From a virus, in IMG/VR virus record IMGVR_UViG_3300011934_000011, positions 1 through 44,248 of that record: a DNA stretch of 44,248 bases. One strand, written 5' to 3'. Each line of letters starts with the position of its first letter. Within the stretch, counting starts at the first letter, position 1. This document shows, piece after piece, positions 1 through 44,248 of the stretch. Made by a program: the position numbers and the translations under genes. Below the pieces are notes generated by a model. It was not told the DNA's origin. It searched no databases and saw only the letters and a program-made list of their open reading frames with translations.

Positions 1-18
1 TGAGCGGGCTTCTTTCGT

Positions 19-441
19 TTAGGCCCGGCTTGTGCCAGACCAATCTAGAGACGGAATCCCCACCGACCTCTGGTACTCCTGCTGCTTTGCGCGCGAACTA
101 CGGATAATGTCGTGCTTGCGCTGAGCATCTTTCAGTTTCCATGCCCTCTCTCTATCCGAGCGTGATGCTCGTTTTTCGGCTTTGCTGTGATTCGTGTTTC
201 GCCAATGGCTCGCTGGCTTTGCGCTACGCTCAATGGCTGACAGAGACGGGTCTTCGCGCCGGTTGATAGTTTTTTGCCAGCGCTGGATGTTCGCTCGGTG
301 AGAACGAAGGCTGTTAACGAGCTTTGAAGCCTCTTTCACGTCGCCTGCCTCCCTTGCCTGTTCCAGAGCGATGGTTGCTTGATCAATTCGCTCTTTTTGC
401 CGATCGATCATCCGTTTGAGTTTTTTTGTGCTGTGTGCCAT
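19..441 (-). CDS. Small basic coiled-coil protein, early leftward operon
   Basis: A 140-residue protein I do not recognise. The first 60 residues are a charged helix (KKLKRMIDRQKERIDQATIALEQAREAGD) likely to form a coiled coil. The rest is rich in Arg, Lys and Ser and probably disordered, and the product is strongly basic. I chose the ATG at 441 because GAGG lies about 9 nt upstream; an in-frame ATG at 486 would add 15 residues but has only a weak AGG. It lies downstream of the Cro-like gene on the same strand, so by analogy with lambda it would be an early protein of the cro-side operon. Nucleic-acid binding is a guess from charge alone. Confidence 0.6.
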   Translation of the reverse strand: MAHSTKKLKRMIDRQKERIDQATIALEQAREAGDVKEASKLVNSLRSHRANIQRWQKTINRREDPSLSAIERSAKPASHWRNTNHSKAEKRASRSDRERAWKLKDAQRKHDIIRSSRAKQQEYQRSVGIPSLDWSGTSRA

Positions 442-844
442 TTCGTGCCTCGTTTGGTTTGGGTCTCGCGCCTGCGCTCTGTGCATGTAGTTACCTAGTT
501 ACCTAGGTATCTATGTTCTTAGCTCCATCACTGCCCTGGAAAAGGCTGGTTTGGGTGCAATCTCCCCTTACCCAGCCGGGCATTCCGCAATGGTCGTTAG
601 AGCGCCTGTTAATCGGCGGTAACGGCTACAGTCACTTACCTGCTGTAGCTTGCGCAGTTGGCCCGGTATAGAGACCATCCCATTGGAGCTGCGCAACACA
701 GAGAACCGGTCTTAGCGATCACACTGTGCCTCCCCCTCCTGCCGCATGCGGGACCACAACTTCTGCGGCGATACTTGCTGGCCGAACGTGCGTTTCCACC
801 GATAAACCGAGCAAGGGCGATTGGGTCGCCACTCCTGTTACCTG
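442..844. other. Intergenic region between gene 1 and the Cro-like gene
   Basis: About 400 bases with no convincing gene. On the minus strand there is one tiny ORF of 28 codons (722 to 636) that starts with GTG six bases after a very strong GGGGGAGG; it could be a leader peptide or chance. The plus-strand ORF at 658-864 has no ribosome binding site and an atypical composition. A short repeat cluster at 488-511 is listed separately. The region probably holds the leader of the leftward early operon; I see no clear T-tailed terminator. Confidence 0.4.
488..511. repeat. Tandem TAGTTACC repeat with an inverted half
   Basis: TAGTTACC occurs twice head to tail (488-495 and 496-503), followed by TAGGTATC (504-511), which forms an inverted half with the second copy. 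It lies about 50 bases upstream of the chosen start of the leftmost gene. A protein-binding site for control of that gene is possible but unproven. Confidence 0.35.
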
Positions 845-1051
845 TTACGCGCTTTCTTTCTTAAACACTTCGTCAAAACTGACGACCACTTTGTGATCTC
901 TCAGAACCTGAACAATCCGGCTCGCCTGCTCCAGCGATAGGCTTCTCAGTCCGCATTCATAATTGGCAACCGCCGACTGGCCTACACCTAGCTCTTTCGC
1001 CAACGCAGCCTGAGAAAGTCCGGCTTTTTTCCTCAATGCTTTCAAGTCCAT
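845..1051 (-). CDS. Cro-like XRE-family repressor
   Basis: A 68-residue single-domain helix-turn-helix protein. Residues 4-50 form the XRE fold: the segment with LSQAALAKELGVGQSAVANYE matches helices 2-3 of Cro/C1 repressors. The length is typical of Cro. It is transcribed away from the CI-like gene across a 124-bp gap that carries three CAC-N5-GTG operators, which is the classic switch arrangement. The start at 1051 has AGG 8 nt upstream. By analogy with lambda it would favour lytic growth by binding the same operators and repressing cI. It is the first gene of the leftward early operon that continues to the window edge. Confidence 0.85.
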   Translation of the reverse strand: MDLKALRKKAGLSQAALAKELGVGQSAVANYECGLRSLSLEQASRIVQVLRDHKVVVSFDEVFKKESA

Positions 1052-1085
1052 CTTGCTTACCTGTGTTGGTGTTTCGTAAAGATAA

Positions 1086-1141
1086 CACTATCCGTGATTA
1101 AAAACAACACGATTCGTCTATACTGTGAATCACGCTTTGTG
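1086..1141. promoter_or_regulatory. Switch operators (OR-like), three CAC-N5-GTG sites
   Basis: Three dyad sites lie 22-23 bp apart in the gap between the divergent repressor genes: CACTATCCGTG (1086-1096), CACGATTCGTC (1108-1118, one half imperfect) and CACGCTTTGTG (1131-1141). The last is extended to AATCAC-GCTTT-GTGATT. A plus-strand TATACT (1119-1124) between sites two and three is a plausible -10 for cI. The spacing of about two helical turns suits side-by-side repressor dimers. The same CAC-N5-GTG pattern recurs at 1862 and 1886. Confidence 0.7.
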
Positions 1142-1175
1142 ATTATTCTGATATGACCACCAACGGAGATAGCAC

Positions 1176-1802
1176 ATGGGCAATTCAGTAGGTAAAAGAA
1201 TTAAGGAAGCCCGTGTTGGTCTGCGCATGAGTCAAGAAGATTTAGCGCGGCGATGCGGGTGGGAGTCCCAAGGTCGTATAGGTAATTACGAGCGTGACGT
1301 TAGAGAACCCAAAAGGGCTGATATTGAAAAAATAGCGAAGGCACTCTCGAAGTCGCCTAGATGGCTTTTATTGGGTGATGATGATGCGGAGCTGGTTCCA
1401 GGGCCGGACATCATGCGATACGTCCCTGAGATCAGTTGGATTCAGGCTGGACGGATGACGGAGGTGGGGACTGTGTCGCTAGATATGAGTGAAGCGAAGC
1501 ACTGGCCGTGTCCAGTAGCCTGCGGGCCTAACACGTACTGCTTGAGGGTTAATGGTGAGTCAATGATGCCAAGGTTTCCGCCCGGCACGCTGCTCTACTG
1601 TGATCCCGATGTACCAGCGATGCCTGGTAAGCTCGTCATTGCAATGTGTGACGAGGACACAACGGCTACATTCAAACTACTAACAGAAGATGGCGGAGAT
1701 CATTACTTGAAAGCACTGAACCCGGAGTGGCCAACGCGCTACCAATCGGCAAAAGGGTGCAGGGTAGAATCAGTGGTGATTTTTGCAGGCCAAGAAATCT
1801 AA
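1176..1802 (+). CDS. CI-like LexA-fold repressor (XRE + S24 peptidase)
   Basis: A 208-residue phage repressor. Residues 6-60 are an XRE helix-turn-helix (MSQEDLARRCGWES...IGNYERD). Residues about 85-205 are an S24/LexA-type self-cleavage domain: the Ala91-Gly92 bond in WIQAGRM is the expected scissile site, Ser129 in NGESMMP is the nucleophile and Lys167 in ATFK the general base. All are present, so the lysogen should be inducible through RecA. GGAGA precedes the ATG. It is divergent from the Cro-like gene, and a strong terminator follows at 1823-1848. It points the same way as the recombination/integration operon, as cI does relative to PL in lambda. Confidence 0.92.
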   Translation: MGNSVGKRIKEARVGLRMSQEDLARRCGWESQGRIGNYERDVREPKRADIEKIAKALSKSPRWLLLGDDDAELVPGPDIMRYVPEISWIQAGRMTEVGTVSLDMSEAKHWPCPVACGPNTYCLRVNGESMMPRFPPGTLLYCDPDVPAMPGKLVIAMCDEDTTATFKLLTEDGGDHYLKALNPEWPTRYQSAKGCRVESVVIFAGQEI

Positions 1803-1822
1803 GAAAATCGGAGTGTTAACAC

Positions 1823-1848
1823 AGCCCGCCTAAGTGCGGGCTTTTTTT
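1823..1848 (+). terminator. Intrinsic terminator after cI
   Basis: A perfect 7-bp stem AGCCCGC/GCGGGCT with a 6-nt loop is followed directly by seven T. It ends the repressor transcript just before the early promoter. Confidence 0.9.
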
Positions 1849-1861
1849 GTGCTTAAAAAAG

Positions 1862-1901
1862 CACATTACGTGTTGACGTATTAAACACATTACGTGATAC
1901 T
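1862..1901 (+). promoter_or_regulatory. Early rightward promoter with two OL-like operators
   Basis: TTGACG (1873-1878) and GATACT (1896-1901) are separated by 17 bp and make a good sigma-70 promoter. Two identical 11-bp copies of CACATTACGTG (1862-1872 and 1886-1896) flank the -35 and abut the -10. They have the same CAC-N5-GTG form as the operators between the repressor genes, so repressor bound here should block the promoter. Transcription would start near 1908 and enter the structured leader. Confidence 0.75.
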
Positions 1902-1902
1902 T

Positions 1903-2405
1903 AGCACATCAGGACGCAACACAGGGCAAGACGCCCGCCGGATGCTGACCGGTTAACAGCAAGCTCATTAAAAATATATCTCCCAGCCCCTGATCCAACG
2001 GGTAGAACCGCCACGTCGCGGGCTGGGTATCCAACGCCAGCCAAGTGGAGAGATAACGCTGGCCATCGCGATCCGCTGCGCAGTGCGGTTAATAGCCTGC
2101 CCGTTCGGCTGAGAATAGAGCGGGCATCGGGTAGCGCTTTGGCTGTTGAGCAGTCTCGGCGGCGAGCTAACAGAGCGTTACACCGATGCGGCGGGCCACC
2201 ACTAATCCTTTCGACGGGAATCACGACTGGCTCGCTGCATCACCTACCATTTTGTTGAAGCTAACGAAATGGTCGTGACTGCATCCCGATACCTTCTGCC
2301 CTGCATCTTCATGCCATGGGCTGCGGGGAAGCGCCAGAGGGTATCTGGATGCGGCTACCTTAGCTGGGGCCGCATCGACGCAACGGGTATCGCCTACCCT
2401 CCCTT
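1903..2405 (+). ncRNA. Structured untranslated leader of the early operon
   Basis: About 500 nt between the early promoter and the Gp49 gene have no credible ORF but many paired segments: CCCAGCCC/GGGCTGGG (1982-1989 with 2020-2027); TGCCCG/CGGGCA (2098-2103 with 2121-2126); a bulged 13-bp stem (2131-2147 with 2169-2181, one G-U pair); an 11-bp stem with loop GAAGCT (2246-2256 with 2263-2273, one G-U pair); and GATGCGGC/GCCGCATC (2348-2355 with 2369-2376). It sits where lambda has its PL leader and nut site and ends in a terminator. A role as a put-like antitermination RNA or attenuator is inference; no boxA is obvious. Confidence 0.45.
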
Positions 2406-2428
2406 GCCCGGCACCGTCGGGCTTTTTT
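2406..2428 (+). terminator. Terminator abutting the Gp49 ribosome binding site
   Basis: GCCCG (2406-2410) pairs with CGGGC (2418-2422) and six T follow (2423-2428). The GGAGA that serves the next gene starts two bases later. Transcripts must pass this site to express the early operon, so readthrough or antitermination is needed. Confidence 0.7.
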
Positions 2429-2440
2429 ATGGAGAAAACC

Positions 2441-2743
2441 GTGAGTAACGACAAACAGATTGAGCAAGAGATTCAGGCTAAAGGGCTGACAGCGCCACGG
2501 TTAACGCCTGACGACATTGAAGACGTCATCGTTGGCGAGACTTTCACCACCCTGCCCAGCGGCAAGGTAATGGTGTGCGAGCTTACGCTGCGCAACGGTT
2601 TCACTGTTCGCGGTGAGGCTGCAACCGTCAGCAAAGCCAACTTTGACGAAGAAATTGGGCAGCGTATTTCACGAGATAACGCTCGGAGCAAAGTGTGGGA
2701 AATGGAGGGGTATCTGTTACAGCAACGGCTACACGAGCAGTAG
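2441..2743 (+). CDS. Gp49-family phage protein
   Basis: A 100-residue protein of the Gp49 (Phage_gp49_66) family, recognised from the conserved run of TPDDIEDVIVGETF, VCELTLRNGFTVRGEA, ANFDEEIGQRISRDNA and KVWEMEGYLL. The family is common in early operons of tailed phages, near the N-terminus of the PL-type operon; its function is unknown. I prefer the GTG at 2441, which has GGAGA five bases upstream. The ATG at 2429 lies inside the T-tract of the preceding terminator and has no Shine-Dalgarno. A second terminator follows within 10 bases of the stop. Confidence 0.9.
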   Translation: MSNDKQIEQEIQAKGLTAPRLTPDDIEDVIVGETFTTLPSGKVMVCELTLRNGFTVRGEAATVSKANFDEEIGQRISRDNARSKVWEMEGYLLQQRLHEQ

Positions 2744-2749
2744 TAGACA

Positions 2750-2773
2750 AGCCCGCACCCAGCGGGCTTTTTT
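2750..2773 (+). terminator. Intrinsic terminator after the Gp49 gene
   Basis: A 7-bp stem AGCCCGC/GCGGGCT with loop ACCCA is followed by six T. The stem sequence is the same as in the terminator after cI. Confidence 0.88.
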
Positions 2774-2780
2774 ATGCAAG

Positions 2781-2819
2781 CGCATAACCGCTCATAACCG
2801 CCCATTTGAGCGCATAACC
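2781..2819. repeat. Three CNCATAACC repeats
   Basis: CGCATAACC (2781), CTCATAACC (2791) and CGCATAACC (2811) lie on the same face of the helix at 10- and 20-bp intervals, in the untranslated gap before a run of tiny genes. They could be iteron-like binding sites for a regulator or replication protein. No A+T-rich unwinding element is obvious beside them. Confidence 0.35.
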
Positions 2820-2953
2820 AGCTGTAAACGATTAGCTGACAACTGGCATGGCCGTTCACCGAGCGCTCATGCCCGTGCCGCTTCACCTTTCTATCACTAT
2901 CTGCGGTTGGCGCTGCGGTAGCGCGAGGCGGCACGCACTACACAGGAGGCTTT

Positions 2954-3106
2954 ATGCAACTACCTACCAGAGCATTGAGTAAAGGCGAGCTTAATAACCG
3001 CAACGACCGGAAAGCGTCATCACGTTATTCCCGTCGTCGCGATATTGATAACCGTATCGCTGACATGCGGATGAAGCGTGAATTGAGAGAGGTCTGGCAG
3101 ACATGA
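2954..3106 (+). CDS. Small basic protein, 50 residues
   Basis: The ORF begins with MQLPTRALSKGELNNRNDRK and is Arg-rich (many R, K and N). AGGAGG six bases before the ATG is the strongest ribosome binding site in this stretch. Its stop overlaps the next start as ATGA, so translation is coupled. I do not recognise a family. The positive charge suggests nucleic-acid contact, which is only a guess. It is the first of five tightly packed small genes ahead of the recombination pair. Confidence 0.6.
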   Translation: MQLPTRALSKGELNNRNDRKASSRYSRRRDIDNRIADMRMKRELREVWQT

Positions 3107-3270
3107 AAACCGGCTTTATCCTTCGCGAACCCCGTCTGAACACCGTGACGCCCCGAGTTGATCTGGGCGTTTTTTCCAGCCGCAAAAATGCTAAGCGAGC
3201 CGCTAAGCGTCGCGGCTTTCCTTTTGAACTGATCCACAAGGTGAAACGCAATGAACCCGAGTCACATTGA
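3103..3270 (+). CDS. Small basic protein, 55 residues
   Basis: It starts inside the preceding stop (ATGA) and encodes a 55-residue basic protein with a central FSSRKNAKRAAKRRGFPFELI. The order of an N-terminal strand, a basic helix and a C-terminal strand (IHKVKRNE) resembles many tiny phage early proteins, but I cannot name a family. Its last 20 bases overlap the next gene in another frame. Confidence 0.55.
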   Translation: MKTGFILREPRLNTVTPRVDLGVFSSRKNAKRAAKRRGFPFELIHKVKRNEPESH

Positions 3271-3451
3271 GTTGCGCGCACAGCAGCGCGCCAACGGTAA
3301 ACAGGTAACGGAGCGACCCAAGCTGGCCAGCCGCCCATTCCGGCCCGACATGAGTAGCGCTAACGACCGAGCCAACGCCGCCCGCATGGAGGCGTATGCA
3401 ATCCGCCGTGCCGGTGCCGCCAATCCACTGCTACAGCTATGGAGCGCATGA
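3251..3451 (+). CDS. Small early protein, 66 residues
   Basis: A 66-residue basic and Ala-rich product (ERPKLASRPFRPDMSSANDRANAARMEAYAIRRAG). AAGGTGA lies a few bases before the ATG. It overlaps the previous gene by 20 bases, and the next gene begins two bases after its stop. There is no recognised domain. The segment with NDRANAARMEAYAIRRAG looks helical. Existence is supported mainly by tiling within the operon. Confidence 0.5.
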   Translation: MNPSHIELRAQQRANGKQVTERPKLASRPFRPDMSSANDRANAARMEAYAIRRAGAANPLLQLWSA

Positions 3452-3452
3452 C

Positions 3453-3755
3453 ATGAACGGATACCAATTAGAGCTGCTATCAGGAATACAGCGCATGGCG
3501 CTATCCGGTAGCCAGCAAACAAGCTTATCAATACGGCACGAGGTGACGTGCTGGGAAAACGGCGATTACTGGTCGCACGTCAGCGCCCACGACGACCACA
3601 GCAACCAGCTTTTCAGGTCGCTGACACGGATGCGCGGTGGCGATGACACTGTGCCCGACTATGAGCAGCATGAAGCGCACCGGCACACGCTGGCCGATCA
3701 GTATGTGGAATTGATGGAGTTTGTCGCCAGCAACCGTGGCGAGGTGGCTGCATGA
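3453..3755 (+). CDS. Early protein of unknown function, 100 residues
   Basis: Starts at ATG 3453 with GGAG 8 nt upstream; a longer reading from 3396 would overlap the previous gene without a ribosome binding site. The protein is polar and mildly acidic, with His-rich stretches (SHVSAHDDHSNQLF, YEQHEAHRHTLADQYVELMEF) and a C-terminal helix. No family is recognised. The stop overlaps the next start (ATGA), so it is part of the coupled gene string leading to the recombinase. Confidence 0.6.
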   Translation: MNGYQLELLSGIQRMALSGSQQTSLSIRHEVTCWENGDYWSHVSAHDDHSNQLFRSLTRMRGGDDTVPDYEQHEAHRHTLADQYVELMEFVASNRGEVAA

Positions 3756-4045
3756 ACATGAGAGTGCCAGACCTACCGCTTGACCCGCCGGATGATAGCG
3801 TAGAGCGCGCCGAGTTTGAGCAAGCCACCATTCGCGCGTTTAACGAGTATCTGAATGACGGCAATCTGCCCGGCTTGCATGACATTGGCCATGTTGACGA
3901 TCAGCTTCTCGAAGAGTTGCCCGGTGTGCTGGATAAGTTAATCACAGCAAAGGATGACGCCGAGTTGTTAGCACTGGCAAAGCGTATTCGAGATAAGCGT
4001 ATCGAGGTGATAGAGAGCCTTATCGAAGAAAACATCGACGCATGA
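3752..4045 (+). CDS. Acidic helical early protein, 97 residues
   Basis: A 97-residue acidic protein (LPLDPPDDSVERAEFEQATIRAFNEYL, then VDDQLLEELPGVLDKLI and AELLALAKRIRDKRIEVIESLIEEN), probably all helical. It is coupled to the preceding gene by an ATGA overlap, and its own stop again overlaps a possible ATG at 4042. Placement directly ahead of RecT and exonuclease genes suggests an accessory role in recombination or host takeover; this is inference only. Family not recognised. Confidence 0.6.
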   Translation: MNMRVPDLPLDPPDDSVERAEFEQATIRAFNEYLNDGNLPGLHDIGHVDDQLLEELPGVLDKLITAKDDAELLALAKRIRDKRIEVIESLIEENIDA

Positions 4046-4080
4046 AAAAGCCCCGTTACCAGGTGGGCTGGTGGCGGGGC
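4045..4080 (-). terminator. Minus-strand intrinsic terminator inside the early operon
   Basis: Read on the minus strand, GCCCCG...CGGGGC with an inner CCAG/CTGG stem is followed by five T. On the plus strand there is no T-tract. It would stop antisense transcription entering the early genes from the integrase side, and it overlaps the RecT leader. Confidence 0.6.
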
Positions 4081-4119
4081 CGGATTCACAACTACGAAGT
4101 AAATCATCAAGGAGTTTAT

Positions 4120-4872
4120 ATGAGCAATATTACTCGAAGCAACAGCGCTGGCTTTGCGCTGCAACCGTCAACGCTTAACGAAGCGTTTGAAATGGCCAAT
4201 ATGTTGTCTGCCAGCCAGATGGTGCCGAAGCACTATCAAGGCAAGCCGCAAGATACGCTGGTCGCCATGATGATGGGGTCTGAGATTGGCCTTAACCCTA
4301 TTCAGGCGCTGCAAAACATTGCGGTGATTAACGGCAAGCCCGCTATCTACGGCGATGCCCTGCTCGCCTTGGTACAAAGCCATTCTGCGTTTGGTGGCCA
4401 TGAAGAGTCTTTTGATGAAGGCACGATGACAGCGACTTGCACCGTGTGGCGCAAGAACGACGCCAGCAAGCATACCGTCACATTTAGCAAAGCCGACGCT
4501 GAGAAAGCCAGTCTATGGGGCAAGCAAGGGCCGTGGCAGAGCTACCCGAAGCGCATGCTAATGTGGCGTGCTCGCGGATACGCCCTGCGTGACAAGTTTG
4601 CGGATGCCCTAGGTGGCTTAATTACCGTTGAGGAAGCCCGCGACATTCCCGAAGAGCGCGAAATCAACCCGGCGCCACGCGAGGCAGAGCCCCAAGCGCT
4701 GCCTTACTACCCTGCCGACGACTTCGACGCCAACTTCCCAAAATGGGAGGCGGTTATTCAGTCCGGCAAGAAAACGCCTGATCAGATTATTGCAATGGTC
4801 AGCAGTAAGGGTGAACTCACCAGCGAACAGAAGGCCGCCATTTATGACGTGGCGAATCAGGAGGTTGCATGA
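4120..4872 (+). CDS. recT: RecT-like single-strand annealing protein
   Basis: A 250-residue RecT-family recombinase, which anneals complementary single strands at recombination or replication ends. The family signature is the segment with MVPKHYQGKPQDTLVAMMMGSEIGLNPIQALQNIAVINGKPAIYGDALLALV in the N-terminal half, then WGKQGPWQSYPKRMLMWRARGYALRDKFADALGGL. I chose ATG 4120, with AGGAG seven bases upstream. An ATGA-coupled ATG at 4042 would add 26 atypical residues encoded over a hairpin. The stop overlaps the exonuclease start (ATGA), so the two are co-translated, as expected for a RecE/RecT or Red-type pair. The C-terminal 60 residues are variable and acidic. Confidence 0.85.
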   Translation: MSNITRSNSAGFALQPSTLNEAFEMANMLSASQMVPKHYQGKPQDTLVAMMMGSEIGLNPIQALQNIAVINGKPAIYGDALLALVQSHSAFGGHEESFDEGTMTATCTVWRKNDASKHTVTFSKADAEKASLWGKQGPWQSYPKRMLMWRARGYALRDKFADALGGLITVEEARDIPEEREINPAPREAEPQALPYYPADDFDANFPKWEAVIQSGKKTPDQIIAMVSSKGELTSEQKAAIYDVANQEVA

Positions 4873-6461
4873 TCATCCATGACGTAGTTCAAGGCACAGC
4901 CGAATGGGGCGCCCTGCGCGCTTCATGTTTCACCGCTTCAGAGGCCCCGGCAATGACCGGGGTTAGCAAGTACCAGTCACGCTCAGACCTGCTCAAGCAG
5001 AAATATACCGGCGAAGTGCCAGAGGTAACGCCAGCACAGCAGCGCATCTTTGATAAGGGTCATGCAGCCGAAGCCAAAGCCCGCCCGATTGCCGAGCGCA
5101 TCATTGGCGAAGAGTTGTACCCCTGCACCGCTACCAGTGACGACCACTCTTGGATGCTGGCCAGCTTCGACGGCTGCACCATGCTTGAGGATGTGATCTG
5201 GGAGCACAAGCTGATTAACGACGAGCTGCGCACTGCCACTGTTGAAACGCTGCCCGAGCATTACAAAGTTCAGATGGATCAGCAGCTGCTTGTCAGCGGT
5301 GCTGATAAGTGTCTGTTCATGGCAAGCGACGGCACCGAAGATGATTGCAACTGGTTTTGGTACGAAACCACGCGGGAGCGCATCGATTCATTGCTCGCAG
5401 GCTGGCAGCAATTCACAGCCGACCTGGAAGCCTATCAGCCCCAGGTGCAAAAAGTAGCGCCCCAGGGTAAAGCGCCAGATCAGCTGCCAGTGCTAAACAT
5501 CCAGATGACCGGCGGTGTGCAGGCGTCGAACCTGCCTGACTTCAAAGCGCAAGCCTTGGCCATGATTGACGGCATCAAGACGACATTAACTACGGATAAG
5601 GAGTTTGCCGACGCCGAATCCACAGTTAAGTGGCTGCAGAAGGGTGAAAAGCAGCTTGAGCAGAGCAAGCAGCAGGCGCTTGAGCAGACAGCCAGCATTG
5701 CGGAGCTGTTCAGCACAATAGACGAGTTACGGGAGACGATGCGGCAGAAGCGGCTGCACCTGAATAAGCTGGTGACGGCAGAGAAGAATAGTCGGCGGAT
5801 TGATATTCAGAATAAGGCCAGCATGGAGTACGACGCTTGGCTGGATGCGCTGGATTGCCCTATCCGTCTGGCGTCGGTGCTGGACTTGCCCACTGCAATG
5901 AAGAACAAACGCACCATAAGCAGCCTGCAAGCCGCTGCTGACGACGAGTTAGCGCGAGCCAAGGTAGAGGGTCAACAAGAAGCCGAACGCCTAAAGGGAA
6001 ACAAAGCGTTACTGGAAAGCGAACAGGGTGAATATGCCTTCCTGTTGAGCGACTGGAAGCAGCTGATCTGCCAGGACGCTGAATACATCAAGCGTGAAGC
6101 TGGGCGCCGTATTGCTCAGCACAAGGAAGCCGAGGAAAAGCGGCTGGAAGCTGAGCGTGAGCGCATCCGGCAGGAGGAAGAAGCCAAGGCCAAGCGTGAA
6201 GCGGAAGCGCAGCGGCAGCGTGAAGCCGCCGCTGCTGAGGCTAAACGCCAAGCCGAGGAAGCAGCTCGCAAACCCAAGCCGGAACCAGAGCAGTTACCCG
6301 CAGCAGCGCAGGCAATTCAGGCGGAAGAAGAATTGCTGGCAGAGGCGAGGTTGCAGCGAGCCAGTCAATTTGAGCATGTGGAATTGGTAACGATTACCCG
6401 CAAAGAGTACGACAGGCTACTTGCGGCCGAGGCCAAGTTAGCAGCGCTGGAAGCAGCATAA
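4869..6461 (+). CDS. YqaJ/lambda-type 5'-3' exonuclease with a coiled-coil tail
   Basis: A 530-residue protein. Residues 1-200 are a YqaJ viral recombinase domain of the PD-(D/E)XK fold: the entry motif GTAEWGALRASCFTASEA, Glu68, Asp101 in ASFDG, Glu112-x-Lys114 in WEHK, and the VQMDQQLLVSG helix. It should resect double-strand ends to feed the RecT partner encoded just upstream. Residues 240-400 are helical. Residues 410-470 are a long charged coiled coil (EEKRLEAERERIRQEEEAKAK...), then a Pro/Glu linker and a short helical end. The fusion of an exonuclease domain to a long helical tail makes it twice the length of lambda Exo. A UUCG-capped terminator follows. Confidence 0.9.
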   Translation: MIIHDVVQGTAEWGALRASCFTASEAPAMTGVSKYQSRSDLLKQKYTGEVPEVTPAQQRIFDKGHAAEAKARPIAERIIGEELYPCTATSDDHSWMLASFDGCTMLEDVIWEHKLINDELRTATVETLPEHYKVQMDQQLLVSGADKCLFMASDGTEDDCNWFWYETTRERIDSLLAGWQQFTADLEAYQPQVQKVAPQGKAPDQLPVLNIQMTGGVQASNLPDFKAQALAMIDGIKTTLTTDKEFADAESTVKWLQKGEKQLEQSKQQALEQTASIAELFSTIDELRETMRQKRLHLNKLVTAEKNSRRIDIQNKASMEYDAWLDALDCPIRLASVLDLPTAMKNKRTISSLQAAADDELARAKVEGQQEAERLKGNKALLESEQGEYAFLLSDWKQLICQDAEYIKREAGRRIAQHKEAEEKRLEAERERIRQEEEAKAKREAEAQRQREAAAAEAKRQAEEAARKPKPEPEQLPAAAQAIQAEEELLAEARLQRASQFEHVELVTITRKEYDRLLAAEAKLAALEAA

Positions 6462-6464
6462 CTC

Positions 6465-6488
6465 AGGCCCTTCGGGGCCTTTTCTTTT
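6465..6488 (+). terminator. Terminator with UUCG tetraloop before the HTH gene
   Basis: AGGCCC-TTCG-GGGCCT, a 6-bp stem with the extra-stable C(UUCG)G loop, is followed by a T-rich tract. The GGAGG of the next gene begins where the T-tract ends. Confidence 0.8.
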
Positions 6489-6497
6489 GGAGGCTAT

Positions 6498-6881
6498 ATG
6501 GAGTACATCAGAAAGCCCTGGACGCTGTGGGAATATCACTATCTGCGCAAACACTACCCTACCAGCATGCCGATCAGTGACATCGCCCAAGCGCTGAACC
6601 GCTCAGAACAGCAGGTTTCGTTCCGTGCTCGCAAGCTGGGGTTGATTAGGCCACGGCATTGCACTGAGTTAGCGGTAAAGAATTTCGAAGAGAGCAAAGG
6701 CAAGCCGCTTGAAGACGTTGCCGAAAACTACCGGCAGCGGCGTTTGTCTCGCACCGATTTAGCCAGCGACATCGGCATCAGTTACGGCACGTTAAAACGC
6801 CTATTGCCTCGCGAGATATGGGAATCATGGCCGCACAATACAGTAGGCAGGCAACTGGCCTGTGAGCAGCGTAGGGCATGA
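6498..6881 (+). CDS. Phage HTH regulatory protein (GcrA/SANT-like N-terminus)
   Basis: A 127-residue DNA-binding protein. Residues 7-52 (WTLWEYHYLRKHYPTSMPISDIAQALNRSEQQVSFRARKLGL) have the spacing of Myb/SANT or GcrA-type tri-helical domains. Residues about 85-110 (LSRTDLASDIGISYGTLKRLLP) form a second helix-turn-helix. GGAGG five bases before the ATG sits immediately after a terminator, so expression depends on readthrough. It could be a regulator of later genes; its target is unknown. Confidence 0.7.
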   Translation: MEYIRKPWTLWEYHYLRKHYPTSMPISDIAQALNRSEQQVSFRARKLGLIRPRHCTELAVKNFEESKGKPLEDVAENYRQRRLSRTDLASDIGISYGTLKRLLPREIWESWPHNTVGRQLACEQRRA

Positions 6882-7048
6882 TGAGTAACGCCCAGGCACA
6901 GGTGGCGTGAATAACAGTGCCAGTTTGCGCGGCTCGCTCCTTAACGCGCTACCCGGTGTTGGCGCACTGGGTGCGTGGCACTGCATTGCAGTAGAGTCGT
7001 GAGCAAGCCGTAAGCCGCCACGTCAGTGCGGCAACTATGGGAGGTTAT

Positions 7049-7279
7049 ATGGATAGCAAGTTTGTAAATGTGCCGATGGCTTTGCAGTCGTTTTCTGTGC
7101 GCATTCTTGATAATGGCCGCGACGTACATTTTTGGATTGAACTGGAGCCAGGTGTTAGCACGCCACTGGCAACCATCAACGAGCCGGACGGCAGTAGTTA
7201 TTGCTACTTTGGGCGCGGCTCAGGTGAAAAATACTCAGAGACGCGAGTTTATGGCGATGGCTCCATCGTTACCCGGTAA
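7049..7279 (+). CDS. Small early protein, 76 residues
   Basis: Start chosen at ATG 7049, preceded by GGGAGG four bases away; the ATG at 7037 lies upstream of that site. The product (MDSKFVNVPMALQSFSVRIL...) reads as a small beta-rich protein with repeated aromatic and Gly turns (WIELEPGVSTPLATINEP, YCYFGRGSGEKYSETRVYGDGS). No family is recognised. The preceding 167 bases hold only a weak 31-codon GTG ORF. Confidence 0.6.
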   Translation: MDSKFVNVPMALQSFSVRILDNGRDVHFWIELEPGVSTPLATINEPDGSSYCYFGRGSGEKYSETRVYGDGSIVTR

Positions 7280-7290
7280 CAGGAGGGTGC

Positions 7291-7395
7291 ATGAACTGGA
7301 TAGATGAAATCGAGCTTTACGGTGAGATAGGGCGCCGCGCAAACGATCAGATCAGCGCGGCTTTTTTGTGGCAGGAATATGCGGAGGCGTTATGA
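7291..7395 (+). CDS. Very small helical protein, 34 residues
   Basis: AGGAGG four bases before the ATG, and an ATGA overlap with the next gene, support this 34-residue ORF. The peptide (MNWIDEIELYGEIGRRANDQ...) is a single acidic amphipathic helix. Function unknown. Confidence 0.5.
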   Translation: MNWIDEIELYGEIGRRANDQISAAFLWQEYAEAL

Positions 7396-7583
7396 CGGCG
7401 AAACCCGGAAGCCCCAACGCCCTATGGGCAAAGCATGACTACAGCGTAGAGCGTCAGCAGCGGCGCACAGGCGGGCCGAGGGTGCGCACGATACGCAATC
7501 CATCGGGCGATGTAGTTCTGCATGACGAGGGATATGACGCTGAAATGGCGTGGATTAACGACAATTTGGAGGCAGGCGAGTGA
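7392..7583 (+). CDS. Small basic early protein, 63 residues
   Basis: Starts at ATG 7392 within the previous stop, with GGAGG upstream inside the previous gene. The 63-residue product has a basic middle (YSVERQQRRTGGPRVRTIRNPSGDVV) and an acidic C-terminus (EMAWINDNLEAGE). It is coupled to the deaminase-like gene by ATGA-type overlap. No family recognised. Confidence 0.55.
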   Translation: MTAKPGSPNALWAKHDYSVERQQRRTGGPRVRTIRNPSGDVVLHDEGYDAEMAWINDNLEAGE

Positions 7584-8152
7584 GCGATTTAGGCGAATGG
7601 CTGGAAAGTCAGCCCGGTATTATAACCTACACAGAGTTGTGCAATCTGGTAGCAGCAGGCGTGATTCAGGACGTGCCGATGGAAAACATTAATGGCGCGA
7701 GTGTCGATCTTACCTTGGATGATGGTTATTACCGAGAGCGCTGCCCAGCTGCGGAGAAAGTGGTTTATCTGGGCGACAAAGAAACGCCCGGCATGATCTA
7801 CGCCACCGGTAATCTGGTGTTGCGGCCGGGTGATTTTGCGCTGGCCAGCACTGAGCAGGTATTCAACTTACCGAGCGATATAGCGGCTGTCTACGTGCTG
7901 AAGTCGTCAATGGCGCGGGCTGGACTGAACCACCTGAACGCTGGTTACTGCGACCCAGGTTGGAATGGAAGCGCGCTGACAATGGAGTTTCACAACGTGC
8001 TGCGCTATCACACGCTGGTACTCAAGCCGGGCGACAAGTGCGGCCAGATGTATTTCTTTCGCGGCCAGCCTGTGCCGGACCTCGCCAGCTATGCGGTGCG
8101 TGGAAACTATAACGGCGATAAACAGGTTCAGCAAAGCAAGGGGGTGCGGTAA
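7580..8152 (+). CDS. dCTP deaminase/dUTPase-like nucleotide hydrolase
   Basis: A 190-residue protein of the trimeric dUTPase/Dcd fold. Motifs seen: NGASVDLTLDDG (37-49), KSSMARAGL (108-116, with Ser110 and Arg113 at the phosphate-contact position), DPGWNGSALTMEFHN (125-139) and a C-terminal GNYNGDKQVQQSKG that resembles the closing tail. Glu136 in the TMEF strand matches the catalytic Glu of Dcd, so dCTP deamination, alone or with dUTP hydrolysis, is likely. It would raise dTTP supply or keep uracil out of phage DNA. The length matches Dcd. The last base of its stop is the first of the next ATG. Confidence 0.85.
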   Translation: MSDLGEWLESQPGIITYTELCNLVAAGVIQDVPMENINGASVDLTLDDGYYRERCPAAEKVVYLGDKETPGMIYATGNLVLRPGDFALASTEQVFNLPSDIAAVYVLKSSMARAGLNHLNAGYCDPGWNGSALTMEFHNVLRYHTLVLKPGDKCGQMYFFRGQPVPDLASYAVRGNYNGDKQVQQSKGVR

Positions 8153-8577
8153 TGCGTAAGCTTAATCCTGACGGCAGCCGCCTGACGCCCGGCCAGCAGC
8201 GAATGATAGCGATTGAGACAGGCACATGCAGCGATGGCGCGCCGTGCGGAACGCCCGGCAGCCCAGAGGATGATGCCTATTGTGTCCAGTGCCCGAACCG
8301 GCCAGAGGATGAATCAGAATGGGCGCTTTTGGATCAGCGGCTAAATGGTCATCGGGATGTAAACGCCCATTATCAGCGAGTGTACAAGGGTGTGCTGATT
8401 GACCCCTATCGAATCGCCGCTGTATGGAATATGCGCGGCGGACCGCGTGAGCAGATCATGAAGAAGTGCTTGCGATTTACCGAGAAAGGCCAGACCGAGC
8501 AAGAAGTGGTCAACGAGATACGCTCAGCGCTGGATCGGTGGCAAACGATGCTGGAAGAGGATGCGGACAATGATTGA
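8152..8577 (+). CDS. DUF3310-like protein with an N-terminal Cys cluster
   Basis: A 141-residue protein. Residues 25-50 carry four Cys (CSDGAPCG...CVQC) that could hold a metal ion. Residues 72-130 (NAHYQRVYKGVLIDPYRIAAVWNM...EQIMKKCLRFTEKG...EVVNEIRSALDRWQTML) follow the DUF3310 nucleotide-kinase-like pattern found in many phages next to nucleotide-metabolism genes. The order after a dCTP deaminase fits such a role, but the assignment is by eye and the DUF has no proven activity. Confidence 0.6.
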   Translation: MRKLNPDGSRLTPGQQRMIAIETGTCSDGAPCGTPGSPEDDAYCVQCPNRPEDESEWALLDQRLNGHRDVNAHYQRVYKGVLIDPYRIAAVWNMRGGPREQIMKKCLRFTEKGQTEQEVVNEIRSALDRWQTMLEEDADND

Positions 8578-8803
8578 GGCGATTTTGGTAGAAGATCGCG
8601 CCGTTGAAGCTGAGGCGGCAATCGACGAGATTATCAGCATGCTGTTTATTCGCAACGATGATTTGATGAGTGAGCGGGAAGCGGCGCTGGACGAAAACGA
8701 CGCTTTGCGCGATGACAATATTACGCTTCGCAGGGAGCTTGTTGAATCGCAAAAAGAGTTGGCAGAAGCGAGAAAACAACTGGCCAGCATGCGGGGTGCG
8801 TAA
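8570..8803 (+). CDS. Short coiled-coil protein, 77 residues
   Basis: ATG 8570 overlaps the end of the previous gene; GAGG sits 9 nt upstream. The product is an acidic long helix (SEREAALDENDALRDDNITLRRELVESQKELAEARKQL) predicted to form a coiled coil. Its stop TAA overlaps the next ATG. A small oligomerisation or scaffold role is possible; family unknown. Confidence 0.6.
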   Translation: MIEAILVEDRAVEAEAAIDEIISMLFIRNDDLMSEREAALDENDALRDDNITLRRELVESQKELAEARKQLASMRGA

Positions 8804-9180
8804 TGATAGGTGGAAGAGGAACAATTGATTACCTTGAGGGGCGTGTGGCTGGACTTGAGATCAAATGCGACGCGCTGGCAGCGCATGTTGAGCGGCTACG
8901 AGAAGAGCTTCGAGATAGAGCGGTGCAAGCATGGTGCGGATGTGAACACCCCGCATGCAATCGGTGTAAAGACGACGCAGACACTGAAAAGGTGCTGGCT
9001 GAAAAGCCCATCACGAGCCTCGCCCGCCGCGACTTGATTAAGCAGGCAGAGGCACTAATAGAGGAATCAAAGTCTGTCATGGCGGAATCTGGCTACCTTG
9101 AGTCTTTTCGTAAAGAAGTTGCTTACCGGCTACGCAGGAAGGCCAGCTATCTGCAACAACAAGCTGAGTCGCTGCAATAA
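8803..9180 (+). CDS. Coiled-coil protein with Cys motif, 125 residues
   Basis: The N-terminal 40 residues form a coiled coil (IDYLEGRVAGLEIKCDALAAHVERLREEL). A CGCEHPACNRC segment at 45-55 could bind zinc. The remainder is helical and basic at the end (RKEVAYRLRRKASYLQQQ). It starts one base inside the previous stop. Such small phage proteins are common near the end of early operons, but the function is unknown. A terminator follows 30 bases later. Confidence 0.6.
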   Translation: MIGGRGTIDYLEGRVAGLEIKCDALAAHVERLREELRDRAVQAWCGCEHPACNRCKDDADTEKVLAEKPITSLARRDLIKQAEALIEESKSVMAESGYLESFRKEVAYRLRRKASYLQQQAESLQ

Positions 9181-9209
9181 GCGAGCCGCAACAGATCAAG
9201 TTAAACACT

Positions 9210-9234
9210 ACCGCCGCGAAATGGCGGTTTTTTT
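9210..9234 (+). terminator. Terminator before the PrtN-like gene
   Basis: ACCGCC pairs with GGCGGT around a 7-nt loop and seven T follow. The excisionase/PrtN-like gene begins 28 bases downstream. Confidence 0.85.
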
Positions 9235-9261
9235 GTGCCTACTTTATGCCCGGAGGTGGCT

Positions 9262-9477
9262 ATGAGAACAGAGTTTGCGTTGCTGGCGGTTTATAACTCG
9301 CCAGTGATACCACTGAAAGATTTTGTCGAGCGGGAAATGAGCATCAAGATGCAGACAGCGCGCAATCAGATTGCCGCTGGCACGTTTCCCATCCCCCACT
9401 TCACTGTCAGCGGCAAACGCATGATCCACGTCAGCGATGCCGCCAAGTACATTGACGGTCTACGCGCAAGCGCTTAA
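9262..9477 (+). CDS. PrtN-like activator / excisionase-like DNA-binding protein
   Basis: A 71-residue protein with the layout of pyocin activator PrtN: an N-terminal hydrophobic strand (TEFALLAVYNSPVIPLKDFVER), a winged-helix-like middle (MSIKMQTARNQIAAGTFPIPHF) and the C-terminal HVSDAAKYIDG. PrtN-type and AlpA/Xis-type proteins share this fold. GGAGG precedes ATG 9262, chosen over the upstream ATG at 9235. Its position facing the integrase, as last gene of the early operon, suits an excisionase or an int regulator. It converges on the integrase gene, and the two stops share TTAA at 9474-9477. Confidence 0.75.
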   Translation: MRTEFALLAVYNSPVIPLKDFVEREMSIKMQTARNQIAAGTFPIPHFTVSGKRMIHVSDAAKYIDGLRASA

Positions 9478-10487
9478 CGGTACTTGCTCGCCACGTCACA
9501 TGCTCTCAGATTGACGTATCGTTGCAGGCTTTTCCAGTCACGGTGCCCTGACACCATGGCAACCTCCTGTATAGCCAGGCCACGTTCAAAGAGTCGGCTG
9601 ATGCCTTCGTGCCGCAAGTCGTGAAAGTGCAGATCGTCTATCTTTAGGTGGCGGCAGATACGTCGAAAGCCGTTGCTGACAGACTCAGCGCTATACGGAA
9701 AGAACCTCTCCCCTTCCGGCTGTTCAGTCAGAATAGCCACGCTCTCCCCCATTAACGGCACCAGTTGATCCCGTGCGTCTGTCGGATGCTTCCGTAGACG
9801 CACAATCGCCGTTCCCTTCTGTAAATCGACATCCTCCCTACGTAAAGAACATATTTCATCAAGTCGCATACACGACGCCACCGCAAAGCGTATCACGTCG
9901 TGATAGCGTATCCGACGCAGCGCCCTGTTGTGCTTTGTATGCGTCAGCAGTGCTTCCAGTTCGTCATCCGTTGGCCGTCGGTCGCGTGATTGCGGGCTAC
10001 CGATTAACCCAGCGCGTGATAACCCGGATCGCCAAGCGGTCGTCTTGGCACGCATGGATTCTGGTAGCACGCCTTCGACTACCGCGGTTGTGATAGCGCC
10101 TGATAGAAACATGATGTCGTGCATGGTAGTAGCTGGCTTTACGCCATCGACGGTTATGCGGGCTTCGCAGAAGTCAGCCAAGGCACGGTAGTCTATCTCG
10201 GAAATTTTTAACTCACGGCCAACGTGACGCTCAAAAGTTCGGTGCGAGGCTTCGTTCTTGCGTCCGCGTGATGACGTGCGTTCAAGATGTTTCAGGTGCA
10301 TATCCAGTACTTCGCCTAGCGTGATGGTGGGCATGATGCCAGCGGCGGTGTTCTCGATAGCCGTCTCCACCTGCTTTGCCCATGCCTGAGCCTGTGCTTT
10401 TGTTGCAAATGTTCTGGACTGTTGCGGGTGGCCTGACTTGCGTACAATCGCCCGCCAGCGCCCGTTGCGCTTGTTTAGGGTAGCCAT
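9474..10487 (-). CDS. int: Tyrosine-family integrase
   Basis: A 337-residue site-specific recombinase. Residues 1-45 are the arm-binding AP2-like domain (KRNGRWRAIVRKSGHPQQSRTFATKAQAQAWAKQVE), 55-150 the core-binding domain and 170-337 the catalytic domain. The catalytic set is complete: Arg208 (MRLDE), Lys233, His289 and Arg292 (HDLR), His315 (GHRD) and Tyr324 (RYVNL). It would integrate and, with a partner, excise the phage genome. The 300 bases upstream carry six TGGAACA boxes that look like arm sites. It is transcribed against the early operon, so the operon's readthrough RNA is antisense to int. Confidence 0.95.
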   Translation of the reverse strand: MATLNKRNGRWRAIVRKSGHPQQSRTFATKAQAQAWAKQVETAIENTAAGIMPTITLGEVLDMHLKHLERTSSRGRKNEASHRTFERHVGRELKISEIDYRALADFCEARITVDGVKPATTMHDIMFLSGAITTAVVEGVLPESMRAKTTAWRSGLSRAGLIGSPQSRDRRPTDDELEALLTHTKHNRALRRIRYHDVIRFAVASCMRLDEICSLRREDVDLQKGTAIVRLRKHPTDARDQLVPLMGESVAILTEQPEGERFFPYSAESVSNGFRRICRHLKIDDLHFHDLRHEGISRLFERGLAIQEVAMVSGHRDWKSLQRYVNLRACDVASKYR

Positions 10488-10788
10488 AACTGTTCCACGT
10501 TTTTCGTTTTAGTGTCAGTGGTTGGATTTGGAACAGTAATGGAACAGTGAAGCGGTTACAAGCGGGATTGCGAGGTTGTTTCTGTGATATTATGGTGAGA
10601 TAGCGAGGCAGGTAAATGACTGATAATACTGTAAAGCATAGGGCTGACGCGGCACGTCGGTTTAGTGTAGCCCCCATGATGGATTGGACGACAAGCGCAT
10701 AACCATACGGCATTGCGGATAGCTTGGAACAGTATTGGAACATCAGTCATAAAACTCGCTAATTTAATCTGACTGCGAGAGGTGTTCC
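10488..10788. other. Probable attP region with TGGAACA arm-type boxes
   Basis: There is no gene in these 300 bases between int and the HNH gene. A 19-bp composite TTGGAACAGTA(A/T)TGGAACA occurs at 10528-10546 and 10724-10742, each holding two TGGAACA boxes 11 bp apart. Single inverted copies TGTTCCA lie at 10491-10497 and 10783-10789. Six copies flanking a 180-bp centre, next to an integrase with an arm-binding domain, suggest P and P' arm sites around a core. The core itself cannot be defined without attL/attR. The last box overlaps the HNH start codon. Confidence 0.55.
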
Positions 10789-11244
10789 ATGAGACTTACA
10801 GATAAGCAAATGGACAGGTTTTGGTCTAAAGTCAAAATTAGAGAAATGAGCGGGTGCTGGGAATGGTCGGGCTATAAGAATAAACAGGGCTACGGTCAGA
10901 TAAAGCTAAATGGTAAATCTGTCTGGGCACACCGCGCAGCTTATGAGATTGGTCATGGAAATGATCCTTCAGGCTTAGTTGTTCGACATAAGTGCGACAA
11001 CCCTTCCTGCTGCAATCCCAGCCATCTAATTCTGGGCACCTTAGCTGATAATGCCGCCGATAGAGTTGAGCGCATGAGATCAGCTTTTGGCACAAAGAAT
11101 TGCAACGCTAAGCTAACAGAGAAAGATATACCCCGCATACGTCGGGATAGGCGGCCACTTAAAGATATAGCGAAAGAATATGGCTTGCACGCATCAAACA
11201 TAGAGCGGGTTAAGAAGCGTCAGTCGTGGCGTCATGTTGAATAA
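10789..11244 (+). CDS. HNH homing endonuclease
   Basis: A 151-residue free-standing endonuclease of the HNH_3 type. The N-terminal part holds CWEWSGYKNKQGYGQIKLNGKS, the AHRAAYE helix and the catalytic VVRHKCDNPSCCNPSHLILGTLADN segment, with His and Asn ligands and a Cys pair. Residues 110-150 (KLTEKDIPRIRRDRRPLKDIAKEYGLHASNIERVKKRQSW) are a helix-turn-helix for target recognition. It is visibly lower in GC than its neighbours and lies between modules, as expected for a mobile gene. No intron is seen around it. Its start overlaps an integrase-type repeat. Confidence 0.88.
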   Translation: MRLTDKQMDRFWSKVKIREMSGCWEWSGYKNKQGYGQIKLNGKSVWAHRAAYEIGHGNDPSGLVVRHKCDNPSCCNPSHLILGTLADNAADRVERMRSAFGTKNCNAKLTEKDIPRIRRDRRPLKDIAKEYGLHASNIERVKKRQSWRHVE

Positions 11245-11302
11245 CCTGCCCTGCGCCATGCGACCCATGGCAGAGTGCATTTTCATCGACTAGGCTGATT
11301 GC

Positions 11303-11533
11303 ATGGATATGACATTTGAAGATTTCACAGCGGCATTGATCGGCTTTGCCTTCCTCGGCTTTATGGTCACATTCATGTGTCCATGGGGTCGGGTAATGAC
11401 GTGGACCGACTGGGCGCTGATTAGTTTTGTCGCCATGCCGTTGGGATTGGTGGTCATTGCGGTTTTGGTGGCCGTCCCTGGCCTGTTCATCGGTCTGGTG
11501 TTTCTGCTCGGCATCCTTGCTGCTCAGCGCTAG
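11303..11533 (+). CDS. Small membrane protein, 76 residues
   Basis: A 76-residue hydrophobic protein with a TM segment near residues 8-27 and a long hydrophobic stretch at 37-72 (ALISFVAMPLGLVVIAVLVAVPGLFIGLVFLLGI), enough for two more passes or one long hairpin. The ribosome binding site is weak. Its stop and that of the giant gene share CTAG at 11530-11533 head to head. In a prophage such genes can be lysogenic-conversion or superinfection-exclusion proteins; this is inference. Confidence 0.6.
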   Translation: MDMTFEDFTAALIGFAFLGFMVTFMCPWGRVMTWTDWALISFVAMPLGLVVIAVLVAVPGLFIGLVFLLGILAAQR

Positions 11534-14500
11534 TTGACTCGCGCCTGCTCGATGCGCTTGCCAGCGACGCGCTGTAGCTGGTTGCGGATAGTGCGCAGCC
11601 GGTCGATGCGCTGACGCTTCACCTCTGGCGGCATATCCGAGCGGCGGATGATTTCCTCCTGACTCTTGAGCGTGCGCAGACGTGATTGCGTGCGGTTAAG
11701 CGCCTTGCGTATGGCCAGCATGGAGCGCTGATCCTGCTGCGTCTCCATGGCTTCCTCAAGGCGGCCAAGCTCGCGCAACTCCTTGACATCTGAGTATGCC
11801 CGCTGTGCTTCTCGCAAGCCTTCGTAGAACACCGTACCGTACCGCGTGTACTTATCCTCAAGCCCAAGATTGGTATAGAAGCGGCGGATAGGCTGGCGTT
11901 CGTAGATTTTTTGCGCCGGGTTGGTTTTGCCTTGTGACCATTGCCAGGCGCCGTCACCTATACCCGCCACCCAAGCACCAACCTGCCCGAAATAGCCTTG
12001 AATCAAGTGATCTACTTGCACTGGTGACAATGCGAGCGGGTTATCCTCTGACTTGCCGATAGCGCCCACGGTTGAGTTCAGTAGTTTGCTTATACCTGTA
12101 GCGGGCGCCGTGGTGCTGCCGCGCCTACGCAGTTCAGGTGAAAGCCTATCCATACCCATGCTTTCAATCGGCCGGCCGGTGAAGTCATCCCGGTTAGCGT
12201 AGATATTGTAAGCGGGCTGCACTGCCTGGGGGACCGCTGTAAAGCTGAAAGTATCGGTCATCATGTGGCCCATACGCTGAGCGAACAGCTTGCCAGTCGC
12301 TTCATCATCAGCAAACTGCTCAGTCACCCGTTCGGCAATCGTAGCAATCGCCCCCACTTCAAACGGTTTCGGGATTGAAATAGCCGCGTCACCGATACGG
12401 AACCACCAGTAGGTATCTCGGTGCCACTGTTCCAGCTTCTCGTATTCCTCGTCGTCCTTGTTATGCAGGTATAGCGCAATCGTGGCCAATGTCACGGCGC
12501 CGGTGACTGCCCAGAACCGTCCAGCCGCTTGCTTGTCGGTTACGCCCGCCTGCCCCTGCCCGAACGCTTCCATCATTACGTTACCGGTTGGCTTGAAGCC
12601 TGAGCGGTAAATCTTGTCCAGACCTTGAATGCGGGCGTTAAGGAATGGCACCACGTCGATCAGGATGCGCACAGCGGGCCATGCGCCACGGGCTGAGAAG
12701 TCGATCAAGTCGCGTGACTCGAAGGCGCTATACAGCTTGCTCCGGCCTGCATCCATGTTCTGCTGGTAGATGGCGGCACGGTTGACGTTCTCCGTGAAGT
12801 TGTTGAAGTCCATCCACTTGTTCCACACATAGCGAATATCAAACAGCTTGCTAGGCCGGTCGATCAGTCGGGCGCCCTGCATGGTCTTGGTTAGCTGCTC
12901 TCGTATCTCAGCGGGGCTGCCATCAAAGACGTGACCGAAGTTGAACGCACCACCGGATGCCATCATGCGGGCGCGGGTCTTTTGGTCCTTGTAAGAGCGC
13001 GTACCCTGCAGCACGTTTTTCAAGGCGTTTTTGCTTACGTCGCTGGTGGCTGTGGCCTGTACTGCGTCACGAATCAAGTTAGCCAACTGGAATTGCGGGG
13101 TGCTGGTGGTCAAGTTAGTGAACATGCGCTTGAACTTGCGCAGTACCCGCATGAGCGTGCTGTTCATGCCGGGGTGTGCCAGTGCGGTTACAGCACTGAA
13201 TACCATCGGGTCGTTGACTTCGTAATGCACCTGCTGGCCATCGCGCATGATGAACGTCTTTTGCTTTGACTTGGTATCAGCGGGCACCTGTTCGGCAATG
13301 CCCAGTTCCAGCGCGTTATCCATCGCCTGTGTGGCCGCCTGATTTTTCAGGCTGGCATCCAGCAGGTGGTGGAAGTTCATCATGGTGTTTTGCAACAGGT
13401 CGTTGACGTTCTCGGTGCCACCTTTCAGGCGCTTGTACGCTTGCTGGCGTGACAGGCCCTGTGTGGCAGGCATAATGCTGTTCTCGGTGCTTTCTTCCTT
13501 GAGGCGGTAGAACGGTACATAGAACTCGTCCTTCCAGAGGTCGCGCTGACTGGTCATGTAGTCTTGCATCTGCGCATCAATAACGGTCTGGTCGCCTTCC
13601 TTAGCCGCGGCGGCGTCGATAATGTCACTAATGGCGGCGCCAAGGCGTTGATCGGCAGCATCCTGACGCAAGGGGTCGCCCTCCTGCTCGGCGGCCTGCT
13701 TGGCTTGGCGCAGGTTGTCTTTCAGCGTTTGTTGCAGGTTGTACTGCTTGGCCAGAGCAAAGGCGGCACCGACTTCATCCATGGCCGGTTTCAGTAGGCC
13801 GGACTGCTCAGCAATGGCCAGCACGTCATCACGGTATTGCTGGAACTCGTTAAACGCCTCTTGATAAACCTCGGCGCGGTTGCGGCCATCGGGTAACGTG
13901 CCGCGGTCCCAGTCTTTCATCCGGTCGATGTCGTCATCCGTGAACAGGTTTTCTCTGCCTTGACTGCGCAGCTTGTCCGCACGGTTGCCAGCAATCCAGC
14001 CCATGAAGCGCTGCACTTCGGCACCGCCTTTCTTCGGGTCGTCCAGGTTGCCCAGTTTGGCAAAGACGCTGGCAAGCCCGGTGCTGCCGTCGTCCTTAAC
14101 GTCAATCACCTTGTCCTGCGCATCCAGGTACACGCGGCCATTGTTGAGCATGGCACCCAGGGCACCGTTGGCCGCATTGCTCAGGCGCGCCAGTATCCAG
14201 CTACGCTGTGCAATGTTGTCGTCGGTGACTTCCTTGCCAAAGCGTGCGTTATCCATTTCATTGAGTGCCGCGACCTGGTCCACCATGCCTTGACGCAACC
14301 GCAGCCCCAAGCCGGTGGTCATCTCACGCCACTTATCCATGATGGTTTGGCGGCGAGTACGCGGGCCGATTTTGCTGGCGGCCTCCGCGTCCTCTGCGGT
14401 CATGTCGTCAAAGTTAGCGGTAAAGTCTGACGGCGTACCTGAGCGCAGGCTGTAGCGAATGTCGGGGTTTTCGGTATCTCCTTCAAAGAAATCATCTAGA

Positions 14501-17500
14501 TTTCCCGCATACTGTATTTGAGACTCGCTATTTGGCGTCTCGTACAGGACAAGCCCATCCGGTGTTCTTACACCGTCAATATTATTAGGCTCAAACACCT
14601 CGCTCCACATCACTTCCATTAGATATTCATTATCGAACCCGTCTGCCGAATCAACAATGTCGTCTGGAGACAGCATTTCAACTATATCGTCAGCGGTTAT
14701 TGACTCTTGGTTTAGTTCTTTGGCAATACCGATTAGCATATCGGTATTAGCTTTTGCAGCTTCATTTATCAGATCAGTTAGCTGATCGCTGTTAACGATG
14801 ATCCCGTAATCACCGTTAGTCACCCATACGTTGCCCCCATACGATTCCAAAGAGTCGGCTGCGGTTTGTGCATCAGGGGTATCTGAATTAACGCCGACCT
14901 CCTTAAACATTGCATACCCAGCCCTAGAAAATGGCGATTTGTTTTTGTTTGTTAGGCGGATATAGCGAGCTTCTGTGGGTTTAACGCTAACCGAACCGGT
15001 TGTTTCAGTGCTCTTACCGGAAAATGCGTAGCGAGCGCCAGTTTTGCCATCTTGCTCTGCCTGCTTGCCACGCAGGTATGTCCGGCTCTGCTCACCCAAG
15101 GCCAGCACATCGGTATAGCTCCACTCCACTGTGGGGAACAACTGACGCAGGGCTGCGCGAATCTTGGCAACTAGGCGCTGCCACGTCTTAGGCCGGTGGC
15201 CTTTCTCTAGCAGGTGAGCGACCATTTCCTCGGCAATGGCGATACGGTCTTCACGCTTTGCCGGGTCAAGGAACGGGTACGCTTTGCGCACTTCGTTCAG
15301 CGCTTCGCGGCCTTGTTTGCTGTTGGGTAGGCTGCGGTATAGCGCAAGCATGGTGGTGTCGAGGGCGTTACCCAGCACGCCACGGATGCCCTTATGGCCT
15401 ACGGCTTCGTGCAAGGCTGCGCGGATACCGTCTTGTGCGTCACTGACGTTATCGGCAATAACGTAGATTTCGCCTTTGTGGTAAACGCCGCGAGCATCTT
15501 GAGGGTTGACGCCATTGCGAGCCATATCTTCCAGCACAGCATCAGGCAGGTCTTGGGCGCGCTGCAAGACATTGACGTTGCCAAGTTCAGGGTAGTCGTT
15601 GATCGCCATTTGTATAGCAATAGACGCGCTACCTTGCGGCTCTGTCTTGGATGCCAGTGAATAGCGCGGCTCGCTCTTGCTGGCTTCGGCATCAAAGGAG
15701 TTAACAGCTTCTGGCGCGGGATCACCGCCTGCTTTCTCCCAGTTGCCACGCTGTGACGGTAAGGTATAAAGCGGCCCTATCTCACTGACGGCAGCAATAA
15801 CAGCGTCTAGCTGGCTGTCAGTAAAGCGGGCCATCATGGTGCCGCCTTTTGCAAAGAAGTCGCCACCCAAGGCGCTGCGCAGACGGTTGCTGAACTTGAG
15901 CGACTTAGCGAGCGTTTCCTTGTTTGACTTGGGCACACTCATAACCCATCCGCCACTGCTTTCTGGCTGGATGCGGCCAACACTGTTCTCAGTGAATACG
16001 CCACCCACCTCTTTCAGGCTGTCGCGGTATTCGCGCATGTAGCGAGACGCCGCCTCAAGGTTGCGCATTGCTACGTTCTGCTCAGCATCCAGACCGGAAA
16101 AGGTTTTGTCGTCAAAGTTCTTAGGCATCAGCATGCCCAGGTGGGTTTGCCCATCCTTGTCCGTAAAGGCGGTAATGCGGCCTTTGTGCTTGCCTGACGC
16201 AGCTGCAATCAGGTTACCGGTCGCTACATAGCGTATCTCGCGCATGTTGGTTTCAGCGGTAGCACTGAAGATCGTGCCAAGCCCCTGTTTGCCGGACGAC
16301 TGCAACACCTCAATCAGTGCGCCATCACTATCAGATTGCAGGCGGGTTAGCGGCAACTCAATCGTTCTCACGCCGCTATTCACCATGAACCGCACTCTGG
16401 TCTTGGATAGTGCGTAGGGATTGCCCTTGCCTTCCTTATGGGTGCTGGTAAGCCCGACGACGACGCCTGTTACCTTTTCCTCTTTCAGGTCCAGGCGCAC
16501 GCGATTGCCGATAGCAAACGACTTGCCAATCATTCGCTCAACAGCGGCCTTACTTCTTTCGTATTCGCCCGGCCTTTTCTCATTGCGGTCAAGGTAGTCT
16601 TCGCGCGCATCCACCAACTTGGTAGCTTTTTCACCTAACACCTTGCCAATCTCACGCGGGTCGGTGAGGTTTAACCCTTCCTTTTTCGCCTTGGCGCGAA
16701 GCGCTGCCTCAATATCGCTAATAGAGTTTTCAATAGACTGCATTTCTTCTTGCAGCCAGTTATCTGATTCCAGCTTACTGAGGATTTTGCTGCCCTTTTC
16801 AGGGTCGGCTTTATCCAGTGTTTTCTCAACCTCGCCTGACGTTGGCGGTGTGCCCTGATACTTGCCGTCCACCTTGTGCATGTAGGTGTGACCACCAAAG
16901 ATGGTGTCAGGCGCCTTGCCTTGATACGTCACTTTGGTATCAATGATCTTGGCGTCAAGGTCCACGGTGGCGGGTTCAAGGTCGTTCTGGCCGGTCTTGT
17001 TCAGGTAGTCGATATACTGGCGGTATTCGCGCTCAATCGCCTCGTAGGCTTCGCGTTGAGCCTTTACGGGTTGCGCAGCTAGACGCCCGGTAAACCTTAA
17101 AGCAACACCGGGGTCGCCGTTGCCAGCGCTGGAATTAACCCCGGTAGCTGCTGACATACGGGGGTTTTCTTTCAGGTACTCGTTGACGATGTAATCGCCA
17201 TACTTGTTCAGTATATCCAACGCCTCAACGCTGGTATTGGATTCCGTATTGGAGCTGGTGTTGGCATTCAGCGACTTCATTTTCTTGGCGGTGTTTGCCA
17301 AGGGGCGAATCTCGGCCGGGATCGCCAAGCCCATCATGGTGTAAGACGGCTTGTTGACCTGTCCGGTGCGGTTGACGCGGCCAAGCATCTGCATCAGCAC
17401 GTTAATATCTGCCGGTGCCTGCATCATAATCATGTGGCGCGGCTTCTGATCGCTGAAACGCTCGCCCGCATGGATAGACAGGCCGGTAGAGCCTGACTTG

Positions 17501-20500
17501 TTCAGGATGATGGCATTTAGGCGGCCAGCATTGAAGTTGTCTACGGTGCCGCGTGCGTTCTTCCTTTCCTCTGCGTCACGGCGTGACAGTATCGGCGTAC
17601 CTCCTGAGTAGTCGATCATGTAGTCACGGCCAGTCAGTTCGGCAACACTAATGTCTGCCTGAACCAGCTTGTTGCGTACATGGTCGATGGGTGAGATAGG
17701 CAAGTCGCCCAGATCAAGGTTGCGGATAACCTCGGCGGCCTCTTGATAAGCCTCGCGTACAACGGGGTCTGTGTCCGATAGCGCCACGCTTTTAGTGACT
17801 TTCTCTCCATTGGGTAGCGTTTCGGTGTAACGGCGCGTACGGTCAAGGGCGCGCATCAGCACGTCTTGGTAGTTGGCATCTACCGTATCGCCTAGTTCCA
17901 AGCCAAAATCTTTGACATACTCATTCAGGAATGAGCCCATCGTGTTTTCAAGCGCCAATACAGGCTTTACGCCTTGACTGTGAAGCTCGATAGCTTGGTC
18001 AGCGGCGCGGTCCGCTTTAAGTCCAAGCAGTAGCTGAGAGATGTAGTTGTGCAGCACGCTGGTAAAGTTCTGGTGATCTAGCCCTTTACCCGCTTTGTTG
18101 CCTGCGCCTTGTGCGCTACCGCCTTGCTCTTCGGCATCGGCTTGCAATGCGCCCACAGTCAAATCGTGGAATAACTTGTCAGCCTTGGTGATGGCGCGCA
18201 GGCCTTCCGAGACTTGATCGGATAGCTTTTCGTGCAGTGCTTTATTACCGTCATCAATCGACGTTTTGATCTCGATACCTTCAAAGCTGCGCTCACGACG
18301 GAATAACTGCCCGCTGCGTGAAAGCATGTTGGAGACGACGGTTTGCAGGGGTGTGCCGCCTGTCTCTACCGCTTCAACCAGACTGTCTACGCTATCAACC
18401 GCGTCCGCTACGTCGGTGCGGTAATAGATCGGCATATTGTCTGGGCGCTTGGCGTATGTCGCTGACAGGTAGACAACAGGGTTATTTTCGATCAGGTCGT
18501 AAACAAAGCCGGCGCCCGTTATCTTCTCGACGTTCTGGCCTTTTACCTTGGCAAACTTCTTACGCTCCCCGGCAACCTCGTGAGCCTCGTCCAGCACAAA
18601 GATGGCATCTTTTGCTACCGCTTGCATAACGCGACGCTGTAGGTTGTCGGTGTTGATCTGCGAGTAGGTGAGGAATAGGGCGTCATAGCCTTCCGGCAGT
18701 CGTCCGCTCGCGGCCATGTCTTGAAGGATAGTTGTCTGCTTTTTACCCTTAGCGCTGCGGGATACTTCCTGCTCCTTCCAGCTAATCGCTACATCCTTGT
18801 TGACCACAAACGGCTTTACGTCGTGGTCGCCAATGTCGCGCAAGTCACCGTACATATCAGAAAACAGATTGTCTTTCACGGTCATAAAGACCGGCGTTTT
18901 ACCTACTTCACGCGCATAGCGGATAACAGCGGCAGCCTGACGCCCCTTGCCCAAACCGGTCTGATCGGCAATGATAACGCCCTTGCCACGCTCGATATTG
19001 CGGATTGACGCGGCAACGGCATCCACTTGAAGCCCCATAAAGGCACGGTTCATATCTTCAAGAGTGGCGTAGTTCAGTTTGTTTTTGACGTATTCATCAA
19101 TGTTGCCGACCTCGTTTTCAAGGTCGGTGAGTGCGTCCTGGGTGGGTTGTGCCATGCTGTTGGGGATCAGCACGGCATCATTAAAGCCTGCGCTTCTGGC
19201 TCGGTAGGCGGTCTGGAATTGTGATCCGCTTAGGGCTGTGCTTCCTGTAGCGCTGCCACCCACGTTTCCAGCGTTTGTTCCGCCAGCATTTCCTTGGCTT
19301 CCGGGTCTTGTGTCGGCTTGATTGCTGGGTACGACTCCATCATCCAGCTGATTTCGTCCACCATCTGCATTGCTTCGGCCATTTCCTGTGGAGACGTTAG
19401 CCCTTGGCTGGCTATTGCGTCCCCCAGTCCGGGTGCTCGCTCCAGAATCATTCGTGCGCTGCCCTCCCCGGCTTCCTCGTCCTCCGCGAGTGCCAGTTGA
19501 TACACCTTGTTGATTAGAAAGTTCATCAGCAGGGGTGCGTCCATCTGGGATTGGGTCGGGCTGACGGCTACCATCAACACTTCCTGAACGGGGGATGGCT
19601 CGTTGGGCGGCATCCAGACTGCGCTCATATTGTTCATACACTTGCTCCCATGTGTCGGCGCGCTCAATCGTGCCGGTCTTGGGGCTGATTTTATCAGACT
19701 TGACGCGGCCATTGACGGTAATCATCCGTACCGGCCAGCCTGCACCCTGGCGCTTATACAAGTCACCGTTTACTTCAAAGTGACCTACCACGTTGTAGTG
19801 GCTGTAAAGCCAGTTAAAGAACGTGCGGTCTGCTGCGCCTATCTCACCGGCTTCTTTGCTGGCACCTATAATGATAGTAGCTCGGCCATCATCTTCCAGT
19901 GCTGATAGCGCTTTGGCGGCAATCAGGTGGTCGATAGAGCTGATCTTGAAACCGTCCATTTGACGCGGCGCAAGGCGACCATCAGCATTGCGCAGTTTGC
20001 CGAATGGCGGGTTGGTAGATAGCGCGTCTACCCGCTCCTTGGGTATCCAGTCGGTTGCGTCGTACTGCGTGACGTTAAAGCCCTGATCCTTGAGGTGGGC
20101 AGCGCGACGATCATCAAGCTCGTTGACGATAGCGTTACGGGTGTCAGCACCTATAATCAGCATGCCGTTACCGGCAGTAGGCTCATAAACCCGCGTGCTT
20201 TCGTTGATTCCGGCAAGGCGCGAACCAAGGAATGCCATAGGTGCTGGCGTGCTGTACGCCTGCCTTTCCATGCTGGTCGAGCTGCGAACATCAAGGTTCG
20301 GCTGGTTTTCGTACAGCGTTAGCAGTTTGTCGTACACCTGCTTATCAGTGCCACCCTCGGCCACAATAGAGCGGGCACGACGTACCAGGGCAAGTTCGAA
20401 AGACTCTTGCGCTTCCTTCAGCAAGCCGTTGTGAACATCCGCTACCTTAATGCTGTTATATTCAGCAATCGCGCTTTTCAGCTTACGGTTGTCGGTAATG

Positions 20501-23500
20501 CTGTCGATCTGCTGATAGAGCGCATCAGCCAGAGTGCCCGGCTTACCGGTGATCGGCTCTATGGTTTCGGTGACTTCACCCTGTGGCGCGGTGTCTTGCT
20601 CAATGCTCGCCAGATCATTCATGGCTTCACGCACGGTATCGGGTGAATCCATGTCTGTTACATCGAGGCCGTTATCTTCCATCAGGTCGCGGCCACCGTT
20701 GTACCAGCTGCGCAGATAGGGGCGCAGTTCGGTAACGCTGGTGCCAAGGTCCTCGGCCATGGCTCGGGCAAACTGGCTAAACTTTCGCGCACCCGCCTCC
20801 ATGTGGAAGGCGGCCAGTTCAGCACCCAGGCTGAGCATTTCAGGGTCGAAACCGCTGTTTAGCTGGCCTAGTTTGGCGCGTAGACGGGCGCGCAATTCCT
20901 CGGCGCGGTCCTTGGATACCAGCGTGTTATCATTTCCCCAGCCTTCTTGCTTTTTGGCCTTGGTGGCTTCCTCATCTTTCTTGCGCACCTTGAAGCGTGG
21001 GCGGCGATTGTCTGCGCTGGCGGTGACACCTTGGCGTGTTGGCGTGATAGAAACGGTTTCAAAGATTCTGACGCCATCCTCCACCACAAAGCGAATACCG
21101 TTCTCATCTTCATAAACGGTTTCATTACCGACGTTTTTACCGACTTCCTTGGGCTGCTTGGCTTTTGGCTTTGGCTTATCGGCTTTAGGCTTTTTGGCTT
21201 TGCGGCTTTTCGCCTTAGCATCAAGATTAGACTTAGCGACGTTGGCAGCAAGCTCAACGTCATCGTTAAGCGCGTCGTAGGTGTCGGGGTCTTGCAGCTG
21301 CGCACGATATAGCTCAGTGACTTTCCCCTTGGCCTCGGAATCGCTACTTTCGCCCAGCACGGCGATTTCGTTCATGCGGTCGATAGCACGGTCGCGGGCA
21401 GTCTCCTTGGTGGTTTCACGCTGGCTTTCTGCATCATTCTGCACGCTTTCTGCATTCTGCGTAACGCTGTTATAAGCTGCTTCGATCTCGCTGAAGCCAA
21501 GCTCATCAACCCTGTTTAGCAATGTGTTTCTTTCTGCTTTGCGCGGTACGGCCTTGCCTGCGTTGCGTAGCATTTGCTTTAACTGGTTATCGCTAAGCCC
21601 TTTTAGTGCCGCATAGCGGTCTGCAATTATTGGGTTTGAGTCAGGTTCTCTGTTATCGCTAAATGTTGGGTTTGGGCCGCTGCCAAAACCTTGCTTCATG
21701 TCGTTGTTAGCAGTTGCTGCTGCTTCAGCAACTACTTCAAGCGCCGCTCCGTCATCTTCGCTTATGCGGGATAAAGCGCGGGCTACATCAGATTGCGGCG
21801 CGCCATACTCGATTGCGTCACGTATCGCACTACTTGCCCAAGTTGGAGCGTTTTCTTGAAGCTCGTTGATAGCCTGTTCGCGCTCTTCAATGCTGGCGTA
21901 AGGGTTTTGTGTGGATTGCCCTGAGGCGGCAGTATCAGGCTGCGCCCCAAGCAAGTCGTTCTGCCCCTGCGCGGCGGCAAGGTCAGCGCTGCTGTTACTG
22001 CCGGCAAGGGTGAAGTCGTCTACCTCGGCGTCTGCTTGGGCGCGCTGCTCTTCATCGCGTATGCGGGCTTGCTCGGCGGCTTCGGCTTCCTGCTGCTGGC
22101 GGTCACGGTCGGCAAGCTCGGCCTCGGTGTAGCTGTTGAGTAGCGGTTCTACTTCTGCGGTAGTTGCAGACCCTTGGGTAAGTTCAGTTTCTCCCCCTTG
22201 GGTAAGCGCTTGTTCGTCTCGTTGAGTGATTCCTGAAACATCGGCTTCAGGCGAGCGTTGTCCTTGCACCTGATCTTGATTTTGGAAGCTGGCATCGAAA
22301 ATATCCTCATTGGTTGTTGTATCTTCAAACAGGGCGCCGTTGACTTCACTTTCAGCGCGATTGCGAACGCTGCGTGCCACGTCGGTCAGCGCATTGGTCA
22401 TCGCCTGACGGCTGCGCATGCTGTTGTTGATGGCCAGCGCTAGATCAGCGGTGGATTCCGGGATTGCATCGCTAAAGGCATCTGTCTGGCGTACCAATTC
22501 ACGAACGCTTGTACCGCTTCGGCGTGACTCACGTACCAAGCGCACGGCATCGGTAATAGTGTTGATGGCGTCTTGCGCGTCACGGCTACCTGTTTCCCGG
22601 GCGGCGGCAATGTCGGGTGCTGCTGCCTGAAGCCCTGCGGTCAGGTTACGCATGTTATCGGACTGCTCCGTGACCATTTCCACCATATCGGCGTCCTGGT
22701 ACGCGGCAGCAAAGATAGCGCGCTGCATCCGCTGGCCAAGCTCCGGCGTTGCTTGCCCTTCTCGATTAGTGTAGCGGCTGGCTTCGTTATTGCCCAGGCT
22801 GCGCACAAAATTACGCTGGAAGTCGCGGTTACTGGCCGCCAATGGGTCGCCGCTTTGATCCGGCGCCCATGCTTGAATATCCTGCGCTGTCAGGCTATCT
22901 GCGTCAGCTTGCGCCTGTTCGTAGCTGGTCATGCCTGCAACACTGCTTTCATTGGCACGGCGGGCAAAGTCGGCACGGTCTACGCTGGTGGTTCGTTCGC
23001 GCACCAGTACCGGCTGCTGCATCTCATCCACGGCGGTTGGGTCAATACCCTGTCGTTCGGCCTCGCTGCGCACGTACTCGCGGTAGCGCTGTGCTTGCGG
23101 GCTGTTCTGGCTGTAGGCGGTGCTGATTGCCATGGTGCGGCCATTACCAGACTCCACCACGCCATCATTACCGACAATGGGTGCGCCGGTGCTGGCGTCG
23201 GTGCTTGGGCCAAGGCGCTCCGGGTTTAGGCGGCTGGTAATGTTGCGCACCTGCACTTGGCTGTTGGCGTTGGTGCGGTCGCGGGGCTGTAGTTCTTGCG
23301 GGTAACGGGGATTAACGCGCCCATCCTGTGTATTGGATGGCGTTAGCTCGCTGGCTTCCATGACGCGGAATCGGGTCTTGATCGGCGTATTGTCGGGCAG
23401 GTAGGTAGTTTCACTCTTGCCGCGTGTGCGTGCCGTCTGAGCGGAAGCCTTGGCCTGTGTCTGTTGCTGGGCGCGACGACTCTCTACGGCACCACGGGCG

Positions 23501-25623
23501 CCGGTATCGGTGAAGCGAGCATTGGGGAAGGATTGGTCTAGCCCGGTATTAGCGTTACCAGCGGTCGGGCCATCGCCGTAAATTGTGCCGTCTTGGCCGA
23601 TACGGCGGGCGCTGTCTTGGCGTAACCGGTCAGGCTGGCGGTTTAGTTCACCGTCGAAGGTGTCGCCTTGGCGGTTGGCTTGACCGGGCAGTGGGTCACG
23701 GCCAACGTATTCGCCATCAAGGCCGGTATTCTGTGCTGTGCCGAATTGGCGCTCAAAGGCTGCGCGGCGGGCTTCTTGCTCTGCGTCAAAGTCGCGGGTC
23801 GGGCCATCACCATAGATAACATCATCGCGGTCAATGCGACGACGGTTAAGAATATCGTCCTGTTCCTGCCGCGCACGTTGGCGAGCATCAAACTGTGCGG
23901 GCGACTCACCTGCAATGCTGTCACCAGTGCCGGGTGGTAGTTGGCCACGGCGGCCTTCAAGTCGCGGCGTCGGGCCCTGATCTTCTTCACGGCCTACAAA
24001 ATCACCTTCGGCGGGGCGTTCACGGGTGCCAGCGGTGCGCAAGGCAGTGCGTAGATTATTGCCGATACGCTCAGCCTGTGCCATCAGGCGGCTGGCTTGC
24101 TCGATGTTGCCGTTCTCAAGGGCTGCTTCGGCGCGTTCGGTAATCTTCGCCATGTTGCGCAGGCGGGCAGTGCCTTCAAAACTAGCACCACGGGCAATGG
24201 TTTGCAGGTCGTCAACGTCCTGTAAGCCGCGCTGGATACGCAGACCGACATCACCGGCCTGTTGCTGACGCCCTGCTTGTGCCAGCGGGTCTTGCTCTGC
24301 TGACTGGCGACGGCTTTCAGATTCCTGTTCGGCAGCTTGTGCGGCGCGTGTCTGGTCGAGCGGATCACCACCTTCAGCCTCAGTTCTGCGGCGAGCTTCG
24401 GCGGCGGCTGCTGCGGTATCTTCCTCCGGTGGCGTTTGGTCACGGCGTGGGCGTCCAGCCAGTGCGCCAGTACCACCACCCATGACGCTACCAATCAAGC
24501 CTTCAGACAGGCCGGCAGCGGCCACCCCTTCCATCGGGTTGCGGTCAGGGTCTACACCAATGTCAGCGATTGCAGTGTTGGTGGCATACTTGCCTGTACC
24601 GCCTTGCCCGGTTTCGACAACGCCTTGCACGACGGCTTGCTGAGCGGCTGCGCCTAAACGCCCGCGCCCAGCGCCGGTGCCTTTGGTTACAATGTCGTCA
24701 AGCGCCTTGCCGCCATAACCACCCAGCACGGCATTGGTCAGCAATAGCGCTGGGTCACGCATGACGAGGCTCTTGGCGCCTTCGGCCATTTCTTCCCGGG
24801 CAGCCTGACGCAATTCGCTAACGCTGGTGTCTGGGTTCTCACCCGCCAGCTTCCAGTAAAGCTCTTGATAAGCGACCGACTGATCCAGTTCTTCATTGGG
24901 CATGCCCATAACTTCAAGGCGCGCACCATCAGCAATCTGGCCAGTATTGACCGCCATTTCAGTGGCGCCATACGTGCCCAGCATGACGCCGTTGGCTGTG
25001 CTTGATTTCAGGAAGTCATCGGTTGCTTTGACGGCGGCGGCACGTTGACCTGCTTCATCCAGCCCCTGCTTGACTGCGTTGCGCTTTGCTTGCCCACCAA
25101 TGATGCGACCTGTCAGGCTTAAAGCCGCCCTTGAGCCACCGCCCGCAATACCACCAGACGTTACCGCCTCACCTGCTAGGCTCGCTGTTTGCAGGGCAAT
25201 AGTGCGAAGGTTGAAGCCTTCACCCATCTTGAAGTCAGTCAGCCCTGAGCCGGTGCTTTCAAAGATCGGTTGACGGATAGCCTTGGCAGATTCTGGCGTC
25301 ATGGTTTCAAGCTGACGCGCTGCACCCTCGCGGCCAAAGTTGCCCAAACCACGACCGTAGCCGGTAAACTCGTAAGCGAAGTCACCCAAACCTTGCGCGA
25401 CGTTATAAGCACCCTGTTGCCCGGCGTCTACCAGGTCGCCAAGCATGCCGCTATTGCGGTCGGGGTCGCTGCTAGTGTCGGGGGTGCCGTAAACCTGAGC
25501 GTTAAAGTCCTGCTCGGAAAGCTGTTGAAACTCTGGTTTTCTGCGCAACGATTGAGCAATCTCTTGATCGCTGTAGTTTTTCAGGTTGGGGTTTTTCTGG
25601 CGAAGTTCGTCAATAATGCTCAT
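11530..25623 (-). CDS. Giant polyvalent virion protein (ParB-like, N6-MTase, helicase, zincin, LPD38-like)
   Basis: A 4697-residue protein, one third of the window. In order: Gly/Ala-rich hydrophobic helices (55-400); low-complexity linkers with repeated YGDGPT; a ddrB-type ParB-like domain near 750-1000 (SNTQDGRVNPRYP, VVESGNGRTMAI); an N6-adenine methylase near 1700-1960 (VYEPTAGNGML; STNPPFG near 1872); a Gly/Asn linker; a Strawberry-notch-type SF2 helicase near 2130-2800 (TGLGKG ~2224, LDEAHE ~2346, GRVNRTGQ ~2749); a zincin with HEAVGH at ~3407; an AT-rich module at 3530-3722; and a C-terminal LPD38-like region from about 4150. Polyvalent proteins of this type, such as P1 DarB, are packaged and injected to shield DNA from restriction. 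Being last in the ejection-protein cluster fits. The SD sits in a GNRA hairpin. Confidence 0.92.
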   Translation of the reverse strand: MSIIDELRQKNPNLKNYSDQEIAQSLRRKPEFQQLSEQDFNAQVYGTPDTSSDPDRNSGMLGDLVDAGQQGAYNVAQGLGDFAYEFTGYGRGLGNFGREGAARQLETMTPESAKAIRQPIFESTGSGLTDFKMGEGFNLRTIALQTASLAGEAVTSGGIAGGGSRAALSLTGRIIGGQAKRNAVKQGLDEAGQRAAAVKATDDFLKSSTANGVMLGTYGATEMAVNTGQIADGARLEVMGMPNEELDQSVAYQELYWKLAGENPDTSVSELRQAAREEMAEGAKSLVMRDPALLLTNAVLGGYGGKALDDIVTKGTGAGRGRLGAAAQQAVVQGVVETGQGGTGKYATNTAIADIGVDPDRNPMEGVAAAGLSEGLIGSVMGGGTGALAGRPRRDQTPPEEDTAAAAAEARRRTEAEGGDPLDQTRAAQAAEQESESRRQSAEQDPLAQAGRQQQAGDVGLRIQRGLQDVDDLQTIARGASFEGTARLRNMAKITERAEAALENGNIEQASRLMAQAERIGNNLRTALRTAGTRERPAEGDFVGREEDQGPTPRLEGRRGQLPPGTGDSIAGESPAQFDARQRARQEQDDILNRRRIDRDDVIYGDGPTRDFDAEQEARRAAFERQFGTAQNTGLDGEYVGRDPLPGQANRQGDTFDGELNRQPDRLRQDSARRIGQDGTIYGDGPTAGNANTGLDQSFPNARFTDTGARGAVESRRAQQQTQAKASAQTARTRGKSETTYLPDNTPIKTRFRVMEASELTPSNTQDGRVNPRYPQELQPRDRTNANSQVQVRNITSRLNPERLGPSTDASTGAPIVGNDGVVESGNGRTMAISTAYSQNSPQAQRYREYVRSEAERQGIDPTAVDEMQQPVLVRERTTSVDRADFARRANESSVAGMTSYEQAQADADSLTAQDIQAWAPDQSGDPLAASNRDFQRNFVRSLGNNEASRYTNREGQATPELGQRMQRAIFAAAYQDADMVEMVTEQSDNMRNLTAGLQAAAPDIAAARETGSRDAQDAINTITDAVRLVRESRRSGTSVRELVRQTDAFSDAIPESTADLALAINNSMRSRQAMTNALTDVARSVRNRAESEVNGALFEDTTTNEDIFDASFQNQDQVQGQRSPEADVSGITQRDEQALTQGGETELTQGSATTAEVEPLLNSYTEAELADRDRQQQEAEAAEQARIRDEEQRAQADAEVDDFTLAGSNSSADLAAAQGQNDLLGAQPDTAASGQSTQNPYASIEEREQAINELQENAPTWASSAIRDAIEYGAPQSDVARALSRISEDDGAALEVVAEAAATANNDMKQGFGSGPNPTFSDNREPDSNPIIADRYAALKGLSDNQLKQMLRNAGKAVPRKAERNTLLNRVDELGFSEIEAAYNSVTQNAESVQNDAESQRETTKETARDRAIDRMNEIAVLGESSDSEAKGKVTELYRAQLQDPDTYDALNDDVELAANVAKSNLDAKAKSRKAKKPKADKPKPKAKQPKEVGKNVGNETVYEDENGIRFVVEDGVRIFETVSITPTRQGVTASADNRRPRFKVRKKDEEATKAKKQEGWGNDNTLVSKDRAEELRARLRAKLGQLNSGFDPEMLSLGAELAAFHMEAGARKFSQFARAMAEDLGTSVTELRPYLRSWYNGGRDLMEDNGLDVTDMDSPDTVREAMNDLASIEQDTAPQGEVTETIEPITGKPGTLADALYQQIDSITDNRKLKSAIAEYNSIKVADVHNGLLKEAQESFELALVRRARSIVAEGGTDKQVYDKLLTLYENQPNLDVRSSTSMERQAYSTPAPMAFLGSRLAGINESTRVYEPTAGNGMLIIGADTRNAIVNELDDRRAAHLKDQGFNVTQYDATDWIPKERVDALSTNPPFGKLRNADGRLAPRQMDGFKISSIDHLIAAKALSALEDDGRATIIIGASKEAGEIGAADRTFFNWLYSHYNVVGHFEVNGDLYKRQGAGWPVRMITVNGRVKSDKISPKTGTIERADTWEQVYEQYERSLDAAQRAIPRSGSVDGSRQPDPIPDGRTPADELSNQQGVSTGTRGGRGSRGGQRTNDSGASTRTGGRNSQPRANVSTGNGRSNADGGRNQLDDGVVPSNQADTRPGSQGNAGGTNAGNVGGSATGSTALSGSQFQTAYRARSAGFNDAVLIPNSMAQPTQDALTDLENEVGNIDEYVKNKLNYATLEDMNRAFMGLQVDAVAASIRNIERGKGVIIADQTGLGKGRQAAAVIRYAREVGKTPVFMTVKDNLFSDMYGDLRDIGDHDVKPFVVNKDVAISWKEQEVSRSAKGKKQTTILQDMAASGRLPEGYDALFLTYSQINTDNLQRRVMQAVAKDAIFVLDEAHEVAGERKKFAKVKGQNVEKITGAGFVYDLIENNPVVYLSATYAKRPDNMPIYYRTDVADAVDSVDSLVEAVETGGTPLQTVVSNMLSRSGQLFRRERSFEGIEIKTSIDDGNKALHEKLSDQVSEGLRAITKADKLFHDLTVGALQADAEEQGGSAQGAGNKAGKGLDHQNFTSVLHNYISQLLLGLKADRAADQAIELHSQGVKPVLALENTMGSFLNEYVKDFGLELGDTVDANYQDVLMRALDRTRRYTETLPNGEKVTKSVALSDTDPVVREAYQEAAEVIRNLDLGDLPISPIDHVRNKLVQADISVAELTGRDYMIDYSGGTPILSRRDAEERKNARGTVDNFNAGRLNAIILNKSGSTGLSIHAGERFSDQKPRHMIMMQAPADINVLMQMLGRVNRTGQVNKPSYTMMGLAIPAEIRPLANTAKKMKSLNANTSSNTESNTSVEALDILNKYGDYIVNEYLKENPRMSAATGVNSSAGNGDPGVALRFTGRLAAQPVKAQREAYEAIEREYRQYIDYLNKTGQNDLEPATVDLDAKIIDTKVTYQGKAPDTIFGGHTYMHKVDGKYQGTPPTSGEVEKTLDKADPEKGSKILSKLESDNWLQEEMQSIENSISDIEAALRAKAKKEGLNLTDPREIGKVLGEKATKLVDAREDYLDRNEKRPGEYERSKAAVERMIGKSFAIGNRVRLDLKEEKVTGVVVGLTSTHKEGKGNPYALSKTRVRFMVNSGVRTIELPLTRLQSDSDGALIEVLQSSGKQGLGTIFSATAETNMREIRYVATGNLIAAASGKHKGRITAFTDKDGQTHLGMLMPKNFDDKTFSGLDAEQNVAMRNLEAASRYMREYRDSLKEVGGVFTENSVGRIQPESSGGWVMSVPKSNKETLAKSLKFSNRLRSALGGDFFAKGGTMMARFTDSQLDAVIAAVSEIGPLYTLPSQRGNWEKAGGDPAPEAVNSFDAEASKSEPRYSLASKTEPQGSASIAIQMAINDYPELGNVNVLQRAQDLPDAVLEDMARNGVNPQDARGVYHKGEIYVIADNVSDAQDGIRAALHEAVGHKGIRGVLGNALDTTMLALYRSLPNSKQGREALNEVRKAYPFLDPAKREDRIAIAEEMVAHLLEKGHRPKTWQRLVAKIRAALRQLFPTVEWSYTDVLALGEQSRTYLRGKQAEQDGKTGARYAFSGKSTETTGSVSVKPTEARYIRLTNKNKSPFSRAGYAMFKEVGVNSDTPDAQTAADSLESYGGNVWVTNGDYGIIVNSDQLTDLINEAAKANTDMLIGIAKELNQESITADDIVEMLSPDDIVDSADGFDNEYLMEVMWSEVFEPNNIDGVRTPDGLVLYETPNSESQIQYAGNLDDFFEGDTENPDIRYSLRSGTPSDFTANFDDMTAEDAEAASKIGPRTRRQTIMDKWREMTTGLGLRLRQGMVDQVAALNEMDNARFGKEVTDDNIAQRSWILARLSNAANGALGAMLNNGRVYLDAQDKVIDVKDDGSTGLASVFAKLGNLDDPKKGGAEVQRFMGWIAGNRADKLRSQGRENLFTDDDIDRMKDWDRGTLPDGRNRAEVYQEAFNEFQQYRDDVLAIAEQSGLLKPAMDEVGAAFALAKQYNLQQTLKDNLRQAKQAAEQEGDPLRQDAADQRLGAAISDIIDAAAAKEGDQTVIDAQMQDYMTSQRDLWKDEFYVPFYRLKEESTENSIMPATQGLSRQQAYKRLKGGTENVNDLLQNTMMNFHHLLDASLKNQAATQAMDNALELGIAEQVPADTKSKQKTFIMRDGQQVHYEVNDPMVFSAVTALAHPGMNSTLMRVLRKFKRMFTNLTTSTPQFQLANLIRDAVQATATSDVSKNALKNVLQGTRSYKDQKTRARMMASGGAFNFGHVFDGSPAEIREQLTKTMQGARLIDRPSKLFDIRYVWNKWMDFNNFTENVNRAAIYQQNMDAGRSKLYSAFESRDLIDFSARGAWPAVRILIDVVPFLNARIQGLDKIYRSGFKPTGNVMMEAFGQGQAGVTDKQAAGRFWAVTGAVTLATIALYLHNKDDEEYEKLEQWHRDTYWWFRIGDAAISIPKPFEVGAIATIAERVTEQFADDEATGKLFAQRMGHMMTDTFSFTAVPQAVQPAYNIYANRDDFTGRPIESMGMDRLSPELRRRGSTTAPATGISKLLNSTVGAIGKSEDNPLALSPVQVDHLIQGYFGQVGAWVAGIGDGAWQWSQGKTNPAQKIYERQPIRRFYTNLGLEDKYTRYGTVFYEGLREAQRAYSDVKELRELGRLEEAMETQQDQRSMLAIRKALNRTQSRLRTLKSQEEIIRRSDMPPEVKRQRIDRLRTIRNQLQRVAGKRIEQARVN
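14440..15030 (-). other. AT-rich module inserted in the giant gene
   Basis: Residues about 3530-3722 of the giant protein are encoded by DNA clearly richer in A+T than the rest of the gene. The module runs from after GARYAFSG to NPDIRYSLR and is acidic, with GVRTPDGLVLYETPNSESQIQYAG near its end. That ending resembles the closing strands of ADP-ribosyltransferase-like polyvalent domains, but the match is by eye. The composition step and the RYS-type borders suggest recent acquisition as a domain cassette. Confidence 0.5.
19230..19637 (-). CDS. Overprinted gene inside the giant gene's linker
   Basis: A second reading frame on the same strand as the giant gene encodes 135 residues from ATG 19637, with GGGAG seven bases upstream. 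The product is acidic and Met-rich with amphipathic helices (LLMNFLINKVYQLALAEDEEAG, ARMILERAPGLGDAIASQGL, PQEMAEAMQMVDEISWMMES, LAEQTLETWVAALQEAQ). In the giant frame the same DNA gives a low-complexity Gly/Asn/Arg/Ser linker between methylase and helicase, as expected if the embedded frame is the constrained one. Other alternate-frame ORFs in this gene look like random sequence. Function unknown; the acidity allows a DNA-mimic or chaperone idea, as guesswork. Confidence 0.5.
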   Translation of the reverse strand: MNNMSAVWMPPNEPSPVQEVLMVAVSPTQSQMDAPLLMNFLINKVYQLALAEDEEAGEGSARMILERAPGLGDAIASQGLTSPQEMAEAMQMVDEISWMMESYPAIKPTQDPEAKEMLAEQTLETWVAALQEAQP

Positions 25624-25629
25624 GCGGCG

Positions 25630-25643
25630 TTGTCTCCCGACAA
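25630..25643 (-). promoter_or_regulatory. SD-presenting GNRA hairpin of the giant gene
   Basis: On the transcript: TTGTC-GGGA-GACAA, a perfect 5-bp stem with a GGGA (GNRA) loop. The only Shine-Dalgarno of the giant gene, GGGAG, is the loop plus the closing G. The ATG follows the hairpin after six bases. The stem sequence differs from those of the related hairpins. Confidence 0.65.
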
Positions 25644-25693
25644 GGCAGGCTAACCAAAACAGTAGCGGGTATCAGCTAAAGATCAGTCAGCGA

Positions 25694-26707
25694 TTATTCA
25701 AACTCAATATCTGAGTATTTTATTATACCAGCGGCGGCGGCCTCTAGCCTTCCAATCTGCTTGTCATCCAACTTATTTGCTTCCATAAGCGTCTTGGCTC
25801 TTTCATAAGCCTCTTTTGCAGCTTCATCACGATCCGCTTGAGACATACCGGGCCCTCTACCTATCCTTGCAGCCAGTCCGCGAATCTCGTTGATCTCGTT
25901 TTCAATCTCCCTTTCTTCCCGCTCGGTCTGGCGTTGCTCCGATGCTGATTGCTGCTCGGCTCTTGCGTTATTTATTAGGCCTTTAAATCCTTGGCCAGAA
26001 TCTTCATTAGCGTCAGGATTTCCCGGCGGTGGTGTAACGCCATCATCACCCGGTGCCGGTGTTTCTTCGCCGCCATATGCGGTGTCTACTTCTGCGTTTA
26101 CGCCGCCATTACCTCCACTGCTATCAAGCAGCCTGCCTATTTGCTTCTTTACAGTATCAAGTTCAAGGCGTATTTCAGCGGCTCGCTCAGGGCTGGCCAT
26201 GCCTTCATTAAGCTCTTCAGAAAGCAATTTGCGGCGATTTTGATAGTCTTCAAAAGCTAGCTCTTCGCGCGGGGTTAGCTCAGTCGTACCGCCAAAGTTA
26301 AAGTTTTCGGAACCTTCAATCGCCTCTATTCGTCCGGTTCGGGCGTTAATACGCACGGGTGTACCGTCAGAGGTAGACGTGATCTTCCAGTCATTGCGAT
26401 TCGCTGCTGACCGTCTATTGGCGCCGCTCTCGCGAATATTGGTCAACGTCCTGTCGTGCGCAAAGCCCATATCACGATCTTCCACCGCATCCTCACGCTG
26501 CATATCGTAATCGCTTAGCTGCCATTCACGATCTTCAGCACGCACTACATCTTGACGCTCGTTTTGGCGACCCTCTGCCCGTATTTGCATGTCCTCGCGC
26601 AGCTTGAGCAATGCCCGCTCCCGCTTCTTGGCAAGGCTGTTATCGGCAATATCGTTTACCGCCTGCGCGCCACCTTCGAGGGCTGCGCCTATTAATCCCA
26701 TCGCCAT
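25694..26707 (-). CDS. Putative internal virion protein, 337 residues
   Basis: Unrecognised protein with a short Gly/Ala-rich hydrophobic start (MGLIGAALEGGAQAV), then long charged helices (LAKKRERALLKLREDMQIRAEGRQNERQDV), a Pro/Gly/Asp-rich linker at about 205-245 and a C-terminal coiled coil. A run of such helical, low-complexity proteins between tail genes and a giant multidomain protein is typical of podovirus ejection proteins. ATG 26707 overlaps the upstream stop (TAATG) with GGGAGG four bases away; ATG 26701 is an alternative. Confidence 0.65.
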   Translation of the reverse strand: MAMGLIGAALEGGAQAVNDIADNSLAKKRERALLKLREDMQIRAEGRQNERQDVVRAEDREWQLSDYDMQREDAVEDRDMGFAHDRTLTNIRESGANRRSAANRNDWKITSTSDGTPVRINARTGRIEAIEGSENFNFGGTTELTPREELAFEDYQNRRKLLSEELNEGMASPERAAEIRLELDTVKKQIGRLLDSSGGNGGVNAEVDTAYGGEETPAPGDDGVTPPPGNPDANEDSGQGFKGLINNARAEQQSASEQRQTEREEREIENEINEIRGLAARIGRGPGMSQADRDEAAKEAYERAKTLMEANKLDDKQIGRLEAAAAGIIKYSDIEFE

Positions 26708-27321
26708 TACACACCTCCCGGCTGCATTGGTTGCTGTGGCGGTTGAGCGCCCTGCGGCTGACCTTGCGGTGGCTGCCCACCCTGTGGCTGCCCGCCCTGT
26801 GCCGCTTGCTTGCCTTCTTTCAGGCCGCGTGCAATCTGTGCGTACTGCTGTTTTTCTTCCGGCGGCATATCGTTGGCATTACGGCCAAAGTTGCCCAAGC
26901 CAAGCAGGAATGCCATTTCAATCGCTTCATCTTCGCCCTGCGGCACCACGCCCATTTCCATGGCCATTTCACCAATGGCCTTGGATAGCTCGATACCGGC
27001 GCGAACCATGACGTTCGGCTGAACGCTTCGACCGTTTTGGCCTAGCGCGTTGTACACCGTCGTCATCACCATGCCGATTACCTGCCCCATGGAGTCAACG
27101 GGGTCGCCTGATTCAAGCACGCCCTCAATGCGTTGCAGGCCGTCGCCGTAAACGTAGCTCAGCATTCGCTCTACAATCGGCTCAAACTGTCCGCGCTCAC
27201 CGCCCTGCTGTGGCGGCTCACCCTGTTGCGCTTGCTGCCCCTCTGGCGGCTGCTGTGCATTGGGTGGCATTGGCTCTTGTGGCGGTTGCTGCTGCATGCC
27301 TTGCTGGATAAGTCCAACCAT
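26707..27321 (-). CDS. Putative internal virion protein with Gln/Pro-rich ends, 204 residues
   Basis: A folded-looking core (FEPIVERMLSYVYGDGLQRIEGVLES...VMVRAGIELSKAIGEMAMEMGVVPQGEDEAIEMAFLLGLGNFGRN) lies between very Gln/Pro/Gly-rich tails (GMQQQPPQEPMPPNAQQPPEG; GGQPQGGQPPQGQPQGAQPPQ). The tails are probably disordered. AGGAG 8 nt upstream supports ATG 27321. No family is recognised. The place among the ejection-type genes is the main clue. Confidence 0.65.
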   Translation of the reverse strand: MVGLIQQGMQQQPPQEPMPPNAQQPPEGQQAQQGEPPQQGGERGQFEPIVERMLSYVYGDGLQRIEGVLESGDPVDSMGQVIGMVMTTVYNALGQNGRSVQPNVMVRAGIELSKAIGEMAMEMGVVPQGEDEAIEMAFLLGLGNFGRNANDMPPEEKQQYAQIARGLKEGKQAAQGGQPQGGQPPQGQPQGAQPPQQPMQPGGV

Positions 27322-27333
27322 GTGGCGCTCCTG

Positions 27334-28383
27334 TTATCCGAATACGTTGGTGGCGGCGTCTGCCAGGCTGGCAAACTGGTAATTTCCTTGGCTTTGCGGC
27401 TGATAACCATAAGCCTGGTTACCGCCTGAACTGACGGGCATGGTGGCTTGATCGGCCTGTTCGTTGATCTCTGCCTGACGACGAGCGCGGGCAATGTCTG
27501 TGGCGCTGGTCAGGTTGGCGTTATCACGCTCATTACCGCCGGGTGATTCTGACGGCCCTGCTGGACCTGTTGGCCCATTGCCTGACGACATAGCGGCTCC
27601 GCGCGCTGCGTTACCTGCTGTCATGCTGCCGATAAGCCCGCCTGCGATAGCGCCGGGTACGCCACCAATGGATGCCCCGGCTTTAGCGCCAAAACGACCG
27701 CCCACCTTGGCGCCGAGTGTGCCTGACAAAGCACCGACAGCTTGTTGGCCGACGTTAGTGGCCAGACCTTCATCAACACTGGTGCCGAATTCGGTGTTAT
27801 GGGATTTTGCCGACTGTTGCGCGTTATAGCCTCTCGCCATGGAATTAGCGGCATAACCAAGTGCTGGCTGACCAATGGCGGTCAAGCCAGCCGTCATCAT
27901 ACTGCCGATAAGGCCGGGTTTGGCGTTTGACGCGATGGATTGCTGCGCCCTGCTGGTCGCTTCCTCCATGCTGATCGGGCTGGCGGCAAGGTTGTCACCC
28001 AGCGTACCGCCGTAATTGCTGGGCGTATTGGCTCCGTATGCGGTATTTTCCGGGCCCATCTGTGTGTCAGATTCTGTCTGCCAACCACCAAAGGCTTCTT
28101 CCGCTGCATCGGCAGCGCCTGCGTAACCCCCAAGGCCGGAGACGCCACCATCGGCACCTACCGAGCTTGTGCCACCGTGTGCAGAATCAACACCATGGCC
28201 AACGGCACCGCCATAACCGCCGCCGCCAGCACCATTTGCGCCGCCGGATGCGTTACTTGACCCCATGCCACCGTTACCGGATGCACGGCCCCCACCGTCG
28301 CCATTGGAGCCAGCACCGCTAGAGCCGCCACCACCAACACCGCCGGTATCTGCTTCGCCGCCAAAACCGCCACCGTAACCCAT
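27334..28383 (-). CDS. Gly-rich internal virion protein with glycine-zipper segment, 349 residues
   Basis: Residues 1-110 are extremely Gly/Ser/Asn-rich (GYGGGFGGEADTGGVGGGG). Residues about 205-270 form alternating small-residue helices (VGALSGTLGAKVGGRFGAKAG, then GGVPGAIAGGLIGSMTAG) that match the glycine-zipper pattern of membrane-inserting proteins. That suits a pilot/ejection protein that lines a DNA channel during infection. GGAGG before ATG 28383 decides the start; the upstream ATG at 28428 lies inside the previous gene. Assignment to ejection is inference. Confidence 0.65.
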   Translation of the reverse strand: MGYGGGFGGEADTGGVGGGGSSGAGSNGDGGGRASGNGGMGSSNASGGANGAGGGGYGGAVGHGVDSAHGGTSSVGADGGVSGLGGYAGAADAAEEAFGGWQTESDTQMGPENTAYGANTPSNYGGTLGDNLAASPISMEEATSRAQQSIASNAKPGLIGSMMTAGLTAIGQPALGYAANSMARGYNAQQSAKSHNTEFGTSVDEGLATNVGQQAVGALSGTLGAKVGGRFGAKAGASIGGVPGAIAGGLIGSMTAGNAARGAAMSSGNGPTGPAGPSESPGGNERDNANLTSATDIARARRQAEINEQADQATMPVSSGGNQAYGYQPQSQGNYQFASLADAATNVFG

Positions 28384-28384
28384 A

Positions 28385-28789
28385 TCAATACCTCCGCTGC
28401 GTGCGCTTCGGTTCGTCTCGGTTGGCAATCAGTCCATTGCTGATTAACCCCTTGCTGATACTGTTAGGCGTGACGCCGATGTTGCCACCACCGGCACCGG
28501 GCTTGATTTGCCGCGCTTCTTGTTGGCGGTCAAACATCGCATTTTCGTGGTCGCGCTGCTCTTTTGCGCTGAAATACGTGCCGACACCACTAGCCACACC
28601 AGCCAATAATTTTGCTGTATTGGCGTTATCTTCAATCCAGCCTGTTGTGTTGTCCAGCCAGTCAAACGCTTTCGTGCCGTACTCGACGCCGGTATCCCAG
28701 AAGTTGGAATCTGACACGGCATCAGCGGCGCTTGAAACGCTTTCGGTGATGGTGTCTGTGTTGATGTTATCCAGCCATGACATATCCAT
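28385..28789 (-). CDS. Small putative virion protein, 134 residues
   Basis: An acidic N-terminal half (LDNINTDTITESVSSAADAVSDSNFWDTGVEYGTKAFDWLDNTTGWIEDNA) is followed by a short hydrophobic stretch (TAKLLAGVASGVGTYFSAKEQ) and a charged tail. The hydrophobic piece followed by QRDHENAMFDRQQEARQ resembles small internal proteins of podoviruses. GGAGG eight bases before ATG 28789 lies in the stop region of the upstream gene, so translation is coupled. Function unknown. Confidence 0.6.
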   Translation of the reverse strand: MDMSWLDNINTDTITESVSSAADAVSDSNFWDTGVEYGTKAFDWLDNTTGWIEDNANTAKLLAGVASGVGTYFSAKEQRDHENAMFDRQQEARQIKPGAGGGNIGVTPNSISKGLISNGLIANRDEPKRTQRRY

Positions 28790-28794
28790 GGTAA

Positions 28795-30642
28795 TTACCT
28801 CCGGCGGTATTCGTCGCTGCTTTTAAGTTCTTGCTCAATTTGTGCCACCGTCATTTCACCAGACGATAGCTTGGCAATGTAATGGTCGCGTGCGGCTTCA
28901 CCCGGGATGCGGTTAAACACTTTGCGGAAAAGGTCTGAAATCTTGCCTTCCGGGCTGTTTTTCAGCTCATTCTTGACCTGATTCAGCGTCATCTCGCCAG
29001 ACTCTATCTTGTTGCGATAATGGTTGAGAGCCGCCCCTTTCGGCGCTCGACCAAGCGTGTCTTGGTAAAGGTTTCCGATAGCGCTGCCCTGATTACCGCC
29101 ACTATTGCTGCCACCAGAGTTACCGCGGCTTTCAATATCACGGCGAATATCACCAAAGGTAAGCCCTTCATTTTGAGAGCGGTCAAGGTAATTACGAATT
29201 TCGGCGTCAGACAGGGAAACACCTGCGCTATCGGCGTAGCCTTTCACCTGGTCGATCTGGCCTGAACGATAATTGCTGTTGGCGTTCTGGTTATTGGTGT
29301 TACCAGTGCCGCTGCGGCTGGCTTCAGGGCTGTTGGGTTTATCAGGGAACACGCCGGTTTCTTCCATGAAGTTGCCCAGGTCGCCAAGCAATCCCTGCTG
29401 AATATTGATCATGTTGTCCGTCTGATCCTGAACATCCTTGATAAGCGCCGCTTTATCTTCTTCAGAAATGTTCGGGTTCATTTGAATCTGGTCAATCCGC
29501 CGCGCACTGTTGGCCATGGTGTCGGTGACGCTGTTAGCCATGACACCCCAACCGTTGGCGTTAGCGCTGCCGTACAGCTCATTCATGCCGTTCTGGAAGG
29601 ATTTCTTGGCAAGACTGGACTGGAAACCAAAGTCTTGCGTTGCGCGCTGAAGATTTTGGCTGAACTCTTGCTGGCTTAGGTTGCTGCGGAAGTTGTAGTC
29701 CTGCTGGTTAAGGGTGCTCTGGATGTTGCCTTGCTGCTGGTTAAGGCCAAGCTGCTGCTGATAATCCTGGCTACTCATTTGCTGATTGGCGCCCAATTCA
29801 GCGCCGATTAGGCCGACGTTTTGAATGTAGCCTTGATCGTTTAGCGCTGACTGAATATCAAAGCCCTGGCTGGCTCGGCCAAGGTCATGCAGATAGCTTT
29901 GATCGCCAAGCGCTGACTGGATATCGAAGTTCTGCGAGTTAAGGCCGCGCTGATGGTCATAGCCTTGGTCGTTAAGCTCTTTCTGCAAGCTGTTGGCCAG
30001 TTGCATGTTCCCCTGCTCAAGGGCTTGGCTAAGCTTCATCTGTTTCTGCTGGATCGTGTCGCCCAAGCGCATATTGGACTGCTCAAAGCCTTGCTGCTGC
30101 TCGTTGAGGTCACGTTGCAGGCTGTTGGCTAACTCCATATTGCCTTGTTCGAGGGCTTGGTTAAGCTCCATCTGGGTTTGCTGAATACGGTCGGCCAGCT
30201 TCATATCACTCTGGCCCAGCGTGTTATCAAGGCGCATCTGCCCTTGTCGAATCTGGTCGGCAAGGCTCATGTTGTCTTGCTGATAGCCTTGCTGTTGCTC
30301 AGACTTGTAGCTATCGCCAATTAATCCCGCCTGCAATAACCCGCGCCGATTCTGCGCTTCGGTGTTGCGTTGAGCGTTCTGGATCAGGTTGTTGCTGTCC
30401 TGCATGGCGAAAGGCTGGGCGCGGTCAATCATGGCACCTTGAGCACTGCCAGCGGCCATGCTGCTGTTTAGCAAGCCACGGCTTTGGGATTGCTGTTTAC
30501 CTTGCGTAGCGGCGCGTTTCATTAAGGGGGAGTTGCTGCCCAGCATCTTGTCCAAGCGGCCTGCGCTGGTCATACCCTCGCCGATACGAGTCTGCTTTGC
30601 GCCGGGCATGTTATTCAGCGCTTTTTGTAAATCACTTTGCAT
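28795..30642 (-). CDS. Virion protein with hendecad array and DUF4214-like repeats, 615 residues
   Basis: Residues 122 to about 350 are roughly 21 consecutive 11-residue repeats of the form QxxMxLAxxIQ (QDNMSLADQIR, QGQMRLDNTLG, QSDMKLADRIQ ...), the pattern of a right-handed coiled coil. The C-terminal 100 residues hold two DUF4214-like units (LYQDTLGRAPKGAALNHYRNKIESGEMTLNQV and LFRKVFNRIPGEAARDHYIAKLSSGEMTVAQI). It heads the ejection-protein cluster. An internal core or pilot protein is likely; a peptidoglycan or glycan contact through the DUF4214 units is possible. The SD sits in a GNRA hairpin. Confidence 0.7.
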   Translation of the reverse strand: MQSDLQKALNNMPGAKQTRIGEGMTSAGRLDKMLGSNSPLMKRAATQGKQQSQSRGLLNSSMAAGSAQGAMIDRAQPFAMQDSNNLIQNAQRNTEAQNRRGLLQAGLIGDSYKSEQQQGYQQDNMSLADQIRQGQMRLDNTLGQSDMKLADRIQQTQMELNQALEQGNMELANSLQRDLNEQQQGFEQSNMRLGDTIQQKQMKLSQALEQGNMQLANSLQKELNDQGYDHQRGLNSQNFDIQSALGDQSYLHDLGRASQGFDIQSALNDQGYIQNVGLIGAELGANQQMSSQDYQQQLGLNQQQGNIQSTLNQQDYNFRSNLSQQEFSQNLQRATQDFGFQSSLAKKSFQNGMNELYGSANANGWGVMANSVTDTMANSARRIDQIQMNPNISEEDKAALIKDVQDQTDNMINIQQGLLGDLGNFMEETGVFPDKPNSPEASRSGTGNTNNQNANSNYRSGQIDQVKGYADSAGVSLSDAEIRNYLDRSQNEGLTFGDIRRDIESRGNSGGSNSGGNQGSAIGNLYQDTLGRAPKGAALNHYRNKIESGEMTLNQVKNELKNSPEGKISDLFRKVFNRIPGEAARDHYIAKLSSGEMTVAQIEQELKSSDEYRRR

Positions 30643-30644
30643 AG

Positions 30645-30658
30645 TCGTCTCCCGACGA
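30645..30658 (-). promoter_or_regulatory. SD-presenting GNRA hairpin of the 615-residue virion gene
   Basis: On the transcript: TCGTC-GGGA-GACGA, a perfect 5-bp stem. The SD GGGAG is the loop plus the closing G, seven bases before the ATG. Compared with the hairpin at 25630, the stem pairs differ but pairing is kept. Confidence 0.65.
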
Positions 30659-30676
30659 GTTGTGTTGACTAACCGC

Positions 30677-31069
30677 TTATACCGACCAGCTAATGTTATT
30701 CACGTCAGTCAACGACCCATCCATCACCTGTGCCGCGTACTGACTCTCCAGCGCAATCAACTGCGAGCGACGCTGACCAATAGACTGATACGCTTGTTGT
30801 ACATCAGCAGATGGCATCGTTGTGTGAAAGCCGCCATCTGAATCCTTCCACCCAGCAAACTCTGTCAGGTTTGCAGCGTTGGCGAACTGCAACGCTTCAC
30901 TTAATGCCTGTCGGTTGCTGGGATCACCTGAAAAGCGAACGCCGTTGATTGTTACGCCTTCCGCCTCGGCTTCTTTGCGCTTGGTTTCTAGTTGGTTAAT
31001 AAGTGACGATTTACGCTCAGCAGATTGATCTTCAGCGGTCTTTACTTCTGCGTTATCAAGCCAGGTCAT
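30677..31069 (-). CDS. DUF4376-type phage protein
   Basis: A 130-residue protein. The segment KRKEAEAEGVTINGVRFSGDPSNRQALSEALQFANA...FAGWKDSDGGFHTTMPSADVQQAYQSIGQRRSQLIALESQYAAQV follows the DUF4376 pattern found in tail-fibre-associated genes of many prophages. GGAGG nine bases before ATG 31069 decides the start, and the ATG overlaps the stop of a small TM gene. It closes the tail-fibre cassette. Its function is unknown; it may be a fibre chaperone or virion decoration. Confidence 0.75.
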   Translation of the reverse strand: MTWLDNAEVKTAEDQSAERKSSLINQLETKRKEAEAEGVTINGVRFSGDPSNRQALSEALQFANAANLTEFAGWKDSDGGFHTTMPSADVQQAYQSIGQRRSQLIALESQYAAQVMDGSLTDVNNISWSV

Positions 31070-31194
31070 AGGTAAAAGCCTCCTGCTATGCTGGTAAAAA
31101 ATATGAAACCCATTGCCCCAATTATGTATAAGCCTCTTTTCTCTTTTTGCGTAAAGTCCCTCCAATGACGAAGTCGCAACCTTTTATTCTTCAT
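31066..31194 (-). CDS. Single-pass small membrane protein, 42 residues
   Basis: ATGA overlaps at both ends fit it tightly between neighbours. The peptide has a very basic N-terminus (MKNKRLRLRHWRDFTQKEKR) and then one hydrophobic segment (GLYIIGAMGFIFFTSIAGGF), so N-in, C-out insertion is likely. Too short to place in a family. Location among fibre-cassette genes hints at an accessory or moron function. Confidence 0.6.
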   Translation of the reverse strand: MKNKRLRLRHWRDFTQKEKRGLYIIGAMGFIFFTSIAGGFYL

Positions 31195-31397
31195 TCGACC
31201 ACCTCCTTTTCATACTCAACAACAATTTTGCAGTAGCCGTAAATGTCTTCTTCGTCCGCGTTTGCATCTACATAAAACACAGGTTTGCCGTCAAGGCTGT
31301 AACCTCTAACAGCCCCGTTAGGACGCTCGTGGGTTGTAAAAAGATAGTCGCAGTCGTCTTCCAAGATAGTGCCGGGGGTCAAGCGATTAAATTTCAT
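31191..31397 (-). CDS. Small acidic protein, 68 residues
   Basis: GAGGA eight bases before ATG 31397 is the best site; longer readings run deep into the upstream gene. The product (MKFNRLTPGTILEDDCDYLF...) looks like a small beta-barrel (FTTHERPNGAVRGYSLDGKPVFYVDANADEEDIYGYCKIVVEYEKEVVE). Low-GC DNA compared with the capsid genes. Function unknown. Confidence 0.6.
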   Translation of the reverse strand: MKFNRLTPGTILEDDCDYLFTTHERPNGAVRGYSLDGKPVFYVDANADEEDIYGYCKIVVEYEKEVVE

Positions 31398-31704
31398 CAA
31401 AAGATTCCTCTTCAACAATGTCATAAATCGGCAGATCAATAACGCCGCTGTGATTAGTCAGCACAATCGGCTGCGGGAAGCGTGTTTCTTCTGGTGCGTT
31501 AGACCCGTGGCTTAGTTTAATAGTGCATGTGTATTCGTTACCGTTGCGTGTCACTTTGCCCAGATCAGGGTGTTGGGCAACCGCACCATCGGGTAGCTCA
31601 GACAAATCGTAGTCCATACCGTTGACCGTTAGCACAGTGCCTGCGAGAGACGCCACAGTTTCTTCGTCACTGCGGACGGGGGATAAATTAAGTGTTAGTT
31701 TCAT
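31387..31704 (-). CDS. Conserved prophage protein of the tail-fibre cassette, 105 residues
   Basis: The opening MKLTLNLSPVRSDEET, the motifs VLTVNGMDYDLSELPDGA and SHGSNAPEETRFPQP, and an acidic end form a pattern I know from hypothetical proteins beside tail-fibre genes in Pseudomonas and Halomonas-type prophages. AAGGAG six bases before the ATG. A fibre-assembly or virion-associated role is inferred from position only. Confidence 0.7.
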   Translation of the reverse strand: MKLTLNLSPVRSDEETVASLAGTVLTVNGMDYDLSELPDGAVAQHPDLGKVTRNGNEYTCTIKLSHGSNAPEETRFPQPIVLTNHSGVIDLPIYDIVEEESFDEI

Positions 31705-31799
31705 GTTGTTCTCCTTCTGCTTTTGGATTTACGTTTCTGGGCAGAATAGATAGTTGAAATAATTCCTGTTTTTGTTCTGTACCATTCTTGATGTGTCAT
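31701..31799 (-). CDS. Possible remnant of a phage HNH-type protein, 32 residues
   Basis: The ORF begins with MTHQEWYRTKTGIISTIYSAQK and ends in a basic run before an ATGA overlap with the next gene. The opening resembles the first residues of phage homing-endonuclease-like proteins that begin with (W/Y)Y+TK+GLI...IY..Q...SK+R. Those proteins are much longer, so this is either a truncated remnant kept in frame or a chance small ORF. The ribosome binding site is poor. Confidence 0.35.
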   Translation of the reverse strand: MTHQEWYRTKTGIISTIYSAQKRKSKSRRRTT

Positions 31800-31809
31800 A
31801 TCACTACCC

Positions 31810-32913
31810 CTATATCCAGCGGCCAACAGCTTTTAAAGACAAAGCAATAACAGTAACATCTGTTCTGTATGTATTATTAGGTGCTCTTAACCTTCCATTA
31901 AATCTGGTTAATTCATCAGAAGTATTTGACCTAGTAACAATATTACTCCGGCCAATTTCTTCTGCAGTTGCATCATTATCAAAAGCGCGGTGGTCATATA
32001 TCTGGCTCAACACAACCACGTCTCCATTGGCGCTAAAAATATGTGGATAATCTTGATAAATTGATGCTTCTGCTGTGGATTCTGCTGGTCCACTAAATAT
32101 TACTGCTTTCCAGCATTCAAGCGTCCCATCAGCAAACTTCACATACTCCCCATTAGCGTTACTCCCCCGCTCAATAATCGCCCCTGTAGGAATGCCATTG
32201 GTCTGGGATACGGTGCCAAGGATGCTGCCCTGCCGATATGCCTGCGCTTGCCCTGCCCCCGTCTTAAGCAGCCGCCCTGCGGTCGTGTCCGTTGCGCTTG
32301 TGGTGACATCAGCAGCGGCGGCGGTGCCTGCGTCTGAGATGGTGGATAGCGGCTGAGTACCGGTGTGGTTAGCGCGAGCCAAGGCGTCTGTTGCGGCCTG
32401 TTGGTTCGCTAATGCCTGTGCCATCCATTCACGCAGCTTGCGGGTATCGCTGGTCAGATCAGCGGTAATGTCGAACTCGTTGGGATCGCCAAAGTTCTGC
32501 GCTTCCTCCGCCCACTCCCTTGCAGATTTGGCACCAATCTCTGGCTCGATACCCTCCGCCCAGTCCTGCGACTTATCGCGGGCTGTTTCGGACGCGGTAG
32601 CGGCATTGGTGGCAGTTGTGGCGCTGCTACTGGCGTTATTCTCGCTGGTCGCTGCACTGGTGGCGCTGCCTTCCGCATCGGATGCGGCTTGCACAGCATC
32701 ATCACGCGCTTGATTGTAGTCGGCACCGCGAAGCAAAGCCCCATCCCAGTAGGTGCTGCCGCCGGTATCCAGCGGGCCTGTGCCAGTGACATCGGCAATA
32801 CAGACATAGCTCTGCCCATCGGCGGTAACAATGTCATGCTCAAGGTAAGGGGTCGTGCTGACGTATTCGCCGCGCCAATTAGGGCGTACTCGGCCAAGGT
32901 TGAGCGTTGGCAT
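31810..32913 (-). CDS. Tail fibre / receptor-binding protein, 367 residues
   Basis: Residues 1-60 are a beta-rich virion-attachment part (NWRGEYVSTTPYLEHDIVTADGQSYVCIAD). Residues 65-125 are an Ala/Ser/Thr-rich coiled coil. HTGTQPLSTISDAGTAAA is a typical fibre segment. GAIIERGSNANGEYVKFADGTLECW opens the C-terminal tip domain. The last 90 residues are encoded by AT-rich DNA, so the tip was probably exchanged recently. ATG 32913 overlaps the stop of the upstream fibre gene (TAATG), GGAGG upstream. It probably recognises the host surface together with that fibre. Confidence 0.8.
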   Translation of the reverse strand: MPTLNLGRVRPNWRGEYVSTTPYLEHDIVTADGQSYVCIADVTGTGPLDTGGSTYWDGALLRGADYNQARDDAVQAASDAEGSATSAATSENNASSSATTATNAATASETARDKSQDWAEGIEPEIGAKSAREWAEEAQNFGDPNEFDITADLTSDTRKLREWMAQALANQQAATDALARANHTGTQPLSTISDAGTAAAADVTTSATDTTAGRLLKTGAGQAQAYRQGSILGTVSQTNGIPTGAIIERGSNANGEYVKFADGTLECWKAVIFSGPAESTAEASIYQDYPHIFSANGDVVVLSQIYDHRAFDNDATAEEIGRSNIVTRSNTSDELTRFNGRLRAPNNTYRTDVTVIALSLKAVGRWI

Positions 32914-33863
32914 TACAGTGTTACCTCCAGTTCGCCAGCGGCGTTAATCGAGAAGTTGGCTTCATCCGAGTAGCCCGCAAAGTGGGCAATCAGATCAGGG
33001 CCGGATATTTCAAAGTTGAGAAAATCCATCGTGGTCGTGTCGTTAATGCGCGTGGCGACGGTATCCGCATCTGTAGCGGCCTGGCTGGCGGTGCTGGCGT
33101 CAGTGCTGGCAGACGCTGCGGCATTGACGGCAGTTGTTTCGGCGCTTTGTGCGTTGCTTTCACTAACACCGGCGGCTTGTGCTGACAGTTGTGCGGCGCT
33201 CTCGGATGCGGCAGCATTGCCCTCGGCACTTGCGGCACTTGCCTCTAGCCCTTCAACGCGGCTCTCTGCGGCCTGCACTTCGTCACGATAGGCGCGTGTC
33301 GCAGCTTCATCGCCCTGCGCCCTGAGTGCGTAGAATCGCGCCCCTCGCAGCACGCCTTCTACGGCATCAAGGCTGGTTGCCCACTGCTCTGCTTTGTTGC
33401 GGGCATCAATCGCCAGATTCTTTTGAACGCGCACCGTGTCGGCGTCAATCGCCAGATACCAAATGCTGGTGTCGGTAAAGTCTTTTGTTGTGCCGCTGTT
33501 GTGTTTGCGCACGATCAGCACGTACAGGTTGGTGGTCGTCGGGTCGCGCACCACGTCATTCAGGAAGTAATCAGTGTTCTGCTGCCAGTCGCCCCGGTTA
33601 AAGAAGCCGGATACCAGCGCAAGGTTGCCTTCGGTATCAAAGCCAAGCACCCGGTTGCGGCGCTGCAAAGCAGTGGCGTCAAACTCTTGGCTCGTCATGC
33701 CGGTTTCAAACGGCACCTTCACGGCACGGCGGGTATCCTTTTCCACTTCAGCCAGGCCGGTAGCCACGGCATCAAACTTTTCATCGACGGCCTCACCTTC
33801 GGCGGTTGTGCCTGCCTGAAAGCGTGTGCCCGGGTCTGAGTTATCAAAGTAGGTGTTAGCCAC
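32913..33863 (-). CDS. Tail fibre-like protein, 316 residues
   Basis: GTG 33863 with AGGAGG seven bases upstream is the start; an ATG at 33992 would overlap the previous gene with an atypical sequence. The N-terminal 180 residues are folded (NTDYFLNDVVRDPTTTNLYVLIVRKHN). Residues 190-275 are a long Ala/Ser/Glu coiled coil (AAESRVEGLEASAASAEGNAAASESAAQLSAQA), and the short C-terminus (DLIAHFAGYSDEANFSINAAGELEV) ends as in fibre stems. It likely connects the tail hub to the distal fibre encoded next. Confidence 0.78.
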   Translation of the reverse strand: MANTYFDNSDPGTRFQAGTTAEGEAVDEKFDAVATGLAEVEKDTRRAVKVPFETGMTSQEFDATALQRRNRVLGFDTEGNLALVSGFFNRGDWQQNTDYFLNDVVRDPTTTNLYVLIVRKHNSGTTKDFTDTSIWYLAIDADTVRVQKNLAIDARNKAEQWATSLDAVEGVLRGARFYALRAQGDEAATRAYRDEVQAAESRVEGLEASAASAEGNAAASESAAQLSAQAAGVSESNAQSAETTAVNAAASASTDASTASQAATDADTVATRINDTTTMDFLNFEISGPDLIAHFAGYSDEANFSINAAGELEVTL

Positions 33864-35325
33864 GGCGTAGCCTCCTGGTTTGTGCGTGCAGGTCGTAGCC
33901 CAGTATTTCGTGCGGCTCGTCTGAAGATTCAGAGAAAATGGCAAAGTTGATACTGGTGCCAGTGCCTTCAATGTCGACCGGCTCTTGGCCAATCACCGGC
34001 ACGGACCAGTTAAAACTCCCCCAGTTATCGACGCCCCATAGGCCGCCACCCAGCATGTAGTCAATCGGTGTGCGGCGAGGTCGCCCGGTCTGCGTGTCGC
34101 CATAATCAAAGTCAGGCTGCAGCCACATACGGGATTCGCTACCGGCGCGGATATCCCAGAAGGCGCGGCGGAAGCGCTTGCGAGCACTGGGGGCTTTGAG
34201 ATCGGTGAAGGCAAGGGTTAGCAGGGCGCGAACAGGCGTGCCCGCGAAGTCATTGCCGTGGTCGAGGCGGTAAACGTAGCCGCTATCACTGCCGAACAGA
34301 GACATTTCGTTGCCGCTGGATAGCTCGCCACTACATGCGGCTGATACTTGGTGAGGAAACTGGACCTGCGTTATACCGGTGGGGCTGAAGTAGAAACCAG
34401 AACCGTCGTCAAAGAACACGCGGTACTGTGCCTTGCTGCGTGATACGGCGCTGGCTACCACGCGGTCGGAATAACCACCCGCAATGAAAAGCGGTTCAAC
34501 GACGCGGCCGGGCTGTTTAAGCGAGAAGTCGCCGAACTGATCAGCGGCTTGCAGGTTGGATATGCCACGCTCGCTGACAAAGAACTGGGCCGTCATGGTT
34601 TGCGCTGAATACCGACGAACGCCCACGCCGGGTATCGTGACTTCCAGCTGGGATTCCTCGGCGCTGCGAAAGCGTAGTGTCTGGATGCTGTCGCGGCACA
34701 TAACATGCAGCACACCACCGACGCCTTTCACGATACCGGTCAGTGTTTGGCCGACGCCGATTTCACCGGCACCACCCGTTGCAGCATCCCAGTTCGTCGG
34801 GTCGCCAATACCTGAGAACTGCAGGCTGCCCGCATCAAAGCCAAGAAATAGGTGGTTCTGGTGTAGCGCTATCATGGTGGCGCCACTTGGCGCATTGGTT
34901 AGCGTGCTTAGCGTACCGTCCTGCTTTAGCTCAAACGGCTTGCCGCCACCCACGCCATACAAGGCATTGCCTGCTTCGGTAGCGTAGGCGTTGCCTTCGT
35001 CAAACTCATAGCGGTTATTGTCCAGCTCTCCACCTGTGCCCACCGCCGTCCACGTTGAGCCGTCCAACCTGTACAGCGTGGCGCTATTGACTCCGGCATC
35101 CTTGCGCACGGCATAGGTATCGTCATCAAATACTGCCACGCCCAGTATCGGCCCATCACCCGGTACCAGGTCGCCCCACTGCGTATAGCCATCAATTCGA
35201 CGGTAGCCACCCGTAACCGGGCATTCGTAGTTAATCGCTGACAGGGCTGCGCCGGGATTGAGTTGGCGTGTCGGGGTTATCAGGTCCAGCCCACCACCAA
35301 GGGGAATGTAGATGGGTCGCGTCAT
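33856..35325 (-). CDS. P22 gp10-like tail hub protein, 489 residues
   Basis: A beta-rich protein whose repeated Trp/Gly-Asp blades (YECPVTGGYRRIDGYTQWGD, GVAVFDDDTYAVRKDAG, ALHQNHLFLGFDAGSLQFSGIGDPTNWDAATGGAGEIGVGQTLTGI) resemble the P22 gp10 'packaged DNA stabilisation' family and related podovirus tail hubs. The length (about 470-490) fits. It follows an adaptor gene and precedes fibres, the usual order portal-adaptor-hub-fibre. Its start overlaps the adaptor's stop. Confidence 0.72.
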   Translation of the reverse strand: MTRPIYIPLGGGLDLITPTRQLNPGAALSAINYECPVTGGYRRIDGYTQWGDLVPGDGPILGVAVFDDDTYAVRKDAGVNSATLYRLDGSTWTAVGTGGELDNNRYEFDEGNAYATEAGNALYGVGGGKPFELKQDGTLSTLTNAPSGATMIALHQNHLFLGFDAGSLQFSGIGDPTNWDAATGGAGEIGVGQTLTGIVKGVGGVLHVMCRDSIQTLRFRSAEESQLEVTIPGVGVRRYSAQTMTAQFFVSERGISNLQAADQFGDFSLKQPGRVVEPLFIAGGYSDRVVASAVSRSKAQYRVFFDDGSGFYFSPTGITQVQFPHQVSAACSGELSSGNEMSLFGSDSGYVYRLDHGNDFAGTPVRALLTLAFTDLKAPSARKRFRRAFWDIRAGSESRMWLQPDFDYGDTQTGRPRRTPIDYMLGGGLWGVDNWGSFNWSVPVIGQEPVDIEGTGTSINFAIFSESSDEPHEILGYDLHAQTRRLRRG

Positions 35326-35954
35326 GCTAACGACTCCCCTAGCGTAATGGTCGGTAGCTGCGTGCGCATCAGGTCACGCATCAGGCGGCGCTCGGCTTCA
35401 CGACTGGATGCCAGCACTTCCTCGGCGTTTTCGTATAGCGCGTAGTGCTGCATCGCTCGATACACAATCACCATGTGGTACTGCGCAGGCAGGCGGGGAA
35501 TGTCGGTGCTTTCTGTTAGAGTTTCCGGTGTGCGCCAGTATTCAAACGTGATTTCCTCGTTATCTTCTGGCGTTGTGTCGAGCTTAAAGCTGCCCGTTGG
35601 TGTGATGGTGATGCGGCTTGGCCGGTCATGGCCTGAGTCATCGCGGTAGCGGTCGCGGAAGTGGTGCCACGGCAAGTACCGCAGCTCGTCACTACTGACG
35701 CGAATTGTTCGATCATCCCAGCGCAGAAAGTCAGACGGTGGCGAATACTCACGGAACGCAGCGTCCACCACCACGGCACCTTCAGCCCAGTTAAACAGCC
35801 AATCATCACGCTCCTGCTGGATTTCCTGCCATGCGGTCTGTACCCATGACACTAGCCGGGCGTATTCACCTGACTGGCCCTGTACGTTGGCAGGCCCCGT
35901 TCCGGCTGCGCCGACTTCTTGGCGTAGCCGTTGGCACAGCTCAAGGAACGTCAT
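35322..35954 (-). CDS. Head-tail adaptor protein, 210 residues
   Basis: MTFLELCQRLRQEVG, SWVQTAWQEIQQERDDWLFNWAEG, a central beta region ending in ITFEYWRTPETLTE, and IVYRAMQHYALYENAEEVLASSREAERRLMRDL are the landmarks of podovirus adaptor proteins (P22 gp4-like/DUF6682-type). Mostly helical ends bind the portal ring. It sits between capsid and tail hub genes. SD GGAG seven bases upstream. Confidence 0.75.
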   Translation of the reverse strand: MTFLELCQRLRQEVGAAGTGPANVQGQSGEYARLVSWVQTAWQEIQQERDDWLFNWAEGAVVVDAAFREYSPPSDFLRWDDRTIRVSSDELRYLPWHHFRDRYRDDSGHDRPSRITITPTGSFKLDTTPEDNEEITFEYWRTPETLTESTDIPRLPAQYHMVIVYRAMQHYALYENAEEVLASSREAERRLMRDLMRTQLPTITLGESLA

Positions 35955-35957
35955 GGC

Positions 35958-36344
35958 TTACTCCACGGTACGGATGATCTGGAACGGGTAGCTCAGGACT
36001 TCGGTGCGCGCCATGTCGGAGGGGTCGTATTCGTAACGCACGGCGTTGTTCAGCACCTCAACCACGGACGCGGGTACAACCACTTTCTCGCCGCGCTTGA
36101 TGACAAACATCTTGCCGTTGACTCCTACTTGTACAGGCTGCTTGTCGCGGCTGTCGGTCTGAATAACGATCTCGTACTTCTTGGCCTGTTCAGGCTCGGC
36201 AGGGGCAGGGGCTGACGTATCACCCAGCTGCTCGCTGATCTTTTTGCGCAACGTGTCATCAGTCACGTCGCTGCGAAACTTTACACCCAGGTCAGTAGCG
36301 GTTTGCTCAAGCTCGGCGCGGTCAATCTTGGTTAAATCGGTCAT
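35958..36344 (-). CDS. Virion-associated protein with HeH/LEM-like N-terminus, 128 residues
   Basis: Residues 1-40 (LTKIDRAELEQTATDLGVKFRSDVTDDTLRKKISEQLG) form a HeH/LEM-type helix-extended loop-helix. A Pro/Ala linker follows, then a compact beta part (YEIVIQTDSRDKQPVQVGVNGKMFVIKRGEKVVVPASVVEVLNNAVRYEYDP). Proteins of this shape follow the capsid gene in many phages and may decorate the head or neck. A GNRA hairpin carries its Shine-Dalgarno, and a terminator lies between it and the capsid gene. Confidence 0.65.
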   Translation of the reverse strand: MTDLTKIDRAELEQTATDLGVKFRSDVTDDTLRKKISEQLGDTSAPAPAEPEQAKKYEIVIQTDSRDKQPVQVGVNGKMFVIKRGEKVVVPASVVEVLNNAVRYEYDPSDMARTEVLSYPFQIIRTVE

Positions 36345-36348
36345 GCGG

Positions 36349-36362
36349 ATACCTCACGGTAT
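36349..36362 (-). promoter_or_regulatory. SD-presenting GTGA hairpin before the 128-residue gene
   Basis: On the transcript: ATACC-GTGA-GGTAT, a perfect 5-bp stem with a GTGA (GNRA) loop. GAGG spans loop and stem; the ATG is four bases past the hairpin. The closing pairs match the capsid-gene hairpin, but the two outer pairs differ. Confidence 0.65.
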
Positions 36363-36371
36363 GCGGAAAGT

Positions 36372-36397
36372 AAAAAGCCCCGGCGGATGCCAGGGCT
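36372..36397 (-). terminator. Terminator after the capsid gene
   Basis: On the minus strand AGCCCTGGC-ATCC-GCCGGGGCT forms a 9-bp stem with one T-G pair, followed by five T. It separates the capsid gene from downstream tail genes and would lower their level relative to capsid. Confidence 0.85.
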
Positions 36398-36415
36398 TCG
36401 GTGGGTCAATCGGCG

Positions 36416-37408
36416 TTATGCCAGCTCGGTGGCCGCTACTTCCATGCGTGCGAGCCATGCTTCGTTCAAAATCTTGGCAACAAAGTAAGTTTTCCAGCCA
36501 ACAGAGCCACGCTGGCCGAGCGGATCACCGCCACGCGGGGTATCCGGGTTAAGCACCTTCGGCGTCACGGCATTTTTACCCTTTAACGGGATCAGGCCGT
36601 AAGACTCCTTGGCAATGTAGACCACGGGGTACACGTCAGCGGCTGTTCCGCCAGAGGATACCATGCTGCCTGCGGCACCACCTGCGTCGATGAACTTGTC
36701 CAGCACCGGAGACAGCACATAGCGCACGTCCTCGACCTTGCCGATTTCATACGGTAGCGCCTTCATGCTGCCGTACTTCTCGGTCGGCACGAAGCCGGTC
36801 ATATCGCGAATGTCGGCCTCAAGATCGGTGTGGGCAAACGCGATGAACGCGGCATCCACTGGCTCAGTGCTGTAGTTCGGCGAACCACCAACCATCTGCG
36901 TCACTTTCTTGGCACGCTGCGCCTTGAGTGCGCGGGTCACGGTACGCTGCTTGTTGAGGCTGATCGCTGTGTTGACGGCAGCACGACTTGCGCCGTTGGC
37001 GTACACAACATTAGTGCCGCCTCGAATGGCGCCCCAAGTTTGTGTCTCGACGGTTTCCGCTGCCTGCTCACCGCACAGCATGGAAGCGTCAGACAGTACC
37101 GGGTCTTCCGCCAGGTCGTTGACCACATCAGTGATCTCAACCCATGCGCCCCACTGCTTGATCTGAACTTCAACATCTTCGTAGTTCATCTGTTGCGCGG
37201 TCGGTGTAGCACCTTCCGTCAGCGGGGTGGCAGGAATGGCGAACGGCACCGGGCGACGGAACTTGACCGTATCAGCGGCGTTCTTGGGCATTGGCTTGGA
37301 CTGGCCGAACTTGGACAGCACAAGGATAGGCTCGGCATGAGCCAGCATTTCGGTGGCGGCGTAAGCAGCGGTACGCTGGGAAATATCGCCGTATTTGGTT
37401 GTAGCCAT
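36416..37408 (-). CDS. Major capsid protein, N4-gp56 family
   Basis: A 330-residue HK97-fold capsid protein. The hallmarks are FGQSKPMPKNAADTVKFRRPVPFAIPATPLTEGATPTAQQMNYEDVEVQIKQWGAWVEITDVV near the N-terminus, the IRGGTNVVYANGASRAAVNT segment, and the AFIAFAHTDLEADIRDM and GFVPTEKYGSMKALPYEIGKVEDVRYVLSP run in the middle. This is the N4-gp56 family pattern. It lies directly downstream of the scaffold gene, with a GNRA hairpin carrying the SD and a strong terminator after it. No protease gene is seen, so scaffold removal is probably by exit rather than cleavage. Confidence 0.92.
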   Translation of the reverse strand: MATTKYGDISQRTAAYAATEMLAHAEPILVLSKFGQSKPMPKNAADTVKFRRPVPFAIPATPLTEGATPTAQQMNYEDVEVQIKQWGAWVEITDVVNDLAEDPVLSDASMLCGEQAAETVETQTWGAIRGGTNVVYANGASRAAVNTAISLNKQRTVTRALKAQRAKKVTQMVGGSPNYSTEPVDAAFIAFAHTDLEADIRDMTGFVPTEKYGSMKALPYEIGKVEDVRYVLSPVLDKFIDAGGAAGSMVSSGGTAADVYPVVYIAKESYGLIPLKGKNAVTPKVLNPDTPRGGDPLGQRGSVGWKTYFVAKILNEAWLARMEVAATELA

Positions 37409-37414
37409 TGCGTG

Positions 37415-37428
37415 TTACCTCACGGTAA
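37415..37428 (-). promoter_or_regulatory. SD-presenting GTGA hairpin of the capsid gene
   Basis: On the transcript: TTACC-GTGA-GGTAA, a perfect 5-bp stem with a GNRA loop. The SD GAGG spans the loop end and the stem. It fills most of the 25-base gap between scaffold stop and capsid start. Confidence 0.7.
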
Positions 37429-37433
37429 GAGAG

Positions 37434-38312
37434 TTAGCGTTGCCGCGCTTTTTTGGCGGCGTAGTGTTCAAAGGCAGCGTCAAAATCCTCTGGCGTTCCC
37501 CGTTGTTGAGCGGCCCCACGGCGGCTCACTGTTTGAGCGTTTGCCAAGCGGTCTTTTCGCTTGTCGTGCTGAGTTGCACGGCTGTTGTCTCCCATGCCCA
37601 CGCCCTTGTAGAAGTCGATTAGCGCGGATGCGTCATCGGCGCTGTCGCTGTCTGCAAGTTGCTGGATACTGGGGTTCTGTGACTGCAACCATGTGGAAAA
37701 CTCAGGCGCATTGATCACATCACGCCAATCCTCATGCCGGCTTTCGAGGCGGGCATACTCAGACTGGACCTGCTGTTCATGGGCCTGTTGCTGGATGGGT
37801 TGCACGGTGCTTTGCAGCTGCTGTAGCTGCGTTTCGAGTTGCGCTTGTCGCTGTTTGTCAGCGTTTAGCCGGGCCTCGAATGCCCTTGCCATATCGGGGA
37901 AGTCCTCTTTAAACGTCTCCCAGTCATCGCTGCCTAGCTCTTGTGCGGCTTCGTCGCGGCGCTGGTCGTCGTTTTGTGGCTTTCCCTCGGCATCCTTTGG
38001 GCGCTGCTGCTGCGTCTGCTGCAACTGCGCCTGCAATTCATTGATCTGGCGTTGATAGGCGCCTAACCGTCCACGCTGTGACGCCTCGCTGTGCTTGAGC
38101 TTCTGGTTTTCTGTCTCAAGCGTGCTGAGTCGGTCGTTAATGTCCGGCTCTGGCGGGGGTGCGTCATCACCCGGTTCGTCATCGCGGTGGTATTCGTCGC
38201 GGTTTTCCGGGTCAGTGGTGGACTTGGAATACTCGTCAAACGCGCTATCAAAGTCGTTTGAATCGTCGGTATCCTGCGGCTCTTTGTTGAGCGGCTGGTT
38301 TTCCGTGGTCAT
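37434..38312 (-). CDS. Scaffolding protein, 292 residues
   Basis: Acidic disordered N-terminus (DSNDFDSAFDEYSKSTTDPENRDEYHRDDEPGDDAPPPE), then coiled coils (LSTLETENQKLKHSEASQRGRLGAYQRQINELQAQLQQTQQQ and LNADKQRQAQLETQLQQLQSTVQPIQQQ), a helical middle, and a short basic C-terminus (AAKKARQR) that would bind the capsid protein. Charge layout, length and position just before the capsid gene are those of podovirus scaffolds. Two GNRA hairpins precede the start. Confidence 0.88.
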   Translation of the reverse strand: MTTENQPLNKEPQDTDDSNDFDSAFDEYSKSTTDPENRDEYHRDDEPGDDAPPPEPDINDRLSTLETENQKLKHSEASQRGRLGAYQRQINELQAQLQQTQQQRPKDAEGKPQNDDQRRDEAAQELGSDDWETFKEDFPDMARAFEARLNADKQRQAQLETQLQQLQSTVQPIQQQAHEQQVQSEYARLESRHEDWRDVINAPEFSTWLQSQNPSIQQLADSDSADDASALIDFYKGVGMGDNSRATQHDKRKDRLANAQTVSRRGAAQQRGTPEDFDAAFEHYAAKKARQR

Positions 38313-38318
38313 GTAGCG

Positions 38319-38351
38319 GTTCTCCCGAACGGCTATGGCGTCTCACGACGC
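38319..38351 (-). promoter_or_regulatory. Two GNRA hairpins before the scaffold gene
   Basis: On the transcript, GCGTC-GTGA-GACGC (38338-38351) is followed seven bases later by GTTC-GGGA-GAAC (38319-38330). The second carries the SD GGGAG of the scaffold gene. The first could mark the 5' end of the scaffold-capsid message after the terminator at 38375-38399. No obvious promoter lies between terminator and hairpins. Confidence 0.65.
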
Positions 38352-38374
38352 GGTTGAGCCTGAATGTCAGGCAA

Positions 38375-38399
38375 TAAAAAACCCGCTCGATGGCGGGTT
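38375..38399 (-). terminator. Terminator between portal and scaffold blocks
   Basis: On the minus strand AACCCGC/GCGGGTT with a 6-nt loop is followed by six T; it starts within the stop codon of the 67-residue gene. Confidence 0.88.
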
Positions 38400-38601
38400 A
38401 ATAGTCGGTAAAGGGGGTTATGTCTGGCGGTGACTCGTCGCTGGCGTCTGTTAGCAAGTCATCAATCACGCGAATCTCGCCGCGTAGCTTGTCGTCTGCT
38501 TGGGTGCCGTTGATTAACGACTCGATGCACTGCTGTCGGCGCTCATTCAACCAGACTTCGACGGCTTGCCACGTCAGCGTATGCGTATCAATATCAGCCA
38601 T
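38398..38601 (-). CDS. Small acidic protein after portal, 67 residues
   Basis: ATG 38601 overlaps the last codons of the portal gene. The product (DTHTLTWQAVEVWLNERRQQCIESLINGTQADDKLRGEIRVIDDLLTDASDESPPDITPF) has two helices, the second part acidic. Small helical proteins at this position between portal and scaffold are common in podoviruses; role unknown. A terminator begins at its stop. Confidence 0.65.
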   Translation of the reverse strand: MADIDTHTLTWQAVEVWLNERRQQCIESLINGTQADDKLRGEIRVIDDLLTDASDESPPDITPFTDY

Positions 38602-40945
38602 AGGAGTCGTATCCTTGCGCCATGTTGTCACGGCGGGCCAAGCGGTCATTCTGCTTTTCGGTCAGCTCGGCGGCTTTCACATCGCGTTGGTTCTGCAGTT
38701 GGGCGCTTGTCTTACGCATTTCCAATTCCAGCTTCTGCGACTCAAGCCCCGCCTTCTGCTCAAGTTGCGTCAGTGTCAACCCTTCCTTGAGTGCCAGTTC
38801 GGTACGCTTCATTTCCTGATCGCTTTGCAGCTGCGCGGCCTTGTACTGCTGGTCAAACTGCTGTTGCTGCGCTTTCAGTTGCGCTTCCTGCTGGCTCATT
38901 TGCGCTTCCTGTTGCCATTGCTGGGCTTTCAGCTGCAACTCTTGCTGCTTCAGCTGCAATTCCTGCATCTTCACCTGCATTTCGGGTGGCGGGCCTTCTT
39001 CCTGCTGGCCTTGCTGTTTCTGCGCAATCTCTTCCTCGCTGTACGTCACGGTATCCACCGGCACTTGCAGCGTGCGCAGTATTTCCTTGTACAGTCCTTC
39101 CCAGTTGGTTAGCTCGGCAAAGATCGGGTTATTCGCGGCCACCTGAGCCAGCATCATCAGCTTTTCCTGCTGCTCTTCGCGGGCAATCAGCACACTCGTA
39201 CCCTTGGCCACTACATCAAAGTCGCCCTTGATCTCTGGCCGGTCGGTGTACTCCATGTGAAAATCGTAGAAGCGCTTAACCGTGGGCGTGCTAATACCGT
39301 CATCGAAGTTCTTGACGGCTGAGCGCAACACGATGTTGCTGTTGTTCATCAGCATCTGCATACCGGTTGCTGTATTCGCTCCCGGTCCACCACTGACGCC
39401 CTCACCCTGTAGCAGGATAGGCAGATTGGTTTCAGTGTCGGCCAACTGCTGTGCCATCTCGAAGATAGAAGCTAGATCGCCCTGGTTGTTCTGTATCTGT
39501 ACGCTAAGGAACGCCTGGTCTATCGGCGCGTCTCCGGTGTACTCCCACACCTTATTGCTGCGTATCGTCCAGTCACCGTCTTTCGGCTGTACTGCGCGCT
39601 TGTTGACGACAATTTGCGGGCCTGCGGATAACCCAGCGTTATCCATCATCATGCGCCATGCGGCGTTGACGACCTTTTGCGGCTGACGCATGAGGTAAGG
39701 CACGCCAAAGCCGAAGATGCTCGCGCCGTCCTCTTCCCAGTTGAATATGCTGTAGGGTAGCTGCCCGGATTCCAGCGGGTTCATTGCCGCTTTGATAACG
39801 TGGCTGCCTACCATCAACACGCAGCCAGTGTATTCCACCAGCGGGTCATCGTCGGTTTCACAGCCACAGGCATCCAACTCTTCTTTGTCGAGTGGCCCCC
39901 AGTATTCCCAGACTTCATAACGCTTATCGTTGGTGACAGTATCGACGCCGGTGATAGCGCGCAGTTCGTCGCGTCTGTCCTGTGCAACGTGCCGGGCGTC
40001 ATCGTCTTGCAGTGCCTGACGTAACTGATCTTTCATCACACCGGGTAGGTCGGCAAGCTCGCGCAGCTGCTTGCGGTTGAGTAGCTTGCGTTCAAACACA
40101 AACTCAGCTTCGCGCATGTTCGCGGCTGACATATCCGGGAAGTAATCCCACGGATCAACGCGCTCAACAGCGGGCCGGAACTCTTCCTGCACCTCAACGA
40201 ATGATTGCCCTGTCTGCGGGTCGGTCATCCATGCGCGGCGAGTGCGATTAACAATACTCGGGCCTTTGAGAATGCCAGTGCCGAGTATGCAGGCATCTTG
40301 AATCACGTCGCGGGTATGAGCGTTGTAGCGTGACTCTGCGAAGTCGTCCTCTATCTGCTGCTGCATCTCCCTTGCAGCTTCATCGACCTTGGCCTGCTCG
40401 TCTATCTCTGGCTCAGGCTGTTGTTGTGGCTGCATACCCTGCTGCTGCATGCCTTCTTGTGGCATAGCTTGCGGCTGCTGGTTCTGTTGTTCGGGTGCCA
40501 TGCTTTGTTGCATATCTGGCGATTGGCCGGGCTGCTGCATGTCCGCCTGCATCATTCCCTGCACTTTGCTTGTTGCAGGTACGGGCGTGGACTTGATGCC
40601 GAAGTTGGTATCGTCGTTAGGTAGCAGCATATCGCTCAAGCGAGCAATCGCGGCGCGTGTCTTGTTGCGGGTAATATTGACGTAGACCGAACTGCCGCCC
40701 TTGCGCTGCATGCGGTCCAGTTCGTCGCCGTTGTACTTGCCGTTGTACTGGCGTAGATCAGCGAGCCACCGGGTTTCAATCTGTTGGCGCGCCGCTACTT
40801 GATCGTGTGCCAAGCCGTATAGCTTACTGCCCAGCACGTTGAGCTCTTCTTCCTGTTGCTGCTTGAGCGCTTCACGCTCTTCAGCGTCCATATCGTCAGT
40901 AGGGTCTTGCTCGTCTGCCATCACGGCAGTCGGATTGTCTCGCAT
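38594..40945 (-). CDS. Portal protein, P22-like, 783 residues
   Basis: The dodecameric ring for DNA entry. Landmarks: the N-terminal helix region, YVNITRNKTRAAIARLSDMLLP (about 90-110), VERVDPWDYFPDMSAANMREAEFVFERKLLNRKQLREL, INWEEDGASIFGFGVPYLMRQPQKVVNAAWRMMMDNAGLSAGPQIVV, and QGEGVSGGPGANTATGMQMLMNNSNIVLRSAVKNFDD. The last 150 residues are a long Gln/Glu coiled coil that would form a P22-like barrel. A Gln/Met/Pro-rich insert at about 128-180 is unusual. AGGA seven bases before ATG 40945. It follows the terminase genes directly. Confidence 0.92.
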   Translation of the reverse strand: MRDNPTAVMADEQDPTDDMDAEEREALKQQQEEELNVLGSKLYGLAHDQVAARQQIETRWLADLRQYNGKYNGDELDRMQRKGGSSVYVNITRNKTRAAIARLSDMLLPNDDTNFGIKSTPVPATSKVQGMMQADMQQPGQSPDMQQSMAPEQQNQQPQAMPQEGMQQQGMQPQQQPEPEIDEQAKVDEAAREMQQQIEDDFAESRYNAHTRDVIQDACILGTGILKGPSIVNRTRRAWMTDPQTGQSFVEVQEEFRPAVERVDPWDYFPDMSAANMREAEFVFERKLLNRKQLRELADLPGVMKDQLRQALQDDDARHVAQDRRDELRAITGVDTVTNDKRYEVWEYWGPLDKEELDACGCETDDDPLVEYTGCVLMVGSHVIKAAMNPLESGQLPYSIFNWEEDGASIFGFGVPYLMRQPQKVVNAAWRMMMDNAGLSAGPQIVVNKRAVQPKDGDWTIRSNKVWEYTGDAPIDQAFLSVQIQNNQGDLASIFEMAQQLADTETNLPILLQGEGVSGGPGANTATGMQMLMNNSNIVLRSAVKNFDDGISTPTVKRFYDFHMEYTDRPEIKGDFDVVAKGTSVLIAREEQQEKLMMLAQVAANNPIFAELTNWEGLYKEILRTLQVPVDTVTYSEEEIAQKQQGQQEEGPPPEMQVKMQELQLKQQELQLKAQQWQQEAQMSQQEAQLKAQQQQFDQQYKAAQLQSDQEMKRTELALKEGLTLTQLEQKAGLESQKLELEMRKTSAQLQNQRDVKAAELTEKQNDRLARRDNMAQGYDSYG

Positions 40946-40946
40946 A

Positions 40947-41669
40947 TCAGTATCCTGCCGTGGTGTCGCCGGGTTGTGAGCCAGCGCCTATTTGCTGTAT
41001 GGGTTTGGTGGTGGCGTTATGTAAGCCCATCACCATGTACCTAATTCCATCGAGACAATGATCGTTTTCTTTTACAATCTTGCCCTTTTCGTCGCGCCGA
41101 TAAATCCGGAACTCGCCCAGCGTGTGCTGTAGCGTGCTGAATATCTTGATACGCCCGGTGCTTAGCCGCTCTAGTACCTGCATCAAGCCCGACTCTACCG
41201 CCTTGTTGGCTTTGATTAGGTGTAAGCCCTCGTCTTCGTACAGCGACCACAACGAACGCCCATCAACCTGACTACGCCCACGCGCTGCGGTATCAATCAC
41301 GCCGGGTATCCACTCACCGCGCATCCTGATGGCTTTCGCATGTACAGCGGCCTCAGCCTGCCCCCGGTAATGCTCCGAGTACAGATAAAGCACGTCGGTA
41401 TCACGGTCGAGCGCACCCCAGACGGCGGCGGTTTTCTTCCAGCCAACGTCGAGGCCATAGATACGCGGCCACCAGCCGGGAATCTGAAACGGGTCGCAGA
41501 CAATATCTTCTTCCGGCACCGGGTAGATGGCACCACTACCCAGCGTGGGCGTGCCATTCATGCGCGCTTCCAGCTGGTGGGGGCTGATACCCTTGGCCAT
41601 ATCGTCTATGTCCTCTTGCTTGAGGTGGGGCGCGTTACTCCATCCAGCTTGTACGACGTAACGGCTCAC
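40947..41669 (-). CDS. terL: Terminase large subunit, nuclease half
   Basis: A 240-residue protein equal to the C-terminal part of a normal TerL. The RNase H-fold nuclease acids are present: Asp74 in YGLDVGW, Asp126 in GVIDTAARGRSQ and Asp207 in HCLDGIRY. It starts at GTG 41669, overlapping the previous stop as GTGA, and its first residues (SRYVVQAGWSNAPHL) match the point where intact TerL proteins continue after the ATPase domain. It should cut concatemers during headful or cos packaging, presumably in complex with the separately encoded ATPase half. Confidence 0.88.
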   Translation of the reverse strand: MSRYVVQAGWSNAPHLKQEDIDDMAKGISPHQLEARMNGTPTLGSGAIYPVPEEDIVCDPFQIPGWWPRIYGLDVGWKKTAAVWGALDRDTDVLYLYSEHYRGQAEAAVHAKAIRMRGEWIPGVIDTAARGRSQVDGRSLWSLYEDEGLHLIKANKAVESGLMQVLERLSTGRIKIFSTLQHTLGEFRIYRRDEKGKIVKENDHCLDGIRYMVMGLHNATTKPIQQIGAGSQPGDTTAGY

Positions 41670-41887
41670 TGTGCCATCACCATGAACTGCGCCCCTGCAA
41701 TCGTCAGCGTGTCACCAGTGCTTAGCGTAGGGTCTACCTGCCGCGCTACTTTGACTGACAGCATGCCGCCCTCAATGCCGCGCTCTCGCACCATGTCGGC
41801 AATACGCTTGGCTGTGGCCGTCGTGCGGTTCTGGTACTTGGCGCTGACGCTGCCCGCCAGGTAGTCGCCTTGGATGGGGTCTGTCAT
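41666..41887 (-). CDS. ORF wedged between the two terminase halves, 73 residues
   Basis: It begins with MTDPIQGDYLAGSVSAKYQN and ends in a GDTLTIAGAQFMVMAQ strand pair. Starts are coupled at both ends: ATGA with the ATPase half and GTGA with the nuclease half. The three genes use three different frames. I do not recognise the family. The helix with NRTTATAKRIADMVRERG and the closing GD-L-I-G-F-V strands resemble small head-tail joining proteins, which are often encoded near here, so a displaced connector gene is one reading. It is not intein-like: no Cys/Ser start or His-Asn end. Confidence 0.65.
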   Translation of the reverse strand: MTDPIQGDYLAGSVSAKYQNRTTATAKRIADMVRERGIEGGMLSVKVARQVDPTLSTGDTLTIAGAQFMVMAQ

Positions 41888-42600
41888 ACCGGCTCCTGCT
41901 CATGTTTGGATTCAAGAAAGCTGACGACCAGTTCCGTCAAGCCGGATAGCGGGGTAAACGTCATCATCACAATGCCGCGTGTGGTCATCGTCCTGATCAG
42001 GGCTTCGTCGTACACGTCTTTGGGCACTTCTTCATCCAGCCACACCACGTCCTGCTCGGTGCCCTGGAAGATACGGCGCCCTTGGTCATAGCTGCGCAGC
42101 ATCAATCGGCTGGTGCCACCGCTGGCATGGCTGACGTTGATCTCTTCGTAAAGGTTGGCAACGCCGCGTGCTGGTGTCGGCTTGCCCAGCTTGTCGCGGG
42201 GGATCAGGCCACTGCCGAACTCCGGTGTATCCCATAGACCGCCAAGCAGCTTAGCCTGGATAATGTCGCGGGTTGTCTGCGAGGTGTCGCCAGCAGCCAA
42301 GGCATTGATCGGCTTATTGAACGTGCGGCCATCCCACCAGTCGGGATACTCGCCAGTTAAGTGATACGTTAGCTCGCCACCACCTGCGACTGTCTTGCCG
42401 ACGCGGTTGCCTGCCATGAATAGCCGCTCTTTGTGCTCGCGGCCTGCGCGAAAAAACTCCATGTGTTTAACGTACAGCTCACGCCGGTACGGGCCTTCGT
42501 CGGGGAAGATGTCGCGGATTAGGTTGTAGCGTTTCCGCCTCGCCTTTTCCTCAAGCGCTTTGAGTAGCGCGAGTTGCGCGGCACGGTTATCACTGCTCAC
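41884..42600 (-). CDS. terL: Terminase large subunit, ATPase half
   Basis: A 238-residue packaging motor domain. Walker A is GNRVGKT (64-70) and Walker B VVWLDEE (185-191) with the catalytic Glu; the coupling motif TFTPLSG (215-220) is intact. The protein stops shortly after, at SFLESKHEQEPV, in the linker where TerL normally runs on into the nuclease. Start is GTG 42600, overlapping the small terminase stop. So ATP hydrolysis and cutting are on separate chains here. Two compensating indels alone would not create the extra 222 bases. Confidence 0.9.
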   Translation of the reverse strand: MSSDNRAAQLALLKALEEKARRKRYNLIRDIFPDEGPYRRELYVKHMEFFRAGREHKERLFMAGNRVGKTVAGGGELTYHLTGEYPDWWDGRTFNKPINALAAGDTSQTTRDIIQAKLLGGLWDTPEFGSGLIPRDKLGKPTPARGVANLYEEINVSHASGGTSRLMLRSYDQGRRIFQGTEQDVVWLDEEVPKDVYDEALIRTMTTRGIVMMTFTPLSGLTELVVSFLESKHEQEPV

Positions 42601-43144
42601 CGCCCACCTTCTTGCTCAGCTCAGCAATGCGGGCTTCAAGCTCGTCGTCGGTCAGGCTGCGCTCTGCTGGTTCGTCGGCTTTGTCGTCGTCGTCCATCGA
42701 GTAAGCCTGGCGCTCTAGCTTGATGCACTTACCTAAAGCATCCACACCAGAGTTAAGGCTTCGAGCAAACTCATTGTGGTTCGACTCGTCTACATTCATC
42801 TCGCTCAGCGTGACGGCCAGCTTTGTGGCAATGCCTTTCCATTCAGTGATCTGCTTGCGATGACCAACGACTACTTGGGTGATCTCGTCTGAAACTTCAT
42901 CAACTATCTCGTCATCGTTTCGCGCATCCGCTTGCGTGACGCCTTTGCGTGAAGTCGTGCGTGATAGCTTCTGTTTTGCAGCACTCTTAACTTGCCTTGA
43001 AAGGTCGCGGTGCCAGCCGTATTTTTTTGCTCGGCTGCGTATCGTTCCTTCCTTCGTGCCGTATTTATCGGCAATAGCGCGTAGTGGCAATAAGCCAGCC
43101 CGATAGGCGGCTTCAATGCTCTCCCAATCGGGTATCTTAGCCAT
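42590..43144 (-). CDS. terS: Terminase small subunit
   Basis: A 184-residue protein. The N-terminal helix-turn-helix (DWESIEAAYRAGLLPLRAIADKYGTKEGTIRSRAKKYGWHRDL) binds the packaging site; a central helical oligomerisation part (DEVSDEITQVVVGHRKQITEWKGIATKLAVTL) and a C-terminal acidic TerL-binding tail follow. The start at ATG 43144 abuts a seven-T tract of a terminator-like hairpin and has no good Shine-Dalgarno, so it may depend on coupling to the 47-codon ORF that overlaps it. It is followed by TerL with a short overlap. Confidence 0.85.
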   Translation of the reverse strand: MAKIPDWESIEAAYRAGLLPLRAIADKYGTKEGTIRSRAKKYGWHRDLSRQVKSAAKQKLSRTTSRKGVTQADARNDDEIVDEVSDEITQVVVGHRKQITEWKGIATKLAVTLSEMNVDESNHNEFARSLNSGVDALGKCIKLERQAYSMDDDDKADEPAERSLTDDELEARIAELSKKVGGEQ

Positions 43145-43280
43145 AAAAAAACGCCGCTCTCTCAAGCAGCGCCCTCATAGTGTAGGGGCCGGACGCTTCA
43201 CAGCGTGCGGCGGGTTGTCGGCAGTGCTTCACAGCATGACCTACCGCGTAGCGTTGCGCGGTACGCAGATCGAGGATCAC
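43137..43280 (-). CDS. Possible leader ORF overlapping terS, 47 residues
   Basis: GTG 43280 has GGAGAGG seven bases upstream and itself lies in GGAGGTGATC, a full complement of the 16S rRNA 3' end. The frame stays open to 43137, past the terS start. The peptide contains CRQPAARCEASGPYTMRALLERAAFFYG. It reads through two of the repeated hairpins in different frames and through the terminator-like stem, so it may be a leader peptide that couples translation to terS. Chance cannot be excluded. Confidence 0.35.
   Translation of the reverse strand: MILDLRTAQRYAVGHAVKHCRQPAARCEASGPYTMRALLERAAFFYG
43145..43171 (-). terminator. Terminator-like hairpin touching the terS start codon
   Basis: On the minus strand CGCTGC/GCGGCG (6 bp, one T-G pair) with an 8-nt loop is followed by seven T and then directly by ATG of terS. 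It would attenuate terminase and structural genes unless ribosomes or an antitermination factor prevent the hairpin. Confidence 0.65.
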
Positions 43281-43345
43281 CTCCTCACCTCTCCGCTGGG
43301 TGTTCGGTACAACGCTTCACAGCGTGGCGTGTCGCTTCACAGCGA
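43193..43345 (-). repeat. Four GTGA-tetraloop hairpin repeats upstream of terS
   Basis: On the minus strand each is a palindrome around GTGA: ACGCT-GTGA-AGCGT (43193-43206), TGCT-GTGA-AGCA (43225-43236), ACGCT-GTGA-AGCGT (43312-43325) and TCGCT-GTGA-AGCGA (43332-43345). Stems vary in a compensated way while the loop is constant. They resemble the GTGA hairpins before late genes. As DNA, they could also be TerS-binding repeats of a pac or cos region. Confidence 0.7.
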
Positions 43346-43347
43346 GT

Positions 43348-43419
43348 ATAAGTAAGCGCCCTGGCCTGTTTGGCACGTCCGCGATATTGGTTGGGATATA
43401 CACCAAGGCGCTTGCTTAT
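43348..43419. repeat. 17-nt inverted repeat downstream of the holin gene
   Basis: ATAAGTAAGCGCCCTGG (43348-43364) and CCAAGGCGCTTGCTTAT (43403-43419) pair at 15 of 17 positions around a 38-nt loop. One arm overlaps the last codons of the holin gene. There is no T-tract, so it is not a simple terminator; it may be an mRNA end-protecting hairpin or part of the packaging site. Confidence 0.5.
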
Positions 43420-43859
43420 CGTTTCGTTTCTACTTCGTTATACAGACCACCTTGCTTATCGCCCCTCCAGTTGCGCACACCCTTTTCAATAGACCGGCCA
43501 GCCACGTAGCCGCCAACGCCAATCGTCATCAGGTCCCACATGCGATCAGGCAGCTCTAGCTGAAGGCCGACGCCGAACATGGCGCCAAGATATGGCGCAA
43601 TCAAGTAGTTGTTGCCGATGATGGCAACGATCACCAGCATCAATACCGGACGCCAATTACGCTGTGCCCAGCTTTCGCCCTGCGCCTCAGCCAGAATCAC
43701 TTGCATCTGGGCTTTTACAATGCTGTCTTTTGAGTCAATCAGTTGTGACTTGATTTCTGACTTCAGGCGGTTGGCCTCGTCTTTATCCGTCACCGCCTTA
43801 TCAATCACACCAAATAGCGGGCCAGTGATAGCGCTTAGGGCTTTAGTGACGAGGTTCAT
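43416..43859 (-). CDS. Holin of the 3TM type
   Basis: A 147-residue Holin_3TMs-like protein. A soluble N-terminal part (VTKALSAITGPLFGVIDKAVTDKDEANRLKSEIKSQL) and a helical neck (VKAQMQVILAEAQGESWAQRNWRP) are followed by a TM segment at about 70-92 (VLMLVIVAIIGNNYLIAPYL) and a second near 107-125 (MWDLMTIGVGGYVAGRSIEKGV). The WxQRNWRP motif before the TM is typical. Start ATG 43859 overlaps the upstream stop. It would time membrane permeabilisation at lysis. Confidence 0.85.
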   Translation of the reverse strand: MNLVTKALSAITGPLFGVIDKAVTDKDEANRLKSEIKSQLIDSKDSIVKAQMQVILAEAQGESWAQRNWRPVLMLVIVAIIGNNYLIAPYLGAMFGVGLQLELPDRMWDLMTIGVGGYVAGRSIEKGVRNWRGDKQGGLYNEVETKR

Positions 43860-44200
43860 AAGTTTTCCATATACTGAATGACGAGGTAGGCGATAAAGCT
43901 GAGCAGCCCACCCATCAGGATCAGCCCAACAGCACCCACACCAGACCACCGTCCATCACTGCGCTGCGCATCACTCGATTGAGTGCGCTCTTGAACGGCT
44001 TGATGCAGTTCGGCAGCGCTGAGGCGGTTTTCATGGGCGTCCAGCTTGATACGGTGGCTCTCTACCATGGCGCCAAGATTATCCTGACGCTCTTCTACGC
44101 GGGCCATACGTTCCAGAACTTGCCCGACGCGGGAATCGACGTGCTCAAGACTTTTCTCGATGCGGTCAAGCTGGGTGCGTTCGATTCTCTCTTCGCTCAT
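43856..44200 (-). CDS. Coiled-coil protein with C-terminal TM, lysis cassette
   Basis: A 114-residue protein: residues 5-75 are a charged coiled coil (IERTQLDRIEKSLEHVDSRVGQVLERMARVEERQ), then a polar linker, and residues 88-110 a TM segment (VGAVGLILMGGLLSFIAYLVIQYM). The XhlA-like layout and the place next to a holin suggest a lysis accessory or holin regulator. Starts and ends overlap its neighbours by 4 bases. Not an Rz spanin, since the TM is C-terminal. Confidence 0.75.
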   Translation of the reverse strand: MSEERIERTQLDRIEKSLEHVDSRVGQVLERMARVEERQDNLGAMVESHRIKLDAHENRLSAAELHQAVQERTQSSDAQRSDGRWSGVGAVGLILMGGLLSFIAYLVIQYMENL

Positions 44201-44248
44201 TCACGCCCCCATTCAACCGACCCATCAGTATCCACCTCATCAAGCCAG
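44197..44248 (-). CDS. 3' end of an upstream gene, cut by the window edge
   Basis: The frame reads ...WLDEVDTDGSVEWGRE and stops with TGA overlapping the next ATG (ATGA). Only the last 16 codons are inside the window. In this position an endolysin or another lysis-cassette gene is likely, but the piece is too short to identify. Confidence 0.55.
   Translation of the reverse strand, partial: WLDEVDTDGSVEWGRE

Follow-up and report, generated by a model that had tools for sequence, protein, structure and literature searches.

The window analysed here, a virus record of 44,248 bases, raises the question of whether one stretch of DNA inside a giant gene codes for two proteins. Its virion genes (major head protein, portal/head-tail adaptor, amidase and tail fibre) are podovirus-like. 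The giant gene is of the polyvalent kind: a methylase, recognised by alignment with relatives, is fused to an SNF2-type helicase plus polyvalent-associated domains. Between the methylase and the strawberry-notch-type helicase the giant frame reads as a linker rich in Gly, Asn, Arg and Ser, as the preliminary description had stated, and at this place a second open reading frame (ORF) lies in the +1 frame of the same strand. A RecE-like recombination exonuclease gene is also present at 4869-6461 on the plus strand, opposite to that of the giant gene (PHROG 7655, E 7e-173). The features of the region are the following:

11530..25623, minus strand: giant polyvalent protein gene, 4697 aa (ORF with Pfam matches ddrB-ParB, AAA_34, Helicase_C_4 and LPD38)
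19669..20343, minus strand: adenine methylase domain of the giant frame, with NPPF motif (alignment with relatives)
19219..19668, minus strand: linker of the giant frame that holds the embedded gene; its sequence is unconstrained in relatives and it is kept open
17074..19218, minus strand: strawberry-notch-type helicase region of the giant frame
19230..19637, minus strand: embedded gene, 135 aa (135 codons plus TAA), in the +1 frame relative to the giant gene
19645..19649, minus strand: Shine-Dalgarno sequence GGGAG, 7 nucleotides before the embedded ATG
19722..19724, minus strand: first in-frame stop met upstream of the embedded gene, 28 codons from its ATG

The preliminary description had credited the embedded ORF with its own Shine-Dalgarno (SD) sequence and with an acidic product, and both are borne out: GGGAG stands 7 nucleotides before the ATG, and the predicted protein holds 21 Asp/Glu against 5 Lys/Arg, with a pI of 4.05. 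The pI is below 5 in 77 of 95 members of the family (median 4.57), and the mean excess of acidic residues is about 8. A longer product of 160 aa could be initiated at an in-frame ATG at 19712; the start at 19637 is favoured because homologues show the motif W8-x-P10 downstream of it. In the window (19630-19660) and in many close relatives, a giant-frame motif, W-x-x-(V/L)-Y, exactly overlies the embedded SD sequence and start codon, and its conservation may therefore reflect both frames.

The open length of the embedded frame in the window gave p = 0.010 when the codons of the giant gene were shuffled synonymously. Over 99 loci the median p was 0.068, with p<0.05 in 41 of the 99 for the +1 frame and in 3% for the +2 frame. 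By itself, open length is modest evidence for the window and weak evidence per locus; the real evidence is conservation. One +2 frame was long: the L112 linker contains an open stretch of 104 codons in this frame, which exceeds all 1000 synonymous shuffles. Fourteen ORFs that lie in alternative frames within the giant gene or overlap it were tested, namely the embedded ORF and 13 more with a length of 100 aa or above. Among those on the giant strand, the embedded ORF alone is conserved over its whole length and free of stops in the closest relatives. The five other ORFs of at least 100 aa on the same strand were not conserved. Several antisense ORFs that face conserved parts of the giant frame, for example 19603-19905 on the plus strand, look conserved by tblastn, mostly with stops. 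Such conservation is a shadow of the constraint on the giant frame and a warning for searches of this type.

Based on tblastn searches with the embedded ORF, the homologous linker was matched at full length in the three closest relatives (L009, L010 and L011) with 38-42% identity and E values from 1e-12 to 5e-18, the 42% match having E 5e-18. The preliminary description had counted frequent stops in relatives as evidence against a gene; the +1 frame was found uninterrupted in them. More distant loci were collected through the flanking methylase and helicase. Among 172 non-redundant loci with a methylase-helicase pair (a count that leaves out 31 loci where this pair is missing), a +1 ORF that fits in size and position, called by open length plus an ATG and not by homology, was present in 140: 139 automatically, and L080, which has a GTG start, by hand. 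The other 32 loci comprise 29 from Bacteroidota, two plasmids (L004, L006) and one Acinetobacter phage (L007); the linkers of the 29 Bacteroidota loci mostly measure 207-300 nt. The ORF is present in 103 of the 110 rows of a helicase tree built with FastTree, and the 7 rows that lack it group together; therefore one change suffices, whether gain or loss. Three of the 31 loci without a pair (L048, L053 and L066) are viral helicases to which no methylase is fused; the sequence upstream of these three showed no +1 ORF resembling the family.

Among the carriers are virus contigs and genome records of Cyanobacteriota, Pseudomonadota, Thermodesulfobacteriota, Myxococcota, Nitrospirota and Moraniibacteriota. 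In Picosynechococcus PCC 7002 the host gene, on plasmid pAQ6 (NC_010480.1), is about 6 kb long and encodes a much smaller methylase-helicase protein; the +1 ORF there has 168 codons (complement 100507..101013). The feature common to all carriers examined is the methylase-helicase fusion and not the virion. The five named records with a +1 ORF (L002, L003, L005, L008 and L251) list no CDS for it, the gene tables of the plasmids being incomplete. In a Leptolyngbya locus (L204) the linker contains a frame break, with two stops in the giant frame, so that the embedded frame continues into the helicase; it is either a decayed copy or an assembly error.

Several profile comparisons indicate that much of this collection is one family. 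Trp8 and Pro10 are nearly invariant among 71 aligned members. An HMM built from 27 close members matched 53 of 72 other loci at E<=10, and 51 of these 53 outscored all of their own synonymous shuffles (20 per locus); the remaining 19 of the 72 gave no match at this threshold. Profile-profile comparison joined the window group to a second phage group (E 5.9e-9) and to a cyanobacterial group (E 2e-10), and these last two to each other (E 2.4e-9), while a shorter type of 17 rows was weakly linked to the family (E 5e-4, probability 32). As judged from these matches, homology covers part of the ORFs and is not shown for each of them. When viral contigs were scanned with the embedded-protein profile of the second group alone, 35 loci were found. 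In every one of them the match is in the +1 frame relative to an open methylase-helicase frame, and 36-39 nt separate it from the helicase match that follows.

Homologues encoded as separate genes, which the preliminary description had envisaged, were not found. No stand-alone copy was seen in this profile scan of viral contigs, where all 35 loci are embedded, and tblastn gave no matches with the window ORF and L104 against phages or with L162 against phages and plasmids, a weak search for stand-alone homologues that also missed the plasmids L003, L008 and L251, which hold a +1 ORF. Single-protein scans of viral sequences returned nothing for the window ORF or its helicase, and L104 matched itself alone. 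Searches of PHROGs, Pfam and PADLOC (71 members each) and of NCBIfam (13 members) gave isolated single-member matches or none, and the best E value of the profile against PDB sequences was 0.033. A kinship with portal proteins (PHROG 537) was discarded, as it came from the window member alone (1 of 71 members, E 0.0083). The embedded protein apparently matches no known family in PHROGs, Pfam, PADLOC or NCBIfam.

The frame under selection was identified from substitutions between loci. In 21 disjoint pairs the +1 frame showed a dN/dS of 0.41 (0.35-0.48), with the signal in 21/21, and the giant frame across the same ORF 1.14 (1.02-1.27), the reverse of its flanks, where the giant frame has 0.20 in the helicase and 0.22 in the methylase. 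Counted on giant codon positions 1/2/3, substitutions in these pairs amounted to 915/543/450 over the ORF versus 1034/682/3021 over the helicase. A frame-neutral alignment gave nearly the same values (0.42 for the +1 frame, 1.12 for the giant frame), as did the 14 pairs of equal length (0.40 and 1.13). Replicate loci obtained with a different query gave 0.43 (0.34-0.49) in the +1 frame, in 11/11 pairs, and 1.00 (0.70-1.26) in the giant frame. Pairs with the window itself are diverged and their codon-position signal is weak (+1 positions 55/53/77 and 55/56/64). The claim that the embedded frame is the constrained one is upheld by these values, and its constraint far exceeds what the giant frame explains; the giant-frame sequence in the overlap shows no purifying selection (dN/dS 1.14 and 1.00).

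The giant frame is nevertheless kept free of stops. It is open in 134 of 134 loci, a set that leaves out L204 with its broken giant frame, versus 25.9 expected if only the +1 protein and codon usage were preserved. Eleven loci had been dropped before this count and the SD counts below (L172, L182, L192, L194, L195, L197, L004, L006, L007, L151 and L204); on inspection the ORF is present in L172, L182, L192 and L194. Selection in the +1 frame together with the openness of the giant frame means that the region codes twice, for a folded acidic protein in the +1 frame and for a linker that needs only to stay open. The suggestion that the linker serves as spacer and gene at once agrees with this result.

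The start signal was evaluated by taking as start the nearest ATG upstream of the W-x-P motif, chosen blind to the SD sequence, with 2354 ATGs of the same frame in the helicase region as controls. An SD match of at least 4 bases precedes 62.5% of 96 starts versus 18.6% of the control ATGs, and one of at least 6 bases 25% versus 0.6%. Both the SD sequence and the ATG are conserved at homologous starts. In many divergent relatives AAGGAG is found 7 nt before the ATG, the starts there having been picked partly by SD.

AlphaFold models were obtained for the window protein (46 rows; mean pLDDT 92.1, pTM 0.85) and for a member of the second group (13 rows; mean pLDDT 92.6, pTM 0.87). Both present the same order of elements: a strand, a short helix, a strand and a series of helices. 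Foldseek gave no match at E<=0.001 against PDB for either model (best E 3.7 and 2.1) or against BFVD for the window model (best E 2.3), and VIA-align gave a best Z of 2.3 for one model and none for the other. The lack of a fold match in PDB and BFVD would not in itself prove a new fold. Likewise, no DNA-mimic fold of the Ocr/ArdA type was matched by Foldseek at E<=0.001 in PDB or BFVD, and absence from these lists is no proof against it.

Could the +1 frame be open merely through the base composition of a low-complexity linker, with no gene at all? Its open length is often compatible with this (the median p of 0.068 over 99 loci), but frame-specific selection, deep homology, the SD signal and confident folds contradict it; a chance ORF was rejected by the shuffles, by the HMM matches and by selection in both sets of pairs, and we regard it as scarcely credible. 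Alternatively, ribosomes might reach the +1 frame solely by a programmed frameshift out of the methylase, which would then acquire an alternative C-terminal domain; the position of the ORF directly behind the methylase in the +1 frame speaks for this. However, strong SD motifs precede the ATG, and in 94 of the 134 loci an in-frame stop precedes the start by no more than 10 codons, in 19 directly. These close stops argue against a frameshift from the methylase, and such an extension, very improbable in our judgement, was rejected. The embedded ORF is almost certainly a real protein-coding gene. Its conservation, the selection on the +1 frame, the openness of the giant frame, the SD signal and the confident fold are computed results, and we infer that the ORF is translated.

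What the product does is less clear-cut, and the partner for anti-restriction or chaperoning that the preliminary description had suggested is a conjecture. It might act alone against host defence, for instance as an acidic decoy that blocks restriction, and be merely carried in an anti-restriction gene. The low pI of most members would suit such a decoy, and the host gene is of the methylase-helicase type that passages of PMC5512222 link to anti-restriction. Nonetheless, the members share no PADLOC family, no stand-alone copy was found in the profile scan of viral contigs, and an independent protein need not stay tied to one linker. Moreover, the mean acidic excess of about 8 is far below that of Ocr, and we consider a decoy unlikely. 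The product could instead be a chaperone that helps the giant protein to fold or to be loaded, for example for its packaging and ejection with phage DNA. It would be made from the same mRNA as the 4697-aa protein, next to virion genes, and small acidic helical proteins are commonly chaperones. The carriers, however, include cyanobacterial plasmids and genomes with a much smaller methylase-helicase protein (as in the PCC 7002 CDS of about 6 kb), and therefore packaging cannot be the shared role; this reading seems to us distinctly unlikely. A dedicated partner of the methylase-helicase module, either a small subunit or a regulator, is the most likely role because the ORF is found only with the methylase-helicase, in virus contigs, plasmids and bacterial genomes alike. 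Since these carriers share the fusion and not the virion, it is also the simplest role, and we give it an even chance.

The explanation that we prefer as a whole, to which we assign a probability of roughly 0.55, is that of a real nested +1 gene with its own start and a folded product that is a partner of the methylase-helicase. Ribosomes would most likely start at the internal SD sequence and ATG on the giant mRNA. The product, a folded, acidic and mostly helical protein of about 135 residues, would arise next to the giant chain still under synthesis, at about the point where the methylase part is complete and the helicase part comes next. The giant frame would read the overlap as a disordered linker, free in sequence and barred only from stops.

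Some known systems resemble this arrangement in part. According to passages of PMC12915044, comS is nested within srfAB of Bacillus subtilis in a distinct reading frame; there too, a small distinct-frame gene lies in a very large multidomain bacterial gene and the two are separable by point changes. Unlike the embedded gene, which recurs across many phyla, comS is known in a single regulatory circuit and links unrelated functions. Here, moreover, the host frame is the unconstrained one in the overlap, and the proteins of the two systems are likened by arrangement only. Viruses offer other overprinted genes, such as B in A and E in D of phiX174 and Rz1 in Rz of lambda, which likewise draw two proteins from one same-strand stretch of DNA. 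In viral overprinting it is usually the protein of the newer frame that is less constrained or disordered, whereas here the nested frame encodes the folded, constrained protein and the host frame the linker, and the pair also exists outside viruses.

The giant gene itself resembles the polyvalent proteins with a methylase-helicase dyad whose archetype, in the account given in parts of PMC5512222, is DarB of phage P1: a methylase is joined to a helicase of the SNF2 or strawberry-notch type, and ddrB-ParB and LPD38 are present as well. A nested gene is not mentioned in those parts of PMC5512222 that describe the dyad. In P1 darB (L250, record 15297-14764) a +1 stretch of 177 codons is open before the helicase; it has no good SD sequence and no family features, was rejected as a homologue, and is probably due to chance.

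Our search of the open-access literature returned no report of a nested gene in a methylase-helicase linker. Prokaryotes have very few long same-strand nested genes whose conservation extends across phyla, and such genes are suppressed by annotation programs. The present case is unusual in its reversed constraint, in the depth of its conservation and in a confident fold that remains unmatched. The chances seem to us balanced that it represents a family with no recognised fold relative, nested almost only in methylase-helicase genes, old across viruses and several bacterial phyla and missed by annotation, which would supply a dedicated subunit synthesised in concert with the host protein, while the host frame is a passenger kept open. 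As a case backed by clear measurements, it pairs a nested frame that encodes a folded protein under selection with a host frame that supplies just a linker. It also points to a component of a widespread module of the anti-restriction type that has been overlooked, and suggests that the linkers of giant mobile-element genes should be searched for hidden genes.

Follow-up and report, generated by a model that had tools for sequence, protein, structure and literature searches.

Small hairpins capped by GNRA-type tetraloops at gene starts of a 44 kb phage are, as sequence comparisons establish, selected as RNA structures in a strand-specific manner. The element is a 4–5 bp hairpin with a GNGA loop, and the bases that face each other at the foot of its stem do not pair (C·C in the halomonad phages, A·C in other phages). 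Among the genomes searched, it was confined to phages and prophages, and its positions place it mostly at the starts of genes that lack translational coupling to the preceding gene. The analysis points to an undescribed RNA signal for the timing or strength of particle production in phages.

The window, that is, the whole analyzed stretch of 44,248 nt, is a 44 kb virus record that encodes an N4-gp56-type capsid protein, an SU10/P22-like portal, a terminase, and a giant protein, along with a CI/LexA-like repressor, an integrase, and RecT/YqaJ recombination genes. Because of this gene set, the source phage is very likely temperate. Close relatives of its capsid are prophages of Litchfieldella, Halomonas, Chromohalobacter, and Kushneria (Halomonadaceae; salt-loving hosts). 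The analysis drew on 80 IMG/VR loci, and leaders of orthologous genes were compared. The genes and their Shine-Dalgarno (SD) hairpins in the window are the following:

11530–25623, minus strand: giant gene, 4697 aa
25630–25643, minus strand: hairpin TTGTC-GGGA-GACAA, holding the SD of the 4697-aa giant gene; C·C flank
28795–30642, minus strand: 615-aa gene, probable virion protein, with DUF4214 at the C end
30645–30658, minus strand: hairpin TCGTC-GGGA-GACGA, holding the SD of the 615-aa gene; C·C flank
35958–36344, minus strand: 128-aa gene, function unknown (phrog_15239 and phrog_2130, neither with a function)
36349–36362, minus strand: hairpin ATACC-GTGA-GGTAT, holding the SD of the 128-aa gene; C·C flank
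36416–37408, minus strand: major capsid gene, 330 aa, N4-gp56 type
37415–37428, minus strand: hairpin TTACC-GTGA-GGTAA, holding the SD of the capsid gene; C·C flank
37434–38312, minus strand: scaffold gene, 292 aa, assigned by position and synteny with the scaffold genes of related phages
38315–38334 (core 38319–38330), minus strand: scaffold SD hairpin AGC-C-GTTC-GGGA-GAAC-C-GCT, with C·C mismatch and outer helix
38338–38351, minus strand: hairpin GCGTC-GTGA-GACGC, 5′ of the scaffold SD hairpin and outside any SD
42590–43144, minus strand: small terminase subunit gene terS, 184 aa (phrog_1206); ATG kept in relatives

The original prediction had described six such hairpins, five of them directly before late-gene starts. 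All six were present on the minus strand, at the positions and with the sequences listed above. At the giant, 615-aa, 128-aa, capsid, and scaffold genes, the SD occupies the loop and the first bases of the 3′ arm, and the loop lies 7–11 nt from the ATG. The SD hairpin of the 128-aa gene lies directly 3′ of an intrinsic-terminator-like hairpin. No T run follows any of the five SD hairpins, which thus lack the combination of G+C-rich stem and T run of an intrinsic terminator.

The late region (minus strand, about 25550–44248) contains eight sense-strand GNRA hairpins with at least 5 Watson–Crick bp, compared with a mean of 0.76 after block shuffling, and none of the 200 shuffles reached eight. 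Four of the eight are SD hairpins, three belong to the terS cluster, and one is the hairpin at 38338–38351; the scaffold SD hairpin is outside this count because its stem has only 4 bp. In the clade, 53 loops were GNRA on the sense strand versus 8 that were GNRA on the antisense strand, whereas the corresponding numbers in 400 kb of host chromosome were 26 and 22.

The proposal that the stems covary had been based on different genes of one genome; here, orthologues were compared. A GNRA hairpin of at least 4 bp was found in 37 of 56 orthologous scaffold leaders. In the scaffold alignment (11 distinct sequences), 97.4% of the cells pair, and one pair of the stem is seen as UA, AU, CG, and GC. 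Its covariation score was reached by none of 500 shuffles, and pairing was destroyed when the partner was slid. The hairpin upstream of the scaffold SD hairpin also has GCGCC, ACGCC, and TGCC versions in relatives. At the 128-aa gene, the hairpin occurs in 19 leaders, and all cells of the alignment are paired, with A-U to U-A and A-U to G-U changes and one double-sided change in the 11 distinct sequences. The stem of the 615-aa gene is TCGTC in the window and TCACC in relatives (TCACC-GGGA/GTGA-GGTGA), each with the matching 3′ arm. In contrast to these genes, the giant gene has TTGTC-GGGA-GACAA unchanged in 17 orthologous leaders, and this invariant hairpin is therefore uninformative on pairing.

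The capsid hairpin has 5 bp in the window and L001–L003, 4 bp in L004, and only 3 bp (ACC-GNGA-GGT) in L006, L008, L028, L030, L052, and L204. Its outer two pairs are lost in about half of the close relatives, and the capsid leaders of many other relatives contain no such hairpin. The orthologue of the 204-aa gene in relatives is preceded by TCGCC-GGGA-GGCGA, a hairpin that is absent from the 204-aa gene of the window itself. Pairing at the same genes in relatives is thus kept with compensatory changes at the scaffold, 128-aa, and 615-aa genes, and the proposed covariation holds there, but at the capsid gene it does not extend beyond the inner three pairs in those reduced leaders. The pooled hairpin alignment was preselected for hairpins and was left out as proof of covariation. 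Architecture counts were used for the element, as its information content is too low for useful covariance-model E-values.

Further hairpins of this type form an array in the terS leader, followed by a hairpin next to the terS start:

43332–43345, minus strand: array element 1, TCGCT-GTGA-AGCGA
43312–43325, minus strand: array element 2, ACGCT-GTGA-AGCGT
43225–43236, minus strand: array element 3, TGCT-GTGA-AGCA
43188–43211 (core 43193–43206), minus strand: array element 4, GCCG-C-ACGCT-GTGA-AGCGT-C-CGGC
43147–43176, minus strand: hairpin between the GAGG SD and the terS ATG, ending in a T run

Element 4 has a fold of −13.9 kcal/mol. The terS arrays of relatives contain one to five hairpins with stems such as TCGCC, ACGCT, GCGCT, TGCC, and ACGTC, often with an outer helix past a C·C or CA·CC internal loop (e.g., GGGC-CA-CGCC-GTGA-GGCG-CC-GCCC and TGGT-C-GCGCT-GTGA-AGCGC-C-ACCA). 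The terS starts of the clade have the layout SD (GGAGG or GAGG)-hairpin-ATG, and the T run of the hairpin before terS is present in the window and its closest relatives. Terminator-like hairpins lie after the portal gene, after the capsid gene, and before terS.

According to the original prediction, the loop is always part of the SD. This is the case at the five genes of the window, but neither for the hairpin at 38338–38351 nor for the four GTGA hairpins of the terS array (43193–43345), which are without an SD. It also fails as a general rule in more distant prophages: in L288 and L289, a separate SD directly follows the scaffold and 128-aa hairpins (e.g., TGGAG after GC-C-GCCC-GTGA-GGGC-C-GC), and an SD hairpin is present at the portal gene. 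The position of the element therefore varies (over the SD, just upstream of it, between SD and AUG, or in an SD-less array), whereas its architecture is constant. In the 30 distinct SD hairpins of the clade, the flanking bases are C·C in 24 and never a pair, and an outer helix of at least 2 bp is present in 12, compared with 5.2 in shuffles (maximum 11 in 1000 shuffles). Of the 33 gene families outside the clade, 20 have an A·C flank, a bias that is lacking in the same hairpins at places other than gene starts. Stems end at 5 bp both in the clade and in other phages. The closing pair is usually C-G (T-A in several array members), and the element is often extended by an outer helix of 2–4 bp beyond the foot mismatch.

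The 14-mer TTGTCGGGAGACAA is present in at least 120 IMG/VR contigs and is found, as TTGTC-GGGA-GACAA, in front of genes from about twenty or more families of phage proteins that are unrelated to one another. With an ATG 3–8 nt downstream, it was found in 44 contigs, while versions with the stem broken on the 5′ or 3′ side were found under the same rule in 8 and 5 contigs, respectively. The restored pair TTCTC...GAGAA was found in 15 contigs (two-by-two odds ratio 16.5). When only distinct gene starts (gap 2–11) were considered, the counts were 41 for the intact, 1 for the 5′-broken, 3 for the 3′-broken, and 7 for the restored form; all these break/restore counts take in related phages. Collapsing similar proteins left 33 gene-start families outside the clade, all with C-GGGA-G stems, which include portals, three major head protein families (phrog 334, 283, and 1328), and unknowns, some of the families being short ORFs that are possibly not genes. 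When the loop was swapped, GGGA was found at the gene starts of 18 families, AGGA (a better SD, but not GNRA) of 6, and GAGA (GNRA, but a poorer SD) of 2. We take these numbers to mean that both the GNRA loop and the SD are needed.

Several phages outside the clade carry additional hairpins with other stems (TTGCC, ATGTC, ACGTC, TGCC, and TGTC). The use of TTGTC or TTCTC seeds to retrieve these loci biases the stem frequencies, but not the flanks or the additional hairpins. Outside the halomonad clade, single or paired SD hairpins were seen, and no arrays. The blastn search of the short motif against annotated phages returned few records. Among model phages, no GNRA SD hairpin was found in T7, lambda, N4 (50 kb covered), or T4 (late region covered). 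The same result was obtained for Y3, StenR_269, and Rollin, which are annotated relatives by capsid, and for Pam5, phiM5, PaP4, and the Azospirillum prophages.

Tetraloops were not in excess at the 292 SD starts of a 400 kb portion of the Litchfieldella genome. The 14-mer with a start codon was found in 5 of 201 host-family genomes, always in the GCC-NN-ATG context of the giant gene of this prophage, and a 16-mer form was found in 1 of 399 genomes of the phylum, in the same prophage. The motif thus occurred solely in this prophage type among the ~600 bacterial genomes searched. Taken together, the host SD starts and the prophage-only matches in both genome sets led us to reject a host-wide habit of ribosome sites. 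The proposed selection on RNA structure is upheld by the compensatory changes in orthologues, the strand-specific GNRA loops, the stem break/restore counts, and the restriction to phages and prophages.

Folding of the five SD leaders gave hairpin energies of −4.5 to −6.7 kcal/mol and a predicted cost of opening the SD of 4.1–4.4 kcal/mol in all five, compared with mean costs of 2.1 to 5.1 with random 5′ arms. Because random arms give similar mean costs, better SD accessibility is not predicted, and the earlier suggestion that the hairpin keeps the SD accessible found no support in folding with randomized 5′ arms. The hairpin genes of the window follow intergenic gaps of 25–281 nt. Late genes that lack a hairpin mostly adjoin or overlap the gene before them, although long gaps precede the 105-aa gene and a few more.

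Our tentative preference is to read the hairpin as a cis RNA element of phage gene starts that may be the binding site of a putative trans-acting RNA-binding factor controlling several late genes; a mark for an RNA-binding protein was among the roles originally suggested. This factor, which could be phage-borne or a host factor exploited by phages, would control 30S access at several late genes together. Since the hairpin lies over the SD or borders on it, repression or timing of these genes in a coordinated fashion would be expected by default. The terS array might be a leader operator, or it might titrate the factor by offering additional binding sites. Such a scheme would follow a logic like that of Csr/Rsm, with another recognition code. 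Orthologue covariation at the scaffold and 128-aa genes, strand specificity, and the excess over shuffles argue for this reading, as do the same architecture in SD hairpins and SD-less arrays, the requirement for an SD together with a GNRA loop, the restriction to this prophage among the ~600 bacterial genomes searched, the lack of an excess at the 292 host SD starts, and a predicted SD opening that the hairpin does not improve. The variable position relative to the SD and the flank identity count in the same direction. On the other side, arrays are missing outside the clade, where the single or paired SD hairpins are equally explained by an intrinsic mechanism, the capsid hairpin is reduced to 3 bp in about half of the close relatives, and the same or a broadly conserved factor would have to be available to phages that infect different hosts. 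No candidate RNA-binding factor was identified in the window.

A translation element that acts intrinsically, with no protein involved, is possible, though we consider it the less probable explanation. A fast local fold would keep the SD from long-range pairing in the long polycistronic late mRNA and would be weak enough for opening by the 30S subunit, so that each uncoupled late gene obtains a defined, independent initiation rate. The near-constant opening cost in the five leaders, set against the range of the random-arm means, would fit such an element, as would stems that stop at 5 bp, the gaps before the hairpin genes compared with the abutting or overlapping late genes, and the occurrence in phages without an obvious common factor. 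The terS layout is also like that of T4 genes 25 and 38 (PMC3014915). However, mean accessibility is no better than with random arms, and the SD-less arrays, the identity of the C·C or A·C flank, and the absence from host genes are left unexplained. Mainly from the arrays, the shifting SD position, and the conserved flank, we infer that a trans-acting factor is preferable to a purely intrinsic effect.

It is improbable that the hairpins serve mRNA processing or protection, whether as marks or shields at the 5′ ends that processing creates in late mRNA or as a means of hiding the SD from an SD-cutting RNase of a phage (RegB type) or of a host defense. Use restricted to phages would agree with such a role, and elements are also found just upstream of SDs and after terminator-like hairpins. 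In T4, RNA structure shields GGAG sites from RegB, an enzyme to which every late transcript is resistant (PMC3014915). However, the GGA of the loop is unpaired and the next G belongs to the stem, which approximates a setting that RegB alone cuts efficiently (PMC3014915), and no RNase gene was found in the scanned parts of the window.

Antitermination, with arrays and hairpins as boxB-like sites of an N-like protein that lets polymerase pass late-operon terminators, appears very unlikely. The array does head the late operon, terminator-like hairpins are present at the three places given above, and lambda boxB likewise has a 5-bp stem and a GNRA-type fold. However, lambda-type boxB has a pentaloop and acts together with boxA on RNA polymerase, not on SDs. 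SD overlap at many genes would remain unexplained, the elements outside the clade precede single genes, no boxA was evident by eye in the array sequences, and no N-like match was found among the early proteins scanned.

Chance, or a palindrome acting as DNA (operator, packaging site, or mobile repeat), is hardly credible even though the array adjoins terS, where packaging sites can occur, because no shuffle reached the observed count, the sense-strand loops are GNGA, the stems vary with pairing kept (the opposite of a sequence operator), and the palindrome was not found elsewhere in the host genomes searched.

No match at the curated gathering score of Rfam was obtained across the whole window (the terS and scaffold leaders gave only weak sub-threshold matches), and neither the element nor GNRA SD hairpins were described in the literature searched, a body that most subscription journals lie outside. 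The view that this is not a described family is in line with both searches, and the element is likely new. The coat operators of RNA phages are ribosome-binding-site hairpins read by a phage protein that represses translation. The T4 gp43 operator is also a ribosome-binding-site hairpin read by a translation-repressing phage protein (PMC3014915). Both differ from the present element in serving a single autoregulated gene, with loops that are not GNRA and a stem not common to several genes.

Csr/Rsm combines hairpins over the SDs of several genes with sponge RNAs (CsrB/RsmZ) that carry arrays of the same hairpin, and SD-overlapping hairpins and arrays both occur here. Recognition by CsrA requires an unpaired GGA, presented in a loop that usually has six bases, ANGGAN (SELEX consensus RUACARGGAUGU; PMC7652899). 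In contrast, the loops described here are GNGA tetraloops, half of them without GGA, and the arrays sit in a phage mRNA leader. CsrA/RsmA target sites were therefore rejected: GGA is confined to a closed tetraloop in the GGGA hairpins and is absent from the GTGA hairpins (capsid gene, 128-aa gene, and arrays). In T4 genes 25 and 38, an RNA hairpin between SD and AUG shortens the spacing (PMC3014915). Of the genes described here, only terS has this split-site arrangement of SD, hairpin, and ATG. The two T4 genes have one hairpin each and no repeated element, whereas at the other genes here the SD is in the loop or beside the hairpin.

Translational control of the structural genes of dsDNA phages is known mostly from single genes. 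Here, one short RNA element with covariation, a fixed mismatch, and arrays is found repeatedly, at capsid, portal, scaffold, terminase, and internal virion genes, and it offers a concrete way to approach how phages adjust virion protein amounts or timing in the absence of separate promoters. If a factor reads the element, the two would constitute a phage-specific RNA–protein pair of use for gene-start annotation, for orthogonal expression control, and as a late-module marker in metagenomes. A broader version of the trans-factor reading, which we regard as rather unlikely, is that unrelated tailed-phage lineages share the RNA code [A/C]-5 bp-GNGA-5 bp-C, through which one type of factor would coordinate virion-gene translation; the halomonad leader arrays would then titrate the factor as the phage counterpart of a Csr sponge. 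In Vibrio phage Vp_R1, the hairpin lies 3 nt before the annotated start of a DNA primase/helicase, and the element is therefore not limited to late genes.

Start-codon bases are paired with the outer helix of the Shine-Dalgarno (SD) hairpin, a short RNA stem with a GNRA-type loop, in the phage or prophage loci L087, L126, L189, L216, and L288/L289 (portal). This arrangement is exemplified by ATC-A-TTGTC-GGGA-GACAA-C-GATG, where the outer helix reaches the start codon. Such pairing would hide the AUG as well.

The 14-nt hairpin TTGTC-GGGA-GACAA, which in the window holds the SD of the giant gene, was also observed in Vibrio phage Vp_R1 (L253, positions 3004–3017), 3 nt ahead of the annotated DNA primase/helicase gene, i.e., a replication gene and not a virion gene. 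The giant gene itself is one 4697-aa ORF (window 11530–25623, minus strand) that fills approximately one-third of the window, and related phages carry genes of similar length downstream of their structural genes. In the distant relative L103, the portal, scaffold, and 128-aa-like genes each have GNRA hairpins, the stems of which differ from those in the window.

At the start of the small terminase subunit gene (terS), the following feature was found:

43147–43176, minus strand: hairpin ending in a T run, between the SD and ATG of terS

This hairpin looks like an intrinsic terminator and also like a split ribosome-binding site. Upstream of terS lies an array of GTGA-loop hairpins. In locus L001, an ORF with homing-endonuclease-like sequence (2250–2770) was apparently inserted amid the hairpins of the corresponding terS array, and in L002 other extra sequence separates that locus's own array from terS.

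The portal–scaffold gap (window 38373–38470, minus strand) gave a weak, sub-threshold match to the Rfam Trp_leader (E 0.02; 22.6 bits, with the gathering score set at 41). A 155-aa ORF lies at the window's left end, and a perfect 7-bp palindrome, TACCTAG-GTAA-CTAGGTA (492–509, minus strand), directly precedes its start.

What the first reader, a model, noticed from the sequence alone, without database searches (positions are those of the whole stretch)
40947..42600. Terminase large subunit split into ATPase and nuclease cistrons
The motor domain (Walker A/B intact) and the RNase H nuclease (three Asp intact) are encoded by separate genes in different frames, cut precisely in the inter-domain linker. 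Both parts look functional and are translationally coupled through a third ORF. A two-chain packaging motor would be an unusual natural separation of the two activities.
Basis: partly seen in the sequence, partly recalled or inferred. Interest (0 to 1): 0.74.

Follow-up and report, generated by a model that had tools for sequence, protein, structure and literature searches.

The report
DNA-packaging motor made in two pieces
In this phage and a large group of its relatives the enzyme that pumps DNA into the virus shell is encoded as two separate genes, cut between the ATP-burning core and its lever-like lid, and the gap between them has become a parking place for small extra genes.

Summary
Confirmed and extended, with one correction. 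The window (an IMG/VR virus record) has TerS, ATPase ORF (42600-41884), a 73-aa ORF (41887-41666), nuclease ORF (41669-40947) and portal, with 4-base overlaps (ATGA, GTGA). It is not an assembly error: of 221 related loci holding both halves, 100 are split, including prophages of cultured isolates such as Kushneria aurantia DSM 21353, Neptunomonas marina and Sphingopyxis flava. No intron family, no slippery site and no room for a trans-splicing intein was found. Both halves are under strong purifying selection and keep their catalytic residues. It lies about 50 residues earlier, inside the ATPase domain, between the ASCE core and the lid, so the second chain is lid plus nuclease. The third ORF is cargo: relatives lack it, or carry other genes there (HNH, GIY-YIG, a Tad2-like anti-defence gene, tail genes) from 0.13 to 5.3 kb. 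Most likely two chains assemble into one motor, as in known 'genes-in-pieces' phage enzymes. I found no report of this for a terminase in the papers searched. New variant of a known kind.

The parts
42590..43165 (-). terminase small subunit (TerS) gene
   Evidence: phrog_1206 terminase small subunit, E 9e-41
41884..42600 (-). terL piece 1: ASCE ATPase core, 238 aa, GTG start
   Evidence: Terminase_6N E 7.5e-17, phrog_31467 E 5e-70; conserved in alignment A4
42391..42414 (-). Walker A AGNRVGKT (residues 63-70)
   Evidence: N65, R66, G68, K69 invariant in 26 split relatives
42028..42036 (-). Walker B acidic end / catalytic Glu DEE (residues 189-191)
   Evidence: invariant in A4
41950..41961 (-). 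motif III TFTP (residues 214-217)
   Evidence: T216, P217 invariant in A4
41884..41887 (-). ATGA overlap: stop of piece 1 / start of middle ORF; AGGAG just upstream
   Evidence: sequence; AGGAG position
41666..41887 (-). middle ORF M, 73 aa, cargo gene of unknown function
   Evidence: homologues at the junction in 29 loci, no Pfam/PHROG/PDB fold match
41666..41669 (-). GTGA overlap: stop of M / start of piece 2
   Evidence: sequence
40947..41669 (-). terL piece 2: ATPase lid + linker + RNase H nuclease, 240 aa, GTG start
   Evidence: Terminase_6C E 2e-7; P22 nuclease 4dkw E 1e-34 with the A1 profile
41544..41669 (-). lid segment (residues 1-42 of piece 2), belonging to the ATPase domain
   Evidence: D6E alignment, lid/linker limits in PMC5727402, PDB domain limits on the L050 model
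41004..41543 (-). RNase H-like nuclease domain (residues 43-222), D74, D126, D203/D207
38594..40945 (-). portal gene directly downstream
   Evidence: phrog_1216 portal, SU10_portal

Best explanation
This is a natural two-chain terminase large subunit. Shown: one terL reading frame has been divided, in this lineage and in others, in the surface loop between the ASCE ATPase core (Walker A/B, motif III) and the lid. Piece 2 carries lid, linker and RNase H nuclease. Both pieces are conserved and under purifying selection, and no other copy of this terminase is in the record. In the isolates checked, each genome has only the one pair. Inferred: the two chains are made from one mRNA (termination-reinitiation at ATGA/GTGA here) and associate without a covalent link into the packaging ring, the lid docking on the ATP site from the second chain, so that packaging and cutting work as in an ordinary TerL. 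Because the junction is no longer inside a gene, it accepts and trades cargo genes; the 73-aa ORF M is this phage's cargo, not a connector. Homing endonucleases may have caused some of the splits, as in other phage genes-in-pieces.
For: 100 split against 121 one-frame loci, including prophages of cultured isolates. Tree of 116 rows: about 10 changes of state, shuffled mean 39; the window lies in an all-split clade of 18 rows, another has 20. Several relatives of the window's clade have a direct ATGA junction and no cargo (L042, L087, L090-L092). dN/dS of both pieces about 0.03-0.16 in nearly all informative pairs. Catalytic and lid residues are the same in split and intact forms. Residues around the cut are not lost: TFTP to Trp is 35 residues (median) in intact forms and 25+9 in split ones. 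Domain limits from PDB constructs. No intron family. Overlap windows of 4-10 nt without a slippery site in L067, L092, L099, L119, L198. Cargo includes Endonuclease_7, HNH, T5orf172 and Tad2-like genes. One pair only in six isolate genomes. Precedents: phage split enzymes that reassemble (PMC2988022).
Against: No protein-level data: assembly, ATPase activity and virion production are not shown for any member. The lid's contacts with ATP and the P-loop arginine in solved structures are within one chain, so a trans lid must dock unaided. Piece 2 of the window has no clear Shine-Dalgarno site. The locus counts are biased by the queries used to collect them.
Confidence: 0.8

Rival explanations
1. 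The pieces are rejoined after or during expression: RNA splicing, programmed frameshifting or protein trans-splicing gives a normal one-chain TerL.
For: terL is spliced from group I introns in ICP1 (PMC10448857) and Jug phages (PMC12363816). Relatives carry inteins inside either piece.
Against: No Rfam intron in the window or in 15 relatives, most with cargo. At least 24 relatives have only a 4-base overlap, so there is nothing to splice out. Shared open frame of 4-10 nt and no slippery heptamer in five relatives; overlaps of -4 and -8 would need frameshifts in different directions. Piece 1 ends about 25 residues after TFTP and piece 2 starts about 9 residues before the lid Trp, leaving no room for split-intein halves.
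Confidence: 0.07
2. The split marks a decaying or defective terminase; these are dead prophages or satellites using another packaging motor.
For: The window is a metagenomic record of unknown completeness, and many relatives are prophages.
Against: Strong purifying selection on both pieces across deep branches. All-split clades span Halomonadaceae, Vibrio, Endozoicomonas and Alphaproteobacteria. Intact TerS, portal, major head protein, lysis genes and integrase in the window and no other terminase.
Confidence: 0.08
3. Sequencing or assembly error (a false frameshift) in this record.
For: A single metagenomic contig.
Against: Same arrangement in 100 other loci from independent isolates and metagenomes; a 73-aa ORF with relatives sits in the gap.
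Confidence: 0.01
4. The 73-aa product is a structural third subunit that bridges ATPase and nuclease chains.
For: Its relatives occur in 29 loci at the junction; dN/dS below 1.
Against: Split relatives without it, or with unrelated cargo, are common. It evolves several times faster than the pieces. In L006 it is frame-shifted while both pieces stay open.
Confidence: 0.12

Closest known systems
Single-chain TerL of P22, D6E, P74-26, Sf6 and T4 (gp17)
   Same: ASCE motifs, lid, linker and RNase H nuclease in the same order; the intact relative model aligns with these structures; the nuclease matches P22 4dkw.
   Different: Here the chain is cut between ASCE core and lid and encoded by two genes.
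Phage genes-in-pieces: Aeh1 nrdA split by mobE, T4 topoisomerase gene 60 split by mobA, gene 43 of Aeromonas phage 25 (PMC2988022)
   Same: An essential enzyme encoded as two polypeptides that must reassemble; the start/stop overlap resembles the nrdA/mobE UAAUGA arrangement.
   Different: The enzyme is the terminase. Many junctions have no endonuclease at all, and the split is the rule over whole clades with changing cargo.
terL split by group I introns (ICP1, PMC10448857; Jug phages, PMC12363816)
   Same: terL seen as two or more ORFs in the genome.
   Different: Those are rejoined by RNA splicing; here no intron is found and many relatives have only a 4-base overlap.
TerL with inteins (cyanophage Mic1, PMC7156551)
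   Same: Interrupted terL; inteins occur in both pieces in some relatives of this window.
   Different: Inteins are removed by protein splicing; the junction here holds no intein.
PHROG families of partial terminases (phrog_31467, phrog_5653, phrog_30463)
   Same: Short families matching only one piece each.
   Different: phrog_31467, the ATPase piece, is listed as unknown function; the pairing is not recorded there.

Membership tests
Terminase large subunit (TerL) | Walker A with P-loop arginine, Walker B/catalytic Glu, motif III | tested here: met
   AGNRVGKT, DEE, TFTP invariant in 26 aligned ATPase pieces
Terminase large subunit (TerL) | Lid subdomain after the ASCE core | tested here: met
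   Present at the start of piece 2
Terminase large subunit (TerL) | RNase H-like nuclease with acidic metal ligands | tested here: met
   Terminase_6C, 4dkw match, D74, D126, D203 invariant
Terminase large subunit (TerL) | TerS upstream and portal downstream | tested here: met
Terminase large subunit (TerL) | ATPase and nuclease in one polypeptide | tested here: not met
   Separate ORFs in different frames; no joining mechanism found. Works like a TerL, but not one-chain
Genes-in-pieces by homing endonuclease insertion | Homing endonuclease ORF in the junction | tested here: not met
   Window: M has no endonuclease match. Met in relatives L021, L054, L124
Genes-in-pieces by homing endonuclease insertion | Pieces assemble into an active enzyme | not testable with these tools
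   Needs co-purification and activity tests
Group I intron-split terL | Group I intron between the exons | tested here: not met
   No Rfam match in window or 15 relatives; many relatives have no intervening sequence
Split-intein TerL | Intein halves at the C end of piece 1 and N end of piece 2 | tested here: not met
   Only about 25 and 9 residues flank the cut

The most novel reading that the evidence does not exclude
Across a broad group of podovirus-like phages the packaging motor runs with its ATP-burning core and its lid-nuclease lever as separate proteins. Breaking the chain there turned the inside of an essential gene into an exchangeable site that takes up cargo (homing nucleases, anti-defence genes, tail genes) and lets the two halves be inherited apart.
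Probability: 0.6. Interest if true: 0.75.

Novelty: new variant of a known kind. Interest (0 to 1): 0.62.

Why it matters
Models of viral DNA packaging assume that ATP hydrolysis in the core moves a lid on the same chain. A functional motor cut exactly there would show that this covalent hinge is not needed, and would give a natural two-component system in which ASCE core and lid-nuclease can be mixed, mutated and titrated separately. It also matters for annotation: the ATPase half is filed as 'unknown function' in PHROGs, so terL-based surveys that expect one chain can miss or misplace these phages.

Tried and rejected
Sequencing error: rejected by 100 split relatives. Introns: no Rfam family. 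Frameshifting: no slippery sites apart from one distant TTTTTTC in L087; several overlap windows of 4-10 nt. Apparent second split of the ATPase near Walker A in L013, L020-L022, L027, L037: an insert starting GNR-CITPWT; the reading as an intein is by sequence only, Pfam did not report an intein domain in L013 or L076. Apparent nuclease break in L022/L028: an intein (Intein_splicing). Shine-Dalgarno statistics at the start of piece 2 did not separate split from intact loci. Function of M: Pfam, PHROGs, phages, viral contigs, AlphaFold model (pLDDT 66.6) and PDB fold search (best E 0.2) gave nothing. ATPase piece against PDB sequences: no match; the fold comparison of L050 did better. Portal and TerS neighbours could not be scored in distant loci because the queries are too divergent. 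No paper describing a two-gene terminase large subunit was found; the library lacks most subscription journals.

Full report
What is in the sequence. The window is an IMG/VR virus record of 44,248 bases. On the minus strand it reads TerS (43165-42590), an ATPase ORF (42600-41884, 238 aa), a 73-aa ORF called M here (41887-41666), a nuclease ORF (41669-40947, 240 aa) and portal (40945-38594). The ORF junctions are ATGA and GTGA overlaps of four bases. The ATPase ORF matches Terminase_6N (7.5e-17) and phrog_31467 (5e-70). The nuclease ORF matches Terminase_6C (2.1e-7) and terL PHROGs. M matches nothing. No other terminase is present. The rest of the record holds a RecE-like exonuclease, integrase, major head protein, tail fibre, amidase and holin, as expected of a temperate phage.

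Is it an error? No. I collected relatives of the nuclease from viral contigs and from bacterial genomes and classified every locus that holds both halves. In 100 loci the halves are separate ORFs; in 121 they are one frame. These counts are raw, include near-copies and depend on the queries used. Split loci include prophages of cultured isolates: Halomonas sp. McH1-25 (L086), Kushneria aurantia DSM 21353 (L087), Chromohalobacter canadensis (L088), Litchfieldella xinjiangensis (L089), Vibrio galatheae (L090), Endozoicomonas arenosclerae (L091), Neptunomonas marina (L092), Sphingopyxis flava (L094), Azospirillum agricola (L100), Fulvimarina endophytica (L135) and others. In six isolate genomes checked there is one copy of each half and no other.

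How old and how often. A tree of 116 dereplicated rows (58 split, 58 intact) needs about ten changes of state, with at least three forced by well-supported branches, against a mean of 39 for shuffled labels. The window lies in an all-split clade of 18 rows (Halomonadaceae, Vibrio, Endozoicomonas, Neptunomonas and viral contigs). A second all-split clade of 20 rows is mainly alphaproteobacterial. The tree cannot tell splits from re-fusions.

Where the cut is. The profile of piece 2 aligns its positions 10-37 with residues 202-229 of D6E TerL and positions 42-215 with the whole P22 nuclease domain. In D6E the inter-domain linker is residues 230-241 and the lid precedes it (PMC5727402). An AlphaFold model of the intact relative L050 (pLDDT 91) aligns with ATPase-only crystal constructs of P74-26 and T4 up to residues 288-291, and with nuclease-only constructs from residues 288-292. 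Piece 2 of the window corresponds to L050 with an offset of 246, so its first 42 or so residues are the ATPase lid, and the cut falls in the loop 235-248. Intact forms have a median of 35 residues from motif III to the lid tryptophan; split forms have 25 + 9. Nothing is lost: the loop is simply divided.

Are the halves rejoined? Rfam finds no intron in the window or in 15 relatives, most of them with cargo. Most splits without cargo have only a 4- or 8-base overlap, so there is nothing to splice out. For frameshifting, the downstream frame must be open upstream of the stop. In L067, L092, L099, L119 and L198 it is open for only 4-10 nt, with no slippery heptamer. There is no room at the cut for split-intein halves. 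Two separate chains are therefore the best reading. It remains an inference until proteins are seen.

Selection. Pairwise dN/dS (Nei-Gojobori) is about 0.03-0.16 for both pieces in nearly all informative pairs; two pairs give up to 0.25. For M it is about 0.1-0.7. The catalytic and lid residues invariant in intact relatives are the same in split ones.

The junction as a cargo site. About 36 split loci have the halves adjacent (-8 to +9 nt); in 63 the gap is 133 bp to 5.3 kb and mostly coding on the same strand. M relatives occupy it in 29 loci. Other contents are Endonuclease_7 (L021), HNH (L124), T5orf172 GIY-YIG (L054), a Tad2-like anti-Thoeris domain (L082), MotA/ExbB (L230) and a tail-fibre-like protein (L052). 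Phage MW202785 has a 46-aa ORF there with ATGA overlaps on both sides; to my eye it resembles the end of an AP2-type HNH endonuclease, but Pfam gave no match. Relatives of the window's clade (L042, L087, L090-L092) have a direct ATGA junction, so M probably entered an already split gene. M's role is unknown.

Halves inherited apart. The window's ATPase piece groups with L011/L013/L014/L015 (support 94/97). The nuclease tree does not place it there (p-AU 0.032, group chosen after seeing the first tree), and L011-type nucleases carry a 2-residue deletion that the window lacks. L016 and L037 have ATPase dS 0.18 but nuclease dS 1.30. This suggests recombination at or near the junction; the evidence is moderate.

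Mechanism. Most likely: one mRNA, translation of piece 1, reinitiation through M, then piece 2; non-covalent docking of lid-nuclease on the ASCE core; a ring that packages and cuts like an ordinary TerL. Shown: gene structure, conservation, cut position, lack of joining signals. Inferred: reinitiation, assembly and activity. Origin: homing endonucleases are plausible for some lineages, because they sit in the junction in several, but no endonuclease is present in the window.

Comparison with the known. Phage genes-in-pieces are known (Aeh1 nrdA, T4 topoisomerase, gene 43; PMC2988022), and so are intron- or intein-interrupted terL genes (PMC10448857, PMC12363816, PMC7156551). I found no report of a terminase large subunit encoded as two independent genes, nor of a cut between ASCE core and lid, in the open-access library. 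That library is incomplete. Verdict: a real and lineage-wide feature, a new variant of a known kind.

Noticed in passing
L013, L020, L021, L022, L027, L037, L076 (ATPase piece): An insert of roughly 300 aa sits inside Walker A (GNR^CITPWT...), intein-like by sequence, though Pfam reported no intein domain for L013 and L076.
   Followed up: partly
L022, L027, L028, L030, L032 (nuclease piece), and window 41055-41057: An intein (Intein_splicing) interrupts the nuclease after KENDH in L022 and L028. The window has no intein but is the only intein-free allele seen with Cys at that +1 position (DHC instead of DHL), a possible footprint of intein loss.
   Followed up: partly
window 11530-25623: A single ORF of 4,697 aa fills about a third of the record, a giant virion-type protein as in some podoviruses; not analysed.
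   Followed up: no
L082:3274-3729 and L008, L013, L030, L031, L036 junctions: A Tad2-like anti-Thoeris domain, and in five loci an 80-85 aa family with the motif LPEWGGYW of unknown function, lie between the terminase halves.
   Followed up: partly
window 41884-41900: The C-terminal EQEPV of the ATPase piece is encoded CAGGAGCCGGTATGA, which places AGGAG before the next start; many relatives keep EQEPV, so the tail may be conserved as a ribosome site.
   Followed up: no
L121, junction of 5.3 kb: In Bradyrhizobium sp. dw_78 the two halves are separated by 5.3 kb with ORFs on both strands; this could be a degraded or rearranged prophage.
   Followed up: no
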